The position numbers and the translations under genes were made by a program. Below are positions 1 through 64,000 of a DNA stretch of 64,000 bases, in pieces. Origin of the DNA: Lautropia sp. (GTDB lineage Bacteria; Pseudomonadota; Gammaproteobacteria; Burkholderiales; Burkholderiaceae_E); assembly GCA_030527825.1 (NCBI GenBank), contig JAUNAC010000001.1:186001-250000 (forward strand). Reading direction: 5' to 3'. The notes beneath the pieces were generated by a model, which was given only the letters and a program-made list of their open reading frames with translations, searched no databases and was not told where the DNA came from. Position 1 is the first letter of the stretch; every line of letters begins with the position of its first letter.

Positions 1-578
1 AGGGCCAGGTCAGCATCTTCCAGTGCCCGTGGCAAAAAAGCCGCATCCAGCTCGCGGAATTTCAGATGGCGGGGGTTTGCGGCCAGGTCCCGGGATGTGG
101 ACAGGATATTGGCAGGATCTTTCAAAGTGACCAGCCCCGCCTTCTGCAGCAGCAACAGGGCGCGACCGCCATTGGACGGGTCGTTCGGCAGCACAACCGT
201 GGCGCCGTCTTTCAGCTCATCCAGACGCTTCAACTTGCGTGAGTACATGCCAAAAGGCTCGACGTGAACAGCCGCTTCGGGCACGGGCACGATATTGGTC
301 TTGTGTTCCTTGTTGAAAGAATCCAGGTAAGGGCGGTGCAGGAAAAAGTTGGCATCGACCGCCTTGTCGACCGTTGCCTGAATGGGCTGCACATAGTCAT
401 TGAATACCCGGACTTTCAGATCGATGCCCTGGGCCCGGAGCTGTGGCCTGACAAATTCCAGCAGCTCGGCATGGGGGACGGGCGTGGCAGCCACACTGAG
501 GGTCTCAGCCTGAACACCGGCAGCACTCAGAACGAACACCGCGGCTGCGGTCAGTTGACGGGCAAATTTTTTGATCAT
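1..578 (-). CDS. MetQ/NlpA-family ABC transporter substrate-binding protein (partial, C-terminus off window)
   Basis: Reading the reverse strand from the ATG at 578 gives MIKKFARQLTAAAVFVLSA, a Sec signal ending around AGVQA, then ETLSVAATPVPHAELLEFV. That opening, followed by DYVQPIQATVDKAVDANFF and later VLPNDPSNGGRALLLLQKAG, is typical of the MetQ/NlpA family. These proteins bind D/L-methionine or a related amino acid in the periplasm and deliver it to a MetN-MetI importer. The lipobox cysteine usual in MetQ is not evident, so it may be a soluble periplasmic version. The gene is cut by the window edge after about 192 residues; the permease and ATPase would have to lie to the left. It is divergent from the LysR gene at 729. 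Family is confident, ligand is inferred. Confidence 0.85.
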   Translation of the reverse strand, partial: MIKKFARQLTAAAVFVLSAAGVQAETLSVAATPVPHAELLEFVRPQLRAQGIDLKVRVFNDYVQPIQATVDKAVDANFFLHRPYLDSFNKEHKTNIVPVPEAAVHVEPFGMYSRKLKRLDELKDGATVVLPNDPSNGGRALLLLQKAGLVTLKDPANILSTSRDLAANPRHLKFRELDAAFLPRALEDADLA

Positions 579-676
579 GGATATCAGAAGTGAAAGATTC
601 CGTTTAACGGCTGCCATACTGGCACCGTTGTACCTTTTTCTGCAAGCTTCTTCCATCAAGACGACAGCTTGTTACA

Positions 677-693
677 TCATATTTCGCATATGA
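677..693. promoter_or_regulatory. Palindromic operator candidate in the metQ-like/lysR divergent promoter
   Basis: A perfect inverted repeat, TCATAT-TTCGC-ATATGA, sits between the two divergent genes. A TATATAT stretch at 708-714, suitable as a -10 box for the LysR gene, follows 14 bp later. The position fits a LysR-type binding site controlling both promoters. This is inferred from symmetry and location only. Confidence 0.35.
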
Positions 694-728
694 TCATACA
701 CAAATCGTATATATGACACTAAGGACGG

Positions 729-1628
729 ATGGACAAGATTCAGGCGATGTCGACGTTTGTCGCGGTCGTGGAGGCAGGCAGTTTTGTAAAAGCCATGTCG
801 GTTTTGGGCATTTCCAAAGCTGCCGTTTCACGTCATGTGGCAGAACTGGAGCAGCATCTTGAAATACGACTGCTGCAAAGAACAACCAGACGCCTGTCTC
901 TGACAACAGAGGGACAGCGCTATTTTGAACGCTGCAAGGAAGTGCTTGCAGCCATTCATGAAGCAGAATCAGAAATCCGTTCCCGCAGCGGCGAAGCCTA
1001 TGGCCGGTTGCGGATCTGTGTCCCCTATTCATTCGGCGTTCTGCACCTGGCCCCGCTATGGAGCACCTTTCTGAAAGAAAACCCGCAGGTACAACTCGAC
1101 ATCGTTCTGTCAGACCGCATGGTCGATCTTGTCGAAGAGGGTTATGACATGGCGGTGCGGATCGGGATACTGAACGATTCCGCGCTGATCAGCCGGCGCC
1201 TGACATCGACGCAGCTGGTCATGTGTGCCTCTCCGACGTATCTGGAACGCCATGGAACCCCTCGCTGTCTGCAGGATCTCAGTCAGCATGAAACCATTGT
1301 GTACAGCTATGCTGCCCGCAGCGGGGAATGGAGTTTTGAAGGTCCGCTAGGCCGAGAGACCGTCAGGGTCCGAGCCCGGCTGTTTGCCAATAATGGCGAT
1401 ACCTGCCGACGTGCTGCCCTGGATCACCAGGGCATCATCCTGCAGCCTGATTTCATGATCCACGACGACCTGCGTCGCGGCGATCTGGTACACGTTCTTC
1501 CCCAGTACAACACGGTCGAGCGCAATATCTACGCGCTGTACCCTACCCGTAAACTGCTCCCCGTCAAGGTTCGACGACTGGTGGACTTTCTGGCCAAGGC
1601 CCTGGCCCATCCGGTCTGGAAGCAATAG
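729..1628 (+). CDS. LysR-family transcriptional regulator
   Basis: 299 residues, the normal length for the family. Residues 1-60 form the winged helix-turn-helix (SFVKAMSVLGISKAAVSRHV, then LLQRTTRRLSLTTEG); residues ~90-295 form the periplasmic-binding-protein-like effector domain, including the common VDLVEEGYDMAVRIG segment. The ATG at 729 is preceded by AGGA at a good distance. It is divergent from the MetQ-like binding protein at 578, so that transporter is the most likely target. The effector cannot be read from the sequence. Confidence 0.9.
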   Translation: MDKIQAMSTFVAVVEAGSFVKAMSVLGISKAAVSRHVAELEQHLEIRLLQRTTRRLSLTTEGQRYFERCKEVLAAIHEAESEIRSRSGEAYGRLRICVPYSFGVLHLAPLWSTFLKENPQVQLDIVLSDRMVDLVEEGYDMAVRIGILNDSALISRRLTSTQLVMCASPTYLERHGTPRCLQDLSQHETIVYSYAARSGEWSFEGPLGRETVRVRARLFANNGDTCRRAALDHQGIILQPDFMIHDDLRRGDLVHVLPQYNTVERNIYALYPTRKLLPVKVRRLVDFLAKALAHPVWKQ

Positions 1629-1682
1629 TGCGATTGCCTGTCATGGACAAAACTGACCGGCACGAGATCCTGTCCGGGGCCG

Positions 1683-2999
1683 TCAATGGCCATTCAGCCA
1701 GGCGAAACGTGCCAGAAACAGCAGCGCAATCACCCAGGTCAGCGGATGGACGTCACGCCATTTGCCGGTCATGGTCTTCAGGGCCACATAGGCGATGAAG
1801 CCGAAGGCCAGGCCATTGGCCACCGAATAGGTGAACGGCATGGCCAGCGTGCTGATGACGGCAGGCACGGCCTCGGTACTGTCGGCCCAGTCCAGCTCGG
1901 CAAGCTCCCGGACCATCAGGCAGGCCACGAACATGAGCGCCGGCGCGGTGGCATAAGGAGGCACGACCTCGGCCAGGGGTGAGAAAAAAAGTGCCAGCAA
2001 AAACAGAACGGAGACAGTGAGCGCGGTCAGGCCGGTCCGCCCTCCCGCCTGGACACCGGCAGCACTCTCCACGTAAGCCGTGGCACTGGACGTACCGAGA
2101 ACGGCACCGGCCATGATGGCGGTACTGTCGGCCATGAGGGCCCGACGCAACTGGCTGTCCTGTGCAGGATTACCTCCGCCGGTATACAGGCCCGCCCGGC
2201 GGGCCACCCCGATCAGCGTGCCGGTCGCATCGAACAGCTCAACAATGAAGAGCACCAGAATGGCATTCACCAGCCCTCCGGCGAGTGCTCCTTTGATATC
2301 CAGGGCAAAAAAGGTCGGGGCGATGGAGCGGGGAACGGAGACGACCCCTGCAAGATGGTTTCCCCCCACCACAAAGGACAGCACGCTGATGGCCACGATA
2401 CCGATCAGCACAGCGCCCGTCACCTTCAGATAATCCAGGGCGACAATCAGAAAGAAGCCCAGCCAGGCCAGCAACACCGGAACTGAATGCATATCCCCCA
2501 GCGTAACCAACGTCTTGGGTGAGCTGACGACAATGCCGGCATTGCTCAGTCCGATGATGGCCAGAAACAGGCCGATCCCGGCAGTGGCACCGGCCCGGAT
2601 ACTCTGCGGAATGCCCTGGATAATCAGCGAACGCAGCCCCAGAGCCGAAGTCAGCAGAAACAGGCAGGCCGACAGGAACACAACCCCCAGCGCGGCCTGC
2701 CAGCTATAGCCCATCGACCCCACCACGGTATAGGCGAAATAGGCATTCAGCCCCATGCCTGGCGCGATCGCAATGGGGTAGTTGGCGTACAGGGCCATGA
2801 CGGCCGTCCCCAGCGCAGCGACCAGACAGGTAGCTACAAACACAGCATCCCGCGGCATGCCTGCGTTACCCAGGATATCCGGATTAACAAACAGGATGTA
2901 GGCCATGGTCAAAAACGTTGTCAGGCCGGCCAGCATCTCTGTCCGCGGCGAGGTGCCGTGTTCTTTCAGTTTGAAGGTTCTTTCGAGCAGGTTGGGCAT
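1683..2999 (-). CDS. AzgA-type purine permease (NCS2/NAT superfamily)
   Basis: 438 residues with about 12-14 hydrophobic segments. The N-terminus FKLKEHGTSPRTEMLAGLTT, followed by FLTMAYILFVNPDIL and IAIAPGMGLNAYFAYTVVG, is characteristic of AzgA-like adenine/guanine/hypoxanthine:proton symporters (E. coli PurP and GhxP group), not of the UraA branch. Conserved ELFDATGTLIGVARRAGL and GTSSATAYVESAAGVQ lie in the second half. It would import a purine base across the inner membrane. It converges with the LysR gene at 729; the ~220 bp upstream show no purine-riboswitch-like fold that I can recognise. Exact substrate is uncertain. Confidence 0.88.
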   Translation of the reverse strand: MPNLLERTFKLKEHGTSPRTEMLAGLTTFLTMAYILFVNPDILGNAGMPRDAVFVATCLVAALGTAVMALYANYPIAIAPGMGLNAYFAYTVVGSMGYSWQAALGVVFLSACLFLLTSALGLRSLIIQGIPQSIRAGATAGIGLFLAIIGLSNAGIVVSSPKTLVTLGDMHSVPVLLAWLGFFLIVALDYLKVTGAVLIGIVAISVLSFVVGGNHLAGVVSVPRSIAPTFFALDIKGALAGGLVNAILVLFIVELFDATGTLIGVARRAGLYTGGGNPAQDSQLRRALMADSTAIMAGAVLGTSSATAYVESAAGVQAGGRTGLTALTVSVLFLLALFFSPLAEVVPPYATAPALMFVACLMVRELAELDWADSTEAVPAVISTLAMPFTYSVANGLAFGFIAYVALKTMTGKWRDVHPLTWVIALLFLARFAWLNGH

Positions 3000-3222
3000 G
3001 GGTCATCCATCGCGCCGCGATGGTCAAAGCAACAGGGAGAGCGGGGCCTGACCAGACGCTGTCGGCAGGCAGGCGGGTCGGCTACGAAGGCGAAAAGATA
3101 GCCGAAAATGCCCAGGACGTGGCCTGCTGCCACCCGGGCAAGGCTAACCGGCGGAATCAGGCCACGGGGCAGAACCCATGCGCTGGACATCCCCGTGGGT
3201 CTGATGGACGGATGACGAGCCC

Positions 3223-4443
3223 TTATTTTTTCGGCAGATCGACCAGCGGCGTTTCTCGCACCGTGGTCTTGCGGCCATCCAAGATGCTGTCGACGCGCTT
3301 GAGCGCCTCGTCAACCTTCGCCTTGCTGTCGAGCAGGCTGTAAGTGATCTCGAACTCGCGAGACTCCCGGGGACCAATGGTTGGCACCAGTTTCAGATCA
3401 CGCTGATAACGCCGGTTATACGAAAAACTGGTTCCCGGCTCCAGTCCCGTGACATAGCCCTGCTTTTCAGTATCGGTATTTTTCCAGAGAGAGAATGCCG
3501 GCAGCTGATTGACGTTGAAGGCCAGACTGACCCCCAGCTGGCCTGAGGCGTTGTGCAGCACGGCCAGCGTGTTGCCCTGGGAATCGCCATAGGGAAAGAC
3601 GTTATAGACAGTCTCATCGTAGCCGCTGGTTGGCGCCCGATAACGTTGCCAGGTGGACAGATCCCCTTTGGCATAATCGTTAAAGGGGGAAACCTCCCGC
3701 ACCGGTGCCGCAAATTTTGCATCTTTTTCCAGCAGCGGCGGCCCAAAATTGCTGTGATAGAGCGCCTGATATTCGTGCGGGTAGTCGCCCTGATTCGTCA
3801 GACGGTCATGGACAGTGAACGCCGTGGCCCCCGGTACAGTGCTGAGCTCGGTGTCAATCGCAAAATTGACTTTCTTGAACGCCTGCTCCCGCAGCAACCC
3901 TTTCAGGCGAATGGTATACGGCGGTTTTTCGTCGATGCTCAGCACCACTTTCGAGGCCGGGATATTGGCTGCCAGGCCGTGAAGGGTCAGTGGCGTTCCG
4001 TCGGTATCGGTACCTGGGTGCCCTACCCATTCATAGCCGCAACGGACTACCAGTTCATTGAACCCTTCCAGCCAGCCCAGACCATCCCGCCCGGTCAGGT
4101 TGATGAAAGCAGGGTTAACCACCTCCTTCACTGGCGACGCCCAGCCCAGACGCACCCCGCCCGACACCGCCTCCAGCACGTTCATGCCGCGCGTCGGCAC
4201 AACCGTAATCTTCATGGCGCCGGTGTCGATCTCCACCAGCATGACACCGGCCTGCCGGCCACCATGCAGTACCCGGGTACTGACTGAAAAGGGCTTCAGG
4301 CTCCGGGCCCCCAGCGATTCGCTGGTGATGTGGTGTTTGGCGGTAGGCGCGTGATCCGCGTCCAGCAGAACATATTCCCAGGCGAGGGCAGGACTGGCAG
4401 CCAGCATGGCGCCCACGCCCAGGGCAACGGCAGAGATCTTCAT
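3223..4443 (-). CDS. Exported DUF4432 (aldose 1-epimerase-like) protein
   Basis: Start chosen at the ATG at 4443 because it has a GAGGAG ribosome-binding site and opens with the signal peptide MKISAVALGVGAMLAASPALA; a longer upstream frame lacks both. The mature ~385 residues match the DUF4432 family, a galactose-mutarotase-like beta-sandwich fold: VLHGGRQAGVMLVEIDTGAM, VVPTRGMNVLEA, ALYHSNFGPPLLE. Such proteins probably act on sugars or sugar acids, but no reaction is established for this group. The predicted periplasmic location is notable, since many homologues are cytosolic. It stands alone, upstream of the purine permease on the same strand. Confidence 0.75.
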   Translation of the reverse strand: MKISAVALGVGAMLAASPALAWEYVLLDADHAPTAKHHITSESLGARSLKPFSVSTRVLHGGRQAGVMLVEIDTGAMKITVVPTRGMNVLEAVSGGVRLGWASPVKEVVNPAFINLTGRDGLGWLEGFNELVVRCGYEWVGHPGTDTDGTPLTLHGLAANIPASKVVLSIDEKPPYTIRLKGLLREQAFKKVNFAIDTELSTVPGATAFTVHDRLTNQGDYPHEYQALYHSNFGPPLLEKDAKFAAPVREVSPFNDYAKGDLSTWQRYRAPTSGYDETVYNVFPYGDSQGNTLAVLHNASGQLGVSLAFNVNQLPAFSLWKNTDTEKQGYVTGLEPGTSFSYNRRYQRDLKLVPTIGPRESREFEITYSLLDSKAKVDEALKRVDSILDGRKTTVRETPLVDLPKK

Positions 4444-4550
4444 GAAGCACTCCTCAATCAGTGGAGAAGCTGGCCCCAACCATCAGGCCAGACGGTGAAA
4501 CATCTGTGCCAAAGGATAAAAATGCACCCTTTGCCGACACAAATGTCACT

Positions 4551-5177
4551 TTATTTTAATTCTTGTGGCGCCATGCTGCAGTCCGCCTCCACCTCAAACC
4601 ACTGCACACGACCGTGACTGGCGTTATCCAGCCAGAGGCGAAAGGGTCCGGCCTCTGGCTCGGGCAACTGCAATCGCACGCTGACCCGCGCGGCATGCTC
4701 GACCAGCAGCAGCGAACCGCCCCGGCTGGCCAGCTCCCGGCGCAGGCTCCCCTCCAGCGCATAGTCAAGGTGACAGCCCAGCAACACCTGCCGGATGATC
4801 GGTACCCGTTCAGCCTGTTGCAGCGCCGAAGCCACTGTATCAGTGTAAGCGCGAACCAGCCCGCCGGCCCCCAGCTTGATGCCGCCGAAATAACGCACGA
4901 CCGTGGCCAGCACCCCTTCCAGCTGCTGATGCCTGAGCACCTCCAGCATGGGCCGGCCCGCCGTGCCACTGGGCTCACCATCATCCACCGCTGCCGACTG
5001 CCCGCCCGCCAGCAGCGCCCAGCAGACATGCACCGCCCCAGGGTGAGCCTGTCTCAGGCGGGCCACCTCTTCGTAAGCATCAGCGCGACCACTCACGGGC
5101 ATGACCTGCCCCAAAAAGCGGCTCTTGCGGATCAATAATTCCGATGTCACTGGCCCGGCCAGCGTGGCCCATTCCAT
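4551..5177 (-). CDS. YigZ/IMPACT-family protein
   Basis: 208 residues, the usual size for bacterial YigZ. The UPF0029/IMPACT core is clear: DDGEPSGTAGRPMLEVL, then VVRYFGGIKLGAGGLVRAYT at residues ~75-115, with a C-terminal ferredoxin-like domain (~140-205). Bacterial members bind nucleic acid or GTPases and are linked to translation, but the precise role is not settled. The start at 5177 gives MEWATLAGPVTSELLIRKSR, the expected N-terminus, preceded by GAGAGGGTGC. It is an isolated gene. Confidence 0.85.
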   Translation of the reverse strand: MEWATLAGPVTSELLIRKSRFLGQVMPVSGRADAYEEVARLRQAHPGAVHVCWALLAGGQSAAVDDGEPSGTAGRPMLEVLRHQQLEGVLATVVRYFGGIKLGAGGLVRAYTDTVASALQQAERVPIIRQVLLGCHLDYALEGSLRRELASRGGSLLLVEHAARVSVRLQLPEPEAGPFRLWLDNASHGRVQWFEVEADCSMAPQELK

Positions 5178-5336
5178 GCACCCTCTCTATCTGGATATTA
5201 TGTCGACATAATTACTAATTCAAACAAATCATAACCATCCAGGCCCTTTCGTAAAAAAACACGCATGCTTTGCCGTCTGAACCGGGCCCGGGCACGCTAC
5301 GATTGCCAGATCTGTCATCCTACACTGGACATCTCC

Positions 5337-5927
5337 ATGCAGCCTTTGTCTCCACGTATATCCTCCCTCCTCCTGGCCCTGATGCTGGCCGGTTGCGCCA
5401 GCGCCGGTATGGATGTCGACGATCCACATGCGCCCGTTCATGAAGGCCATGAACCAGGCAAAGTCATGAGCGACGCTGACAGCGCACAGATGGACGCGGC
5501 TCCCGGCACGGCCCAGACTATCCGTAACGACGGAAAACCTGACTGGGCCGCCGTGTATGAAACACCTGCCGACACCCGCTATCGTGACCAGAAACTGATT
5601 TACGTCGATCGTCATAGCCTGCAGGAGCATAAGCTGAACAACCTGACCTATTACACAGCCACCACGCGGGAGGTTCGTCCATCAGCCAGCGGCGCGCACA
5701 TCCAGGAACTGGCCGTCCTGTGCGAAGGTGCCCCCATTGCGCCAGCCACCTCGCTGCGCGGCGAAGGCAGTGAAAACAGCGACGGCAGCTACCGTATCCA
5801 GCGCGCCAAAGATCCCATCCAGTCCCTGTCGCAGTTCTCCACCCAGCGCATCCCCATTGATGCCCGGGTACCGAGCACCTTTGTCGTCCGTGCCATCTGC
5901 ATGCTGGGCACCGATCCTCATCGCTGA
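5337..5927 (+). CDS. CNP1-like family lipoprotein
   Basis: Start placed at the ATG at 5337 because it begins a lipoprotein signal (MQPLSPRISSLLLALMLAGC) with lipobox LAGC; the frame is open further upstream but without a signal. The ~175-residue mature part contains KPDWAAVYETPADTRYRDQ and a C-terminal half with a conserved cysteine pair (AVLCEGAP and RAICMLG), as in the CNP1 family of betaproteobacterial envelope proteins. Function of the family is unknown. No operon partner is obvious; the next gene starts 156 bp downstream. Confidence 0.75.
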   Translation: MQPLSPRISSLLLALMLAGCASAGMDVDDPHAPVHEGHEPGKVMSDADSAQMDAAPGTAQTIRNDGKPDWAAVYETPADTRYRDQKLIYVDRHSLQEHKLNNLTYYTATTREVRPSASGAHIQELAVLCEGAPIAPATSLRGEGSENSDGSYRIQRAKDPIQSLSQFSTQRIPIDARVPSTFVVRAICMLGTDPHR

Positions 5928-6083
5928 GTCCCTGAAGTATCCTTCGGATGGATGGTACCAATCTGACAGGTACTGGCCCGGATCAGCGGCAGGCTCCCAA
6001 TCCGGTTCTATACTGCGGTCTGAACCCGGACAGCCCGCGCCGCTGGATGGCGCGGCAACCAGGTCATTGCCCAAGGAGACACG

Positions 6084-7490
6084 ATGGTTCATCCGGCCGA
6101 AGAGAAAGCAGACACGCCCCTCCACAACCCCTCCCTCTTTCCGCAGGGAACCCGCAGGACGCTGCTAACACTTGCCATAGCGGCTGCTGTTGGCTGGGGG
6201 GCCTTTATGGCGTTGCCGTATGATGCGAACGCCAACAAGGGGCTGGCGATTCTGCTGTTCATTGCCATCCTCTGGTTCACTGAAGCGCTGCATATCACCG
6301 TCACCGCTCTGATGGTGCCCATTCTGGCCGCCATCAGCGGGATACCCGGCATGGGCACCAAACAGGCACTCGCCGGCTTTGCCGATCCCATCATCTACAT
6401 TTTCTTTGGCGGCTTTGCCCTGGCCACCGCCCTGCACGTTCAAAAGCTCGACCGCAAAATTGCCCTGTGGCTGATTTCGCTGTCCCGAGGCAACATGCTG
6501 GTGTCCGTGCTGGCCCTGTTCTGCGTGACCGCTTTTCTCTCCATGTGGATCAGCAACACCGCTACGGCAGCGATGATGCTGCCGCTGGCCATGGGCATGC
6601 TGTCACACCTGGATCGTGAACAAAACCGCAAAACCTTCGTCTTCGTGCTGCTGGGCATTGCCTACTCATCCAGCATCGGCGGTCTGGGCACCCTGGTCGG
6701 CTCTCCCCCCAACGCCATTGCCGCCAAGGCGCTCGGGCTGGACTTCCGCGCCTGGATGAACTATGGCCTGCCAATGATGCTCGCGCTGATGCCGCTGGCC
6801 CTGCTGTCCATGTATGTGGTGCTGCGTCCCGATTTCAGCCGCCGGGTCGCCGTCGACAATGAAGTCATTGCCTGGACTCCTTCGCGCCTGCTGACCCTGC
6901 TCATCTTCGTGCTGACAGCCACAGCATGGATTCTGGGCGCACAGATCAAAACCCGTTTCGGCATCTCAAACCCTGATACCGTCGTGGCCCTGATTGCTGC
7001 CGTCACCGTGGTGACACTGGGCGTGGTGAGCTGGCGCGATGTGGCGGCCAATACCGACTGGGGCGTGCTGCTGCTGTTTGGCGGGGGTATTGCTCTGAGC
7101 AGCCTGCTGGACAAATCCGGTGCCTCACTGGCCCTGGGCCATGCGCTGGCCTCCCAGTTCGTCACCACCCACCCGTTCATCGTCATCCTGGTGGTGGCTG
7201 CATTCATCATTATGCTGACCGAGTTCACCAGTAACACCGCCTCAGCGGCGCTGCTGGTCCCGGTGTTCGCCAGCATCGCCGTTCAGCTCAACCTGCCCAA
7301 GGAAACGCTGGTGATGGTCATCGGGATCGGCGCCTCCTGTGCCTTCATGCTGCCGGTCGCTACGCCGCCCAATGCCATTGTGTTCGGCACCGGCCTGATC
7401 CGGCAGCGGGAAATGATGCAGGTCGGCATGTTGCTCAACGTGCTGTCAATCATCTTGGTGACCATCTGGGCCTACGTTTTTTTGCTCTAG
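6084..7490 (+). CDS. DASS-family (SLC13) anion/dicarboxylate:sodium symporter
   Basis: 468 residues, about 12 membrane segments, with the paired hallmark motifs of divalent-anion:Na+ symporters: SNTATAAMMLPLAMG in the first half and SNTASAALLVPVFA in the second, plus GSPPNAIAAKALG and TPPNAIVFGTG. These form the two sodium and substrate sites. Likely substrates are C4-dicarboxylates such as succinate or malate, though sulfate-type substrates are possible. The start at 6084 has AAGGAG six bases upstream. It converges with the gene ending at 7550. Confidence 0.9.
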   Translation: MVHPAEEKADTPLHNPSLFPQGTRRTLLTLAIAAAVGWGAFMALPYDANANKGLAILLFIAILWFTEALHITVTALMVPILAAISGIPGMGTKQALAGFADPIIYIFFGGFALATALHVQKLDRKIALWLISLSRGNMLVSVLALFCVTAFLSMWISNTATAAMMLPLAMGMLSHLDREQNRKTFVFVLLGIAYSSSIGGLGTLVGSPPNAIAAKALGLDFRAWMNYGLPMMLALMPLALLSMYVVLRPDFSRRVAVDNEVIAWTPSRLLTLLIFVLTATAWILGAQIKTRFGISNPDTVVALIAAVTVVTLGVVSWRDVAANTDWGVLLLFGGGIALSSLLDKSGASLALGHALASQFVTTHPFIVILVVAAFIIMLTEFTSNTASAALLVPVFASIAVQLNLPKETLVMVIGIGASCAFMLPVATPPNAIVFGTGLIRQREMMQVGMLLNVLSIILVTIWAYVFLL

Positions 7491-7549
7491 CAACTACCGC
7501 TGTCTGCCACCAGCACGTCACCCGCCACTACACGGTGCCGCGACAGCCG

Positions 7550-7987
7550 CTAATGCCGCGGCCCGGACAAGAGACGATCCAGCGCATCCTCATCGTCTGG
7601 GCCATCCTCTTGCTCATCATCGTCGATACCGGCCAAGGCAGCCTCGGCCTCATCCAGTGCCGAAAAAGTCACACTGCCCTCTTCCGGTCGGGATTCCGCC
7701 AGAGCCTCCACCCTCTCCAGAAACTCCTGCTGGTCGATGTCGCCATCGATGTACAGCTCCCGCAGAGAACGATATTCGGGGTCATTGAGCAGATCCACCC
7801 CCTGGCGCGCCATCTCGGCTTCAGACTCCAGCAGGTTCTGCAATTCCTGAAGGTAATGCTGATCCATGCCTCCGGCGCGGGCGTGCTGGCGTTTGGCACG
7901 ATGCCCCCCCGGAACCGAATCTGCCCCATCAGCCTGCACATCACCCGGCCTGCTGACCCGCTCCCCATCATTCTTTCTGTCTACCAT
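7550..7987 (-). CDS. Acidic conserved-hypothetical protein downstream of ppx
   Basis: 145 residues, not recognised. The first ~40 residues are basic and polar; the rest is helical and very acidic (YLQELQNLLESEAEMARQG, LYIDGDIDQQEFLERVEAL, then GIDDDEQEDGPDDEDALD). There is no signal peptide or membrane segment, so it is probably cytosolic. A good AGGGA precedes the ATG at 7987. It starts 30 bp after the ppx stop on the same strand, so the two are probably co-transcribed. A link to polyphosphate metabolism is only suggested by this position. Confidence 0.6.
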   Translation of the reverse strand: MVDRKNDGERVSRPGDVQADGADSVPGGHRAKRQHARAGGMDQHYLQELQNLLESEAEMARQGVDLLNDPEYRSLRELYIDGDIDQQEFLERVEALAESRPEEGSVTFSALDEAEAALAGIDDDEQEDGPDDEDALDRLLSGPRH

Positions 7988-8017
7988 GGTCTGTCCCTGT
8001 CGAACCTTTTTGTCGCC

Positions 8018-9604
8018 TCAGTCGCGCTCACCGATTTCCTGCCCACCCGCGGACATTCCGTCACCCAGCAGCACGTAACTGACATCACGAAAGACTTCCA
8101 CCCGCCCCCATTCCTCGATTTCCTGACGCAGAGACTGATCAGTCAATGGATGCTGCTCTGCCCACTCGACGGGCAGCGAGATGATCCAGCCCGCCTCAAT
8201 CGGTCCGGGCAGTGCACGGATACCGACTGGCGTCTGCCGGCCGTCACGCCGACGCTGTAAAATGACTGCCAGCCGCAGACACAGAATCTGCTCCCACTGT
8301 TCCATGGAGGGTTCCAGCGCCTTCACTTTCTTTAGACTGCCGCTCTGGCCCAGAACAAACAGCGCGAGCTCCTGCTGCTCCATGGCGGAAAAGCCGGGCA
8401 GATCGGCATTGGCCACGATATAGGCACCGTGCCGATGCGCATTATCATGGGCAATAAAGGAGCCAATTTCCCGGATACGGGCTGCCCAGACCAGGCTGTC
8501 AGGCGTCTCCACATCCGCGTCAGCAGACGTTCCATCCACCGCCTGTCGCGATGACCGCAGATCCTTGAGCAGCGTACATGCCTGTTCGGCCACCTGCCGG
8601 CCATGGTGATCATCCATCCGATAGCGTTCCACCAGATGGCTGATGGTGATCTCCCGCTGATCAGACCCTGACTCACGACCCAGCAAATCGTAGAGAATGC
8701 CTTCACGCAGCGCCGAGTCGCAGTAACCCATCTCGGCAATGCCGAACTCGTCAAACACCGCCTGCATGGCCGCCAGCCCCCCCGCGATGACCGGCTGACG
8801 ATCCAGGCGCAGGCCCGGCAGGTGTGCCAGCGCGTCAACATGACCCGCGTCGACACACAGGTCTTCCAGCTTCGATAGCCCTTCCCTGGTAATGGCGGTA
8901 TGACCCCAATTGGCACCGACCAGCGCCAGGAGCGCCTTGGCCGTGCCAGACGTCCCCACAGCATACTGCCAACCCAGGCGCTGGAAACTGCGGACATGGG
9001 CCGCCAGCTGCTCACCGCAGTGCAGACGCGCCTTGCGCATGGCCGCCCGGGTCAGGCGTCCGCTGCCAAAAAACTGCTGCGTCAGCGCCACACAGCCCAT
9101 CTGCAGCGATTCGCGCCGTCTGGGCTCATCGTCGATCCCGATGATGCATTCCGTGGAGCCACCGCCAATGTCCACCACCAGCCGCAACTGATGATCCAGC
9201 GGCAGGCTGTGTGCAGCGCCCACATAGATCAGCCGGGCCTCCTCCCGCCCGGCCACTACCTCAATCGGATGCCCAAGCACAGCACTGGCCTCTTTCAGAA
9301 AAGGGCCAATGTTGCTGGCTACCCGAAAGGTATTGGTGGCTACCGCCCGGAACGCCTCCAGCGTCAGCCCCTCCAGACGTTCGGCAAACCGGCCCAGCGC
9401 CAGAAGCGCCCGCTGGCGGGCCTCCTCGGACAGCTCGAACTGTCGATCCAGCCCTGCCCCCAGTCTCACAGGCTCCTTGATCTGATCCAGAATACGCAGC
9501 TGGGGGCCCGCAGAGGAAGGATCAATCTCGGCCAGCAGCAGACGGAAACTGTTGGACCCCAGGTCAACAGCCGCCAGGGGCCGTCGCGGCAGGGAAGCGC
9601 TCAT
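8018..9604 (-). CDS. ppx: Exopolyphosphatase / guanosine pentaphosphate phosphatase
   Basis: Ppx/GppA family. The actin-like ATPase fold is shown by VDLGSNSFRLLLAEI near the N-terminus and VDIGGGSTECIIG at ~150, with a C-terminal HD-like region (HLVERYRMDDHHGRQVAEQA and FIAHDNAHRHGAYIVANADL). It removes terminal phosphate from polyphosphate and may act on pppGpp. The start is taken at 9604 (MSASLPRRPLAAVDLGSNS); the frame stays open to 9715 but the extra residues are not family-like. It is divergent from ppk1 at 9823, so synthesis and degradation of polyphosphate share a 218-bp promoter region. Confidence 0.9.
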   Translation of the reverse strand: MSASLPRRPLAAVDLGSNSFRLLLAEIDPSSAGPQLRILDQIKEPVRLGAGLDRQFELSEEARQRALLALGRFAERLEGLTLEAFRAVATNTFRVASNIGPFLKEASAVLGHPIEVVAGREEARLIYVGAAHSLPLDHQLRLVVDIGGGSTECIIGIDDEPRRRESLQMGCVALTQQFFGSGRLTRAAMRKARLHCGEQLAAHVRSFQRLGWQYAVGTSGTAKALLALVGANWGHTAITREGLSKLEDLCVDAGHVDALAHLPGLRLDRQPVIAGGLAAMQAVFDEFGIAEMGYCDSALREGILYDLLGRESGSDQREITISHLVERYRMDDHHGRQVAEQACTLLKDLRSSRQAVDGTSADADVETPDSLVWAARIREIGSFIAHDNAHRHGAYIVANADLPGFSAMEQQELALFVLGQSGSLKKVKALEPSMEQWEQILCLRLAVILQRRRDGRQTPVGIRALPGPIEAGWIISLPVEWAEQHPLTDQSLRQEIEEWGRVEVFRDVSYVLLGDGMSAGGQEIGERD

Positions 9605-9822
9605 CAGGTCATCTCGAAATTGCGTCGCCTCGAATTCTGCAACAAAACCGCCCCCCAGGACACCGATGCCCGACAGGCGCTTGGCGTTTTGAATGCCATA
9701 TGGCGACCGATTCATATCCCTGATCCACAGGACTGCCCCCTGCTCCAGCTACCACAACTGAGTGCCTACTGTGCCAGATACACCGACAGGCGCTACACTG
9801 ATGGCCTGCCGAGGATTTTCGC

Positions 9823-11886
9823 GTGAATGACACCACTGTCTCCCCCTTGCCACCACCCATCGACCGAGAGCAGGGCATCATTGCCTTCAACCGCCGGGTA
9901 CTGGCCCTGGCAGAGTCCGAAAACGCGCCCCTGCTGGAGCGGCTGCGCTACATCACCATCGTAGCCAGCAATCTGGACGAACTGTTTGAAATCCGCGTAG
10001 CCGAGCTGAAAGAAATTGCGAGCAGTACGACCCCCCTGGCCGCCTGCGCGCGCAACAGCATTGCCAGCCTGGCTGCCAGTACACGGGAACTGGTCGACCG
10101 ACAGTACCGGATACTGGGCGACACGCTGCTTCCTGCGCTGCAAAAAGAAGGTGTCCAGATCTTTTTCCCTCCAGACTGGAACGACGGTCTGCGCGATTGG
10201 GCCCACCGCATATTCATGAGCGAAATCGAGCCGCTCCTCACCCCAATAGCGCTCGATCCTGCTCACCCATTCCCCCGCATCTCCAGCAAAACCCTCAATT
10301 TTGCTGTCGAACTGGACGGGCGGGATGCCTTTGGGCGCCGCCCGAGCCTGGCCATTGTGCAGGCACCTCGCGTACTCCCCATCGCGTTCAAGGTACCGCC
10401 GGATGTCGCGGGCGTACCGCACGGCATTTTGCTGCTGTCATCCATCATCAAGGGCTTCATGGCAGAGCTGTTTCCCGGGCTGACCGTACGGACACAATGC
10501 TCCTTTCGCCTGACCCGCAACAGCGACCTGTTCGTCGACGAAGAAGAGATGACCAACCTGCGCAGCGCTCTGAGCGACGAACTGGGTCAGCGCCCCTGGG
10601 GCCACGGTGTGCGCCTGGAAATGTCTATTGACACCAGTCCTGCCGTTGCTGAACGCCTACGCAAGGAATTCGACCTGAACGAAGATGATTGCTACTGGGT
10701 CAACGGCTCGGTCAATCTCGGACGCTATGCCAAGATCATCGAGCTGGCCGAGCGCCCGGATCTGCTCTTTCCACCTTTCACCCCCAGTCAGCCAGCCGCC
10801 CTGCAGAAAAAGGATCTGTTCAGTGTCATCGCAGCCAACGATGTCCTGCTGCATCACCCCTACGAATCCTTCCACCCGGTCATGGATTTCCTGCGCAGCG
10901 CCGCCCGTGATCCGCAGGTTGTCTCCATCAAGCAGACCATCTACCGCACAGGCGCAGACTCCGTCCTCATGGAATCGCTGATGGAAGCTGCCCGGGCCGG
11001 CAAGGAAGTGACTGTCGTCCTGGAATTGATGGCACGATTTGACGAAGAAACCAACATCAACTGGGCTGCCAAGCTCGAAGAAGTCGGCGTACACGTTGTC
11101 TACGGTGTCGTCGGACACAAGACCCATGCCAAACTGGCCCTGGTGCTGCGCCGCGAGGCAGATGGCCTGCGCCGCTATGCTCACCTCGGGACCGGCAACT
11201 ACCACCCGCGCACCGCGCGGCTCTATGAAGACTTCGGACTCTTTACTGCCGATGAAGAAATCTGCAGCGATGTCCACGAAGTTTTCCGGCGACTGACGGG
11301 ACTGGGCACTGCCGGCGGCCTCAAGGCCCTGCTGCAGGCCCCTTTCCGGCTGCACGGAACCCTGCTGCAGGCTATCCAGCGCGAAACCGAAGCCGCCCAG
11401 GCCGGTCGCAAGGCCCGCATCATTGCAAAAATGAATGCCCTTCTGGAAGAGCGCATCATCGAAGCACTCTACGAAGCCAGCCAGGCCGGTGTACAGATCG
11501 ACCTTATCGTACGTGGCGTCTGCGCCCTGCGTCCTGGCCTCCCCGGCCTGTCCGACAACATTCGGGTCACGTCCGTCGTTGGGCGTTTTCTGGAGCACAG
11601 TCGCATCTACTACTTCTGGGCTGACGGCAAGGAGCGCCTGTGGCTGGCATCGGCTGACTGGATGGAACGCAACTTCTTCCGCCGGGTCGAAGTAGCCTTT
11701 CCCTTGCGCGACACGCCCCTGAAGCGCCGCGTTATCGAAGAAGGTCTGCTGAACTACCTCCAGCCCGATACCGCGGCCTGGCAAATGGACAGCGAAGGCG
11801 ACTATCACCTGTGCGGCGAACTGCTCTCCCCCGAGCACGATGCTCAGCAGCGACTCCTGAAAAAACTGGTCAGCCCGGGCAATTGA
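9823..11886 (+). CDS. ppk1: Polyphosphate kinase 1
   Basis: 687 residues, full length for PPK1, which reversibly polymerises the gamma-phosphate of ATP into polyphosphate at the membrane. It begins with GTG at 9823, preceded by GAGG. N-terminal domain: RVLALAESENAPLLERLRY and SNLDELFEIRV. The kinase lobes hold HHPYESFHPVMDFL, VVGHKTHAKLALVLRR with the histidine of the phospho-intermediate, and HLGTGNYHPRTARLYED. The C-terminal phospholipase-D-like half has RGVCALRPGLPGLSDNI and FLEHSRIYYF. Its partner ppx is divergent. Confidence 0.95.
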   Translation: MNDTTVSPLPPPIDREQGIIAFNRRVLALAESENAPLLERLRYITIVASNLDELFEIRVAELKEIASSTTPLAACARNSIASLAASTRELVDRQYRILGDTLLPALQKEGVQIFFPPDWNDGLRDWAHRIFMSEIEPLLTPIALDPAHPFPRISSKTLNFAVELDGRDAFGRRPSLAIVQAPRVLPIAFKVPPDVAGVPHGILLLSSIIKGFMAELFPGLTVRTQCSFRLTRNSDLFVDEEEMTNLRSALSDELGQRPWGHGVRLEMSIDTSPAVAERLRKEFDLNEDDCYWVNGSVNLGRYAKIIELAERPDLLFPPFTPSQPAALQKKDLFSVIAANDVLLHHPYESFHPVMDFLRSAARDPQVVSIKQTIYRTGADSVLMESLMEAARAGKEVTVVLELMARFDEETNINWAAKLEEVGVHVVYGVVGHKTHAKLALVLRREADGLRRYAHLGTGNYHPRTARLYEDFGLFTADEEICSDVHEVFRRLTGLGTAGGLKALLQAPFRLHGTLLQAIQRETEAAQAGRKARIIAKMNALLEERIIEALYEASQAGVQIDLIVRGVCALRPGLPGLSDNIRVTSVVGRFLEHSRIYYFWADGKERLWLASADWMERNFFRRVEVAFPLRDTPLKRRVIEEGLLNYLQPDTAAWQMDSEGDYHLCGELLSPEHDAQQRLLKKLVSPGN

Positions 11887-11989
11887 GGCACCTCTCACGG
11901 GTATCCCCCAGAATTTCTCCTTTTGTCGATGCGGATTTTGGATAGCATAGGGGAAAGACACATAAACCATTTTCCAGGAGACTATCCCC

Positions 11990-13450
11990 ATGGAACTGAA
12001 GGATCCAGACCTTCTGCAGACTCATTGCCTGATCAATGGCCACTGGCTGACGGCAGACAGTGGACAGACACTGGCCGTCACGAACCCGGCCACTGGCCAG
12101 GTCATCGCCCAGATTCCCGATATGGGCGCTGCCGAAACCCGTCGCGCCATTGAAGCCGCCGAAGCTGCACTGCCGGGCTGGCAGGCCAAAACGGCCCGTG
12201 AACGGGCAAGCATCCTGCGTCGCTGGTTCGAACTGATTCTTGGAAACCTGGACGACCTGGCCACCATCCTCAGCTCCGAACAAGGCAAACCGCTGGCCGA
12301 GGCCAAAGGCGAAATACGCTACGGCGCCAGCTATTTCGAATGGTTTGCCGAAGAAGCCAAGCGTCTCTATGGCGATATTGTTCCGGCCGGTAACCGTGAT
12401 CAGCGCATTCTCGTCATCAAGCAGCCCATTGGCGTCTGTGCTGCCATCACCCCCTGGAATTTCCCCAATGCCATGATCACCCGCAAAGCCGCCCCCGCGT
12501 TGGCCGCCGGGTGCAGCTTCATCATCCGCCCCGCCTCCCAGACCCCATTGTCTGCACTGGCACTCGGTGTCCTGGCCGAACGTGCGGGCGTACCCCCTGG
12601 CGTATTCAACATCATCACCGGTAGCCCCCGTCCCATTGGAGAAGAGCTCACCCACAACCCCATCGTCCGGAAATTTTCCTTCACCGGCTCCACGGAAGTC
12701 GGACGTCTGCTGCTGGCCCAATGTGCCAGCACCGTCAAAAAAGTTTCCATGGAACTGGGTGGCAATGCCCCGTTCATCGTGTTTGATGATGCCGATCTGG
12801 ATGCTGCCGTCGACGGTGCCATGGCCAGCAAATTCCGCAATGCCGGCCAGACCTGCGTGTGCGCCAACCGGCTGTACGTGCAGGCCGGCATCCACGACCG
12901 CTTCGTCGACAAACTGCGTGACGCGATGGCTCGCGAACTGACCGTTGGCAATGGCCTGGAGGCGGATGTTACCGTCGGCCCGCTCATCGACAGCCAGGCC
13001 GTTGCCAAAGTCAGCGAGCACATTGCCGACGCCATCGCCCATGGTGCAACCCTCGTCACTGGCGGCCACCCTCATTCCCTGGGAGGACTCTTTTTCGAGC
13101 CCACCCTGGTCAGCCATGTCACCCAGAAAGCGCGAGTTGCGCGGGAGGAAACCTTCGGCCCGCTAGCACCTGTCTTTCGCTTTGATACCGAAGATGAAGT
13201 GATCCGCTGGGCAAACGACACCGAATTCGGCCTGGCCGCCTACTTTTATACCCGAGACCTCGCCCGCAGCCTGCGCGTTGCCGAAGCCCTGGATTACGGC
13301 ATGGTCGCCATCAACAGTGGCATCCTGTCCAACGAAGCGGCCCCCTTTGGTGGCGTCAAGCAGTCCGGTCTAGGGCGCGAAGGCTCCAGATACGGCATCG
13401 AGGATTACGTCGAAATCAAATACCTGCTGCTTGGCGGTATCAACAGCTGA
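11990..13450 (+). CDS. gabD: NAD(P)-dependent aldehyde dehydrogenase, GabD (succinate-semialdehyde dehydrogenase) type
   Basis: 486 residues. Typical ALDH landmarks: PIGVCAAITPWNFPNAMI (cofactor loop), FTGSTEVGRLL, the general-base motif MELGGNAPFIVFDDADLD, and the nucleophile in RNAGQTCVCANRLYV. Overall it resembles succinate-semialdehyde dehydrogenases (GabD), which feed succinate to the TCA cycle; 2-oxoglutarate-semialdehyde or glutarate-semialdehyde dehydrogenases are close alternatives. AGGAG lies 9 bp before the ATG. It is the first of three tightly spaced genes (next start 33 bp away), so the aldehyde probably arises from the amino-acid oxidation carried out by its neighbours. Confidence 0.85.
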   Translation: MELKDPDLLQTHCLINGHWLTADSGQTLAVTNPATGQVIAQIPDMGAAETRRAIEAAEAALPGWQAKTARERASILRRWFELILGNLDDLATILSSEQGKPLAEAKGEIRYGASYFEWFAEEAKRLYGDIVPAGNRDQRILVIKQPIGVCAAITPWNFPNAMITRKAAPALAAGCSFIIRPASQTPLSALALGVLAERAGVPPGVFNIITGSPRPIGEELTHNPIVRKFSFTGSTEVGRLLLAQCASTVKKVSMELGGNAPFIVFDDADLDAAVDGAMASKFRNAGQTCVCANRLYVQAGIHDRFVDKLRDAMARELTVGNGLEADVTVGPLIDSQAVAKVSEHIADAIAHGATLVTGGHPHSLGGLFFEPTLVSHVTQKARVAREETFGPLAPVFRFDTEDEVIRWANDTEFGLAAYFYTRDLARSLRVAEALDYGMVAINSGILSNEAAPFGGVKQSGLGREGSRYGIEDYVEIKYLLLGGINS

Positions 13451-13483
13451 CGACGCATCCAGTCCTTCCAGACCGTTCCACCC

Positions 13484-14758
13484 ATGTCTCGCCCTCACCA
13501 CCACAACGTCGATGTCCTCGTTCTGGGCGCCGGCATCATAGGCGTCAGCACGGCCCTGGCGCTGCAGGCACAGGGCAAGCGGGTCTGCCTGATTGACCAG
13601 AGCAACCCCGGAGAGGGCACCAGTTTCGGTAACGCCGGCCTCATCGAGCGGGCCAGCCTGGTGCCTTATGCCTTCCCGCGCCATCCCGGTGATCTGCTAC
13701 GCTACCTCGGCAACCGGCACAGCGCCCTGCGCATGCAGTGGCGAGCCCTGCCGTGGTACGCCACCTGGTTATGGCGATACTGGCGTGAGTCCGCCCCCCG
13801 GCGCCTCGCACGGGCTACCGAAGACATGCGGCCCCTCATCGAACTCTGCCTGGCCGAACACCAGCCCCTGATCAGTGCGGCTGGCCTGCAAGACATCGTC
13901 CGTGAAGGAGGTTGGGTGGAAATCGTCCGTGGAGGACCAGCCTTCACGGCACTCGGCCAGGAAGCCTGCCAAAATGCCCAGCGCTGGGGGCTGAATGCAG
14001 AGGTTCTCCCCATCGACGCCCTGCGCGCCTGCCTGCCCGGACTGCACCCCCCGACCGACATCAGTGGCGGCATTCACTGGCAGGACCCCTGGACCCTACA
14101 TTCCCCCTATCGGCTGGTGAGGGGTTACGCCGACCTGTTTCGCAGCCGGGGGGGGCAATTCCTGCACGCCGACGCCCGTGCCATACAGCCTGCCGACCCT
14201 GGCTGGCGCCTGCCCATCCCCAACCAGCCCGAACAGCGGGCCAGCGATGTCGTACTCGCCCTTGGCGCCGATACCCTGCCACTAGCGGAACAATTCGGCT
14301 ATCACCTGCCCCTGCGCCCCAAACGGGGCTACCACCTTCACTTTCGTATAGATGAAGCCCACCCAGCCCCGTCCTTTCCCATTTGCGATCGCGACGCCGG
14401 ATTCGTTCTGGCAGACATGGAACAAGGCGTCCGCCTGACCACCGGCGTCGAGCTCGCCCTGCCCGATGCCCCGCCCAACGACAGCCAGGCCAGACAGGCC
14501 ACCCGCCTGGCCCGCCAGTTCTGGCCACTGGGCGAAGAAATCGAGGCCCAGCCCTGGATGGGCCGCCGCCCCAGCACTCCCGACATGCGTCCCATCATCG
14601 GTCCCGCGCCGCACCACCGCGGCCTGTGGTTCAACGTGGGTCATGCCCACCACGGCCTGACCCTCGGCCCCGTCAGTGGCCGTCTGCTGGCCGAACTCAT
14701 GACCGGCCAGCAGCCCTTCACCGACCCCTCGCCCTACGCCGTCCAGCGCTTTCTCTGA
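13484..14758 (+). CDS. FAD-dependent D-amino-acid dehydrogenase-like oxidoreductase (DadA family)
   Basis: 424 residues. The N-terminal dinucleotide-binding fold is VDVLVLGAGIIGVSTALAL with the acidic end LIDQSN; TSFGNAGLIE and YLGNRHSALRMQWRALPWYA match DadA/D-hydroxyproline-dehydrogenase-like proteins. The C-terminal FAD contact is MGRRPSTPDMRPIIGPAP followed by NVGHAHHGLTLGPVSGRLLA. It oxidises an amino acid to an imino or oxo acid and passes electrons to the membrane chain. Sandwiched between an aldehyde dehydrogenase and an ornithine-cyclodeaminase homologue (7-bp gap), it fits D-amino-acid or hydroxyproline catabolism. Substrate unknown. Confidence 0.85.
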   Translation: MSRPHHHNVDVLVLGAGIIGVSTALALQAQGKRVCLIDQSNPGEGTSFGNAGLIERASLVPYAFPRHPGDLLRYLGNRHSALRMQWRALPWYATWLWRYWRESAPRRLARATEDMRPLIELCLAEHQPLISAAGLQDIVREGGWVEIVRGGPAFTALGQEACQNAQRWGLNAEVLPIDALRACLPGLHPPTDISGGIHWQDPWTLHSPYRLVRGYADLFRSRGGQFLHADARAIQPADPGWRLPIPNQPEQRASDVVLALGADTLPLAEQFGYHLPLRPKRGYHLHFRIDEAHPAPSFPICDRDAGFVLADMEQGVRLTTGVELALPDAPPNDSQARQATRLARQFWPLGEEIEAQPWMGRRPSTPDMRPIIGPAPHHRGLWFNVGHAHHGLTLGPVSGRLLAELMTGQQPFTDPSPYAVQRFL

Positions 14759-14765
14759 CCAGCCC

Positions 14766-15713
14766 ATGAAACACTTCGACGCAGGGCAATGCCACCGCGC
14801 CTTGCCCTTCCGTACCCTCATCCCCGCCCTGAAAGAATCATTCATCCGCGGTGCCAGCGTCCCCCTGCGACACACCCATACCATCACCAGCCAAGGCATC
14901 CAGGGCACCACCCTCATCATGCCCGCCTGGAATGACGAAGACTACCTCGGCATCAAAACCATCAACATCTACCCCCAGAACAGCACCCAGGGCCTGCCCG
15001 GCCTGCACGCCACCTATCTGCTGTACAGCGCCACCACCGGCGTCCCCCTCGCCCTCATGGACGGCGACGCCCTCACCGCCCGGCGCACCGCTGCCGCCGC
15101 TGCGCTGGGCGCCGACTTCCTCGCCCGCCGCGACGCCCAGCGACTGCTCATCGTCGGTGCCGGCCGCATCGCCCAACTCGTCCCAGCCGCCATGCAGGCC
15201 GTACGCGACATCCGGCACATCGACATCTGGAATCCGCGCCCCGTCCGAGCCGCCGTCCTCGCCGAAACCCTGCGTCATCAGGGCCTGAACGCCCAGCCAC
15301 TGCCGGGAGGACTGCCCGCCCTCGAAGCAGCCGCCCGCCAGGCCGACATCATCAGCTGCGCCACCCTGTCGGAAACCCCGCTCATCCAGGGCGACTGGCT
15401 CCGCCCCGGCACCCACCTCGACCTGATCGGCAGCTTCAAACCCAACATGACCGAAGCCAGCCCCGACTGCTTCATCGGCAACCAGATCTTCGTCGACACC
15501 GACGAAGCCGCCACCAAGGCCGGCGACCTCCTCAACGCCCTGGCCACCGGTCAGATCACCCCCCAGCACATCCTGGCCACCCTCAGCACCCTCTGCCGCA
15601 ACCAGCACCCCGGGCGCACCAATGACCAGGACATCACGATCTTCAAAGCGGTCGGCAACGCCCTGGAAGACCTGAGCGCCGCCATCCTCGTCTACCGGCA
15701 CGCCACAACCTGA
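14766..15713 (+). CDS. Ornithine cyclodeaminase / mu-crystallin family protein
   Basis: 315 residues, family length. The substrate loop is GIKTINIYPQNSTQGLPGLH, followed by DGDALTARRTAAAAALGADF and the Rossmann motif LLIVGAGRIAQLVPAAMQAV; DIISCATLSETPLIQGDWLR and HLDLIGSFKPNMTEA close the NAD(P) domain. Members are ornithine cyclodeaminases, ketimine/pyrroline-2-carboxylate reductases or related NAD(P) enzymes. Beside a D-amino-acid dehydrogenase, a pyrroline-2-carboxylate or imine reductase is a sensible guess. Codon use is strikingly C-rich at third positions. It is last in the operon. Confidence 0.85.
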   Translation: MKHFDAGQCHRALPFRTLIPALKESFIRGASVPLRHTHTITSQGIQGTTLIMPAWNDEDYLGIKTINIYPQNSTQGLPGLHATYLLYSATTGVPLALMDGDALTARRTAAAAALGADFLARRDAQRLLIVGAGRIAQLVPAAMQAVRDIRHIDIWNPRPVRAAVLAETLRHQGLNAQPLPGGLPALEAAARQADIISCATLSETPLIQGDWLRPGTHLDLIGSFKPNMTEASPDCFIGNQIFVDTDEAATKAGDLLNALATGQITPQHILATLSTLCRNQHPGRTNDQDITIFKAVGNALEDLSAAILVYRHATT

Positions 15714-15787
15714 TGCCGCGCCGGTGCCGAACCACCCGGCGACCCCTTCCGCACTGACTTTCTTCATCGTGTCATCAGCACGGTTCA

Positions 15788-16774
15788 TCAACCCCCTGAA
15801 AACAGGGCGATCCTTTCAAACATCCTTTCATAATTTTCATAAAAACCCGGGGCACTGACCTGATTTTTCTTGCCACGATCACAAAGGCACTTACAAACAA
15901 ACAACAGATCCTGGACATTCCCATGCAGGGTCATGATTTTTCTGGCCAGCACCTTTCTGGCAAACATGCGCTTCATGAGAGACGCAGAAATGAAAGTCAG
16001 CAACTTATAGGGCAATAGCTCATCCCTGCAGTTTTTGAGGTTGACGCCCCGGCTGGCGACAATTCCAGAAGTTTCGCGGATGGTTTTGACCGCCTCCTTC
16101 AAACAGGGCACAGAATCCATGAACCTTTCGGCCGCCGCAGTGGTGTCCCGAACATCACCAGTCCTTCCCATCACGGAAATGACGCCCGCATTGATGGCCA
16201 TATGCAGCCAGATCCATTCCAGCATGTCATAGGGTCGCTCCAGCTTAATTTGGCAATCCCCAAAAAGCCACGCCAACTCCCGATAGCTGGAAATCTCTGC
16301 CTTTTCTTCCCTTTCCAGTACAAAATGGTCAAAGAGACAGCACGACAGCTTATTTCCCGAGACATTACCCCCAGCAACGGGGTAGCCCAAAACATAAGGG
16401 CGCCCTTTCAGCTGTTTTTCCAGACAGGCACGGTCTTCCCAAATGCCACAGGCAAGAAGCAGCGTACCTGAAATGCCATCCGCTTCCAGACCATCAACCA
16501 CAGAAGCAAGCCCACCCGATGGAACGCTGACAAAAACAAAATCATAATGCTTCGCCGAACCATGCTTCACATAATAAGAGTCACTCTGCCACACCCCTTC
16601 TTTCTCAATCCGGCCATCCAGCAAATCCACCTGCAGCTCCCTGACGAACGCCCTTGGACTGCCTCTTCTGAAATAATGCGCCACATCATGACCAGTCTTT
16701 TGAAAGACATAACCATAAATGCTGTCAATCGTCCCAAGCCACCGCGTAACTGCCTTGTTTTCATATAACCACAT
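15788..16774 (-). pseudogene. Degenerate ketopantoate reductase (ApbA/PanE)-family gene, low GC
   Basis: The middle and C-terminus look like ApbA/PanE-type NADP dehydrogenases of the kind common in Firmicutes: IYGYVFQKTGHDVAHYFRRG, YDFVFVSVPSGGLASVV, WLHMAINAGVISVMGR, AVKTIRETSGIVASRGVNL. The N-terminus is wrong: the glycine-rich GxGxxG nucleotide motif should precede SIYGYVF, but here it reads LGTIDSIYG, and upstream codons run into a degenerate CRISPR repeat that supplies the only in-frame ATG (16774). A second ATG at 16764 lies in another frame and reads MKTRQLRGGLG. Base composition is visibly more AT-rich than both flanks. I infer a transferred, decayed gene; an intact enzyme with a divergent N-terminus is possible. 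Confidence 0.6.
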
Positions 16775-16792
16775 CTCCCATTGATAACACTA
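16757..16792 (+). repeat. Degenerate terminal CRISPR repeat
   Basis: Aligned to the array repeat, 20 of 36 positions match, including an 11-base core CACATCTCCCA at 16770-16780, then TGATA after one changed base. It lies one period (63 bp) before the first good repeat, with a 27-bp spacer remnant (16793-16819). Degenerate repeats normally mark the old, leader-distal end of an array. The start of the ketopantoate-reductase-like frame overlaps it. Confidence 0.7.
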
Positions 16793-16819
16793 CCTGACCA
16801 GCGGCTTCCATGCTCTGAT

Positions 16820-18506
16820 ATTCCGGTTAGTGCACATCTCCCAGTGATATAGAATCGTTTCCTTTCACTGTTGATGAGTTTTGGAGTTCCGGTTAGTGCA
16901 CATCTCCCAGTGATATAGAATTGATTTTGAAGAGAATTCTCGGGTTTGTAAGTTCCGGTTAGTGCACATCTCCCAGTGATATAGAATCTGGCTGGAAGAA
17001 TGGTAGGATTTGTTCAAGTTCCGGTTAGTGCACATCTCCCAGTGATATAGAATCTGCATCAGCGCCGGGGCCCCTGCCAGCAAGTTCCGGTTAGTGCACA
17101 TCTCCCAGTGATATAGAATCGCCCTTGGGACCGGCCACCGGCGTTTCCAGTTCCGGTTAGTGCACATCTCCCAGTGATATAGAATTTGGCTTCCTGGACG
17201 GTGTCGCTCATTTCAGTTCCGGTTAGTGCACATCTCCCAGTGATATAGAATCACAACGTTCGGAACGTCATCGATTAAAGTGTTCCGGTTAGTGCACATC
17301 TCCCAGTGATATAGAATCCACGCCCGCCCTACCTTTGTCGACGATGGCGTTCCGGTTAGTGCACATCTCCCAGTGATATAGAATTCAAAATTGAATGACA
17401 TTTTCATACCCCCTGTTCCGGTTAGTGCACATCTCCCAGTGATATAGAATATAGCATTGAATCTGCATGAAGTGCGCGCGGTTCCGGTTAGTGCACATCT
17501 CCCAGTGATATAGAATGTTCGCCGGGGGATTGTGACTACATCAGAAGTTCCGGTTAGTGCACATCTCCCAGTGATATAGAATCGCGGCCCGTGAGGTCAT
17601 TGAACAGGGTCCGTTCCGGTTAGTGCACATCTCCCAGTGATATAGAATACGCGCCGCCGGCTGATTCCGGTAAAAATGGTTCCGGTTAGTGCACATCTCC
17701 CAGTGATATAGAATCGTCGCCGCGCCCGCGAACAAATGGCGCAAGTTCCGGTTAGTGCACATCTCCCAGTGATATAGAATGACAAGGTGTTTCTTGGTGG
17801 AAAAAAAATAGTTCCGGTTAGTGCACATCTCCCAGTGATATAGAATTGTTGTTCTGATAGACCTTCATTTCCTCAAGTTCCGGTTAGTGCACATCTCCCA
17901 GTGATATAGAATAGCACCAGCAGGCCGCCCAGCCTTAGCCTTGTTCCGGTTAGTGCACATCTCCCAGTGATATAGAATCGGACATTATTGGCACGTGGAC
18001 ACGTTAGCGTTCCGGTTAGTGCACATCTCCCAGTGATATAGAATTTTGATTCGATTCTATGAACTATGTTTGTAGTTCCGGTTAGTGCACATCTCCCAGT
18101 GATATAGAATTAGGCTGCGCCCTCCTCGCTTGCGACCCACGTTCCGGTTAGTGCACATCTCCCAGTGATATAGAATCTGGACAGACGCCGATCCGTTGAC
18201 CAGTGTGTTCCGGTTAGTGCACATCTCCCAGTGATATAGAATGGCAACTTAATCAAAGCGTTGGACCCCGCGGTTCCGGTTAGTGCACATCTCCCAGTGA
18301 TATAGAATTGCGGCAAAATGCCACCTGAAGCGTGCGCCGTTCCGGTTAGTGCACATCTCCCAGTGATATAGAATGGCTATCAATAACGCAAGCGGATTGC
18401 ACAAGTTCCGGTTAGTGCACATCTCCCAGTGATATAGAATCTTGCCTCTGAGGTATTGGATGATCAGCGAGTTCCGGTTAGTGCACATCTCCCAGTGATA
18501 TAGAAT
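16820..18506 (+). CRISPR. Type II-C CRISPR array, 26 repeats, 25 spacers
   Basis: The 36-bp repeat begins GTTCCGGTTAGTGCACATCT and ends CCCAGTGATATAGAAT on the + strand. Repeats start at 16820, 16886, 16952 and so on every 66 bp, except one 31-bp spacer (17318-17348); all other spacers are 30 bp. The last repeat is 18471-18506. All repeats read identically, apart from an A for the first G in repeat 1. Orientation is set by the tracrRNA at 23335: its anti-repeat ends against the 5' end of this + strand repeat, so crRNAs are spacer-then-repeat on +, convergent with the cas genes. Each repeat ends in TAGAAT, a -10-like hexamer, as in the Neisseria II-C arrays whose repeats carry promoters. Spacer targets were not identified. 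Confidence 0.97.
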
Positions 18507-18536
18507 TCGGAACCACGCAACCCCTTGATATCAAAG

Positions 18537-18566
18537 AAAAACCCTGTCTCCTGAGGCAGGGTTTTT
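18537..18566. terminator. Bidirectional terminator between CRISPR array and cas2
   Basis: AAAAACCCTG pairs exactly with CAGGGTTTTT around a 10-base loop that can pair further (CTC with GAG). The A-run on one side and T-run on the other make it work in both directions. The + strand pre-crRNA leaving the array and the - strand cas9-cas1-cas2 mRNA would both end here. The remaining 18567-18712 holds no gene that I can see and is a candidate leader. Confidence 0.75.
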
Positions 18567-18712
18567 CCGTACCAGATAGCGCTTTCAACCCCTTCATCAC
18601 GCGGTTTTTCTCACTACGATAGCGGCTGCTGTACTGCATGATTCCGGTCAGAACAGTCCTGAATCGCTTCTGTGCCGGCCGGATTTTGGCTGCCGTTCAG
18701 CCGTTGCCGTTG

Positions 18713-19039
18713 TTAAAACAGGACAAACTGATCCGGCGCCTTTTTTGAAGATTGCGCCCGTTTTCCCTGGTAAGTCTGCATTCTCTCCAGCTGCTTGTCC
18801 GTCATTTGCAAAACGCTCACCTTTCCCCCTGGGGGGAGCGCATTTTTAACCCTCAGGGAATAGCTGTCAATCTGGGTCTGGCTGGTACAAAAACGCAGAT
18901 AGACACTGAACTGCGTCATTTCAAACCCCATATCCAGCAGCGCGTTGCGAAAATCCGTTGCCTCCTTGCGCTCTTTCTTCAGAACCACGGGCAAATCAAA
19001 CATCACCATAAGCCACATAAGACGATATCCTGACAACAT
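18713..19039 (-). CDS. cas2: CRISPR-associated endonuclease Cas2
   Basis: 108 residues. The N-terminus MLSGYRLMWLMVMFDLPVVL is the standard type II Cas2 opening, with the metal-binding aspartate in MFDLP on the first beta-strand; FEMTQFSVYLRFC forms the dimer-fold core. With Cas1 it builds the integrase that inserts new spacers. It starts one base after the cas1 stop, so translation is coupled. It is the last gene of the cas operon and ends ~200 bp from the array. Confidence 0.96.
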   Translation of the reverse strand: MLSGYRLMWLMVMFDLPVVLKKERKEATDFRNALLDMGFEMTQFSVYLRFCTSQTQIDSYSLRVKNALPPGGKVSVLQMTDKQLERMQTYQGKRAQSSKKAPDQFVLF

Positions 19040-19040
19040 A

Positions 19041-19988
19041 TCAATGATCCTCGGGTGAGCAAACGGGCATCAACGCCAACGGCATACCCGGCAGGGGCAA
19101 ATCCAACCGCTCCCGCTCCTTGAGATATACCTGCGCCAGTGACGTGGCCAGACGCTGTGTACAAACCATCACCGGCGTTGCACCCAGACTGCTCTGCATG
19201 TCTTCATACATCAACAGGGCCAATTGTTTTTTTGCGTGCGCACATACCTCCTGATAGCCCGCCTGCAGCAGTTGCCATACCCGCAAATCCACCAGCGGAC
19301 GAAAAGGCTCCATCAGGTCATCAACCAGCCGCATTGCGTTGGCGTCGTTGCTGTGATGAATGCCAATACTGGGATGCAGACCGGCCGCTACCACTGCCCG
19401 GGCCGTTGTCGCCCTCAATACCGTGTAACCATAGTTCAGCAGGCTGTTTGCCAGTGCGTTTTTATCGGTACATTGCTGCTCTCGCCGGAATCCCTCGCCA
19501 AACAGCCTCGACCAGTAGCGTCTCGCCCCCTGCGCCTCGATATTGTCCACATCACCACTTTTGACCTTGCGGATCAGGGCACTCACCAGAACGCCCGAGA
19601 CCCCGGTGGCCTCCAGTGCTGCAGCCTGCTGCGCCAGCTTGCTTTTGACGACCGCGGCCCAAAGCTGTTTGTTCAACGGCGCCCGGGCCATGATCTGGGC
19701 ATCAATGCGCCTTGCCTGCACATGATGCCCGTCAATGGGCAGAAGCATCCCCACCGCATTATGATTGGCCGCACACAAGACAAAGGGACACCCTCTTTCT
19801 GCCAGCGCCACCAGCAAATTGTTCGTATAGCTAATGCCGTGCGCATTGGCAATCAGCGCCGCCACATCATCCAGCGGCACCTGGCCAAGCTTGCCAGCGG
19901 CCTGGCCCGTTTCCCGGATTTCCAGAAAACCGCGCTTTACGGAAAGGTGTCGATGATTATCAGCGACCTCCACAATGCGCCCGATCAT
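19041..19988 (-). CDS. cas1: CRISPR-associated integrase Cas1 (type II)
   Basis: 315 residues. N-terminal beta domain: VADNHRHLSVKRGFLEIRE and IPLDDVAALIANAHGISYTN-like segment (starting VPLDD). The C-terminal helical catalytic domain has LNYGYTVLRATTARAVVAAG, the metal-binding histidine in GLHPSIGIHHSN, and the acidic pair region LVDDLMEPFRPLVD. It catalyses spacer integration together with Cas2. Its ATG overlaps the cas9 stop codon by four bases (19985-19988), so the three cas genes form one translationally coupled operon. No csn2 or cas4 is present, which supports subtype II-C. Confidence 0.96.
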   Translation of the reverse strand: MIGRIVEVADNHRHLSVKRGFLEIRETGQAAGKLGQVPLDDVAALIANAHGISYTNNLLVALAERGCPFVLCAANHNAVGMLLPIDGHHVQARRIDAQIMARAPLNKQLWAAVVKSKLAQQAAALEATGVSGVLVSALIRKVKSGDVDNIEAQGARRYWSRLFGEGFRREQQCTDKNALANSLLNYGYTVLRATTARAVVAAGLHPSIGIHHSNDANAMRLVDDLMEPFRPLVDLRVWQLLQAGYQEVCAHAKKQLALLMYEDMQSSLGATPVMVCTQRLATSLAQVYLKERERLDLPLPGMPLALMPVCSPEDH

Positions 19989-22900
19989 TCAACCATCCGG
20001 CAACAATCAGCTTTCCTGCTCATGATCCCGATCGGTGAAATAGTTACCTGTTCACCACCACTTTTTTGTAGTGATCCAGGCATCTTGGAAACGTACTTGA
20101 ATGGATCATTCTTGTCCCTGTTTCTGGCATCGACATTAGCCTCATGCAAGGGCGCCAAGAATATCTGGCCATTGCCCGACAGCTTCACAACCCTGAATAG
20201 CTTACCTGCCGTAGTCACATCATCTTTTCCATCACCGGACTCATCTAGCATCAACACATCATCAATCATCAACCGCATCACCAGCGGTTTGCCGTTCTGT
20301 GCCAACGTGGGATGACGCAGGCGGGCCAGTCCTTCCCGGCGCACAATATCGTAAGCCTGGAAGGTGCTGATCACATCACCGGTCCATTTGCCGTCTTCTT
20401 CCCGGCATATTTCAATACAGTCATTGCTACCGCCCACATAACCTTTATAGGGCAACGGATTCCCGTGTTTGTCCACGCCATGGCGCAATGGCTGACCAGG
20501 TTCACTGATCCTGATCAGATGTTTGATTTCACGGCCTGAACCATCTTCCTTCACGCGCTGCCGGATCGAGCCATCCTTGCGGATACCGTAGGCAGTATCT
20601 TCCATCAGGCTCCCCTGATAACCATGGTCTGGACGATGACTGACCAGAATATTTTCCACTGCACGAATGACATGCTGTCGATAGGTCGGCCAAGGGGGCT
20701 CGAAGCGCTTGGCCAGCTGTTCCAGCCCCTCCTGGCTGGCCCGGGCATTGGCCTGTGCAAAGCGCTGCAGCAGCCCCTGGTCGGTGACACCAATCACACA
20801 GGCATCCACGGCGTGGTGGCGATGATCATCACGGTTCTTGATGCCGCTGTCACTCAGCAAGGTATTCAGTCCCAGATGCCGGCGCAGAATGGCCGTCATC
20901 CGGCCGGGGATGACGCGCACGCGCTGGCCCGGACACACCATCTGCAGGTAGAGCCTGGCCACGCGGGACAGATGACGTGTGTCGTTCAGGGCACGGGCCA
21001 GAAAGTCCTTGTCTTCACCCAGCCACTTGCGGTAGCCCCCTTCCGTGAAGCGATAGCCCTTGGTGGCATAGGGCATCCGGCCCACACGTGCGAGGATCTC
21101 CTCATAAGACCAGCCAGCAGCTGCAAAGTCATGCCGCGCCTCCCAAGGGGTGCGATTGCCCTTGATGCGGTTGGCCTTGCGCATGGAGAGTGTCTTGTTG
21201 TTCAGGCTGTCGTCCAGCGTCTTCGAAAACGGCAGGATGTGCTCGATTTCAGTTTCTTCTGACACCACCATGCGGGCACTGATCTGCTGGCCACTGTAGG
21301 GGCAGCACCGGGCGGTCACATCCGGCGACAGTTCTTCCCACAGGATCCATTTTTCAATGTCCCTGCCCTTCACCTCCTCTGCGTGGCAGCCGCGGATGCC
21401 GGCAATCTCCTGCCGGATACGCATATTGCGCTTCTGATTGGCCGCCTGCTGCTTCTGGATCTCGTCCCGTCGTTTCTTGCTTTCCTTCAGGTCGCGTGCC
21501 AGTTCCACTACCACCTCGCGCGGGCGACCGTAGCGGGCAATCAGGGTATTGACGACCTTGCGTACCTGATTCAGACCGATATGCACCGTAGGGTTGGCGA
21601 TCTTGCCGTAACGCTTCTCTTCGGCATCCGTCGGTACCCCGGTACCAAACGCCACATGGCGCTGCAGAACCTTGGCGTAATAGGGCAACTGCTTGAACAC
21701 CGGCACGATTTCTCCCGTGTCGGGGTCGATGTCTTCCGTCACCTCCTCTGGATCGTGCGGCGGGAAGTCCAGCCGTGAGTGATGTGCAAACCCCGCGTCA
21801 GTGACCGCCTGACTGTAGGTGCAGACACTGGCCATCAGGGGCGGCAGTATGCGAACCAATGCCTTGTGACTCAGGCTGCCATACCCATCGGGTAGGGTAA
21901 CATTGGCGATCGCTTCCGCGTGCTCGCGGTCAACGCCAGTGCTTTGCTGAAGCCATTCCACCAGGGCAGCCTCGTTTTCTTCGTTGCACAGCCGGATGAC
22001 GATATCGTCCTGCCGGGTCGCATCGAAGTCATGCCAGGCCGGACCAAAATGTTTTTCTTCGGACAGCAGAACGCTCGTGGCATTGCCCTTGAGCTCCTCC
22101 CTTTTTTCATCCTGAAGATTGAAGGTCGTTGCCCCACCCAGTTTGAGCAGTCTTTTGATCTGCTCGAAGGACAGTTTCCGTTTTTTTTCCAGCGCCTGAA
22201 TGATCTGATCGCGCTGCACCAGGGTCAGTGGCTGCTCCTGCATCTGTTCATCGAGAATGCGCAGATGGTTCACCTCCTGATACATTCGAAACCGCTGACT
22301 GCTGGGCAATGCCAGTGGCGCGCGCTCCTCATCGGGTAACAATGTGCAACGTCCCGGACGAACTGGGCGCAGATCCCGCTGAAACAGCAGGGTATCGCGC
22401 AGCGCCTGACGCGCCCGGTCATGGAACATCACGGGATTGAAGGCCGCCTGGGCCGCCCAGAGCGCATCGAACTCATCTGCCACCATCTGCCGGTTGATGT
22501 ACAGATCATAGTGCTTGTGATTGCGCACCCTCCCTTCTTCGGTGGTGACTCTTTCCTCCCGCAGTCTGGCGCGCACGCCCTCACCCTGCTGAACCCGTCG
22601 GCTCAGCCATTCCCCGACGGTCCGGCAGCCGGCTTCCTTCAGCTGATCCTGTACGGCCCGAATGGCACTTTTCAGGGCCCCGCTATCGTTGTCCGCCTTG
22701 TCGGTACGGCGGTTACTCTTGAAGCCTCTTCGCTGGTTCAGATGAAAAATCGCCCGGGCAAACGCTGCCGGTGACAGAGCCTCCTGCAAGCCCTTTGCCC
22801 GCAGTGCATAGGGGTCGGGATACTGCCGCTCCAGCACCTTGCGCTCGGCCGGATCAGCAGGGAAAAAGCCATAGTCCACCAACTGCTTCATCATCCGGGC

Positions 22901-23113
22901 CTTGCGCTTGAGCAGCCGGTCGCGCCGCCTGCGCATGCTGCGGGCATCGCGCCGCCGAACGGCCAGCGAACTGCCATCCTTCGGATGACGGCCATCGCTG
23001 AATATCCGTACACCCGCGCGAATGAGCGCACTCGGCTCATCCTGATCATTCAGCCTGAAAACAGCCCACCCCAAGGAAGTGGTGCCCAGATCAAGGGCCA
23101 AACGGTATTTCAT
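19985..23113 (-). CDS. cas9: Cas9, RNA-guided DNA endonuclease, type II-C
   Basis: 1042 residues, in the compact II-C range. RuvC-I is LALDLGTTSLGWAVF (Asp8); an arginine-rich bridge helix follows (SMRRRRDRLLKRKARMM). RuvC-II is VVVELARDLKESKKRRDE (Glu537). The HNH motif is EIEHILPFSKTLDDSLNNK: His625 is the general base, preceded by Glu624 where many Cas9 proteins have Asp, with Asn648 in MRKANRIKGN. RuvC-III is HRHHAVDACVIG (Asp770). The C-terminal ~250 residues form the wedge/PAM-interacting part. All nuclease residues look intact, so it should cut both strands of crRNA-matched DNA. GGGAAGG precedes the ATG. The PAM cannot be read from sequence. Confidence 0.97.
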   Translation of the reverse strand: MKYRLALDLGTTSLGWAVFRLNDQDEPSALIRAGVRIFSDGRHPKDGSSLAVRRRDARSMRRRRDRLLKRKARMMKQLVDYGFFPADPAERKVLERQYPDPYALRAKGLQEALSPAAFARAIFHLNQRRGFKSNRRTDKADNDSGALKSAIRAVQDQLKEAGCRTVGEWLSRRVQQGEGVRARLREERVTTEEGRVRNHKHYDLYINRQMVADEFDALWAAQAAFNPVMFHDRARQALRDTLLFQRDLRPVRPGRCTLLPDEERAPLALPSSQRFRMYQEVNHLRILDEQMQEQPLTLVQRDQIIQALEKKRKLSFEQIKRLLKLGGATTFNLQDEKREELKGNATSVLLSEEKHFGPAWHDFDATRQDDIVIRLCNEENEAALVEWLQQSTGVDREHAEAIANVTLPDGYGSLSHKALVRILPPLMASVCTYSQAVTDAGFAHHSRLDFPPHDPEEVTEDIDPDTGEIVPVFKQLPYYAKVLQRHVAFGTGVPTDAEEKRYGKIANPTVHIGLNQVRKVVNTLIARYGRPREVVVELARDLKESKKRRDEIQKQQAANQKRNMRIRQEIAGIRGCHAEEVKGRDIEKWILWEELSPDVTARCCPYSGQQISARMVVSEETEIEHILPFSKTLDDSLNNKTLSMRKANRIKGNRTPWEARHDFAAAGWSYEEILARVGRMPYATKGYRFTEGGYRKWLGEDKDFLARALNDTRHLSRVARLYLQMVCPGQRVRVIPGRMTAILRRHLGLNTLLSDSGIKNRDDHRHHAVDACVIGVTDQGLLQRFAQANARASQEGLEQLAKRFEPPWPTYRQHVIRAVENILVSHRPDHGYQGSLMEDTAYGIRKDGSIRQRVKEDGSGREIKHLIRISEPGQPLRHGVDKHGNPLPYKGYVGGSNDCIEICREEDGKWTGDVISTFQAYDIVRREGLARLRHPTLAQNGKPLVMRLMIDDVLMLDESGDGKDDVTTAGKLFRVVKLSGNGQIFLAPLHEANVDARNRDKNDPFKYVSKMPGSLQKSGGEQVTISPIGIMSRKADCCRMVE

Positions 23114-23302
23114 AACCTTCCCTTTCTTTGTCTCGTTGTCTGCCAGTCGTGGTGAGTAATAAATCTTTAATCCACGTGTTATTTAAGGAAGGATTGTCTT
23201 TAATCTGATCATCCGTATGGTTGCCAGACGGCAACGATGCCTTTTCGCACCGGCATCCTCTACCGTTTATCCTCCACAACCTGCCGTCTGTCGGCGAACA
23301 CC

Positions 23303-23328
23303 CGGACAGGCTCGGATCTGTGTAAAAT
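23303..23328 (+). promoter_or_regulatory. Probable tracrRNA promoter
   Basis: TAAAAT at 23323-23328 is a good -10 box placed so that transcription would start near 23335, just before the anti-repeat. A CGGACA hexamer at 23303-23308 is a poor, closely spaced -35 candidate (14 bp). Weak support except for position. Confidence 0.4.
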
Positions 23329-23334
23329 GCACTC

Positions 23335-23432
23335 CATCAGATCACTGGGAGATGTGCTCTGACCGCTAACAAGCTGATGCTTTTTAGCTAGATGCACAAA
23401 ATGAAAGCCCCGCATGCGGGGCTTTTTCTTTT
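23335..23432 (+). ncRNA. tracrRNA of the type II-C system
   Basis: 23341-23370 is an anti-repeat. ATCACTGGGAGATGTGC is an exact 17-base complement of the repeat's interior; the rest (TCTGACCGCTAAC) pairs with the repeat's 5' end through a G-U pair, one U-U mismatch and a small bulge. The tail (23371 on) has a short AGCT...AGCT stem and ends in a palindromic hairpin, GCCCCGCATGCGGGGC, followed by TTTTTCTTTTT. The gene is divergent from cas9, 230 bp upstream of its start. It would pair with each crRNA and load it into Cas9. The 5' end is estimated from the putative -10 box. Confidence 0.9.
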
Positions 23433-23433
23433 T
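23405..23433 (+). terminator. Rho-independent terminator of tracrRNA
   Basis: The perfect 16-base palindrome GCCCCGCATGCGGGGC (23407-23422), preceded by AA and followed by a T-rich run, is a textbook intrinsic terminator. It also forms the 3' hairpin of the tracrRNA. Confidence 0.9.
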
Positions 23434-23538
23434 CACTGGCACCTGCCATGCCGGATCGACTCTCGGCGGCCAGTTCTGCCCCGGCAAATCCTACCGGGGC
23501 CCAGGGGATGTGATGCGCGCTCAATCCCCCGGCATGAT

Positions 23539-24525
23539 TCACTCCTGAAACAGTTGCGGGTTCAGCAACGTGCTCTTGCCGAACAGGCTTTCCACCAGAT
23601 CCACCACCAGCTGGGCGGTCTGGTTGCGGATATCCAGCGCCGGATTCAGCTCGACGATGTCCAGCGAGGCCAGCCGGCCCGTGTCGGCAATCATCTCCAT
23701 GCACAGCTGCGCTTCGCGGTATGTCGGGCCGCCGCGCACGGTGGTACCCGTGCCCGGGGCGATTTCCGGATCCAGAAAATCCACGTCGAAGCTGACGTGC
23801 AGATGCACATCATCATCCAGCCCCTGCAAGGCGCGCTGCATGATGTCACGCATGCCCAGCTCGTCAATGGCCCGCATATCGTAGGCTTCCAGCCCGAGTT
23901 TGCGGATCATCCGCTTTTCGTATTCATCCACTGAACGCAGACCGATCTGGCAGAAGCTGGCTGCGGTTGTCGCCGGGCTGTGGTCGCCCAGATTGACCAG
24001 CTCCTTCGGCCCCAGGCCGCACAGGCTGGCAACGGGTGTGCCATGCACGTTGCCGCTCGGCGAGATATCGGGGGTGTTGCAGTCGGAATGGGCATCCAGC
24101 CAGAGCACCCGCAGACGCTTGCCCGCCTGCCGGCAGTGTTCGGCAACCGCGCTGATGGAGCCTGCGGCGAGGTTGTGATCACCACCAAGCATGATCGGCA
24201 TGCGCCCCGCCTTGAATTGCGCCAGCACGGCATCGTGCACGGCCCGGTTCCAGGTGATGCACTCTGGCAGATTGCGCAGGTTCTGCGAGCCCGGGTCACG
24301 CCCGCCGTGAGGATTGACCGGGCCACTCAGGTTGCCGGTATCCAGTACGTCCAGCCCCAGCGCCTGCAATGCCGGCACCAGTTGGGCCACCCGCAGGGCA
24401 TCTGGGCCCATGGCGGCACCGAGCGTGCCTGCGCCAACATCCGTCGGTACGCCAATCAGGGAAACGCGCAAGGGACTCTTGGTCTTTCCGCCGGCAGCGC
24501 CGGACGATGTATTCATAGTATTCAT
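23539..24525 (-). CDS. rocF: Arginase
   Basis: 328 residues, ureohydrolase fold. Manganese-site motifs are present: MLGGDHNLAAGSISAVAEH, WLDAHSDCNTPDISPSGNVH and SFDVDFLDPEIAPGTGT. VPTDVGAGTLGAAMGPDALR at the N-terminus and the length favour arginase (arginine to ornithine plus urea) over agmatinase or formiminoglutamase. Two start codons (24525 and 24516, MNTMNT) are equally plausible. No ornithine or urease genes adjoin it. It sits just past the CRISPR-Cas island and may mark the return to core chromosome. Confidence 0.9.
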   Translation of the reverse strand: MNTMNTSSGAAGGKTKSPLRVSLIGVPTDVGAGTLGAAMGPDALRVAQLVPALQALGLDVLDTGNLSGPVNPHGGRDPGSQNLRNLPECITWNRAVHDAVLAQFKAGRMPIMLGGDHNLAAGSISAVAEHCRQAGKRLRVLWLDAHSDCNTPDISPSGNVHGTPVASLCGLGPKELVNLGDHSPATTAASFCQIGLRSVDEYEKRMIRKLGLEAYDMRAIDELGMRDIMQRALQGLDDDVHLHVSFDVDFLDPEIAPGTGTTVRGGPTYREAQLCMEMIADTGRLASLDIVELNPALDIRNQTAQLVVDLVESLFGKSTLLNPQLFQE

Positions 24526-24720
24526 TCAGATGACGTCAATAAGGGTTGTTTGAAAAATATTCTGATGTCCGGCGGGTGCGCCTGATCGGGACACGGGCAT
24601 CCGCAGGCGACCGGCCAACACGGAGGATGAACCATATCATGAATGCCCCGCGGCAGCCGGTGGCCACAACATTTTTCTGCGTGTCCGATTATGGTTTGGC
24701 AGCCCCCTCCAGGGCCACCG

Positions 24721-25065
24721 TTATTCGCCGGCGGCCGGTTGGGCCTCATGTATGCCGCCAGCCTCCGGGACATGCCCGTCCTCCTGATTGGCGCACGCAT
24801 GGCGGCTCAGGGCCTTTTTTTCTTCCATCAGCCGCAGATATTTGGCCTGCAGCTGCTCCCGGCTTTCGTTGAGCTCAAAATTGATGGGGATGCACTCCAC
24901 AGGGCAAATCTGAGCACACTGTGGCTCATCAAAATGCCCGACGCACTCAGTGCAGCGGTTCGGGTCGATGATGTAGTATTCCGGCCCCATGGAAATGGCA
25001 TCGTTGGGGCATTCAGGTTCACAGCAGTCGCAGTTGATGCATTCATCCGTGATGATCAGCGCCAT
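24721..25065 (-). CDS. 2[4Fe-4S] ferredoxin, YfhL/alkaline-type
   Basis: 114 residues from the ATG at 25065 (MALIITDECINCDCCEPECP). Cluster ligands: CINCDCCEPECP (C-x2-C-x2-C-x3-C) and CTECVGHFDEPQCAQICP (C-x2-C-x8-C-x3-C). The wide second motif and the C-terminal helix (NESREQLQAKYLRLMEEKKA) identify the Allochromatium/YfhL type, a cytosolic low-potential electron carrier. It starts one base after the coaD stop; rsmD-coaD-ferredoxin is a common betaproteobacterial order. A tail of ~30 residues beyond the usual end is unusual but unremarkable. Confidence 0.92.
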   Translation of the reverse strand: MALIITDECINCDCCEPECPNDAISMGPEYYIIDPNRCTECVGHFDEPQCAQICPVECIPINFELNESREQLQAKYLRLMEEKKALSRHACANQEDGHVPEAGGIHEAQPAAGE

Positions 25066-25066
25066 G

Positions 25067-25570
25067 TCAGTGGCCCTCCGCGCGCCGGGTCTGGCGCTCA
25101 GCATACTTCGCCTGCAGGGCGGCCAGCACCACGGGGTTGACGAACGCCCGGACATCACCGCCCATCATGGCAATTTCCCGCACCAGCGTACCCGTGATGG
25201 ACTGGTAGCGATCATCCGGAATGATGAAATGCGTGTCCAGGGACGGCTGCAAGATGCGGTTGAGACTGGCCATGCGCCGCTCATAGTCAAAATCGCTGGC
25301 GTCGCGCAGGCCACGCACGATCAGGCTCGCGCCCACGTCCCTGGCAAAATCCGTCACCAGGCCGCCAAAGGACATCACCTCCACATTGGGCAAACCCGCC
25401 AGAATGGCCCGGGCCATGTCCACCCGCTCGGTGAGGCTGAACAGCGTGTTGTGCCGGCTGTCGGAAATGGCCACGATCACGGATGTATGGTGCGCGGCGG
25501 CACGATGCACCACGTCCTGGTGTCCCAGGGTGAGGGGATCGAACGTTCCGGGATATACGGCGAGGGACAT
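25067..25570 (-). CDS. coaD: Phosphopantetheine adenylyltransferase
   Basis: 167 residues from the ATG at 25570: MSLAVYPGTFDPLTLGHQDV carries the nucleotidyl-transferase T/HxGH motif. VRGLRDASDFDYERRMASLN and SITGTLVREIAMMGGDV are the remaining family signatures. It transfers AMP from ATP to 4'-phosphopantetheine, the penultimate step of coenzyme A synthesis. The frame is open 50 codons upstream, but the canonical N-terminus fixes the start. It lies between rsmD (61-bp gap) and the ferredoxin. Confidence 0.96.
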   Translation of the reverse strand: MSLAVYPGTFDPLTLGHQDVVHRAAAHHTSVIVAISDSRHNTLFSLTERVDMARAILAGLPNVEVMSFGGLVTDFARDVGASLIVRGLRDASDFDYERRMASLNRILQPSLDTHFIIPDDRYQSITGTLVREIAMMGGDVRAFVNPVVLAALQAKYAERQTRRAEGH

Positions 25571-25631
25571 GACGTGATGACAGAAAAATGGGAAGCGGCG
25601 GGGCTGGCCGGACCGTCCAGACCCATTGGCG

Positions 25632-26213
25632 TCAGGCCGGGGCCTCCTGCCCGTTGTGCTGCAGGAGCTGATAATGCACCTGACCAGCCCTGCCCGCCCG
25701 GATGATGCCCAGCGCCGCACAACCCGTTTGGCGCAGCCAGTCGTCTGTCAACATAAAGTCTGACTCGACATAGACCACACCATCCGGCGCCAGCCACGGT
25801 AATACGGCCGGCAGGATCCGAGGCAACCAGCCGCAGCGGAAGGGCGGATCCAGAAGGATCAAATCCTGCAGCATGGGGGGACGCTGGTCAAGCCATCGGG
25901 TGGCATCGGCCCGGATCACGTCGATGATCTGTTCAGCCCCCAGCTGCCGGACGCTGGCCTGCAGCCCCCGCACAATGGCTGCGTTCTGCTCTACCATGAG
26001 TACCTGCCTGGCCCCCCGCGACGCCGCTTCGACTCCCAGCGCACCGCTGCCGGCAAAGAGATCCAGACAGCGCCAGCCCGACAGATCCTGCCCCAGCCAG
26101 TTGAAGAGCGTTTCACGCACCCGGTCGGGCGTGGGGCGCAGACCCGGTGCACCGGGCACCGGCAGCAGGCGGCGCTTCCATTGGCCACCAATGATTCGGA
26201 TACGAGAAGACAT
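25632..26213 (-). CDS. rsmD: 16S rRNA (guanine-966-N2)-methyltransferase
   Basis: 194 residues from the ATG at 26213 (MSSRIRIIGGQWKRRLLPVP). RPTPDRVRETLFNWL is the RsmD signature, DLFAGSGALGVEAASRGA is the S-adenosylmethionine site, and LILLDPPFRCG is the catalytic DPPF motif. It methylates G966 of 16S rRNA. The open frame extends into the divergent ftsY region, but that part is not homologous. First gene of rsmD-coaD-ferredoxin. Confidence 0.93.
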   Translation of the reverse strand: MSSRIRIIGGQWKRRLLPVPGAPGLRPTPDRVRETLFNWLGQDLSGWRCLDLFAGSGALGVEAASRGARQVLMVEQNAAIVRGLQASVRQLGAEQIIDVIRADATRWLDQRPPMLQDLILLDPPFRCGWLPRILPAVLPWLAPDGVVYVESDFMLTDDWLRQTGCAALGIIRAGRAGQVHYQLLQHNGQEAPA

Positions 26214-26428
26214 GACATCGCCGCACGGGCCAACAGGACAGACAGGATTAGGCGAGCCGCCCGCAACGCCCGCCCTGTACCTCCATGATAGGGCCAATCC
26301 CGGAAGCTGTACCGGACGACCGTCAGCCCAGCGGCAAACTGTTACCCGACAACCGGTCGCAGAAACCTGCCGCTGCGGTGCCGGCACAGGCTCTAGAATG
26401 AGCGCTGCCCCCTTACTGGATTCACGAC

Positions 26429-27826
26429 ATGTTCGGCTTTTTCCGTCGCAAAAAGAAAGACCAAGACACTCCCGCACCGGTGGAAAGTGTCCTCCCGGAT
26501 ACGGCCGCCGCTGACGCACAGGAAGATGCGACTCCCAGCCCCGCACCGGACAACCAAACAGGCGATGCCCCCGCGCCAGAAACGATGGCCACGGGTGATC
26601 TTGCGCCTGACGTGCCCATCCCGCCGCCAGCAGGAACCCGGGAAGCAGGTGCCGATTTCGGACCGACCGCGCAGCCGGCACGACCCGAGACTTCCACCCG
26701 GGACATCTGGGCGGACAAGGACGAGTCTGTCTCGGGCGACGGGCAGCCGCCCTCATCCCTGGCCAGCGAGCCTGCAGCGCCACCACTTTCGGTTGCCAGC
26801 GACGACCAGCCTCTGCCTGAAGCAGATGAGGTGTCCGCAGAAGCGCTGGCGCCCACCCTCTATGGCGACAGCGAGATCGTGCCCCCCAGCCAGACGCTTC
26901 CTGAAGCGGTGCGCCCCGCACGGGCGGGCTGGCTTGCCCGCTTGCGGGGCGGACTGTCGCGTACCCGCTCGCAACTGGGTTACCTGTTCAGCCGCAACCG
27001 GATCGACGAAGCGTTTTATGATGATCTGGAAACCGCGCTGCTGGCCAGTGATACGGGCTACAGCGCGACAACCTGGCTGCTTAGCGAACTGCGCGAACGT
27101 GCCCGGCGCGAGCGCATCACCGATGCAGCTACACTCAAAAACGCACTCATCGACATTCTGACCGGGCTGCTCGCGCCCCTGGAGCGCCCCATCGACACAG
27201 ACCGTGCCGAACCGCTGGTCATAATGATTGCGGGCGTCAACGGGGCGGGAAAGACGACCTCCATTGGCAAATTGACGCGCCATTTGCACCAGATCCATAA
27301 ATCGGTTCTTCTGGCTGCCGGCGACACCTTCCGCGCTGCTGCACGCGAGCAGCTTGCGCGGTGGGGCGAACGCAATCGGGTGCATGTCATCGCCAATGAA
27401 GGGGGCGATCCCGCTGCCGTGGCGTTTGACGCGATCAAGGCAGGACAGGCCCGCGGAACAGGGGTGGTGATGATCGATACGGCCGGCCGGCTGCCCACCC
27501 AGAAGCATCTGATGGAAGAGCTGAAGAAAATTCGTCGCGTGATAAATAAAGCCATGGAGGGCGCCCCCCACGAAGTGTTGCTGGTGCTGGACGGCAATAC
27601 CGGCCAGAATATGCTGGCACAGGTACAGGCATTTGACGAAGCAGTAAATCTGACCGGATTGATCGTCACCAAGCTGGATGGCACTGCCAAGGGAGGGGCC
27701 ATCGCGGCCCTGGCCCACGCCCGGCGCGAACATCCGCTGCCGGTCTATTTCATCGGAATCGGCGAAGGTGTCGAAGACCTTCAGGCGTTCAGTGCAAGTG
27801 AATTCGCCACAGCACTTCTGGACTGA
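26429..27826 (+). CDS. ftsY: Signal recognition particle receptor FtsY
   Basis: 465 residues. Residues 1-~165 are an acidic, proline-rich A domain; the N domain follows (RNRIDEAFYDDLETALLAS), and the GTPase G domain holds GVNGAGKTTSIGKLTRHL, the DTFRAAAREQL insertion-box region, DTAGRLPTQKHLMEELKK and TKLDGTAKGGAIAALA. It docks ribosome-SRP complexes at the inner membrane for co-translational insertion. Divergent from rsmD, the usual arrangement. Confidence 0.96.
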   Translation: MFGFFRRKKKDQDTPAPVESVLPDTAAADAQEDATPSPAPDNQTGDAPAPETMATGDLAPDVPIPPPAGTREAGADFGPTAQPARPETSTRDIWADKDESVSGDGQPPSSLASEPAAPPLSVASDDQPLPEADEVSAEALAPTLYGDSEIVPPSQTLPEAVRPARAGWLARLRGGLSRTRSQLGYLFSRNRIDEAFYDDLETALLASDTGYSATTWLLSELRERARRERITDAATLKNALIDILTGLLAPLERPIDTDRAEPLVIMIAGVNGAGKTTSIGKLTRHLHQIHKSVLLAAGDTFRAAAREQLARWGERNRVHVIANEGGDPAAVAFDAIKAGQARGTGVVMIDTAGRLPTQKHLMEELKKIRRVINKAMEGAPHEVLLVLDGNTGQNMLAQVQAFDEAVNLTGLIVTKLDGTAKGGAIAALAHARREHPLPVYFIGIGEGVEDLQAFSASEFATALLD

Positions 27827-27968
27827 AGCCAGCCACCAATCTCATATGCGCAGGCATTCCGTCACATCTGCAGGCCATTCCGGCAGGATGTGTGTCGCTT
27901 TTGGTTGACGCCGCTTCCGTGACACGCGAATATGTTACCTGCATCGACAACTGAGGACTACGCCTTCC

Positions 27969-28742
27969 ATGCAAGCGGTCATTCTCGCCGGCGGCTTCGG
28001 CACCCGGATCAGTGAAGAAAGCGCGGTACGCCCCAAACCGATGGTGGAAATCGGCGGCCAACCCATTCTGTGGCATATCATGAAAATCTATGCCTCACAT
28101 GGCATCAATGATTTTGTGATCTGCTGTGGGTACAAAAGCCACGTCATCAAACAGTATTTTCATGAATACGCCATTTCGCGTGCGGACGTAACCTTTGATC
28201 TTCGCACGAACGAAATGCAGATTCACCGCAATGAGTCCGAGCCCTGGTCGGTGACGCTGGTGGAAACCGGGCAGGATTCCATGACCGGCGGCCGCATCAA
28301 ACGGGCCGCCCGCTATGTGAAAGGCGACACCTTTCTTTGCACCTATGGTGATGGCGTCAGCGACGTCGATATCAGCGCCACCATTGCCTTTCACAAGCAT
28401 CATGGCAAGGAAGCGACCGTCACGGCCGTACAGCCGCCGGGCCGTTTCGGCGCCTTCAGTCTGCAGGCCAACCAGACCCTGGTGGATTCCTTTATGGAAA
28501 AACCGCAGGGCGACGGCGCCTGGATCAACGGAGGCTTTTTCGTGCTGAACCGCTCCGTGCTCGATCGCATCGACGGTGATGACTCGGTATTCGAACAGGG
28601 GCCAATGCGCTCGCTCTCCTCTGACGGCCAGCTACACGCCTGGCGCCACACGGGCTTCTGGCAGCCTATGGATACCCTTCGCGATAAACACGTACTGGAA
28701 GAGCTCTGGGCTTCCGGCAAGGCACCCTGGAAATCCTGGTAA
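27969..28742 (+). CDS. rfbF: Glucose-1-phosphate cytidylyltransferase
   Basis: 257 residues, full length. [20 protein letters not shown], then [20 protein letters not shown] are the nucleotide-binding and catalytic signatures; FICCGYKS-like segment ([15 protein letters not shown]) and GDGVSDVDI follow. It makes CDP-glucose, the entry to CDP-linked deoxy sugars. The usual next enzyme, CDP-glucose 4,6-dehydratase (RfbG), is not in the window. A strong terminator follows, so it is probably transcribed alone. Confidence 0.93.
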
Positions 28743-28786
28743 ACCAGGGATTCTTTTTCCTGGCATCGCGTCGATGCACACCTCAA

Positions 28787-28815
28787 GGGGCCCCAGCCAG
28801 GGCCCCTGTTTTTTG
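28787..28815 (+). terminator. Intrinsic terminator after rfbF
   Basis: AGGGGCCC pairs with GGGCCCCT around a six-base loop, followed by GTTTTTTG and further Ts. Downstream, 28816-29082 is AT-rich, holds no gene that I can support, and presumably carries the promoter of the oxygenase at 29083. Confidence 0.85.
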
Positions 28816-29082
28816 TATTTTTACGCAAGACATTGCAGGCTATATCAAGAGTGCGCCATATCGTTTCTCAAGTGTCCATCCTGATACGTATTGCGGTTTT
28901 ATTCCCCAAAAACACAATTCATCAGGGGTTTTATAGTGACAGCAACTGCGTATTCATCAATAGCTTATATCAGAAATCCAATCTTTTCCCTGAGAAAAAA
29001 CGGTCATGTACATGCCGTAACAAAAAAATTCAAGCCAGCACGCATAAAATTTGTGCGTTGCCCTTTCTCATGGAATACCCTT

Positions 29083-29976
29083 ATGACTACCATCTACGTT
29101 GATCGCAAGATCGATGATGACAGCCGCCGAAAGATGATTTATGACGGTGATCTGTTTGTCTATTCCGCCAATGAATATTCGCTGGCGCTCATTGAGGTAG
29201 CCCGCAAACTGATTGCCGATGCATTTCCCGGTATGGACCCGCGTACCGCGCAAGATCACTATCCGGTCGAAAAATTTGCCGAGATCCTTTCCAAGCTGAA
29301 ACCGGCATTCATTCATCACCCGGAATGCAAGAAGATCATTCCCAAAATGATGGAATACATCGGATGCGATCTGGAGAAAACCTATTTCGATGTACCACGC
29401 ATGCGTACATCGACGAGCAACAATTATCTGACCACCGGCATCGCCTACGCCTTCCACGCCCACCGGGATACCTGGTATTCGGCCCCGATGTGCCAGATAA
29501 ACTGGTGGATTCCGATTTTTGAAGTCAATGGCGGCAATGCCATGACGTTTCACCCGGAATGGTTCTCACGTGAAACACCGAATAATTCCGAAATCTACAA
29601 TTACCAGGAATGGAATGCCAAACAGCGCTTTAATGCAGCATCCCATGTAGGGAAGGATACACGCCCGCAGCCCAAACTGCAGCAGGAAATCAAACTGGAA
29701 CCCAATGTGACCGTCGTGACGCCGCCCGGCGGCATGATGTTGTTTGCTGCGGCACATCTGCACTCATCCATTCCCAACCAGACGGGTGAAACGCGCTTTT
29801 CCATTGATTTCCGGGTTGTCAACAAGGACGACCTGCGCGCACGTCGTGGCGCACGTAACGTAGACTCCCGCTGCACAGGCTCCCCTATTAACGATTATCT
29901 GCAGGGCAGCACACTGGAACATCTTCCGGATGATATCCAGCGTATGTATCTGGAAGATCTGCCCGAGCCAGCCTAA
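29083..29976 (+). CDS. Fe(II)/2-oxoglutarate-dependent oxygenase-like protein in a sugar cluster
   Basis: 297 residues from the ATG at 29083 (MTTIYVDRKIDDDSRRKMIY); an upstream extension in the same frame is AT-rich and not domain-like. The double-stranded beta-helix iron site is suggested by FHAHRDTWYSAPMCQINWW (HxD) and a distal histidine with the 2-oxoglutarate arginine in AAAHLHSSIPNQTGETRFSI. It resembles phytanoyl-CoA-dioxygenase-type hydroxylases. In this context it could hydroxylate or oxidise a nucleotide sugar or polysaccharide precursor. Substrate unknown; composition is more AT-rich at its 5' end than its neighbours. Confidence 0.65.
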   Translation: MTTIYVDRKIDDDSRRKMIYDGDLFVYSANEYSLALIEVARKLIADAFPGMDPRTAQDHYPVEKFAEILSKLKPAFIHHPECKKIIPKMMEYIGCDLEKTYFDVPRMRTSTSNNYLTTGIAYAFHAHRDTWYSAPMCQINWWIPIFEVNGGNAMTFHPEWFSRETPNNSEIYNYQEWNAKQRFNAASHVGKDTRPQPKLQQEIKLEPNVTVVTPPGGMMLFAAAHLHSSIPNQTGETRFSIDFRVVNKDDLRARRGARNVDSRCTGSPINDYLQGSTLEHLPDDIQRMYLEDLPEPA

Positions 29977-30105
29977 ACGGCACAATCAAGCGGGGATCCA
30001 GCAGAATCGGGGGGCGCGTCCCCCCCTTGAAACACGAAATGTCCGGGCCCCCGCGCATCGTCAGCCAAGGCATAACCCTGCAACTGCCAATCCGCTGTGC
30101 CAGCA

Positions 30106-31461
30106 TCAGTTATACCGGCGGTAAACGACTTTGGTCGGCGCCCCGATCAGCAGGCCATCCGTACTACCGGCGTCCAGCGCCTGCTGATATACCTTCGCAG
30201 CGCGACTGAATGCCTCGATGGTGTAGTCGATGTCCGCATCGCTGTGCGAGTAACTGACGATAAAGCTGGGCGCCAGAACTCCCCAGCGGATCAGCTCCTG
30301 CATGAAGAGCGTCCGGAACGGTTGCGACGGCTTGCGCTCATGGTCTAGCGTAGAGTACAGCAGGTTGCAGGGTCGTCCGGCAACGAACAGATGCTCGCCA
30401 ATGCCAAGTGCCCCGGTGACCTGCTCGATCCCGGCGCGCAGGCGCTCGCCTACGCGGTACAGGTGCTCAATCACCGGTTCGTCGCGATAGATACGCATAG
30501 TTTCTATGGCTGCCGCCAGGCTTGGCCCTTCGGCACCATGCGTCGTCGAGAGCAGGAATACGCGCTCCTGGTCGTGATACAGGCCGCCCCGCTCCATCAC
30601 CTTGCGCAGCCCGGTCAGCGCCGAGAGTGAAAAGCCATTGGCCAGTGCCTTGCCAAAGCAGGACAGATCGGGCACGACACCATACAGTGACTGGGCTCCG
30701 CCCTGGTGAAAACGAAAGCCGCTGATGGTTTCATCCAGGGTCACGAGCGCACCATGCCGGTGCGAGACGTCAATCACCTGCTGCAGGAAATTGTCCTTTG
30801 GTTCTTCTGTGCGGGCGGGCTCCAGCAGCACCATGGCAATACGCTCTGGATACTGTTCGAACAGCTTCTTGAGGCTGTCAATATCGTTGTAATTGAATTT
30901 GACCGTCAGCTCGACTTCCACCCGCGATACGCCACCGTCCATGGCGGTCGTACCGATGAACCAGTCGTTGTACGAGAAGAAAGGGCTATTGCCACAGATG
31001 GCCACCAGATCGCGGCCAGTATACGCACGGGCCAGTTTCAGGGCAGCAGTCAGTACCGTGGAGCCGTCCTTGGCGAATTTCACCATCTCCGCCCCGGGCA
31101 CCATGGACTGCAGCAACTCTGCGCACTCGATCTCAATGGGGGCCGGACGGTTGAAGTTGTTTCCCAGCACCATCTGCCGGTGGGCAGCCTCCACAACTGA
31201 GTCATAGGCATGGCCCAGGGTCACCGCCCGCAGGCCCATGCCGTATTCAATGAACTCGTTTCCGTCCACATCCCAGATATGGCACCCCTTGCCGCGGGCG
31301 ATGAATCCAGGTGAACGCTCTGGATACTGATCGTCACCCTTGGCGTAGGTATGAGCACCACCCGGAATCAGGTTGTGGGCCTTTTTGCGCAGCGCATCGG
31401 ATTTTTCAAAGCACGTGCGCTCGACCATGACAGGGCGTGCCGGTTTCGAAGAGGAATTCAT
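30106..31461 (-). CDS. Glutamate-1-semialdehyde aminomutase-like class III aminotransferase
   Basis: About 451 residues from the ATG at 31461; ATG 31476 is an alternative and neither has a clear ribosome-binding site. HemL-like features: LIPGGAHTYAKGDDQYPE, GHIWDVDGNEFIEYGMG-type opening, FAKDGSTVLTAALKLARAYT, TLDETISGFRFHQGG and the PLP lysine in CFGKALANGFSLSALTG. The true HemL motif SGTEA is replaced by KDGSTV, so it is probably not the haem enzyme but a sugar or aminopolyol aminotransferase of the kind found in polysaccharide clusters. It is transcribed with the DUF4910 and methyltransferase genes upstream, after a 242-bp gap. Confidence 0.75.
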   Translation of the reverse strand: MNSSSKPARPVMVERTCFEKSDALRKKAHNLIPGGAHTYAKGDDQYPERSPGFIARGKGCHIWDVDGNEFIEYGMGLRAVTLGHAYDSVVEAAHRQMVLGNNFNRPAPIEIECAELLQSMVPGAEMVKFAKDGSTVLTAALKLARAYTGRDLVAICGNSPFFSYNDWFIGTTAMDGGVSRVEVELTVKFNYNDIDSLKKLFEQYPERIAMVLLEPARTEEPKDNFLQQVIDVSHRHGALVTLDETISGFRFHQGGAQSLYGVVPDLSCFGKALANGFSLSALTGLRKVMERGGLYHDQERVFLLSTTHGAEGPSLAAAIETMRIYRDEPVIEHLYRVGERLRAGIEQVTGALGIGEHLFVAGRPCNLLYSTLDHERKPSQPFRTLFMQELIRWGVLAPSFIVSYSHSDADIDYTIEAFSRAAKVYQQALDAGSTDGLLIGAPTKVVYRRYN

Positions 31462-31703
31462 TGGATGACTATCCATCTGGAATGAAAGAACAGAAATATG
31501 CCGCGCAAGACACGTACCCCGAAGCCAGTCGCTGTCCGGAACAGAGCCTCCCTTTGGGGTGGCACGCGCGGTCAATCAATGTCGCCGACAAGCCCTCGAC
31601 GGCCAGCTACCTGCCGAGAACCCGGCACTTGCCGGTACATCTTGCAACAATCTGTATTCTGGACACTCCGCCGCCCAGATGCCAGAAACCACAAGATTCG
31701 CGG

Positions 31704-33074
31704 TTACTTTACAACGGTCTCAAGCAGACCGTTATGCAAAAGTGCCTCTGCCGCCTGATGAATCAGATCGAACGGCTGTCCTGCCCGCTCGGCAATTTCC
31801 AGCAGGCTGTGCGTTCCGTCCGACTGGTTGAGTACCCACAGCAATGCCAGCTGCAGCTTCTGGCCTTCGTTGTGTCCCCCGATCAGCGAATACAGCCCTC
31901 GGCGCCCCAACTGCGGTTCACCGAAGGGACTGAGGTTATTGCAGGTGATATTTCGCTCCACCACGCTGAGAGCCTGGAGCAACAGACCCAGCGAACGTTC
32001 AAGATATTCTGGCCGAATGAATCCCAGGTTGTCGGCCGAGGTGTGGTACTGGGGATAGCTACCATAGGTAGATCGGGAGAAACACCCCATGGGCAGGTTG
32101 AACCCAGGCGAACAGTACTGCCGTTCATCGTAGCCATAGGGCACGAAGGGCAGCAGGTGGTGAGGCAAACCGCTCTCCCTGAGGGTCAGCGCCATGATGC
32201 GGTCAATGTCCGCATCGCCGCGCCGGCTCTGCTTGTAGTGATAGTCTCCCTGGTCGCCAACGCCAGAGATGACGACACCATGCACCACCCGGCGGGTGAC
32301 GTCCTGGCGCTGTGACAGCCATGCGATAGCGCCAATGGTGGCCGGGATGAAAACGAAGCGGTAGGTATAGCGGCGTCCGGACAACGCCCCCACAATCCTG
32401 GCGAGCCATGTAGCCGTTGCAATGCCGGACAGGTTGTCATTGGCCAGCGACGGATGACAGACATGGGTGGAGACCAGCACTTCCTCGGTGCTCTCGCCAG
32501 GCAGAACGCACTCTCCGAAGGTCAATGCACCTGGAACCAGATCCGTGTCGACACAGACCTCATAGGTGCCCGGTTTCAGCGCCTGCAGCTGGCGATCGGT
32601 AAGGCAGAAACCCCAGTCACGCTTGAAATACTGGGTCCGGTAGGGAATCCAATCCGGCCGATCCGGCAGTGAAAAGAGATGTGGACGCAGCTCCTCCAGT
32701 GTGAGCCGGCCCCGGAAGGGGGCGCTGTAGTTAACCAGATGGAGGTTATGGTCGGCGATATCGACGACCTTCTGGCCATCAGGCCCCTTGATCCATGCGC
32801 CACGCACCTGCCACTCCGGCGGCACCTCCCAGTCAAAAATCTTCGTTCCGGTCGGTACCTCGGTTACCGTGACCGGAATGTGTTCGCCAATGACCGCCAG
32901 CGTGTCCCGTACGCCCTGGCCGGTGATGCTGCGCAGCATCGGATAGAGTCCAGAGCAGAAATCATGCATGGCGACTCCCTGCCCCTGGGCCTGAAGGGCC
33001 AGTACAGCAGCGGATTCAACGGCCGGATGCGGGGTTATGCGACGGTTCATAGCTGCAGATGAGATGGCGTACAT
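31704..33074 (-). CDS. DUF4910 aminopeptidase-like protein with winged-helix C-terminus
   Basis: About 456 residues if it starts at ATG 33074; ATG 33050 (MNRRITPHPAVESAAVLAL) is possible. The zinc-peptidase-like core has STHVCHPSLANDNLSGIATA (histidine and aspartate ligands of M28-type enzymes), FVPYGYDERQYCSPGFNLP and YPQYHTSADNLGF. The last ~70 residues (HSLLEIAERAGQPFDLIHQA) look like a small winged helix. DUF4910 proteins recur in surface-polysaccharide and antibiotic-sugar clusters; their substrate is not known, and amide hydrolysis is only inferred. It follows the methyltransferase gene by 14 bp. Confidence 0.75.
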   Translation of the reverse strand: MYAISSAAMNRRITPHPAVESAAVLALQAQGQGVAMHDFCSGLYPMLRSITGQGVRDTLAVIGEHIPVTVTEVPTGTKIFDWEVPPEWQVRGAWIKGPDGQKVVDIADHNLHLVNYSAPFRGRLTLEELRPHLFSLPDRPDWIPYRTQYFKRDWGFCLTDRQLQALKPGTYEVCVDTDLVPGALTFGECVLPGESTEEVLVSTHVCHPSLANDNLSGIATATWLARIVGALSGRRYTYRFVFIPATIGAIAWLSQRQDVTRRVVHGVVISGVGDQGDYHYKQSRRGDADIDRIMALTLRESGLPHHLLPFVPYGYDERQYCSPGFNLPMGCFSRSTYGSYPQYHTSADNLGFIRPEYLERSLGLLLQALSVVERNITCNNLSPFGEPQLGRRGLYSLIGGHNEGQKLQLALLWVLNQSDGTHSLLEIAERAGQPFDLIHQAAEALLHNGLLETVVK

Positions 33075-33088
33075 GAAAATAGTGGCTT

Positions 33089-34381
33089 TCAGTCGAAAAT
33101 CTGGACTTCGGGTACCAGAATGACAAAACGCCCACCCCATTCGCGAATGGCGCTCATCTGTTTCATTACCTCGTCCTTCAGATTCCAGGCCAGAATGACC
33201 AAATAATCAGGCCGGGTTTCGAGGATCCGCTCAGGCCCATAGATGGGAATCTGTGTTCCCGGCAGGAAATGATTCTGCTTGTGCGGGTTACGGTCAACCG
33301 TATATTCGATGTAGTCAGACCGCACACCTGCATAGTTGAGCAGCGTGGCGGCCTTGGCTGGTGCACCATAGGCTGCGATCCGCTTGCCCTGCTCGTGAGC
33401 TTCCAGCACGAACCGTAACAGGCTGCGCTTGCTGGCGCGAATACGCTCCTCCAACGCCAGGTAGGGCGTCAGGGTATCGAGACCGGCAGCGCGCTCGCGG
33501 GCCTGCATCTCCGCCACCCGTGGACTGACTGGCTGGGTACCGGTGGCGGCCGGCTGGCAAAAGACACGCAGAGACCCCCCATGATTGGGAATCTCTTCCA
33601 CATCAAAGACCGACAGGCCATGATGCGCCAGGATCTTGCTGAACGTCAGGAACGAGTGATAGCAGAAATGTTCGTGATAGATGTTGTCGAACTGGTTCTT
33701 CTGCAGCAGGTTCAACACGTGATGGAACTCGAAGGTAGCCACACCCTGGGGTTTGAGCAGTATGGCAAAACCGGCGATGAAATCGTTGAGATCCGGCACA
33801 TGAGCAACCACATTGTTGGCTGCCATCAGGTCTGCGGCATGCCCCATGTCACGCAATTTTCGGGCGCTTTCGCGACCAAAGAACATCACTTCCATGGGAA
33901 TCCCTAGCGCACGGGCCGCCTCGGCTACGTTAGCCGCCGGCTCAACACCGAGCACGGGCACCCCCTTAGGCAGGAACCAGCGCAGCAGATATCCGTCGTT
34001 GGCGGCAATTTCCACCACCTTGCTGCCTGGCCCCAGACCAAAGCGTTCCGTCATCTCATCAGCGTAGCGCCTGCCGTGATCCAGCATGGCCTGCACATAG
34101 GACGAAAAATAGGCATAGTCTGAAAAAATGGCCTCACCGCTCTGAAACTCCTCCAGCTGAACCAGGAAGCATTCTTCGCATACATAAGCATGCAACGGAA
34201 AGAATGGCTCCATCTTGTTGAGGTCTTCCGGTTTGCGAATGGCGTTAGCCATGGGAGACATGCCGAGATTGGCCACGGTGTGCCGCAACTGCGTCCCGCA
34301 AAAGCGGCACTTCGCATGGGTAGCCGCCAGAGCGGTCAGGTCCTTTTGATCAGCAACAGGGGAATTGGTGGCTGCAGTCAT
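33089..34381 (-). CDS. Zinc-binding SAM-dependent sugar C-methyltransferase (TylC3/NovU type)
   Basis: 430 residues in three parts. First, an N-terminal zinc-binding domain: CRFCGTQLRHTVANLGMSPM and YVCEECFLVQLE (two CxxC pairs). Second, a SAM domain: VVEIAANDGYLLRWFLPKGV. Third, a C-terminal domain with YGAPAKAATLLNYAGVRSDY and DRNPHKQNHFLPGTQIPIYG. This is the architecture of C-methyltransferases that add a methyl branch to nucleotide-bound keto sugars. It is the first gene of the methyltransferase-DUF4910-aminotransferase operon. With CDP-glucose synthesis next door, a branched CDP-sugar is a reasonable inference. Confidence 0.88.
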   Translation of the reverse strand: MTAATNSPVADQKDLTALAATHAKCRFCGTQLRHTVANLGMSPMANAIRKPEDLNKMEPFFPLHAYVCEECFLVQLEEFQSGEAIFSDYAYFSSYVQAMLDHGRRYADEMTERFGLGPGSKVVEIAANDGYLLRWFLPKGVPVLGVEPAANVAEAARALGIPMEVMFFGRESARKLRDMGHAADLMAANNVVAHVPDLNDFIAGFAILLKPQGVATFEFHHVLNLLQKNQFDNIYHEHFCYHSFLTFSKILAHHGLSVFDVEEIPNHGGSLRVFCQPAATGTQPVSPRVAEMQARERAAGLDTLTPYLALEERIRASKRSLLRFVLEAHEQGKRIAAYGAPAKAATLLNYAGVRSDYIEYTVDRNPHKQNHFLPGTQIPIYGPERILETRPDYLVILAWNLKDEVMKQMSAIREWGGRFVILVPEVQIFD

Positions 34382-34605
34382 AGTGATGGGGGAGGTGGAG
34401 ATGTACCCGTGATGGCCATGACCACACAGGAGAACAAGATGGGAGAACGCTGCCGGGATAACCTGTCCATGCCAGCAGTACCTGTCTCAGGTCGCACCGT
34501 ACCACAGTCTGGGCAAATAACGACGACAGACTTGGCATTTGCACGAACATAGCGGGAAAAAACAGCCATATGTCTGACAAAATTCACCGTGTATACAGCA
34601 AACGG

Positions 34606-34630
34606 AAACGGCGCCCATGGGCGCCGTTCC
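34606..34630 (-). terminator. Stem-loop, probable terminator of the export gene
   Basis: AACGGCGCCCATGGGCGCCGTT at 34607-34628 is perfectly self-complementary and lies ~50 bp past the stop of the Wza-like gene. The T-run on the - strand is interrupted (GTTTCCGTTT). The 34382-34677 gap otherwise shows no gene; it should hold the methyltransferase promoter. Confidence 0.5.
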
Positions 34631-34677
34631 GGTGCAACGGGCGACTGATTCACCCGGTCAGAACATGACCGAAAGAA

Positions 34678-35499
34678 TCAGAAAATGCTTTCGCGCACGA
34701 AGATCAGATCGTCCGGACGGACGGGATCATCCAGTTTGGGCTCCAGCACCTGAATGTTGCGGTCTCCCACCCGGCGATGCAGGCGAATGCCACGATCAGT
34801 ACCCCGCAGTGTCAGACCACCGCCTTTGGCCACCGCCTGAGCAACCGTCATGCCGCGGTCAAGTACGTACTGGCCCGGACGCTGTACCTGCCCATAGACA
34901 TAGTAATTGGGTGCCTTGTTGACGAAAATGGTGTCCCCTGCCTGCAGCACGACGTCCTTGCTGAGATCGCCCGTATTGAACATGTCAACCAGATCAATTT
35001 CCAGGCGCTGGGGACGACCACTGCGGGTCGTCATCAGGATGACGTTGTTGGAGCCGGCCTCGTTAACCCCGCCAGCCACTGACAGGATCTCGGACAGGCG
35101 CATGCCGGTTGTCTCCAGCGGATAACGCCCAGGGTTTGCCACATTGCCGAGCACCGATACCTGCTGGCTACGGAACTGCAGCACGTTCAGGGTCACCTGC
35201 GGGTTCTGCAGAAAACGTCCTTCCCGCAGACGGGTGGCGATCAGGTTTTCAGCCTGCTGAGGTGACAGGCCGGCCAGCTTGACCACGCCCAGCAGCGGGA
35301 AGGAGATCACGCCACTTTCAGAAATCCGGGCCTCAACCGTCAGATCCTGGGACTGGAAGACCTGAATGCGCAATACGTCACCAGGCCCGAGCAGATAATC
35401 GCTGCGGGCGGTTTGCGCCATCGCCTGGGAGGAAGCCAGCCCGATGGTAACCAGGGCCATCAGCCCCAGCAAAAACTTCTTGAAGCGAGAAAAAAACAT
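34678..35499 (-). CDS. Wza/EpsE-type polysaccharide export protein without lipobox
   Basis: 273 residues from the ATG at 35499, which opens the signal peptide MFFSRFKKFLLGLMALVTIG, cleaved near AMAQ. The Poly_export domain (SDYLLGPGDVLRIQVFQSQD, SFPLLGVVKLAGLSPQQAE) is followed by SLBB-like domains (VLGNVANPGRYPLETTGMRL; YGQVQRPGQYVLDRGMTV). It would form the periplasmic/outer-membrane polysaccharide channel. Unlike E. coli Wza, no cysteine follows the signal, as in EpsE-type proteins. It lies downstream of the EpsL-type gene on the same strand; tyrosine-kinase and chain-length genes are absent here. Confidence 0.88.
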   Translation of the reverse strand: MFFSRFKKFLLGLMALVTIGLASSQAMAQTARSDYLLGPGDVLRIQVFQSQDLTVEARISESGVISFPLLGVVKLAGLSPQQAENLIATRLREGRFLQNPQVTLNVLQFRSQQVSVLGNVANPGRYPLETTGMRLSEILSVAGGVNEAGSNNVILMTTRSGRPQRLEIDLVDMFNTGDLSKDVVLQAGDTIFVNKAPNYYVYGQVQRPGQYVLDRGMTVAQAVAKGGGLTLRGTDRGIRLHRRVGDRNIQVLEPKLDDPVRPDDLIFVRESIF

Positions 35500-35756
35500 G
35501 GATGCCGTCCTATGGAAGGGAGATCTGCCTGCCAGAAAGCCTGCGGTAGCAGAAAAAACCTGTGGGGCAAGACTTGCGCCATGCAGGCATGCGCAACAGG
35601 GCGAGCGCAACGTTACACAGCAGGCCAGAGTAGTGATTCTAGACTGGCCCGCGGTGGGGCACATGTGAATGATATCCTCTGTGCCCGCAGGTTTGACCTG
35701 TAAAGGTAGCCGGGCTACAGGTGAATTTCTGCACAACCCACGTCGGGACGCGGCAA

Positions 35757-35784
35757 CTGCCGGTCACAATCCAGTGACCGGCAG
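35757..35784. other. Perfect 11-bp stem-loop in the 341-bp gap between epsL-type and export genes
   Basis: CTGCCGGTCAC and GTGACCGGCAG are exactly complementary around AATCCA. No T-run follows on either strand, so a simple terminator is unlikely. In the transcript it would separate the two genes, possibly as an attenuator or stability element. The rest of 35500-35840 shows no gene. Confidence 0.5.
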
Positions 35785-35840
35785 CCAGGTCAAACCGGAA
35801 CAGACCATAAAACTCTCTGCCGGTCCCGGGCGACCCGAGA

Positions 35841-37178
35841 TCAGAACTGGACTTTCAGGCCAACGCCGAAAACGTTGGCGGTGTAATCAAGATTGTTCCG
35901 ATTGGAATCACGCCGCTCATGTGACAGGTTAGCCATCAGGAACAGGTTACGACGAAACTCGTAGTTTGCCTCGACACCAAGCATATAGATCTTGTCCTTG
36001 CGCTCGATCTGGCCAACGGTGAGCTGGTCACCCTTGTAGCGACGATCATATAGGCGCAGGAAGGGATCGATGGAGATTTTTCCAGTTGCCTGAATGGTCG
36101 GGCTGAAATTCAGCGACCAGGTGTCAGCGTAGGAATTCGTCACCGCATCATCATCCGGTTCGATAGAGCGGCCTAACGATGCCCTCATCTGCACGGCACC
36201 GCTCAGTGCCCATTCTGTATCGAAGCCAGCCGTCAGACCGCGAAAGTTGCGGTTGCCCTGATCGTAATCACGACGGGTGTAACCGACAAAGCCGCCTAAG
36301 CTGCTGTCTTCGCTGGGGCGGTACTGGATACGGGCCTGAAGGGAATCTTCGTTGTAGTCATTCTTGCGGCAGTTGTTGTTATTGCACAGCAATGCTGCGC
36401 CGTTGTCGTCGTAGCGCTGCGCAGATTTGTATTTGCCATCCACAGCACGATAGACCAGATCCACCTCGATACCGGTGCCCGGTGCATAGCGGACCCCGCC
36501 CTCGGCACCGGTCAGATCGTAATCAGTGTCTTTGTAGACTTCCAGTGTATTGCGGCTGCGGGTGTAATCCACTCCGCCAATCACCGACCATGCCGGGGTA
36601 AAGCGAAAGCCCGCATTGAAGAACAGATTCTGAGTGTCAATGTTGTTACGGTCACCGGACACGTTGGTCGTCTGGTTATAGACGCGATCCTGCACGGTCG
36701 GCTGCTTGCGATCGAGCCGCAGACCAGCCCGGCCGAACAGCGGCCGCCCCACAACCCAGTCCAGGGTGGTACCCACGTTGTAGCCCACGTGATCGAAGTC
36801 AGAATATTCCTTGTATTTGAAACCTTCGACTTCTGCATTGGCACGCAGACGCTGTTGACTGATCAGACGATCGAACTGGATACCCATGGCGCCATTCAGG
36901 GCTGTATCACCGGCTTTCTTGTTACTGTAGATACCTGCCTGGGACTGGTTGTTCAAACGCAACACATTGCTATCATGTGTTACGCCAACACGACCCATCA
37001 GCTTGATGACATCCGCCTCTGCGTTGGGTGTCCAGTCCTGGTCAGGTACATCCAGCTGGGCCTGGGCCTGGGCGACACCGGCCGCCAGCCCGCAGACAAC
37101 GGCCGCTACGGCAGCGCAGACAGTACGCAGTGCCGGGCGCTGGGCACCTTTTTTTTGTGTTCCGATGATTTCTTTCAT
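35841..37178 (-). CDS. EpsL-type outer-membrane beta-barrel protein for exopolysaccharide
   Basis: 445 residues. A signal peptide (CAAVAAVVCGLAAGVAQAQA) is followed by a barrel built of alternating aromatic/charged strands: VGVTHDSNVLRLNNQSQAG, AEVEGFKYKEYSDFDHVGYN, LFLMANLSHERRDSNRNNLD, ending GVGLKVQF with the C-terminal phenylalanine used for BAM insertion. This pattern matches the EpsL family seen in exopolysaccharide operons, where it may help secretion across the outer membrane. It is divergent from the initiating transferase at 37422, and the 243-bp region between should hold both promoters. Confidence 0.75.
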   Translation of the reverse strand: MKEIIGTQKKGAQRPALRTVCAAVAAVVCGLAAGVAQAQAQLDVPDQDWTPNAEADVIKLMGRVGVTHDSNVLRLNNQSQAGIYSNKKAGDTALNGAMGIQFDRLISQQRLRANAEVEGFKYKEYSDFDHVGYNVGTTLDWVVGRPLFGRAGLRLDRKQPTVQDRVYNQTTNVSGDRNNIDTQNLFFNAGFRFTPAWSVIGGVDYTRSRNTLEVYKDTDYDLTGAEGGVRYAPGTGIEVDLVYRAVDGKYKSAQRYDDNGAALLCNNNNCRKNDYNEDSLQARIQYRPSEDSSLGGFVGYTRRDYDQGNRNFRGLTAGFDTEWALSGAVQMRASLGRSIEPDDDAVTNSYADTWSLNFSPTIQATGKISIDPFLRLYDRRYKGDQLTVGQIERKDKIYMLGVEANYEFRRNLFLMANLSHERRDSNRNNLDYTANVFGVGLKVQF

Positions 37179-37421
37179 GACTACCCTGTCGTAAAAAGCT
37201 CAGAATGAGGACATGGTACAGCCTGTCGGAGTCCTCTTGGATTCCACACTAAATCATTGAGCCAAACATGCCAAGTCCCTGACTTTCGCTGCGTGAACCC
37301 TGACACATGTCTGCCAAACCGATTAACATTTGACGGCTGCCCCTGATTGGCCGGTGTTGTATAAATATCTCCAACAGATTTCGATCGGGCACGCCGACAC
37401 GGTGGCGCCCTGGCAAGCGGT

Positions 37422-38819
37422 ATGAACAGCCCACTCTTCGCTTCTTCCTTCGTTCCCATCCGGACCGGCAGCCGCAGCATTCTCTCCCTGGTCAAGTCGG
37501 TCATCGACCCTGTCCTGGCGGTCGCCTGCCTGCTGCTGGTCACCGTTGTCACCGGCCACCCGCTCCGGGCACAGGAGATGGTGCTGGCCGTGCTCACTTT
37601 CGTGCTGAGCTATCCCGGCAATGTTCCCTTCCGGGTCTACCAGCCCGGCTACCTGCGCCACCTGCTTGGCAGCTGGGGGCTGGTGGTTGGCCTGCTGCTG
37701 GTATTCGGCCTGATGATCGACGCACTGCGTCAGTTCGACCAGAATGTGCTCGCCACCTGGGTCATTGCGACGCCTGTGGTACAGGCGGTCAGTCACTGGG
37801 TTTCTCCACGGCTGTTGCACAAGGTCATTTCCATGCGGCCGGAGCAGACGGCCATCGTGGTGGCTGCCAATAGCCTGGGTCGCACACTGGCCCGCTCCAT
37901 TCAGGATGATCCGCTGTCGCAGACGCGCATCATGGCCTTTTTTGATGACCGCACACCTGACCGGCTGGGCGAAGTCACCGAAGCCCCCGTCGCCGGCGGT
38001 TTCAATGCGGTGGCCCAGTTTGTCCGCGCCAACAAAATCGATCAGATTTTCATTGCCCTGCCCATGGCCTCCCAGCCGCGGATCCTGAAGCTGCTGGAAG
38101 ACCTGCGCGACACCACCGCCTCTATCTACTTTGTCCCCGACATCTTCATGTTCGACCTGATCCAGGCGCGGGTGGATTCAGTGGGCGGGTTGCCGGTGGT
38201 GGCCGTCTGCGAGACGCCCTTCTACGGCACCACTGGCGTACTCAAGCGCCTATCGGACATTGTCATCGCCTCCATTGCACTGATACTGACCCTGCCCATC
38301 ACGCTGGGCATCGCGCTTGCCATCCGCCTCACATCCAAGGGCCCCATCATTTTCAAGCAGCGCCGCTACGGGCTGGACGGTTCAGAAATCAATGTCTACA
38401 AGTTCCGTTCCATGCGTGTACAGGAAAACGGTCCCGAAGTGCGCCAGGCCACCAAGAACGATGACCGCATCACACCGGTGGGCCGTTTTCTGCGCAAGAC
38501 CTCTCTGGATGAGCTGCCACAGTTCTTTAACGTGCTACAGGGGCGCATGAGCGTCGTCGGCCCCCGTCCCCATGCAGTGGCCCACAATGAAACTTACCGC
38601 AAGCTGATCAAGGGCTACATGATCCGCCACAAGGTCAAGCCCGGCATCACCGGACTGGCACAGGTCAACGGCGCCCGCGGCGAGACCGACACCATCGAAA
38701 AAATGGAACTGCGCATCCGTTACGACCTGGAGTATCTGCGGCACTGGTCGCTGCGGCTGGATCTGAAGATTATCCTCAAGACCATCCTGGTTTCATTTCG
38801 CGATCCAAACGCTTACTGA
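37422..38819 (+). CDS. Undecaprenyl-phosphate sugar phosphotransferase (WcaJ/EpsB type)
   Basis: 465 residues: four N-terminal membrane helices, a Rossmann-like CoA_binding_3 region (AIVVAANSLGRTLARSIQDD), a fifth helix (LSDIVIASIALILTLPITLG), then the catalytic domain with KFRSMRVQENG, FLRKTSLDELPQFFNVLQG, MSVVGPRPHAVAHNE and KVKPGITGLAQVNGARGET. It moves a hexose-1-phosphate, usually glucose, from UDP-sugar to undecaprenyl phosphate to start repeat-unit assembly. Divergent from epsL; the polymerase and flippase are not in the window. Confidence 0.93.
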   Translation: MNSPLFASSFVPIRTGSRSILSLVKSVIDPVLAVACLLLVTVVTGHPLRAQEMVLAVLTFVLSYPGNVPFRVYQPGYLRHLLGSWGLVVGLLLVFGLMIDALRQFDQNVLATWVIATPVVQAVSHWVSPRLLHKVISMRPEQTAIVVAANSLGRTLARSIQDDPLSQTRIMAFFDDRTPDRLGEVTEAPVAGGFNAVAQFVRANKIDQIFIALPMASQPRILKLLEDLRDTTASIYFVPDIFMFDLIQARVDSVGGLPVVAVCETPFYGTTGVLKRLSDIVIASIALILTLPITLGIALAIRLTSKGPIIFKQRRYGLDGSEINVYKFRSMRVQENGPEVRQATKNDDRITPVGRFLRKTSLDELPQFFNVLQGRMSVVGPRPHAVAHNETYRKLIKGYMIRHKVKPGITGLAQVNGARGETDTIEKMELRIRYDLEYLRHWSLRLDLKIILKTILVSFRDPNAY

Positions 38820-39013
38820 ACCATACCATCGGTCAACCTCCTTCAGCAGCCCCGGCTGCCCGTCCCTGCGCGTTGCCATGACAACCGCCAAGGCAGGTAA
38901 CGCGTTATCTGGTCATATGAGGGGCTGACGCCCCCGGCGCACGATGGAATTTTCCATGCTTGACAAAACCAGCTTTATGTTGCAAGAAAGTACTGGCACT
39001 CTCGGTCAATCAG

Positions 39014-39022
39014 TGCTAGTAT
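39014..39022 (+). promoter_or_regulatory. Extended -10 promoter candidate for rpoH
   Basis: TGCTAGTAT is a TGn-extended -10 box ~40 bp before the rpoH ATG; its -35 (TGGCAC at 38994) is poor. A consensus-like TTGACA at 38960 upstream may belong to a second promoter. Multiple promoters are known for rpoH genes, but none is proven here. Confidence 0.4.
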
Positions 39023-39063
39023 CTAACTCATCAGTCATTTAATTGGAAGAGAAAACCGCCACG

Positions 39064-39960
39064 ATGACGACTCACCCTGTTGCACTTGCTGCCCGCCCTG
39101 CCCGTGACGTTGTACCTGCCATGCCGTCACTGGGCAATCTGGACGCCTACATCTCTGCGGTCAATCGCCTGCCGATGCTGTCCGCCGAGGAGGAGTCCAG
39201 CCTCGCACGGCGTTTCAAGGCGCATCAGGATGTCGACGCAGCACGTATGCTGGTCACATCCCATCTCCGTCTGGTCGTTTCTGTCGCACGGCAGTACCTG
39301 GGCTATGGCTTGCCTCATGCCGATCTCATCCAGGAAGGCAATATTGGTCTGATGAAGGCCGTCAAGCGGTTCGACCCGGATCGTTCCGTGCGACTGGTTT
39401 CCTTCGCAATGCACTGGATCAAGGCAGAAATCCATGAATACATTCTGAAAAACTGGCGTCTGGTCAAGGTGGCCACCACCAAGGCCCAGCGTAAACTGTT
39501 TTTCAATCTGCGGTCGATGAAAAAGGATCTGGACGCGCTGACTCCCGAGGCCGTCAGCGATATCGCCCAGCAGCTCAATGTCCGCGAAAAAGATGTGCTG
39601 GAGATGGAGACGCGGATGACGGGCCACGAGATTGCGCTTGAACCACAAGGCGATGACGAAAGCGGCTCTTCGTTTGGTCCGGCTGCCTACCTCGCCGCAT
39701 CCGGCAGCGAGCCCAGCGAAATCATCGAGAACCGTCAACGCGACTGGCTCCATAGCGAGGGGCTCTCCCATGCTCTGGCCAGCCTTGATGAGCGCAGCCG
39801 CAAGATTGTTGAGTCGCGCTGGCTGCGTGACGAGGATGAAGGCGGCTCACGCACCCTGCAGGATCTGGCCAGTGAGTACGGCGTCTCCGCCGAGCGTATC
39901 CGGCAGATTGAAGCGCTGGCCATGAAAAAGATGAAGGCAACCTTGGCGCAGTACGCCTGA
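39064..39960 (+). CDS. rpoH: RNA polymerase heat-shock sigma factor RpoH (sigma-32)
   Basis: 298 residues from the ATG at 39064; a TTG at 39043 in frame is a less likely start. Region 2: LVTSHLRLVVSVARQYLGYG, LIQEGNIGLMKAVKRFDPD, VSFAMHWIKAEIHEYILKNW. QRKLFFNLRSMKK is the RpoH box that distinguishes sigma-32 from RpoD and is a target of chaperone/FtsH control. Region 4 is TLQDLASEYGVSAERIRQIE. It directs core polymerase to chaperone and protease promoters. Single gene, closed by a terminator. Confidence 0.95.
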   Translation: MTTHPVALAARPARDVVPAMPSLGNLDAYISAVNRLPMLSAEEESSLARRFKAHQDVDAARMLVTSHLRLVVSVARQYLGYGLPHADLIQEGNIGLMKAVKRFDPDRSVRLVSFAMHWIKAEIHEYILKNWRLVKVATTKAQRKLFFNLRSMKKDLDALTPEAVSDIAQQLNVREKDVLEMETRMTGHEIALEPQGDDESGSSFGPAAYLAASGSEPSEIIENRQRDWLHSEGLSHALASLDERSRKIVESRWLRDEDEGGSRTLQDLASEYGVSAERIRQIEALAMKKMKATLAQYA

Positions 39961-40007
39961 GCATCCGTCATCCATCAGGATTGTTGCCTTTTTCCTGCGC
40001 GAGCCAG

Positions 40008-40038
40008 AAAACCCACCTCGTATCCGGGGTGGGTTTTC
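40008..40038 (+). terminator. Intrinsic terminator after rpoH
   Basis: AAAACCCACC pairs with GGTGGGTTTT around a 10-base loop; the A and T ends make it potentially bidirectional. It isolates rpoH from the Ig-like genes that follow. Confidence 0.8.
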
Positions 40039-40184
40039 CATATCTGGCTGTGCAAAAGACAACCTCTGCCAGTGGTATATTGGCGACATAGCTCATGCCG
40101 TCCCAGGCCAGCTCACCCTGCGGCAGATGATACCGCTTGGTACAGGTTTGCCGCTGCTTATATCAGGCGCACTCCGGATCGCTC

Positions 40185-42254
40185 ATGGCACTCGTCATTG
40201 AAACACGCTCCCCTCATGGCCCAGTCTCCCGCACCCACCTGCGGGCAGGTACCACTCGCCTGAATGTGCGACCCGGCGAGACATTCCGCATTTATGACGA
40301 GGATACCGGTCAGGCCCCCGCCCATGCCTTGGTCAAGCAGCTGGACAACAGCATCCTGGTCGAGCATCTTGCCGACAGAGATGGGCAGGGCCAGCAGGAC
40401 GCCCAGACGGTCGAACTGCTGGGGTTTTACAGCTCATGCAGTGTGAGTGACCCCTGCCACCTGGAACTGCCTGGCAGCACCCCCGTCGATATCACCCCGT
40501 CCACTGCCGCCATTGGTGCCTTGTCCGATGGCACCTTCGTTCTGTACGACCCGGCCCATCCGGCCGCCACTGCCAGCGGCGAGCCGGCCGGATGGGCCGG
40601 CAATCCCGCATCGGGCGACCACAATGCGCACATCAGTGCGGACGCAGGCACACATGACGAACCGCTGATCTCCGAGTCCACCCGCCCCATCATCTATGGG
40701 CTGGGTGGCGCAGCGGTCCTGGGGCTGGCCCTTGCCGGGGGTGGCGGGGGCGGGGGTGGTGGAAATGATTCCGCGACATCCAGCTCGCCGACGTCGCCCG
40801 CTTCTCCTGCTGCTCCGCCTGCGCCGGCCGTCACACCGACAGGGTCGGATCCTGCCCTGACCGTCACACATGCATCGGTTGCCAAGGGCGCCACCCCGAC
40901 CCTGACAGGAACGGGCACGGCAGGCGCCACCATCCAAATCGACGTTCATGCAGCAGGCACCAGCACCGTGGATGCCGCCTACAGCGTCACCGTGGGTGCC
41001 GATGGCAAATGGTCTGCCAACCTGGCCACACTGAAACCGGCGACGGGAACACTCCCGGCGGGCGGTCTGAGCACCGCTACCAGCCTGTCACTCACGGAAA
41101 ATGTCAACGGCAAGGCTTCCAGCCTGCCCGACTTCCATCTCACGGCAGATGACACGCCACCAGCCGCGCCAACATTCAATCCGGTGGGCAACGACAATCT
41201 GCTGGGCGCCTCAAGCCATGACGGGCCCCTGAATATCTCCGGCCATGGCGATGCCGGTAGCCTGATCAAGCTGACACTGGGTGCGCAGACACATGAGGCC
41301 ACGGTGGGCGCCGACGGCGCATGGGCAGTCACCGTACCGGCTACGGCCCTGCCGGCTGATGGCAATACGCAGCTCTCAGTCACGGCCAGCGATCTCGCCG
41401 GCAATGTGTCCAAGGCCACGACCCAGACTCTGACCATCGACACCACGCCACCCGCAGCACCTGTCATCCAGGCAACCGGCGGCAATGACCATTACATCAA
41501 CGCGGCAGAGAAAGCCGCTGGCGTGACGCTCTCCGGCAGCACAGAACCCGGCGCAACACTCAAGGTTTCCCTGGGTGGGGCTGCGCATGACGCGTCAGTA
41601 GGTGCAGATGGCAAGTGGAGCCTACTTCTGGGCAGTGCCGACCTGCCCGCGGACGGGAACTACACGGTCACGGCCACGGCGACCGACAAGGCCGGTAATG
41701 TTTCCGCGCCTGCAGCCGGCCAACCATTGACAGTCGATACCAAAGCTCCTGTTCTGACTGATGTTCACGCAGGAGACAATGACCGCATTCAGGGAGGCAC
41801 CTTCCTGATCAGTGGCAAAACGGAATCTGGCGCCACCGTCAAAGTGGAATACAAGCTTCTGTCGGGCACCACGCAAAGCCAGGAGGTCAAGGTTGCAGAT
41901 ACCGGGGGCGATGCCGTTCCCTGGGCCATTCCAGATCCCATCGTGGCCATCCCCCCCCTCCTGGGCGCAACTGAAGTCGTTGCGCACATCACGGCCACTG
42001 ACAAAGCAGGCAACTCGACTGCACTCGACCACCATTTTTTGCTGCTGTCCCAGAATTTTCCGTTCGGCCCGAGCAATTCCCTCAAGACATTGGGGCTGGA
42101 TGATCTTTCCAGCTCGGCCCACGACACCCCCGCGCCCAGCAGCACTCATCCCCAGAGCATCGCAACAGCGGCGACCAACCCCGGCAGCACCGCACAGGAC
42201 GTTGCACTGCTCGCGCCTCTGGATGAGCACGCGAAGGGTCTGACCCTGTCCTGA
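40185..42254 (+). CDS. Ig-like repeat envelope protein, paralogue 1
   Basis: 689 residues from the ATG at 40185 (MALVIETRSPHGPVSRTHLR). Residues ~1-110 are a beta-rich domain shared with the two next genes: LNVRPGETFRIYDED, NSILVEHLADRDG, LLGFYSSCSVSDPCHLEL. GALSDGTFVLYDP and the hydrophobic helix GLGGAAVLGLALA with nine glycines follow at ~180-205. Four Ig-like repeats come next (AGATIQIDVHAAG, DDTPPAAPTFNPVG, DTTPPAAPVIQATGGND, DTKAPVLTDVHAGDND). The tail has SLKTLGLDDLSSSAH. There is no cleavable signal peptide; layout recalls BapA-type type I-secreted adhesins. Function unknown. Confidence 0.8.
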   Translation: MALVIETRSPHGPVSRTHLRAGTTRLNVRPGETFRIYDEDTGQAPAHALVKQLDNSILVEHLADRDGQGQQDAQTVELLGFYSSCSVSDPCHLELPGSTPVDITPSTAAIGALSDGTFVLYDPAHPAATASGEPAGWAGNPASGDHNAHISADAGTHDEPLISESTRPIIYGLGGAAVLGLALAGGGGGGGGGNDSATSSSPTSPASPAAPPAPAVTPTGSDPALTVTHASVAKGATPTLTGTGTAGATIQIDVHAAGTSTVDAAYSVTVGADGKWSANLATLKPATGTLPAGGLSTATSLSLTENVNGKASSLPDFHLTADDTPPAAPTFNPVGNDNLLGASSHDGPLNISGHGDAGSLIKLTLGAQTHEATVGADGAWAVTVPATALPADGNTQLSVTASDLAGNVSKATTQTLTIDTTPPAAPVIQATGGNDHYINAAEKAAGVTLSGSTEPGATLKVSLGGAAHDASVGADGKWSLLLGSADLPADGNYTVTATATDKAGNVSAPAAGQPLTVDTKAPVLTDVHAGDNDRIQGGTFLISGKTESGATVKVEYKLLSGTTQSQEVKVADTGGDAVPWAIPDPIVAIPPLLGATEVVAHITATDKAGNSTALDHHFLLLSQNFPFGPSNSLKTLGLDDLSSSAHDTPAPSSTHPQSIATAATNPGSTAQDVALLAPLDEHAKGLTLS

Positions 42255-42557
42255 GCGGTTTCCGTCCCGGAACCGGTGCCGGATCCCCGCGAGGCTACCA
42301 GGCCCCGGCTTCGGTCTGTCCCTCGTCCGTAACAAAACACAACACTCAGCACACAAAGCAACAGCTTTTGCGTGCCAGAATCCGGGCAATCCGTATTCAT
42401 TTTTTCGACGAAGGGCCGGATCCGTCCGCTGAACGGTGCCCAGTGTCTCCCAGGAGCATCAGACAGGCCGCTGTTTGGCGGACTTGTGCCACATGCATGC
42501 GCTTCAAGACCACTGACCGAATCCGGGCACCGTCGGACACCGAGATAGGACAGGATC

Positions 42558-45272
42558 ATGGTAGCAAGACTGAATATCCAGCGTACGGGCGGCGGCGCTG
42601 CAGAACACATGCCGCTCAAGCCCGGCAATAACCGGCTCAAGGTTGTGCCTGGACGGCAGTTCATCCTCCAGGATCCTGACGGGCACGGCATCGACCCGGC
42701 ACAGTTGCGCGTGATCCAGGTGGAAAACGACCTGGTCATCGAAAACATTCCCGTCGCGGACGGCGCCGAACCGGCAACGATCACGCTGGAAGGCTACTAC
42801 CAGGTCTGCAGCGCATCTGACCGCTGTACGGTCAGCGTCGCCAGCCATGCCGGCGCCGGCGACGAGGAACAGACCGATAACGGGCAGGCAGGTCTTGGCT
42901 CGACCGACAACAGCCCGACCGAGGTACTGGCCGATGTGGACAGCAAGCCGCTGGGCGCCCTGGCCGACGGCACTTTTGTGCTGTATGACCAGAATTTCCA
43001 GGCCCCGGCGCAGCCCACGGCAGAAGAGTTTCCCATCCGTCCGGTTCTGTATGGCGCCGGCGGGCTGGCCGTCGTTGCGCTGGCGGCTGCGGGCGGCGGA
43101 GGCGGTGGTGATCCTAGCGGAGCCCCCGATCTGGGCAACGTGCCCCTGGCGCTCAAATCAGCCACTTCATTCAACAATCGCTTTCCCACCATCTCCGGCA
43201 CCGCCAAACCCGGCACGATCGTGACGCTGCGGCTCGATACCGACAATGATCAGCGCGAGAACGTCACCTACAGCGCCACGGCCGATGCAAACGGCAACTG
43301 GAACGTGAATCTGCAGACGGCTAAACCGGCTTCAGGCACATTGCCAGCCAACGGTCTGTCAGACAGCAACACGCTGGAGATCTCCGGGGCGCTGGACGGC
43401 GTCCAGGGGGCAGCGCTGCCGATTGTCACCCTGACGTACGACAACACCCCGCCGGCGCGCGCCGAGATCGGCGCCATCGCCGACGACAACATCATCACCG
43501 CCGCTGAAAAAACCGCCGGTGTGACCGTCTCGGGAACGGCCGAAGCCAATGGTTCAGTCGAGGTGAAGATCGGCAGCACCACCAAGGTCGCCGCCGTGGG
43601 CGCCGATGGCAAATGGAGTGCCGCACTGTCGGCTGCAGAACTGCCCGCTGCCGATGGTCAGTACCAGCTCACCGCCACTGCCATCGACGCGGCCGGCAAT
43701 CGTGGCCCGGCCGCGACCAGCCCGGTCACCGTCCATACCAGCAGCACCACGCCAGTCATTGGCAGCATCGCAGGTAACGATATTATCAACGCTGCTGAAG
43801 CTGCAGCCGGCGTCAAGCTGCAGGGGTCGGCCGAAGCCGGTTCGAAGGTCGAGCTTACCTTTGGTACCAGCAAACTGGCTGCCACCGCTGATGCCAACGG
43901 CCACTGGGAAGTCACTGCACCGGCCACTACCCTGGCCGACGGGGCCCAGACCCTGACCGCGGCCGTCACCTCTCCCACGGGCGGCACCGCCTCTGCCTCC
44001 CGCGCCTTTACCGTCGACAAAACCGCACCACCCAAAGCCAGTGGCATCAAGTTCGATGGCGGCGACACCACGATCACCGCCACCGAGGCCCGTGACGGCG
44101 TGCACATCACCGGCACAGCTGAAGCCGGCGCAACCGTTTCAGTCACATGGAACGGCCACACTCATACTGGCACAGTCAGCAACGCAGGCGCCTGGGACGT
44201 GCAGTTCGTGCCGGCAGATTTACCCCATGCTACTGCGGGTAGTACCGTCAACAGCGCCGTTCAGGTGACGGTTCAGGATACCGCTGGCAATACCAGCGGT
44301 GCCGAGTCGGTCGACGTCACCGTTCAGGGCGCACCCACACCGACTATTGCACCGAGTACCACCGTCTCAACCCCGGCGGCATCAACCCCCGCTGCAGCGG
44401 CCAGCCCGACCCAGACAGCACCCGGTTCATCCTCGGCCTCGAGCCCGGATGCTGACGCTGGCAATACCACGACAACGGGAAATACCACGACTGGCAATAC
44501 CACGACGGGTGGCACCGCCGGAGGTTCGGCTATGAGCGATGCCAGCGCGGGCGGTGCAACTGCGGCTGGAGATACCACTACCACCACGGGCGGTGCCACT
44601 GGCAGCGCGGCTGCGGGTGGTGCTGCCGCTGGCACCAATACGGCTACTGATGCAAACGCAAGCGCGTCTGCTGGCACCACCGGTACGACGGGCAATGCCA
44701 CGGGTGGAGCCACTGGCAGCACTGTCACCGGTGGCGCTACCAGTGGCGCTGCCGCTGGTACCACGACAGATACGGATACCAGTGCGGCTGCAGGTACAGA
44801 AAACGCTGCGGGTGCAACAGCCAACAGTACGACAACACCGGCGGCGGCCACCTCCCAGAACACCACGAACGCCCCAGCCGCATCGGACTCGCTGAGCGAC
44901 ACGTCCGTCACCCTGGTACCCACCACCAACACCACCACGGTCAACAACACCACAACAACACTCAGCAGCCCGGCAAACACCACAACAACTGGTAGCAGTG
45001 GCAGCAGTGCCACGCCTGCCGCGAGTGGCGCCAAGACACCTGCCGCCAGCAAATCGCTGGTGGACACTTTGCACGACAGCGGCACCGACAACACACACAA
45101 GAGCCTGACGTTGGATGATCTGACCCACAGCCACGCACAGACGCACACGGCTGCCACACCCGCACCGACACCCGTTCCCAGCGCGCCGCCCCCGGCCCCC
45201 GCCAGTACCACGGCCACCGTCGATTCGCTGGTCAGTGCACAGCCCTGGGAGCACCCGCACCCAACGGTGTAG
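42558..45272 (+). CDS. Ig-like repeat envelope protein, paralogue 2, with Thr/Gly/Ala low-complexity stalk
   Basis: 904 residues. The shared N-terminal domain is clear: NNRLKVVPGRQFILQDPDG, LRVIQVENDLVIENIPVADG, LEGYYQVCSASDRCTV, then GALADGTFVLYDQ and the helix-glycine hinge (GAGGLAVVALAAAGGGGGG). Four Ig-like repeats follow (~residues 195-590). Residues ~594-790 are low complexity (NTTTTGNTTTGNTTTGG and GGAT-type units), then KSLTLDDLTHSHAQTH and a proline-rich end finishing SLVSAQPWEHPHPTV. The 303-bp gap before it has no gene. The ribosome-binding region AGGACAGGATC-ATG is almost the same as that of paralogue 3. Confidence 0.8.
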   Translation: MVARLNIQRTGGGAAEHMPLKPGNNRLKVVPGRQFILQDPDGHGIDPAQLRVIQVENDLVIENIPVADGAEPATITLEGYYQVCSASDRCTVSVASHAGAGDEEQTDNGQAGLGSTDNSPTEVLADVDSKPLGALADGTFVLYDQNFQAPAQPTAEEFPIRPVLYGAGGLAVVALAAAGGGGGGDPSGAPDLGNVPLALKSATSFNNRFPTISGTAKPGTIVTLRLDTDNDQRENVTYSATADANGNWNVNLQTAKPASGTLPANGLSDSNTLEISGALDGVQGAALPIVTLTYDNTPPARAEIGAIADDNIITAAEKTAGVTVSGTAEANGSVEVKIGSTTKVAAVGADGKWSAALSAAELPAADGQYQLTATAIDAAGNRGPAATSPVTVHTSSTTPVIGSIAGNDIINAAEAAAGVKLQGSAEAGSKVELTFGTSKLAATADANGHWEVTAPATTLADGAQTLTAAVTSPTGGTASASRAFTVDKTAPPKASGIKFDGGDTTITATEARDGVHITGTAEAGATVSVTWNGHTHTGTVSNAGAWDVQFVPADLPHATAGSTVNSAVQVTVQDTAGNTSGAESVDVTVQGAPTPTIAPSTTVSTPAASTPAAAASPTQTAPGSSSASSPDADAGNTTTTGNTTTGNTTTGGTAGGSAMSDASAGGATAAGDTTTTTGGATGSAAAGGAAAGTNTATDANASASAGTTGTTGNATGGATGSTVTGGATSGAAAGTTTDTDTSAAAGTENAAGATANSTTTPAAATSQNTTNAPAASDSLSDTSVTLVPTTNTTTVNNTTTTLSSPANTTTTGSSGSSATPAASGAKTPAASKSLVDTLHDSGTDNTHKSLTLDDLTHSHAQTHTAATPAPTPVPSAPPPAPASTTATVDSLVSAQPWEHPHPTV
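44463..44506 (+). repeat. Coding minisatellite in paralogue 2
   Basis: AATACCACGAC occurs three times at 44463, 44481 and 44496, encoding NTTT units. Spacing of 18 and 15 bp keeps the frame, so slippage would change the stalk length without breaking the gene. Confidence 0.7.
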
Positions 45273-45650
45273 GACAACTCGCACCGACCCGCCATCAGGC
45301 GGCCCTGGGCACGATGTCTGCGCCGCCTGACGGACACTCAGCGCGGACGAACTGCGAGCTGCTGCGCCGCCTGCATCCAAAAAAACAACAAAAGCCGCCC
45401 TGCCTGACACCTGAACAGGCAATCCATGACACTCCCTCCGCTGGAAATGTGGGCAGGTGTAACCTATTTTGATAGGCTTGCACACGAAAGATACGGCGCC
45501 TTCTCTGTGTACCCGGAGGCGCTGGCGGGCTGCTGCACGCGTTGATCGCACCCGGCAGCGCCGCATGACCCACGGAACCGCTGTCACCTGTACCAGGCAA
45601 GGCGGCTTCGGATATTTCCACCGGAATTCCCTGCATAACGGACAGGCATC

Positions 45651-48600
45651 ATGGCAGCAAGACTGGATATCTATCGTTCACAGGATGGCGGCATCGAACA
45701 CCTCAAACTCAAGCCTGGCGTCAACCGGGTGCGGGTTGTCCCGGGCCGGCAGTTCCGGCTGCAGGATCTGGGGCAGGAAGCTGAACAGCTGCGCGTGCTG
45801 CAGGTCGATAGTGACCTGGTAATCGAGAACCTGCCAGCGGATGGCAGTGGGGAGGCCACCTCACTCATCCTCGAAGGCTACTACCGGGTCTGCAGTGCAT
45901 CGGATCAGTGTGCCGTGCTCGCCGGGGGCGATGAGCACGTGAGCATTCCGGCTGCTGTGCAGGGCGACGGCGGCGCCGTCCTGCTGGCTGATGTCAGCAC
46001 CAAGCCCCTCGGCGCCCTGTCCGACGGCACCTTCGTGCTCTACGACCCGACCTTTGAAGCGCCCAGCCTGCCGGTGCTGGGCGATGCATCCATCCGGCCG
46101 GTGCTCTACGGGCTGGGCGGCGCTGCCGTCCTCGGCCTGGCCCTGGCCGGCGGTGGGGGTGGCGGTAGCGGCGATGGGCAGGCACCGCAGGGCAACATCT
46201 CACTGACGCTGAAATCGGCCACCACCTTCAATACGCGCTTTCCGACCATCCAGGGAACGGCCCAGCCGGGCTCAGAAGTGCAGGTACGCATCGACACCGA
46301 CGGCGACCAGCACGCCAATGTCACCTACACAACCACCGCGGATAGCAGCGGCAACTGGTCCGTCAATCTGCTCACCGCCCAGCCAAGCAGCGGCACCCTG
46401 CCCGCAGCGGGCCTGTCTGACAGCAACAGCCTCGAAGTCACCGGCAGCCTCCAGGGCGTGCAAAGCACGCTGCCGATCACCACGCTCAGCTTTGACGACA
46501 CCCCACCGGCCAGTGCCACCCTCTCGCCGATCACGGGCGACAACATCATCACCGGCCCCGAAAAGGCGGCCGGCGTGCAAATATCCGGTACCTCCGAAGC
46601 CAACGGCTCAGTGGAACTGAAGATTGGCAACACAACCAAGGTTGTGGCGGTCGGTGCCGACGGCAAATGGAGCGCCACCCTCTCGCCTGCGGAACTGCCT
46701 GCAACCGATGGCCAGTATTCACTGACGGCCACCGCCATCGACGCGGCCGGCAACCGCGGCCCCGCCACCACGGGCAAGATCACGCTGAACACCACCGGTA
46801 AACTGGCTGTCATCGGATTGATCTCGGACGACAACATCATCAATGCCGCCGAAGCAGCGGCACCGGTGAAAGTGTCCGGCACGGCCGAGGCCGGCAGCAA
46901 GGTATCGCTCTGGCTGACCGACAAGGAACATCCACTTGCAGAAGTACAGACCAGCGCCAATGGTGAATGGACCGCCAATGTGCCCCTGCCGACAACGCTG
47001 ACCGATGGCGTCCACACACTGTCCGCCACCACCACCAATAGCCTGGGCAATATCGCCACCAGTGCTCAGGCGTTCACGCTCGACAAAACCCCGCCAACAC
47101 CGGCCACTGGCGTCAAGGTTGAGGGTGGTGACAATGTCATTACCCGGCAGGAAGCCAAAAACGGCGTGAGCCTGAGCGGTTCCGCCGAAGCCGGTGCGAC
47201 CGTCACTGTCTCGATCGCTGGCGGCAAGACCCACACCGCCACGGCCGATGCCAGTGGCACCTGGAAAGTAACCTACACCGATACCGAACTGCCGCTGCCC
47301 ACCGCCCCAGGAGACAACAAGGCGGCCAGCTTCGACATTGTGGTACAGGACGCCGCCGGCAACCAGAGCCCCCACGTGACGCAGCTGGTCACCCTGCAGG
47401 GGCCGCTGCTCGCCACGACAACCCCCACAATCAGTGCTATCACCGGCGACAACATCCTCAATGCAGCTGAAGCCGCCTCGCCCGTGCCCCTGTCCGGCCA
47501 TACTGAAGCGAACGCAAGCGTCAAGGTCACTACCGACACGGCCACCGTCACGACCACCGCCGACGCTGCGGGCAACTGGACGGTTCCGGTCAACCTGGGC
47601 GGCCTGGCTGATGGCCAGCATGCCGTAACAGTTACCGCTACCGCTGCCAACAAGACGGCGGCCAGCGTATCCGTCAACCTGCTCGTGGACAAGACCCCAC
47701 CGGGCCAGGTCACCCATATCACCACCCTCGGCGGTGACACCACCATCAGTGCCGATGAAGCCAAGGGCAACGGCAAGATCAGCTTCTCTGGTGACATGCC
47801 AGCCGGATCCCAGAACACCGACAAGGTGAACGTCACCTGGGGCGGCAAGACCGAAACCGCCACCGTGACGGGCAACAAATGGAACGTGGACTTCGACCAT
47901 GCCACGCTGCCGACGGTGACGGCAGGCCAGAAAGCCATAGCCAATGTCGAGGTCACCGTACAGGATCAGGCGGGCAACACCGGTGCCAAGGCGGCGCAGG
48001 CGATCACCATCGAAAGTGCCGTCGTGCCAAGCACTGCGCCCACGGTGAACCCGATCACCGGAGACGACCGGATCAACAAAGCCGAAAGCATGCAGCTGCA
48101 GGAGATCGGCGGCAAGGCTCAGGCCGGTGCCCTGATCAATGTGCAGATAAACGCCCAGGACAAAGCCACCGCCACTGCCGGCGCCGACGGCAGCTGGGCA
48201 ACCAAAATCGACTTTTCCAAAATCACCGATGGCTCCCACCCGTTCCTGGTCACCGCTACGCTGCCCGGTGGTACGGCCTCCCCTGCGGTAACCCATACGG
48301 TCATCGTCGACAAGACTCCACCTGACAAACCGAAGAACATCCAGTCCACCGACGGGATCGACATCTCGGCTGCCGCCGCTGCCGATGGCGTCGGTTTTAC
48401 TGGCACCGCCGAGGCTGGCAGCACCGTCACGGCAAAATGGCATGGCAACACCGTTCCCGTCATGACCAAAGCAGACGGCAGCTGGAGCATTACGATCGGG
48501 GCTGCCGATATGCCCAAGCCGGCCGCAGGGGCCAAGGTCACCAGCACACTCTCGGTCACGGCCACTGACGCTGCCGGCAACGCCAGTGACCCTGGCGAAC

Positions 48601-49367
48601 TGACCGTCACCATCAATGGCGCCCCCCTGCCCGTCAACAATGCCCTCCCCCAGAACACCACCCGGAGTGCCATAACCGACGCCTCAGACAACGTTGCCAA
48701 TAGCGCTGGCCATGACAACACGCCAGGCGCCAATCCCATCGCCAAGTACACCAACCTGAAATTCGACGGACATGACAGCCACATCATCACCGCAGCAGAG
48801 GCCAAGGATGGGCTGACGATCAGTGGTGATGCCTCACCTGATACGCACGTGGATGTTACGCTGGACGGGAGCACCGCAACGGCAACGACCGATGCCGATG
48901 GCCACTGGTCAACCACCATCCAGACCCTACCGGCTGCCACCACCAACCCGTCATCCTTCGCGGTTGACATCACCCTTCGGGACGGCACGGGCCAGAAATC
49001 ACAAACATGGAATGAAACCGTCCAGCTGGAAGCCGAAAACCAGGTGTCTGCAGCAGCTCCAGGCAGCGCGTCTCCCGCCGCCGGAGCCGTCGTCGACCCC
49101 ACCGGAACAACCCATGCTGGGAACGCAGCGGCAGGCCAGACGCTGGAAAGCACCCGCTCCAGTGCCGGGACGCAACCTTCTGCGCTGCTGGCGCAGACGC
49201 TGGCCGGGCACAGCGATACCCTGGCCGCGTCGGGGGATGGCAACACAGCCGCGACACCGGCGCCGGGCGAAAGCAGCACCGTCCAGAGCATCAGCCCTAG
49301 CAGCACACTGGACACGCTGCTGGGTACCCAGCAGCCATGGGAAACAGCCGCCTACCCGACGCTGTAA
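45651..49367 (+). CDS. Ig-like repeat envelope protein, paralogue 3 (largest)
   Basis: 1238 residues. N-terminal domain: GVNRVRVVPGRQFRLQDLG, LRVLQVDSDLVIENLPADG, LEGYYRVCSASDQCAVLAGG, GALSDGTFVLYDP; then the hinge GLGGAAVLGLALAGGGGGGS at ~165-185. Nine Ig-like repeats of ~85-105 residues follow, most opening DKTPP or ITGDNI/ILNAAEA and carrying AEAGSxV and GADGKWSA-type strands. Its end, STLDTLLGTQQPWETAAYPT, resembles the paralogue 2 tail. No RTX motifs or cleavable signal seen. The 378-bp gap before it has a hairpin (45402-45422) but no gene. It converges with the OmpA-like gene. Confidence 0.8.
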   Translation: MAARLDIYRSQDGGIEHLKLKPGVNRVRVVPGRQFRLQDLGQEAEQLRVLQVDSDLVIENLPADGSGEATSLILEGYYRVCSASDQCAVLAGGDEHVSIPAAVQGDGGAVLLADVSTKPLGALSDGTFVLYDPTFEAPSLPVLGDASIRPVLYGLGGAAVLGLALAGGGGGGSGDGQAPQGNISLTLKSATTFNTRFPTIQGTAQPGSEVQVRIDTDGDQHANVTYTTTADSSGNWSVNLLTAQPSSGTLPAAGLSDSNSLEVTGSLQGVQSTLPITTLSFDDTPPASATLSPITGDNIITGPEKAAGVQISGTSEANGSVELKIGNTTKVVAVGADGKWSATLSPAELPATDGQYSLTATAIDAAGNRGPATTGKITLNTTGKLAVIGLISDDNIINAAEAAAPVKVSGTAEAGSKVSLWLTDKEHPLAEVQTSANGEWTANVPLPTTLTDGVHTLSATTTNSLGNIATSAQAFTLDKTPPTPATGVKVEGGDNVITRQEAKNGVSLSGSAEAGATVTVSIAGGKTHTATADASGTWKVTYTDTELPLPTAPGDNKAASFDIVVQDAAGNQSPHVTQLVTLQGPLLATTTPTISAITGDNILNAAEAASPVPLSGHTEANASVKVTTDTATVTTTADAAGNWTVPVNLGGLADGQHAVTVTATAANKTAASVSVNLLVDKTPPGQVTHITTLGGDTTISADEAKGNGKISFSGDMPAGSQNTDKVNVTWGGKTETATVTGNKWNVDFDHATLPTVTAGQKAIANVEVTVQDQAGNTGAKAAQAITIESAVVPSTAPTVNPITGDDRINKAESMQLQEIGGKAQAGALINVQINAQDKATATAGADGSWATKIDFSKITDGSHPFLVTATLPGGTASPAVTHTVIVDKTPPDKPKNIQSTDGIDISAAAAADGVGFTGTAEAGSTVTAKWHGNTVPVMTKADGSWSITIGAADMPKPAAGAKVTSTLSVTATDAAGNASDPGELTVTINGAPLPVNNALPQNTTRSAITDASDNVANSAGHDNTPGANPIAKYTNLKFDGHDSHIITAAEAKDGLTISGDASPDTHVDVTLDGSTATATTDADGHWSTTIQTLPAATTNPSSFAVDITLRDGTGQKSQTWNETVQLEAENQVSAAAPGSASPAAGAVVDPTGTTHAGNAAAGQTLESTRSSAGTQPSALLAQTLAGHSDTLAASGDGNTAATPAPGESSTVQSISPSSTLDTLLGTQQPWETAAYPTL

Positions 49368-49445
49368 TCCAGATGATTCCGGCTGGGGCCAGGGGCCCTG
49401 GCCATCGCGGACACGGCATGAAAAAGCCGTGGATGACAGCGACGG

Positions 49446-50915
49446 TCAGCCGACGATGATATCGACCCGGCGGGCACGCTGCAGAATCGCCTTATCAACG
49501 TGCGTCCTTTCCCGCACCTGTCCGGCGCCGATGATCGTGATTCGGGCAGACGAAAAGCCCCCTTCGCGAATGGCTGCAGCCACGGCCCGGGCCCGCCGCT
49601 CGGAGAGCGTCTTGTTATAGGCCGCGGCATAACGCGGATCGGCATGACCCGTCACACGCACCCGGGCGGTACGCCCCAGACAGCTCCCCAGCCGCTGCAG
49701 GCGTCGGCTTTCGGCCAGCGACAGATTGGCACTGCCAGAGACAAAAAACACTGGAGAAGCCAGGCGCTTGAGCGAAACCGGGCAGTTGCCTGCACTTTTC
49801 TGGGCAATGTCGCGGGCGGCAGTCCGGTTGGAACGATCATTCTCGCGGCCACGATGCCGGCCTCTGGCGGTAGGCGCATCGGCCAGCCAGCGCCCATTCC
49901 CTGCCGGGGCAGACCGCGCACCACTGCCTGATGCCCGGGCCCCCCCGCTGCCGGCGGGCGTTCCTCCCGAGCCTGCCACGGGCAAGGCGGCGCCCGGCTG
50001 GGCGGCCGCGCCGCCTGGCTGGACCCGATAGCCCGACGGCACCTGGGCGCGGATCAGGGCAAGCGTCTCCTGGGCCTGGGCTGGCGTGCCCTTACCACTG
50101 ACCACCTCCACCACATCGCCCCGCACACGCAGTTCACTGATGTTACGTTCACGCATCAGCGCTACCAGGGCGATAAGCTGCGGTTCCCAGCGGGCAGCCG
50201 CATGGCCATCCACATGGCCCAGGCGCAGAGCACCGTCTACCGGAGCACCGCGCGCCCCCAAGCGGATGGCGTTCATCCACTGGTTGCGGGTATCGTCATC
50301 GGGCACCGTACCCGACAGACGGATTCCCCGGGTCGGATCCTGCACGAAAACGAACGACAGTGGGCCGGGCAACTCGATCATGGCATTGCCCCGGGCGGGC
50401 GCCGGCGCAGACGCATCCTGGCCGGTAGCCATCAAGGACTCACCAGCTGGCAACACCGGCCCCACCGCATCCCGCGTTGCAGCCGCTGTGGCCGCCTCCC
50501 CGTTCCGGGCGCCAGGCCGGGCAGCCTCGCGCGCCGCCAGATCAGTCATGGACTCGCCAGCGGTAATGCCCTCCCCCACCGAGGAACGCTGAAAATCTCT
50601 GCCTGGCGCCAGCCCCGCCCGTTCAGCACGCGCCCCGGTAGCGGGCCCGTCACCAGCCGCAGCCGGCCCCCGGCCTGCTTTATCAGCCGCCGATGGCAGG
50701 CCGGCAGCCGGGAAGGCAACCGCTTCAGTATGGGTATGCGCAGCCTGCGCGCGTTCCTGCTGCGCCGATGACGGGGTATGCCCTTCGCCATCACCTCCCT
50801 CATGCAGGCCGAACAGCGTCAGCAACAGCAGGAATAGGAGCAGGATGCCCACCTTCACCGAGGTGAAGCGGCGCACAGACTCGGGCGGATGCAGTGGCGA
50901 AGGCGCTGATGACAT
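49446..50915 (-). CDS. Membrane-anchored OmpA-like peptidoglycan-binding protein
   Basis: 489 residues. A short cytoplasmic start, then one membrane helix (VKVGILLLFLLLLTLFGL, ~residues 21-40) puts the rest in the periplasm. A long Ala/Gly/Pro-rich linker (~45-170) leads to a BON-like domain (SFVFVQDPTRGIRLSGTVPD, ISELRVRGDVVEVVSG), another linker, and a C-terminal OmpA domain with VRVTGHADPRYAAAYNKTLS and ERRARAVAAAIREGG. It would tether the inner membrane to peptidoglycan, as MotB or TolR-like proteins do. Second gene of an operon with the coiled-coil protein, facing the Ig-like genes. Confidence 0.8.
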   Translation of the reverse strand: MSSAPSPLHPPESVRRFTSVKVGILLLFLLLLTLFGLHEGGDGEGHTPSSAQQERAQAAHTHTEAVAFPAAGLPSAADKAGRGPAAAGDGPATGARAERAGLAPGRDFQRSSVGEGITAGESMTDLAAREAARPGARNGEAATAAATRDAVGPVLPAGESLMATGQDASAPAPARGNAMIELPGPLSFVFVQDPTRGIRLSGTVPDDDTRNQWMNAIRLGARGAPVDGALRLGHVDGHAAARWEPQLIALVALMRERNISELRVRGDVVEVVSGKGTPAQAQETLALIRAQVPSGYRVQPGGAAAQPGAALPVAGSGGTPAGSGGARASGSGARSAPAGNGRWLADAPTARGRHRGRENDRSNRTAARDIAQKSAGNCPVSLKRLASPVFFVSGSANLSLAESRRLQRLGSCLGRTARVRVTGHADPRYAAAYNKTLSERRARAVAAAIREGGFSSARITIIGAGQVRERTHVDKAILQRARRVDIIVG

Positions 50916-50953
50916 GGCGTTTCTGCGTCAATGACGGGCGAGTCGGTGACAGA

Positions 50954-52345
50954 TCAGGCGGGGTAATGCGGGTCAGTGCCCTCGCCGGCCGACACGGACT
51001 CCGGCGTGGCCGGCTCTGGTCGTAACACATCGGCAGAGCCAGCCGCACGACGGTTGACAAAAACCGGAGCCAGCGGGCCGGCTGGGCCGTCTTCATACTC
51101 ATCACCCGCATCAGGCTCCCACACCACAGACTGCTGGTCGAGCGTGGCTTCCACACCATCATCGCTGGCTGCCGAACCATCGCCCTGACCAGCCTGTAGC
51201 GCAACATCCACCGCCATGGGCACACCCTCTGCAACAGATGACCCGCTGGCCTCATCGACCATCACGCTGTTTGCTGATGCGTTGGCCGCGCTGCCTGCCT
51301 GAGCATCTTCTGCCTGGGTCATGGGTGGTGACTCATCCGCCCGATCAGCGGATGACGCCGCCCCTGCCAGTGGCTCGTTCACAGATCCCTCAGGCGGTTG
51401 CGGCGCGGTCTGTCCCTGACGGATGGCTGCCAGCAGGTGCTCGGCCACGTGCTCACGCTGCTCCCCATTGAGCTCGGCCTGAAGCTGATCCAGCCCCACC
51501 CAGTCTTCTGCCAGCAGCATGCTGGCCTGCTCCGCCCAGCTCATCGGATTGGCCAGTGCCAGCCTTGGCCCCGCACGCTCCATCAACCGGGTCAACTCAC
51601 CAACCGGTGTTTCGGCCAACCGCTCAAAACTGCGGATACCCGCCTCCTGCAACAATTCGGCCACCTGCTCATCGATGCCGACTAGCGCCTGCAGGCGGTC
51701 ATGACCATCGGCCGTGTAGTAATGCTGGCGCAGCAGATGTTTTGTCGCAGCGAATCCGGCGGCATCACGGGCCATGCGGCTCGCATGATAGTTGACAGAC
51801 GCCTCCCGGTCGGCAACCTCATGCTCCCGGCTGAGAATGCGGGCCTCCCAGCTTTGCATGGCCTCTTCCCGGTTACTGACAACCGCCATGCGCCGTCCCA
51901 GCTCCTGCTCGGTGCTCTCCAGCGTGTCGATGCGGCGGCTGTAATTGATTTCCTTGCTCCGAAGCTGCTCACCCCGGCTGGCGATCTCCTTGTCCCGCTC
52001 GTTCAGGGCCAGACCCATCCGGTCCAGATCTGCCCGCCGCTTCTCAATAGCCTGCTCGACACGACTCAAGTCATCGGAACGCTCTTCAACACGGCGCGCC
52101 TGCTGCAGCAATTCGGCATCGCGGCTGGCCAGCGATGCCTGCAGATCGGCCATTTCCCCTTCCCGCAACCGGAGCGCAGACTGCCGGTGTCCGAGCTCTG
52201 TCTGCTGTGCTTCCAGGGTGGCTTCCTGCCGGGCCAGCGCCTCGGCCTCGTCCTGGGCTTTCTTGCGCCAGTACAGAAAGTCAATGGCGAATTCAATAGC
52301 CCAGCCAATCAGCAGGCCAAGGACAAGCCAACCCAGTGCATTCAT
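50954..52345 (-). CDS. Membrane-anchored coiled-coil protein with helix-hairpin-helix domain
   Basis: 463 residues. An N-terminal helix (MNALGWLVLGLLIGWAIEFA) anchors it; residues ~30-190 form a long charged coiled coil (ERSDDLSRVEQAIEKRRADL). At ~205-275, DGHDRLQALVGIDEQVAELL, AGIRSFERLAETPVGELTRL and MSWAEQASMLLAEDW resemble the helix-hairpin-helix module found in proteins annotated as flap-endonuclease-1-like; no nuclease residues are evident. The last ~170 residues are acidic and disordered. The module probably sits in the cytoplasm. Transcribed just upstream of the OmpA-like gene (38-bp gap). Function unknown. Confidence 0.75.
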   Translation of the reverse strand: MNALGWLVLGLLIGWAIEFAIDFLYWRKKAQDEAEALARQEATLEAQQTELGHRQSALRLREGEMADLQASLASRDAELLQQARRVEERSDDLSRVEQAIEKRRADLDRMGLALNERDKEIASRGEQLRSKEINYSRRIDTLESTEQELGRRMAVVSNREEAMQSWEARILSREHEVADREASVNYHASRMARDAAGFAATKHLLRQHYYTADGHDRLQALVGIDEQVAELLQEAGIRSFERLAETPVGELTRLMERAGPRLALANPMSWAEQASMLLAEDWVGLDQLQAELNGEQREHVAEHLLAAIRQGQTAPQPPEGSVNEPLAGAASSADRADESPPMTQAEDAQAGSAANASANSVMVDEASGSSVAEGVPMAVDVALQAGQGDGSAASDDGVEATLDQQSVVWEPDAGDEYEDGPAGPLAPVFVNRRAAGSADVLRPEPATPESVSAGEGTDPHYPA

Positions 52346-52427
52346 GCGAAAGAGCCTCCGAACCCGTGCGTTGCCAGTAGAGCGGGTTTCAGGTGGATAC
52401 GGAATGGGAAACCGGATGCTGGCGGCA

Positions 52428-53105
52428 TCAGGCGGCCAGTAACTGCTTCAGATCACTGACAATGTCACCGACGGGGTCAGTGTAGCGCACCAGCAGCCGC
52501 AACTTGCCATTTTTATCAATAACATAGGATGCCGCGGTATGGTCAAGCGTGTAGCTGGAGCCATCCTGATTCGGTACCTTCTGAAAAAAGACGCGAAATT
52601 CACGCGCAGCCTTTTTCGTGGCCGGCAGATCACCCCGCAACGCGATGAAAGATGGATCAAAGGAGTGCACATAAGCCTGCAGCACCTCGGGCGTGTCGCG
52701 CTCGGGATCCAGCGTCACAAAGACTACCGCCAGCCGCTCGCCCTGGGGCCCCAGGGCGTCCCGGATCTCCTTGGCCTTCAACAGCGTTGTGGGGCAGATG
52801 TCCGGGCACTGGGTAAAACCGAAAAACAACAGTACCACTCGCCCGTGGAAGTCCTTCAGCGTCACGGCCTTGCCGGTGCTGGCATCGGTCAGCGCCAGCT
52901 CCTGACCATAATCGGCTCCCTGCAGGTCGGTGGACTTGAAATGCATCTGCTTCTCTTCGGTACAGGCCGACAGGGCAGCCAGCGCCCCCCCGGCGCCTAG
53001 CCACAGGGCCGTGGTCGGTGCGAACGAAACCAGCAGACGCCGGCGTGGTTGCGAAGGAAGGCTCGGAGCAGACAGCGGCCCCTTGGAAGCAACGGTTGTT
53101 TTCAT
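52428..53105 (-). CDS. SCO1/SenC/PrrC-family copper chaperone for cytochrome oxidase
   Basis: 225 residues from the ATG at 53105. The N-terminus ends in a lipobox-like LAALSAC. The thioredoxin-like domain has the copper-binding CPDICP in LLFFGFTQCPDICPTTLLKA and the third ligand histidine in YTLDHTAASYVIDKNG. It delivers copper to the CuA site of subunit II of aa3-type oxidase in the periplasm. Last gene of the bioC-hairpin-ctaA-ctaB-sco run. Confidence 0.92.
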   Translation of the reverse strand: MKTTVASKGPLSAPSLPSQPRRRLLVSFAPTTALWLGAGGALAALSACTEEKQMHFKSTDLQGADYGQELALTDASTGKAVTLKDFHGRVVLLFFGFTQCPDICPTTLLKAKEIRDALGPQGERLAVVFVTLDPERDTPEVLQAYVHSFDPSFIALRGDLPATKKAAREFRVFFQKVPNQDGSSYTLDHTAASYVIDKNGKLRLLVRYTDPVGDIVSDLKQLLAA

Positions 53106-53207
53106 GGCCCGGAGGAAAGCGTGATCAGCGCGGCAGACAGACTCCGCGCCAGACATCGGAAGGAGATGTTAACGCAGGACTGGCTCGCCATGATGCCGGA
53201 TGATGCG

Positions 53208-54107
53208 TCAGAGATAATGGTCGAGCAACAGCGTGCCGAACAGCAGCGCCAGGTACAGTATGGAATAGCCGAAAGTCTTGCGTGACAGTGCGTCGGAGTA
53301 GCGACGCCAGATCTGCCAGGCGAGAAACAGGAAAAGCGCATCCAGCACCGCGGCACTGACCAGATAGAACAGACCGCTCATGCCAATGACGTAAGGCAGC
53401 AATGTGACCACCGTCAGCAGCACGGTATAGAGCAGTACATTCAGGCGTGTAAAACGTGCCCCGTGGGTCACCGGCAACATGGGCAACCCGGAGCGCCGGT
53501 AGTCTGCCGCGCGATACAGCGCCAACGCCCAGAAATGTGGCGGCGTCCAGACAAAGATGATCAGGAACAGCACCACGGCCGGTGCAGTGATTTCATCGGT
53601 CACGGCCACCCAGCCCAAGAGCGGCGGCATGGCCCCAGAAGCCCCCCCAATGACGATATTCTGGGGCGTGCGGGGCTTGAGCAGGACGGTATAGACCAGC
53701 GCATAGGCCACGAACGTTGCGATGGTCAGCACCATCGTCAGTGAATTGACGAACAGGCCCAGAATCAGGGCCCCCAACGTGCCCAGCGACAGCGCCAGAC
53801 CCATCATGCCCACATGGCTGACCTCGCCGCGGGCCGAACCACGATGGGCGGTACGCCACATCACGGCATCAATACCCCGCTCAATGGAGCAATTCAGCAC
53901 AAAACCGGCAGCAGCCAGCAAGCCGATGCCGACCGTGCCGGCCAGCAGAATGCGCCATGGCACGGTTTCACCCTGAGGCGTTGCCATGAACATGCCGATC
54001 ATGGCACAAAAAACCGCCAACAGAACAATCCGCGGCTTTGTCAGCAACCAGTACTGACGGACGACACGACGCAGAGAGGGATGACGGGTGGCAGATAGGG
54101 AGAGCAC
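53208..54107 (-). CDS. ctaB: Protohaem IX farnesyltransferase (haem O synthase)
   Basis: 299 residues, nine or so membrane helices, UbiA family. The conserved prenyl-diphosphate/Mg site is in [20 protein letters not shown], and [20 protein letters not shown] is the usual start. It attaches farnesyl to haem B to make haem O, the substrate of CtaA upstream. The likely start codon is GTG at 54107. Gap to ctaA is 178 bp. Confidence 0.94.
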
Positions 54108-54285
54108 AGCAGCAATTCAGATCGTTACAGCCAGGCAACCGACGTACGGCGGCAGCCAACGGCGAAACAGAAAACACCCCAGAGACAGCATGACGAGGAC
54201 GCTGGCCAGACAGCAGACGCCCATGACTGGCCTGATGCCCCCCGGCAGGGGCGCCACAATCGGCACAATCGGCAGGTCGGCCAGG

Positions 54286-55413
54286 TTACCCGGTACCGTG
54301 CCCAGCGTGATGCGTTCTGAAGTCTATCATGAAGACGAGTGCGACAAGCAGTGCGCCGCCCGCCGTATGCGCCAGCGCTGCCAGCAGCGGCCAGCCGAGA
54401 AAGACGTTGGCCAGGCCGCTGAGCAGCTGCGCCAGCAGCGCCACACCCAGCAGCCGTGCCAGCCTCGCCAGCCCGGGCACGCGGCGGATGCGCCAGGCCA
54501 TGCCCCCCCCCACCAGAAAAACCACATAGGCCATCAGCCGGTGGACGTAATGGATGGCTGTCAGCGCCGTGAAATCCAGCGGCGTGCCATCGGCCCGCAT
54601 ACCCAGCGGGCGCCAGAGCTCGAAGCCGGACGCCATGTCCATGGTCGGCCAGAGGCTGCCCTGGCACGACGGAAAATCCTCACAGGCCAGTGCCGCATAG
54701 TTGCTGCTTACCCAGCCGCCCAGCACCAGCTGCACGACCAGCAGCAACAGCATCAGCCGGGCCCAGGCCGCCAGACGTGCCGCCTCCGCCGCGACCACCG
54801 GCTGCGGCTGGACCCGATTGTTCTGCGCCATCAGCGCCATGAACAGCACCAGCGCCCCCATCAGGTGGGCCGTCACCACCACGGGCATCAGGCGCAGCGT
54901 GACCGTCCACATGCCGAACAGCCCCTGCAGGATAATCCAGGCCAGCGTAAAGACCGCCAGCCACAGGGACGGCGCATGTCCGCCGTCGGCATAGCGCACG
55001 CTCAGTTGCGGCGTCACGCTGCGCCGCGCCAGCCGTCGCCAGCGCCAGGTCAGCCACAGCAGCGCCATCACCATCAGCCCCAGCGCGCTGGCAATATAGC
55101 GGTGCAGCATCTCCACCCACGCCTTGAACACCGTCACCGGCCCGTCCGGCAACGCCAGCACCTCAGCCCTGATGCTGTCCATCGCACCATGCGGCGTGAC
55201 ATGCCCATAGCAGCCCGGCCAGTCCGGGCACCCCAGCCCGGCATCGACCAGCCGGACAAAGGCACCGAAAATAATCAGGTCAAAGGTGAGAAACACCATG
55301 AGCGACAGCAGGCGTCGATAGCGGCGGCGCAACCTGACCAGATCGCCAGATTCTGCCGCTGGGGCGCGCCTGGCCAGGAGCACCGGCCCCGAGTCCATTT
55401 CCAGGGCATCCAT
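54286..55413 (-). CDS. ctaA: Haem A synthase, COX15/CtaA family
   Basis: 375 residues from the ATG at 55413. Eight membrane helices with the four haem-ligand histidines: WVEMLHRYIASALG, VVTAHLMGALVLFM, AIHYVHRLMAYVVF, LAALAHTAGGALLV. Two extracytoplasmic cysteine pairs, GCPDWPGCYG and ACEDFPSCQGSL, fit the group with redox-active loops. It oxidises haem O to haem A for aa3 oxidase. The start overlaps the stop of the upstream hairpin protein (TGATG). Confidence 0.94.
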   Translation of the reverse strand: MDALEMDSGPVLLARRAPAAESGDLVRLRRRYRRLLSLMVFLTFDLIIFGAFVRLVDAGLGCPDWPGCYGHVTPHGAMDSIRAEVLALPDGPVTVFKAWVEMLHRYIASALGLMVMALLWLTWRWRRLARRSVTPQLSVRYADGGHAPSLWLAVFTLAWIILQGLFGMWTVTLRLMPVVVTAHLMGALVLFMALMAQNNRVQPQPVVAAEAARLAAWARLMLLLLVVQLVLGGWVSSNYAALACEDFPSCQGSLWPTMDMASGFELWRPLGMRADGTPLDFTALTAIHYVHRLMAYVVFLVGGGMAWRIRRVPGLARLARLLGVALLAQLLSGLANVFLGWPLLAALAHTAGGALLVALVFMIDFRTHHAGHGTG

Positions 55414-55865
55414 CACCGGCTGATCGCCGCCGGCCAGGCCGGTCGGCCCGCCACCGACGGGACGGGCGCCGATGCCTCCGGTGCAGACCACAGACCGGCC
55501 AGAACCCAGGCGCCCAGCCCCAACATCATCACCACCGGCACCAGAACCCAGACGATCTCGGCCAGCAGGGAAGTGGATGATCGCGCCGCGACACCCGCAG
55601 CAGGTGATGCCAACCGGTCCCCTGCCGCCCCGGCCGAAACCTGTCCGGCGACCGGCTGCCCACGCCCGCCGCCAACGGGCGGCCCGCCCCGCAGATCCAG
55701 CGGCGCATCCAGTTCGACCGTCCCGGCCAGCAGACGCATCCGGTGCCGCACTGTCACCCACAGAATCAACATGCAGCCCGCCAGCCCCACCGTAATGCAG
55801 GCCCACAGCAGCACGCTCTGCAGCCCGTTGAGGTGTGCCACCGAAGGCATTGCAGCCGTTTTCAT
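55413..55865 (-). CDS. COX2-like two-helix membrane protein without CuA domain
   Basis: 150 residues. Helix 1 (SVLLWACITVGLAGCMLILW) is followed by TVRHRMRLLAG, a Gly/Pro/Ala-rich loop, then SSTSLLAEIVWVLVPVVMML as helix 2. RHR before the loop and LxEIxWxxxPV in the second helix are the hallmarks of the membrane hairpin of cytochrome c oxidase subunit II, but the whole CuA domain is missing. It overlaps bioC (ATGA) upstream and ctaA (TGATG) downstream, so it is translationally coupled into an oxidase-assembly operon. A role in assembly is inferred; its exact function is unknown. Confidence 0.65.
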   Translation of the reverse strand: MKTAAMPSVAHLNGLQSVLLWACITVGLAGCMLILWVTVRHRMRLLAGTVELDAPLDLRGGPPVGGGRGQPVAGQVSAGAAGDRLASPAAGVAARSSTSLLAEIVWVLVPVVMMLGLGAWVLAGLWSAPEASAPVPSVAGRPAWPAAISR

Positions 55866-56764
55866 TTCAATACCTGCCCTTTGCGAATAATGTGAATGGG
55901 TGCCAGCCCATCACTGCGCGCCTTCTGTGCCGGCACCCACGCATGACCGAACACCAGCTCGACCGTCAGCGCCGGCACCATCACATCAGACACCGCAGGA
56001 AAGCCGAACGCCACCAGATCATCATGCAGCGCCTGCGCTGAAGTGTAGGTCAATCGCAGATGCTCGGTATCCATCACGGGGGCATCGAACCCCTGCTCCA
56101 CCATCGCATCACCCCAGTCATGCATATCCTGCAGCGAAGGCCACTGGCCCGCAGCTTGCGTCACCGCATCACCCGGCATCTGGCGCCAGCGCAGATTCTG
56201 CGCAGACGAATCCGCCTCACGCGAACGCAGCTCGCAGCAGGTATCGACGCCAAATGCCGAAAAAACCAGCAGCCCCTGCGGACGCAGCACCCGATAGCAC
56301 TCGCGCAGCACCGCCAGCGGATCATCAAACCAGTGGAACACCAGATTCGACCAGATCACCGACACGCTGCCCTCAGCCAGCGGCAGACGATGGGCATCCG
56401 CCGCGATCCAGTGCGGCGGACGCGTCTGCGGCCGGTTGCCCGCGCGGATACGGGTCAGCAGCCCCTGCAATCCCCGTCTCGCCCGCTCATCCGTGCGCCG
56501 GCATGCCATGAGCGGCCCATCGGCCATGTCCAGAGCCAGCAGCTCAGCCTGCGGAAAACGGCGGGCCAGCACGGGCAGGGAACGGCCCAGCCCGCAGCCC
56601 AGATCCAGCACGCAGGACACCCCCTCGAACTGCATCGGCTCAAGCCTTTCATCGAGCCGCCGCTCCACCTCGGACAACAGAAAGTCCGCCCGCTCGACAG
56701 CGGTACTTCTCTGGTTGAACGACCGGCGCAGGGCAACACGATCCAGACCCACAGGCTTAAGCAT
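55862..56764 (-). CDS. bioC: BioC-like SAM-dependent methyltransferase
   Basis: 300 residues. SAM site VLDLGCGLGRSLPVLARRFP at ~50-70, DAHRLPLAEGSVSVIWSNLV and FHWFDDPLAVLRECYRVLRP in the core; the N-terminus (VALRRSFNQRSTAVERADFL) matches malonyl-ACP O-methyltransferase BioC, which disguises malonyl-ACP for biotin synthesis. General methyltransferase activity cannot be excluded. The start lies inside an 80-bp sequence that is repeated before comF. Overlaps the next gene by four bases. Confidence 0.8.
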   Translation of the reverse strand: MLKPVGLDRVALRRSFNQRSTAVERADFLLSEVERRLDERLEPMQFEGVSCVLDLGCGLGRSLPVLARRFPQAELLALDMADGPLMACRRTDERARRGLQGLLTRIRAGNRPQTRPPHWIAADAHRLPLAEGSVSVIWSNLVFHWFDDPLAVLRECYRVLRPQGLLVFSAFGVDTCCELRSREADSSAQNLRWRQMPGDAVTQAAGQWPSLQDMHDWGDAMVEQGFDAPVMDTEHLRLTYTSAQALHDDLVAFGFPAVSDVMVPALTVELVFGHAWVPAQKARSDGLAPIHIIRKGQVLK

Positions 56765-56830
56765 AACGGCAAGTATAGAAGATCATGCCCGTCCCCGGCG
56801 AACCTCTGGCACCTGGATTCACACCTTGCC
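56751..56830. repeat. Direct repeat copy A (bioC start region)
   Basis: 80 bp starting ACAGGCTTAAGCATAACGGC aligns without gaps to 59270-59349, with 65 identical positions. It includes the bioC start codon. The two copies flank the old-yellow-enzyme/LysR segment. Confidence 0.8.
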
Positions 56831-56908
56831 TTCGTTTGCCCGAATGATGCCTTCCGACCATCATCGCAGGCCATTTTGCTCCCCAGACCACTACGCCACA
56901 ACACCACC

Positions 56909-57988
56909 TCAACCCAAAGGCGGGTAGTCTGTATAACCATGCTCCCCGCCACCAAAAAAGGTGGAAGGATCTGCCTGATTTAATTCAGCTCCCAATTCAA
57001 AACGGCGCGGCAGATCCGGATTCGCAATAAAGCTGGAACCATAGGCAATCAAGCTGGCAATACCTTTCTGAACTTCCGCCTCTCCACTTTCCAGCGTATA
57101 AGCCGTACCACCAATCAGCGTCTGCATGACACGCCTGCCAAACAGCTCGATCTCGTCTCCTTCCGGATAATGAGGTAACAATGGAAACATCGGGCTGCGC
57201 CTCATCAGCTCGACAAAGGCGAAATTCAATTTATTCAGCTCGCTCAGAAGATAGTTATAAGAAGCCAGCGGATCATCAAAAACAATACCGGCATATGGAT
57301 GCAATGGGCTGATTTTGATGCCCACTTTATCCCCACCTACGGCATCAATCAGTTTTCGCATCACCTCCAACGTGAAGCGAGATTTATTTTCAATGCTGCC
57401 GCCATACTCATCAACACGGGTATTGCTGCTGTCAGCCAGGAACTGTTGTGGCAGATAACCATTGGCAGCATGAAGCTCTACACCATCGAAACCTGCGGCA
57501 ACCGCATGCCGGGCTGCCCGTGCATAGTCATCGATCGTTTGTCGAATTTCAGCCAGACTTAAGGCACGAGGATCTTCGTAGTCTCGCATCCCTTGTGACG
57601 TAAAATGCTTCGCGCCATCAATTTTAATGGCAGACGGAGCAACCGGCTGGACCCCCTGGCGATCGCTGGAATGAGCAACACGCCCGGTATGCCAGAGCTG
57701 GGCAAAAATCAGCCCGCCTTCGGCACGCACCGCATCGGTTACCTTTTTCCATGCCTTGATTTGTTCATCTGAGTACAACCCTGGTGTAAATGGACTACCA
57801 ATGGCGTCTGGCGAAATATTAACGGCTTCTGACAGGATCAATCCGGCAGATGCTCGCTGAGCGTAGTATTTCGCCATCATGGCGGTTGGGATACCGTCAG
57901 CAGTGGCTCGGCTACGCGTCATGGCTGCCATGACCATGCGATTTTTCAAATGAAAATCGCCAAGGAGAGCGGGTTGCAAGAGCTTCAT
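56909..57988 (-). CDS. Old yellow enzyme-family NADH:flavin oxidoreductase (NemA-like)
   Basis: 359 residues from the ATG at 57988 (MKLLQPALLGDFHLKNRMVM). FMN-barrel landmarks: NRMVMAAMTRSRATADGIPT, GGLIFAQLWHTGRVAHSSD, GVELHAANGYLPQQFLADSS (HxxN active-site pair), RVDEYGGSIENKSRF, and LIAYGSSFIANPDLP. It reduces activated alkenes such as N-ethylmaleimide, quinones or enones using NAD(P)H. It is divergent from a LysR gene, a usual pairing for inducible detoxification, and the pair is inserted between bioC and comF. Confidence 0.9.
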   Translation of the reverse strand: MKLLQPALLGDFHLKNRMVMAAMTRSRATADGIPTAMMAKYYAQRASAGLILSEAVNISPDAIGSPFTPGLYSDEQIKAWKKVTDAVRAEGGLIFAQLWHTGRVAHSSDRQGVQPVAPSAIKIDGAKHFTSQGMRDYEDPRALSLAEIRQTIDDYARAARHAVAAGFDGVELHAANGYLPQQFLADSSNTRVDEYGGSIENKSRFTLEVMRKLIDAVGGDKVGIKISPLHPYAGIVFDDPLASYNYLLSELNKLNFAFVELMRRSPMFPLLPHYPEGDEIELFGRRVMQTLIGGTAYTLESGEAEVQKGIASLIAYGSSFIANPDLPRRFELGAELNQADPSTFFGGGEHGYTDYPPLG

Positions 57989-58106
57989 GATAATCCTGAT
58001 CCTGTTCTGTTCAATAACATTTGCCAAGTATAGGTTGTTTTAATTTTCCAACAAGCAAGTCGACACAGGAAACAGTGTTCGAAATCTGGAACAATGGCGG
58101 AAGAAA

Positions 58107-59017
58107 ATGCAACTGCTGAATGACATGGAACTGTTTGTTGAAACCGTAAAAGCAAAAGGTTTCAGCAAAGCAGCAGAAAACACTGGAATATCCAAATCTA
58201 CGCTGTCTTTACGCCTGAAGCAGCTTGAACAACATATCGGCCTGCGTCTGCTGAATCGCAATACCCGCATGATTCAGCTGACCGAAGCAGGCTCGTTGTA
58301 TTACGAACGGGCAGCCCGCATAGTAGAAGAAGCACGGCAGGCGCACCAGCAGCTGGATGATTTGTTGAACGAAACCGCAGGTTCATTACGGATCAGCCTG
58401 CCCATAGATTTCGCTCAGATATTCATTGCCCCTCTTCTGCCCGAGTTTTGCCGGCGATACCCTAAAATACAGCTTGATCTGGATTTGAATCAAAAAAAGT
58501 TGATTTAATCAGCGATGCCTGCGATATGGCCATCCGCACCGGGGAGCAGCCCGATTCAGGTTTGATCATACGTGTGCTGGCTCACATATCGAGCCGACTG
58601 TACGCAGCCCCGAATTACCTTGACAGACACGGCACACCACGCGTACCTGATGAACTGAAAAATCACCAATGCCTGCGTTTCCGCGCAGGATTTTCTGACA
58701 CATGGAACCTGTTTAATGGAGAACAGGCAGCAGAAATCAAGGTAAAGGGAGACATTGTGACCAACAGCCCGAACATGAACATGTTACTGGCACTTGCGGG
58801 ACTGGGCATCGCCTTAGTGCCTGACATCATGAGCCACACCCATACGCATACCGGCGCGTTGCAAAACATTCTGCCGGACTGGCATACCACCATCACCCCC
58901 ATTTATGTCGTCACAACAACACGGCTATTGCCAGCAAAAACTCAATGCTTTATCGATTTTTTATTAGAAAAATTTGACCAACATCAGACCCACGCATCAG
59001 ACCGTAGCCGCCAATAA
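58107..59017 (+). pseudogene. LysR-family regulator interrupted by a frameshift in an A7 tract
   Basis: The first part (58107-58508, 133 residues) has the winged helix-turn-helix (GFSKAAENTGISKSTLSLRL, LLNRNTRMIQLTEAGS) and ends LDLDLNQKKLI-stop. The second part, in another frame, supplies VDLISDACDMAIRTGEQPD and the effector domain to residue ~300. One extra A in the run CAAAAAAAG (58492-58498) would join them perfectly into a normal LysR. It may be a real mutation, a slippage switch or a base-call error. Divergent from the old yellow enzyme gene, its likely target. Confidence 0.85.
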
Positions 59018-59269
59018 TTTATTCAAGCCGTTTTCGTCAACCGACACGATCACCGACAGACCTTCACCCAACACGTTTCATTCAAAACACGGTCAAACCC
59101 ATATGAACGCCCATATCACTTGTTAGTCATCTTCAGCAGACAACCACCGATGCCGCAGATATCCGGAAGCCTCCGTGATCATTTCATGACGCTTCGCGCA
59201 GTCAGGAAACAGCAGTCCACCACGGTTAACCCCTCACCGTCGGATTCATGATTAACGTCAGCCAGGCCA

Positions 59270-59349
59270 ACAGACTTAAGCATCACGGCGGGCATAGAAA
59301 ATAATGCCTGCCCCTGGCGAGCCTCGGGCACGAGGATTCACACCTGGCC
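59270..59349. repeat. Direct repeat copy B (comF upstream region)
   Basis: Matches copy A at 56751-56830 (65/80, no gaps). On the - strand it still reads ATGCTTAAG and codes MLKSVGLADV, a remnant of the bioC N-terminus (MLKPVGLDRV). The 59018-59360 stretch contains no other gene. Confidence 0.8.
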
Positions 59350-59360
59350 CCGCCTCGATA

Positions 59361-60146
59361 ATGATGATGACCATCCTGACCGCTCCCGGCCCGTCCGCCC
59401 ACCTCCGGCGCCTGCTCATCCGCCTGGCCGCGCACCTGCTGCCCCGGGCCTGCCTGCTGTGCGGGAGCGCCTGTGACGACCAGCCGTTATGTCCCTTCTG
59501 CCAGAACGCCCTGCCGGGCCAGCACGCGGTCCGATGCCGGCGCTGTGCCCGACCGCTCGCCAGCCACGACACCAGCCAGACGGCCACCACCCCACGCTGC
59601 TGCACTGCGTGCCGGCAGCGGCCATCCGTGCTGTCGGCCTCCTATGCCCTGGCTGACTACCGTCCGCCGCTGGATCATGTCCTGACCGCGCTGAAATTCG
59701 GTCAGCAGCCCCATCTGGCCAATCCGCTAGGCAGACTGCTCATGGCGCATTGCCTCGCCCACCCCGACGCGCCGCTGCAGCAGGTTGACGCCCTGATCCC
59801 CCTGCCCATGTCCGGCCCACGACTGGCTGAGCGCGGTTTCAACCAGACCCTGCTGCTGGCCCGTGCCCTGCGGGCTCACGCGCCCCGGGACTGCCCGCCC
59901 CTGCTGACCGACTGCCTGCAGCGCCGCCGCCACACCCCGCACCAGTCTGGCCTGACGCGCCATCAACGTCTGCAGAATCTGCAGAACGCCTTTTCGGTTG
60001 TCCGGCCAGACGCCGTCGCCGGCCGGCGACTGGCCCTGCTGGATGATGTGATGACTACGGGCGCCACGCTGGAAACCGCCGCACGCACGCTGCTGGACAC
60101 CGGCGCCAGCACCGTCATCGCCCTGGTGGTGGCGCGCACCCCCTAA
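59361..60146 (+). CDS. comF: ComF-family phosphoribosyltransferase-like protein
   Basis: About 261 residues if it begins at the ATG triplet at 59361. N-terminal zinc ribbon: CLLCGSACDDQPLCPFCQ and CRRCARPL...CTACRQRP. The PRTase fold follows: YRPPLDHVLTALKFGQQPHL, DALIPLPMSGPRLAERGFNQ, and the PRPP loop LALLDDVMTTGATLETAART. ComF proteins take part in DNA uptake in competent bacteria and are widespread; here natural competence is not shown. It lies opposite bioC in the ancestral order, now separated by the inserted segment. Confidence 0.9.
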   Translation: MMMTILTAPGPSAHLRRLLIRLAAHLLPRACLLCGSACDDQPLCPFCQNALPGQHAVRCRRCARPLASHDTSQTATTPRCCTACRQRPSVLSASYALADYRPPLDHVLTALKFGQQPHLANPLGRLLMAHCLAHPDAPLQQVDALIPLPMSGPRLAERGFNQTLLLARALRAHAPRDCPPLLTDCLQRRRHTPHQSGLTRHQRLQNLQNAFSVVRPDAVAGRRLALLDDVMTTGATLETAARTLLDTGASTVIALVVARTP

Positions 60147-60272
60147 GACCGGCATGCTGACTGGCTCCGGCGCCCTGCTCCCCGTATCATGCAGGGGCCG
60201 CCCGCAGCGGGCCCGTCATTCATCATGCATGATTCACGATGAATCATCAAAATCTTTCCCGTTGATCTTGCC

Positions 60273-60755
60273 GTGTTTCACGTCGTTCTGGTACAGCCCG
60301 AAATTCCGCCCAACACGGGCAACATCATTCGCCTGTGTGCCAACACCGGCTGCACCCTGCACCTCATCGAGCCCCTGGGTTTTCCGATCGACCACGCACG
60401 GATGCGTCGTGCCGGGCTGGATTATCATGAATTCACCACCATGAAAGTCCATCAGGACTGGGCCGCCTTCCTGCATGCCATCCGACAGGGGAGCGACGCC
60501 GTCCCGCGGATCTTCGGCCTCTCCACCCGCGGCCAGCAAAGCCCCTATGACTGCCGCTTCCAGCCCGGCGACTGTCTGGTGTTCGGCCGCGAGACCGCCG
60601 GCCTGCCCGGCCATGTCATCGACAGTCTCGGCCCCGGACAGCTGCTGCGCCTGCCCATGCGCCCCGACAACCGCAGCCTCAACCTCTCCAACGCGGTCGC
60701 CGTCACGGTCTATGAAGCCTGGCGGCAACAGGGGTTCGCGGGCGCCAGCGCCTGA
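60273..60755 (+). CDS. trmL: tRNA (cytidine/uridine-34-2'-O)-methyltransferase TrmL
   Basis: 160 residues, SPOUT family with the trefoil knot: [20 protein letters not shown] at the start, [18 protein letters not shown], and [18 protein letters not shown] near the end. It methylates the wobble ribose of tRNA-Leu isoacceptors. The start codon is GTG at 60273. It converges with gpsA. Confidence 0.94.
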
Positions 60756-60812
60756 GCCCCGTACCAGGCGGCATGGCGTCCAGCGCCCCGCACGGGGACG
60801 GCCAGCCGACGC

Positions 60813-61814
60813 CTACTCTGCCCGAGGCTCGCGTGCCAGCAACGCCGCCACCGCCTCGCGGGCTGTCATCCGCCCCTCGATGACGGCCAGCACCGCCCGG
60901 CTGATGGGCAGATCCACCCCCAGCGCCACGGCACGGGCTACCACCGCCGGACAACAGGCCACCCCTTCGGCCACATGGCCCAGCTCGGCCAGGATGTCCG
61001 CCAGCGACTGGCCTTGCGCCAGCAAAAGCCCCACCCGCCGGTTGCGTGAAAGATCACCGGTGCAGGTCAGCACCAGATCCCCCACGCCCGCCAGCCCGAG
61101 GAAGGTTTCGGCCTGTGCGCCCTCGGCCAGGCCGAAACGGGTAATCTCGGCCAGCCCGCGGGTCAGCAGTGCCGAACGGGCATTCAACCCCAGCCCCAGA
61201 CCGTCACAGATACCCGTGGCCACCGCCATGATGTTCTTCAGGGCACCACCGACTTCCACGCCCACCAGATCAGCACTGCGATAGGCCCGCATCGCACCAT
61301 GGTGAAAGGCAAGCACCATCTGGTGCGACAGCGCCTCATCCTCGGAAGCGGCCGTTAGCGCCACCGGCAGCCCGGCCGCCACCTCCTGGGCAAAACTGGG
61401 GCCACTGAGGCAGCCCACCCCGCATCCGGGCAGCGCCTTGCCAAGCACCTGATGCGGCAGCCGGCCCGTGCCGGCCTGCAGCCCCTTGGCCAGACACACG
61501 ATACCGGGCCGCCCGGCAGCAGGCAGCACCCGGTCCAGCGCCTCCGCCACCGGCTGCAGACCAGCCACGGAAGTCGCCATGACCAGCATGTCGGCGCCTT
61601 CGGCCGCCACCTCCAGCCGCTCCGTCAGCGTCACGCCCGCCGGCACCTTCGCCTCGGGCAGATAGCGCCGGTTGCAGCCATCCGCGCGCAGCGCCTGCAG
61701 CACCTGCGGATTGCGCGACCACAAGGTCACCGCATGGCGACTGGCGGCATGAATGGCCAGGGCCGTTCCCCAGGCCCCCGCCCCCAGGACACCGATTTTC
61801 ATCCGGTCGGCCAT
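60813..61814 (-). CDS. gpsA: Glycerol-3-phosphate dehydrogenase (NAD(P)+)
   Basis: 333 residues from the ATG at 61814 (MADRMKIGVLGAGAWGTALA), preceded by GAGG; ATG 61802 is an alternative. NAD site GVLGAGAWGTALAIHAASRH; CLSGPSFAQEVAAGLPVALT; catalytic lysine in VEVGGALKNIMAVATGICDG; GDLVLTCTGDLSRNRRVG. It reduces dihydroxyacetone phosphate to sn-glycerol-3-phosphate for phospholipid synthesis. It is the end of the secB-SH3-gpsA run. Confidence 0.95.
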   Translation of the reverse strand: MADRMKIGVLGAGAWGTALAIHAASRHAVTLWSRNPQVLQALRADGCNRRYLPEAKVPAGVTLTERLEVAAEGADMLVMATSVAGLQPVAEALDRVLPAAGRPGIVCLAKGLQAGTGRLPHQVLGKALPGCGVGCLSGPSFAQEVAAGLPVALTAASEDEALSHQMVLAFHHGAMRAYRSADLVGVEVGGALKNIMAVATGICDGLGLGLNARSALLTRGLAEITRFGLAEGAQAETFLGLAGVGDLVLTCTGDLSRNRRVGLLLAQGQSLADILAELGHVAEGVACCPAVVARAVALGVDLPISRAVLAVIEGRMTAREAVAALLAREPRAE

Positions 61815-61819
61815 GGGCC

Positions 61820-62590
61820 TCAGACACCCCATACCTGATCGAGCTGGACATAGCCCACCTGCCCGTCGGCATGGCGCACCCGGATGAAGCCGGCATCGTC
61901 GACCAGATCATCCTGCAACTCCAGCACCACGCCCCGTGCCACATCGAACCAGTGCATGGCCAATGTGCTCGGCTCACGATAGAGCGTAATGGTGTTGCGG
62001 GCCATCACGGTGCGCCGGTCGGACAGATCATCACGCTGAACCCAGGCAATGTCGCCCTGCATGTCCCGTACCTTGATCCAGCCCTGCAGAACGGCGATGA
62101 CTTCCACCGGCATGCCACGCGGCGCCTGGTAGAGCTTTTTCGCCTTGTCGGAGGGCGCATCGTACATCACGGTGTCATCCGTGCCGATAGAGCGGAAGCG
62201 GGCCATGCCCGGAATCCGCGAGGTATGGGCCACCCGGTCGGCTGCACCGTTGCTGTCGGTCCGGTCACTGGCCTTGCCCGCCGGGCCCAGCGTCTGGCTG
62301 GGCGCCATAGGGCCATGAACCGGTGCGTCCTGCTGCGCACTCCGGCCCGCCGAATGCGCACTGGAGGGTGAGGCGGCCCGGACAGGCGCCGGGCGCCCGA
62401 CCGTCCGTGTTTTGACCGCCGCATCGGCCCGGGGGGCTGCCGAAGCGGCATGGCCAGCCAGCAGCAACCCCGCCCCCAGCAGCGCGCCCGCCAGGCCACG
62501 CAACATGCCCGACCGGCGGCCGGACGCACGCTGAACCAGCGGTTGCAGCCCGGCGATGGCGGCTGCGGCCATGATCTGTGTCGTCTTCAT
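61820..62590 (-). CDS. SH3-domain periplasmic protein
   Basis: 256 residues. A signal-like hydrophobic stretch at ~29-52 (MLRGLAGALLGAGLLLAGHA), a disordered Ala/Pro/Ser linker to ~120, then two bacterial SH3-type domains: TVMYDAPSDKAKKLYQAPRG with GWIKVRDMQGDIAWVQRDDL, and NTITLYREPSTLAMHWFDVA with IRVRHADGQVGYVQLDQVWG. Such domains often bind peptidoglycan. It lies directly upstream of gpsA (5-bp gap). Function unknown. Confidence 0.75.
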   Translation of the reverse strand: MKTTQIMAAAAIAGLQPLVQRASGRRSGMLRGLAGALLGAGLLLAGHAASAAPRADAAVKTRTVGRPAPVRAASPSSAHSAGRSAQQDAPVHGPMAPSQTLGPAGKASDRTDSNGAADRVAHTSRIPGMARFRSIGTDDTVMYDAPSDKAKKLYQAPRGMPVEVIAVLQGWIKVRDMQGDIAWVQRDDLSDRRTVMARNTITLYREPSTLAMHWFDVARGVVLELQDDLVDDAGFIRVRHADGQVGYVQLDQVWGV

Positions 62591-62748
62591 CTGGCTCTAC
62601 TCAATCCGGACAAGAATCCAGCAGGGAGGCGATCCCGCTCTCTCCTGCCAGCTTCAAACATGGGGAATGCGTGCGCGGGTGTCTCCTGTCATCCATCCCG
62701 CAGCACACCAGGCACGACGCTCGGAGCAGGCAGGCGCTACCGTGACGC

Positions 62749-63258
62749 TCAGTGCGTGGTACCGGAGGGATTCTCGGCCTGGGCAAGCTGAGCCGCGCCA
62801 TCCGGCTGGGCAGTGCCTTCCTGCTGGCTGGCGGCCAGACGCTGCTGATAGAGCACCTCAAAATTGATTTCAGCCAGATGAATCGGCGGAAAACCTGCCC
62901 GCTGGATCACGTCGGCAATGTTGGCACGCAGATACGGGTAGGCCGTATTCGGGCAGACAATGTTGAGTACCGCATCCATCTGCTCTTCGGGAATATTGCG
63001 GATCTCGAAGATGCCTGCCTGCTTGCCTTCGACCAGAAAAACCACACGGTCATTGTCGATACGGGTGGTCACCGTGACGGTGATGGTCACTTCGTAGATA
63101 CCGTCGGCCAGTTTTTCATGGCCGTTGTCGATCGCGACTTCAACGGTAGGCTGGGCCTGCTCCAGAAAGATGTGCGGAGCGTGCGGGATCTCCAGAGACA
63201 GATCCTTCAGGTACATGCGCTGGATCTGAAAGACCGGATTGCTGTTTTCTTCTGCCAT
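62749..63258 (-). CDS. secB: Protein-export chaperone SecB
   Basis: 169 residues from the ATG at 63258 ([20 protein letters not shown]). [40 protein letters not shown] and [20 protein letters not shown] are invariant SecB segments. It keeps exported preproteins unfolded and hands them to SecA. A Gln/Ala-rich tail is usual. Neighbours grxC and gpsA are the standard gammaproteobacterial/betaproteobacterial context. Confidence 0.97.
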
Positions 63259-63330
63259 GCTGGGCTCGATGGTTGGTGAGAAATAAAAGGAGAGCGGCGG
63301 CTGAAACAACCCGCCGCCCCATAACCTCAA

Positions 63331-63591
63331 TCATGCCAGCATTGGCAACAGCTTGCCGGCCCGGTCCAGCGCGGCAAGATCATCGCTGCCGCCCACATGT
63401 TGACCGTTGATAAAAATCTGCGGCACGGTGGTCCGGCCCCCCGCGCGCTCGATCATTTCGGGGCGACGCGCAGGATCCTGATCGATCAGGATCGTTTCCA
63501 TATCCGTAACCCCGCGCTCGCGCAGCAGACTGGCTGCACGGTGGCAGTAAGGGCAGGTGCTCTTGGCATACATCACAACATTTGCGGCCAT
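63331..63591 (-). CDS. grxC: Glutaredoxin 3
   Basis: 86 residues from the ATG at 63591 (MAANVVMYAKSTCPYCHRAA) with the CPYC redox motif; TTVPQIFINGQHVGGSDDLA gives the cis-proline and glutathione site. It reduces disulfides with glutathione in the cytoplasm. It lies between the rhodanese gene and secB in one operon (35-bp gap to rhodanese). Confidence 0.96.
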   Translation of the reverse strand: MAANVVMYAKSTCPYCHRAASLLRERGVTDMETILIDQDPARRPEMIERAGGRTTVPQIFINGQHVGGSDDLAALDRAGKLLPMLA

Positions 63592-63626
63592 CTTGATCCT
63601 CCGTTGTATCCGTGAGTAAATTAGGT

Positions 63627-64000
63627 TCAACTTTTCTGATCTACCAGCGGCAGACCGGCCTGCCGCCAGGCATCCATGCCCCCCTGCAGGCTGTAGACAT
63701 GGGAGCGGCCCGACCCTTTCAGTGCCCTGGCGGCCTTGGCTGATTCAGCACCACTGGCGCACACCAGCAGAATCGGCGTTTCCGCTCCCACCCCGGCGGC
63801 AAAGGTCTGCACCCGGTCGGGCGTGATCTGACGCGCCCCCGGCAGGTGGCCGGCCCGAAAATCGCGATCTGCCCGCAGATCCGCTATCTGTGCGTGTTTC
63901 TGATTGATAAGCTGCGTGGCAGCCAGCGTACCGAGTGCGACGCCTCCCCCGCCACGGACGGCCTGCCAGAGCAGCATACCGCCCGATGCCAGGGCAAGAA
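63627..64000 (-). CDS. Rhodanese-like protein with N-terminal membrane helix (partial, 5' end off window)
   Basis: The frame is open to the window edge and reads LALASGGMLLW upstream of the first visible ATG, so the N-terminal helix starts outside. The rhodanese domain: ADLRADRDFRAGHLPGARQI, then LLVCASGAESAKAARALKGS with the catalytic cysteine, and VYSLQGGMDAWRQAGLPLVD. Probably a sulfurtransferase on the cytoplasmic membrane, as in many betaproteobacterial rhodanese-grxC-secB operons. Confidence 0.92.
   Translation of the reverse strand, partial: LALASGGMLLWQAVRGGGGVALGTLAATQLINQKHAQIADLRADRDFRAGHLPGARQITPDRVQTFAAGVGAETPILLVCASGAESAKAARALKGSGRSHVYSLQGGMDAWRQAGLPLVDQKS

Follow-up and report, generated by a model that had tools for sequence, protein, structure and literature searches.

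Ig-repeat proteins beside an HhH-OmpA gene pair in Lautropia: probably two adjacent modules, with a candidate type I exporter encoded elsewhere in the genome

The 64,000-nucleotide stretch of a Lautropia genome analysed here (the window) carries three genes for Ig-repeat proteins, followed by a convergent pair encoding an OmpA-like protein and a helix-hairpin-helix (HhH) protein (Table 1), which raises the question of whether the five genes form a single envelope system, as a preliminary description had proposed. All five open reading frames are intact at the positions originally given, and dN/dS against genome G015 is about 0.19-0.37, values that are rough because dS exceeds 1. The five genes are real and under purifying selection. 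For IgA, a TTG located 48 bases upstream would give a longer frame, but in relatives the alignment begins at the ATG at 40185. The HhH gene precedes the OmpA gene on the same strand, with 38 bp between them. Promoter-like sites numbered 3 versus 1.7 in shuffled sequences, and terminator-like sites 18 versus 8.8.

Table 1. Features of the locus and its surroundings, in positions of the window
Feature	Position	Strand	Description
EpsL-like protein	35841..37178	-	Outer-membrane protein, exopolysaccharide cluster; below EpsL cut-off
WcaJ-type protein	37422..38819	+	Sugar transferase
Sigma-70-family gene	39043..39960	+	Read as RpoH; between WcaJ and Ig genes
IgA	40185..42254	+	689 aa; N-terminal prefix domain, Gly-rich linker, 4 Ig-type repeats
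IgA N-terminal prefix domain and Gly-rich stretch	40185..40754	+	
IgB	42558..45272	+	904-aa paralogue; 4 repeats, long Ser/Thr/Gly/Ala-rich stretch
IgB N-terminal prefix domain and Gly-rich stretch	42558..43109	+	
IgC	45651..49367	+	1238-aa paralogue; 9 repeats
IgC N-terminal prefix domain and Gly-rich stretch	45651..46172	+	
OmpA-domain protein	49446..50915	-	489 aa; N-terminal hydrophobic helix, low-complexity linker, OmpATb/BON-like domain, C-terminal OmpA domain
HhH protein	50954..52345	-	463 aa; membrane-anchored, coiled-coil, HhH domain
SCO1/SenC gene	52428..53156	-	Followed by the HhH-OmpA pair on the same strand

The view of the Ig genes as tandem paralogues that share an N-terminal domain and differ in repeat number is upheld by 4, 4 and 9 stretches above the cut-off of the Ig-type repeat model NF033510 in IgA, IgB and IgC, respectively, which contain all 17 matches to this model in the whole genome. 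The repeats of IgC also match MpAFP RII (4p99, E 1.2e-21), and the window proteins, to judge from such matches, possess tandem Ig-like repeats of the putatively Ca-stabilised kind that is a trait of Bap/BLP-type proteins. The N-termini are paralogous: compared with the one of IgC, the other two are 57% and 47% identical. In single profile comparisons, the N-terminal domain matched that of a type I adhesin of Providencia (hhalign E 5e-7, prob 92.5) and, more weakly, that of the Pantoea SOD02 adhesin (E 1.8e-4), and gave no match with V. fluvialis; the profile evidence indicates that the Lautropia and Providencia domains are homologous. No Pfam or NCBIfam model placed its best stretch inside the Lautropia domain, and the BapA prefix model NF033677 was found in 0/9 Lautropia genomes and in 3/74 of the family, in all cases under the cut-off. 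The predicted structure of the domain (mean pLDDT 73) is rich in strands with short helices only, and a SiiE-type N-terminal coiled coil was not seen in it. Nothing at E <= 0.001 was found for this model among viral structures, nothing credible when PDB sequences were searched with the domain profile, no match in a plasmid search with the domain, and no relative in a contig scan of the genomes with IgA as query.

These features are reminiscent of Acinetobacter Bap, BLP1 and BLP2, which, according to the published account (PMC4647330), combine an N-terminal motif with Ig repeats and occur as several paralogues per genome, as in Lautropia; BLP2 is described there as a protein of 728 aa with four repeats. 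The Blp2 model NF040520 matches only Ig repeats in IgA (residues 351-516), so that the likeness by this model lies outside the N-terminal domain.

Where, then, would the exporter of such proteins be found? The Ig N-terminal domain occurs in 25 of the 74 genomes of the family (the matches G010:C200 and G048:C562 were left out of follow-up). Type I exporter genes (TolC, LssB/LapB-class ABC and HlyD) adjoin the Ig genes in 13 of the 17 non-Lautropia genomes that have them, as does a WcaJ-type homologue, again in 13 of 17. A TolC-ABC-HlyD cluster is present in 9/9 Lautropia genomes, each with one LssB-class ABC protein over the cut-off, and no Ig N-terminal domain lies on those stretches. The genome search thus found a type I system of the LssB/LapB class in the window genome, about 0.98 Mb from the Ig genes on the same contig; the absence of LapBCE-type genes noted earlier holds at the locus, but not for the genome. 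Of the genomes with the Ig N-terminal domain, 24 of 25 have an LssB-class ABC protein over the cut-off, versus 12 of 49 of those without it (counted by hand; Fisher p 1.5e-9, the genomes not being independent). RTX repeats were found in 0/9 Lautropia genomes, and the window genome has no recognisable adhesin-type substrate besides the three Ig proteins. In G016, which is 81% complete, the exporter and the HhH-OmpA pair are present and no Ig gene was found.

A tree topology uniting Lautropia exporters and Ig-linked sister-genus exporters in one clade was rejected (p-AU 6.9e-5) in a test that took in nine plasmid-borne relatives and an Ig-linked group of 12, including G062 and G067, whose linkage is broken by contig ends. 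An earlier 30-row tree without an outgroup had not distinguished orthology. By phylogeny, the Lautropia exporter is therefore of a different lineage from the Ig-linked exporters of relatives.

No type I C-terminal domain, TIGR03661 included, was recognised in the window Ig proteins, and the TIGR03661 cut-off was reached, narrowly, by 3 of 9 proteins of relatives given with the same N-terminus. Two tail motifs, whose patterns were written after viewing the tails, occur in 10/19 and 11/19 Lautropia proteins and in 1/37 and 0/37 others; three of 22 Lautropia proteins were excluded from this count, two being truncated at contig ends and one interrupted by N. As a mark of exporter lineage, the motifs, which are present in Lautropia and Pantoea SOD02, failed on fresh adhesins: they are absent from P. 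agglomerans, the exporter of which groups with that of Lautropia, from Providencia and from the long ORF of a Proteus locus.

The convergent operon consists, as first described, of an OmpA-like protein with one membrane helix and a membrane-anchored HhH protein. The 489-aa protein has an OmpA domain (E 3.5e-13), and each protein has a single hydrophobic stretch, from about residue 19 in the OmpA protein and residue 3 in the HhH protein. In Foldseek, the best PDB match of the OmpA protein is the N-terminal domain of OmpATb (2kgs, E 5.7e-4; 2l26, E 2.2e-3). The arrangement of a BON-like domain N-terminal to an OmpA domain is shared with OmpATb/ArfA (Rv0899), a comparison of fold alone at 18% identity. 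Pfam BON was not found in the window OmpA protein, but of seven OmpA proteins encoded next to HhH genes elsewhere, four exceed its cut-off. Matches of the window HhH protein to DUF4332 and the NusA repeat are both sub-threshold, and its G009 homologue is over the HHH_5 and DUF4332 cut-offs.

Within the genus, synteny is evident, because the pair adjoins Ig genes in 7/9 Lautropia genomes (in G014, a 378-aa ORF is called between them). It also occurs without adjoining Ig genes in at least eight genomes outside Lautropia (G009, G046, G195, G232, G266, G295, G782 and G822), and those stretches contain neither the Ig N-terminal domain nor a type I cluster. Genome-wide searches for the domain, which left out G782 and G822, found none in G009; 7/399 genomes of a wider set have it, G195, G232, G266 and G295 not among them. 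The HhH-OmpA pair is probably a separate module, which occurs in other bacteria without Ig genes beside it. An OmpA-domain gene, read by eye, adjoins 8 of 15 listed membrane-anchored HhH loci outside Lautropia, some of which, L033 included, lie close to the end of a contig or locus; since the scans took the best 4-5 candidates per genome at E <= 1e-10, these counts are lower bounds. The notion that full-length HhH proteins are confined to Lautropia and G009 proved wrong, because frames with weaker matches held membrane-anchored HhH proteins in more genomes. The remaining HhH matches are mostly frames resembling an L21 ribosomal protein that carries an HhH tail, which NCBIfam L21 entries fit. 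A plasmid search with the HhH protein gave no match, and a literature search on the pair found no description of it.

Two adjacent modules therefore probably make up the locus: Bap/BLP-type adhesins exported by an unlinked LssB/LapB-class system, and a separate HhH-OmpA operon. For the Ig proteins, the split-locus interpretation is the most likely, because exporters adjoin the Ig genes of relatives, an unlinked LssB-class exporter is available with no other recognisable substrate, and the N-terminal domain shares homology with its counterpart in the Providencia adhesin. The likeness to BapA/LapA-type adhesins proposed earlier holds as well. It is quite improbable that the Ig proteins bypass type I secretion, remaining in the envelope or leaving the cell in some other way, with the Gly/Ala-rich hydrophobic stretch as a membrane anchor. 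The lack of a recognised type I C-terminal domain, the absence of an adjoining exporter gene from all eight Ig loci of Lautropia genomes and the position of the stretch ahead of the Ig repeats are consistent with this alternative, whereas the exporter linkage and N-terminal homology argue against it, as does the hydropathy of the stretch, which is only about 1.6 versus 2.0-2.5 in the HhH and OmpA membrane proteins. Points that count against the two-module explanation are the rejected exporter clade, the unrecognised C-terminal domain, the lack of NF033677 in nine genomes, the failure of the tail motifs, G016 without an Ig gene and the adjacency in seven of nine genomes.

The last of these favours some link between pair and Ig genes, and a functional link in Lautropia is possible. 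If the five genes were one system, the pair would act on the Ig proteins, in the course of type I export or once it is complete, by anchoring, gating or positioning them, in a manner comparable to SiiA/SiiB or to the OmpA-type protein encoded in the bpfA cluster. The respective papers describe an OmpA-type gene in the bpfA cluster of the LapA/BpfA class, whose adhesin is exported by type I secretion (PMC4523816), and, for the Ig-repeat type I adhesin SiiE, an N-terminal coiled coil and the envelope accessory proteins SiiA/SiiB (PMC6272769). Lautropia resembles the former in an OmpA-type gene near the adhesin and the latter in Ig repeats with neighbouring envelope proteins, but the SiiE exporter is in the same locus, and no coiled coil was seen in the model of the Lautropia N-terminal domain. 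The LapG family (PF06035) was also found in 0/9 Lautropia genomes (the control matched in 1/14 genomes), so that another retention control could be needed. Furthermore, OmpA-family genes, as annotated, are present within 9-kb flanks in four of six annotated type I loci of other bacteria (L205, L213, L214 and L216, but not L212 and L215). In the Providencia and Pantoea plasmid loci, TolC-ABC-HlyD genes adjoin the adhesin and an OmpA-family gene is present, but, unlike in Lautropia, the annotated neighbours include no HhH gene, and the match of the Pantoea SOD02 OmpA protein to the profile of the window OmpA protein is confined to the OmpA end. The pair lies beside Ig genes in 0/17 non-Lautropia genomes that have them, stands on a different contig from the Ig N-terminal domain in G046, and is convergent to the Ig genes, on the same strand as the Sco/CtaB/CtaA genes ahead of it. 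The single unit originally proposed is no longer the default and is now unlikely, given the relatives with linked exporters and the recurrence of the pair elsewhere, two kinds of observation that the preliminary description had itself named as grounds for refutation. More doubtful still is an elaborate variant, in which an undescribed module of BON-OmpA and membrane-anchored cytoplasmic HhH proteins links peptidoglycan to the cytoplasm, perhaps to nucleic acid, and in Lautropia came to lie beside adhesins whose own exporter was replaced by an unlinked exporter from a different lineage, and there assumed the retention role otherwise played by LapG/LapD or SiiA/SiiB.

In the two-module model, the three Ig-repeat proteins would be surface adhesins or biofilm-matrix proteins that leave the cell without a signal peptide, presumably through the LssB/LapB-class TolC-ABC-HlyD system on the same contig. 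Calcium would stiffen the Ig repeats outside the cell, and the N-terminal prefix domain and Gly-rich hydrophobic stretch would exit last and retain the protein at the outer membrane. A matrix role would be in keeping with the adjoining exopolysaccharide genes. The HhH-OmpA operon would encode two inner-membrane proteins. By the positive-inside rule, the BON-like and OmpA domains of one may reach the peptidoglycan and the coiled coil and HhH domain of the other may face the cytoplasm, and the two together could form a tether between membrane and wall. That this module also serves the Ig proteins in Lautropia has a small but appreciable chance.

A literature search pairing Lautropia with adhesins and type I secretion found nothing beyond a review. 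The present analysis names candidate surface adhesins and a candidate exporter for this common oral genus, suggests that the lack of exporter genes next to an adhesin locus does not speak against type I export, and sets apart the recurrent HhH-OmpA pair as a subject of study in its own right.

All five open reading frames reported in the preliminary description are present in the window, and each has a third-position excess and a dN/dS in the range ~0.19 to 0.37 (reference: compared genome G015). The repeat numbers proposed for IgA, IgB and IgC (4, 4 and 9) are reproduced by the NCBIfam repeat model, and the N-terminal domain said to be common to them is borne out by paralogous N-termini. The OmpA-like protein, described as having one membrane helix, has an N-terminal hydrophobic stretch that a low-complexity linker joins to a middle domain, and then the OmpA domain; its proposed membrane-anchored coiled-coil/HhH neighbor is indeed hydrophobic at its N-terminus and includes both a long coiled coil and an HhH-type domain.

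Features discussed in the text (window positions unless a contig or locus is named)
Feature	Location	Strand	Remarks
Long ORF	15788-16774		no Pfam match at E up to 1e-4
Small type II CRISPR system	16802-23113		array of 26 repeats, 66-67-base spacing; cas2, cas1, cas9 (1042 aa)
Long ORF	28891-29976		no Pfam match at E up to 1e-4
Exopolysaccharide genes	34678-38819		polysaccharide export, EpsL-like, WcaJ; adjoin Ig genes
IgA, IgB, IgC	40185-49367	+	tandem paralogues
OmpA-domain gene	49446-50915	-	
HhH gene	50954-52345	-	38 bp from OmpA gene
Exporter ABC gene	C2:1212636-1214717		same contig as Ig genes, ~0.98 Mb apart
Extra Ig gene	L109:7962-10718		Lautropia genome G020, different contig; same N-terminal domain

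No Pfam or NCBIfam match has its best stretch inside the Ig N-terminal domain, and the BapA prefix model NF033677 does not match it. A 22-row profile of the domain matches a type I adhesin from Providencia (hmmsearch 22 bits; hhalign E 5e-7, prob 92.5) and, weakly, Pantoea SOD02 (E 1.8e-4), with no match to Vibrio fluvialis; in the AlphaFold model, residues ~1-90 are strand-rich (block pLDDT 77-94) and the Gly-rich end is disordered. We interpret the domain as the prefix domain of Bap-type adhesins in a divergent form. Because LapG (PF06035) is missing from all nine Lautropia genomes, release of the LapA type is unlikely.

A profile of the IgA, IgB and IgC N-termini matches 25/74 genomes of the family (Lautropia 8/9, others 17/65), and a wider profile matches 7 of 399 genomes from the order (four Lautropia, two of the same family, one elsewhere). 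A 2490-aa frame in another family of the order (locus L179, genome G159) has this N-terminal domain. Stretches from all 17 non-Lautropia genomes were gene-called, two of their matches being left out, and a WcaJ homologue adjoins the Ig genes in 13. Type I genes share the Ig-gene stretch in 13/17, a count in which contig ends cut the stretches of G045, G050 and G068, among others. Both sets of genes lie at contig ends in G062 and G067, and the Ig-gene stretches of G038 (a weak match) and G044 contain no type I genes. Several relatives' proteins sharing the Ig N-terminus have type I-like C-termini; the type I C-terminal model TIGR03661 is barely above cut-off in three of nine given proteins, and others have serralysin/RTX-like matches.

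The HhH and OmpA genes both occur in 9/9 Lautropia genomes and adjoin the Ig genes in seven; in G016 the contig stops within the OmpA gene and no Ig gene was found, and in G017 none lies within the 3.1 kb remaining on the pair's contig. An HhH profile scan of named genomes gave seven loci, every one belonging to Lautropia, with L. dentalis KCOM 2505 among them. Counting a pair where one frame unites a hydrophobic N-terminus with an HhH domain and an OmpA-domain gene adjoins, eight non-Lautropia genomes have it without Ig genes nearby: G009 and G046 (same family), G195, G232, G266 and G295 (another family of the order), and G782 and G822 (class). The HhH gene comes first in six of these (gaps 16 to 76 bp), surroundings vary, and neither the Ig N-terminal domain nor a type I cluster is found on any of the eight stretches (that of G822 being only 3.4 kb). 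Pfam BON is above cut-off in 4/7 of their OmpA proteins and slightly under in that of G009. Loci L030, L160, L172-L174, L196 and L200 have a membrane-anchored HhH gene adjoining an OmpA-domain gene, often with BON and in varied neighborhoods; L033 and L034 (genome G045), L197-L199, L202 and L203 encode membrane-anchored HhH proteins on short stretches with no OmpA gene. The HhH term was absent from the open-licence papers listed for the HhH-OmpA combination, and this recurrent pair is apparently undescribed.

The central domain of the window's OmpA protein (pLDDT ~90) resembles in fold the OmpATb N-terminal domain, its best PDB match (2kgs, E 5.7e-4, probability 1.00, identity 18%); Rv0899 follows. 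By the positive-inside rule, used here for topology prediction, OmpA is predicted to face the periplasm and HhH the cytoplasm.

A functional link between the Ig genes and the pair in Lautropia might be read from their synteny within the genus and from the OmpA-family genes in 4/6 annotated type I loci viewed, but the two are distributed independently in both directions, which argues against it; the pair is on the Ig-gene stretches of none of the 17 non-Lautropia genomes. On this balance, such a link is unlikely. Background is available in PMC4647330, PMC12153261, PMC6272769, PMC4523816 and PMC9952577.

The search for type I secretion elsewhere in the genome (2.8 Mb, 99% complete), suggested in the preliminary description, found an LssB-class ABC cluster, in which family models identify TolC (under its cut-off), ABC and HlyD. 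Among candidates scored, each of the nine Lautropia genomes has one such ABC above cut-off, and the three genes are adjacent in all nine, on 13-20-kb stretches that are without the Ig N-terminal domain; by eye, genes for cytochrome c maturation neighbor the exporter. Among 39 ABC proteins placed in a tree, those of the Lautropia exporters form one clade and those linked to Ig genes in sister genera another; a joint clade, as expected from simple relocation of the Ig-linked exporter, is rejected (p-AU 6.9e-5). On long branches, the Lautropia exporters cluster with one encoded on a P. agglomerans plasmid (98/95). The nearest plasmid relative by identity, among those listed, is that of Pantoea sp. 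SOD02 (46%), where ABC, HlyD and TolC share a locus with a giant Ig-like protein, an OmpA-family protein and a second OmpA-like protein. Because all 17 Ig-repeat matches in the window's genome lie inside the three Ig genes, and RTX repeats were found in 0/9 Lautropia genomes searched, the Ig proteins are, by elimination, the sole recognisable adhesin-type substrates.
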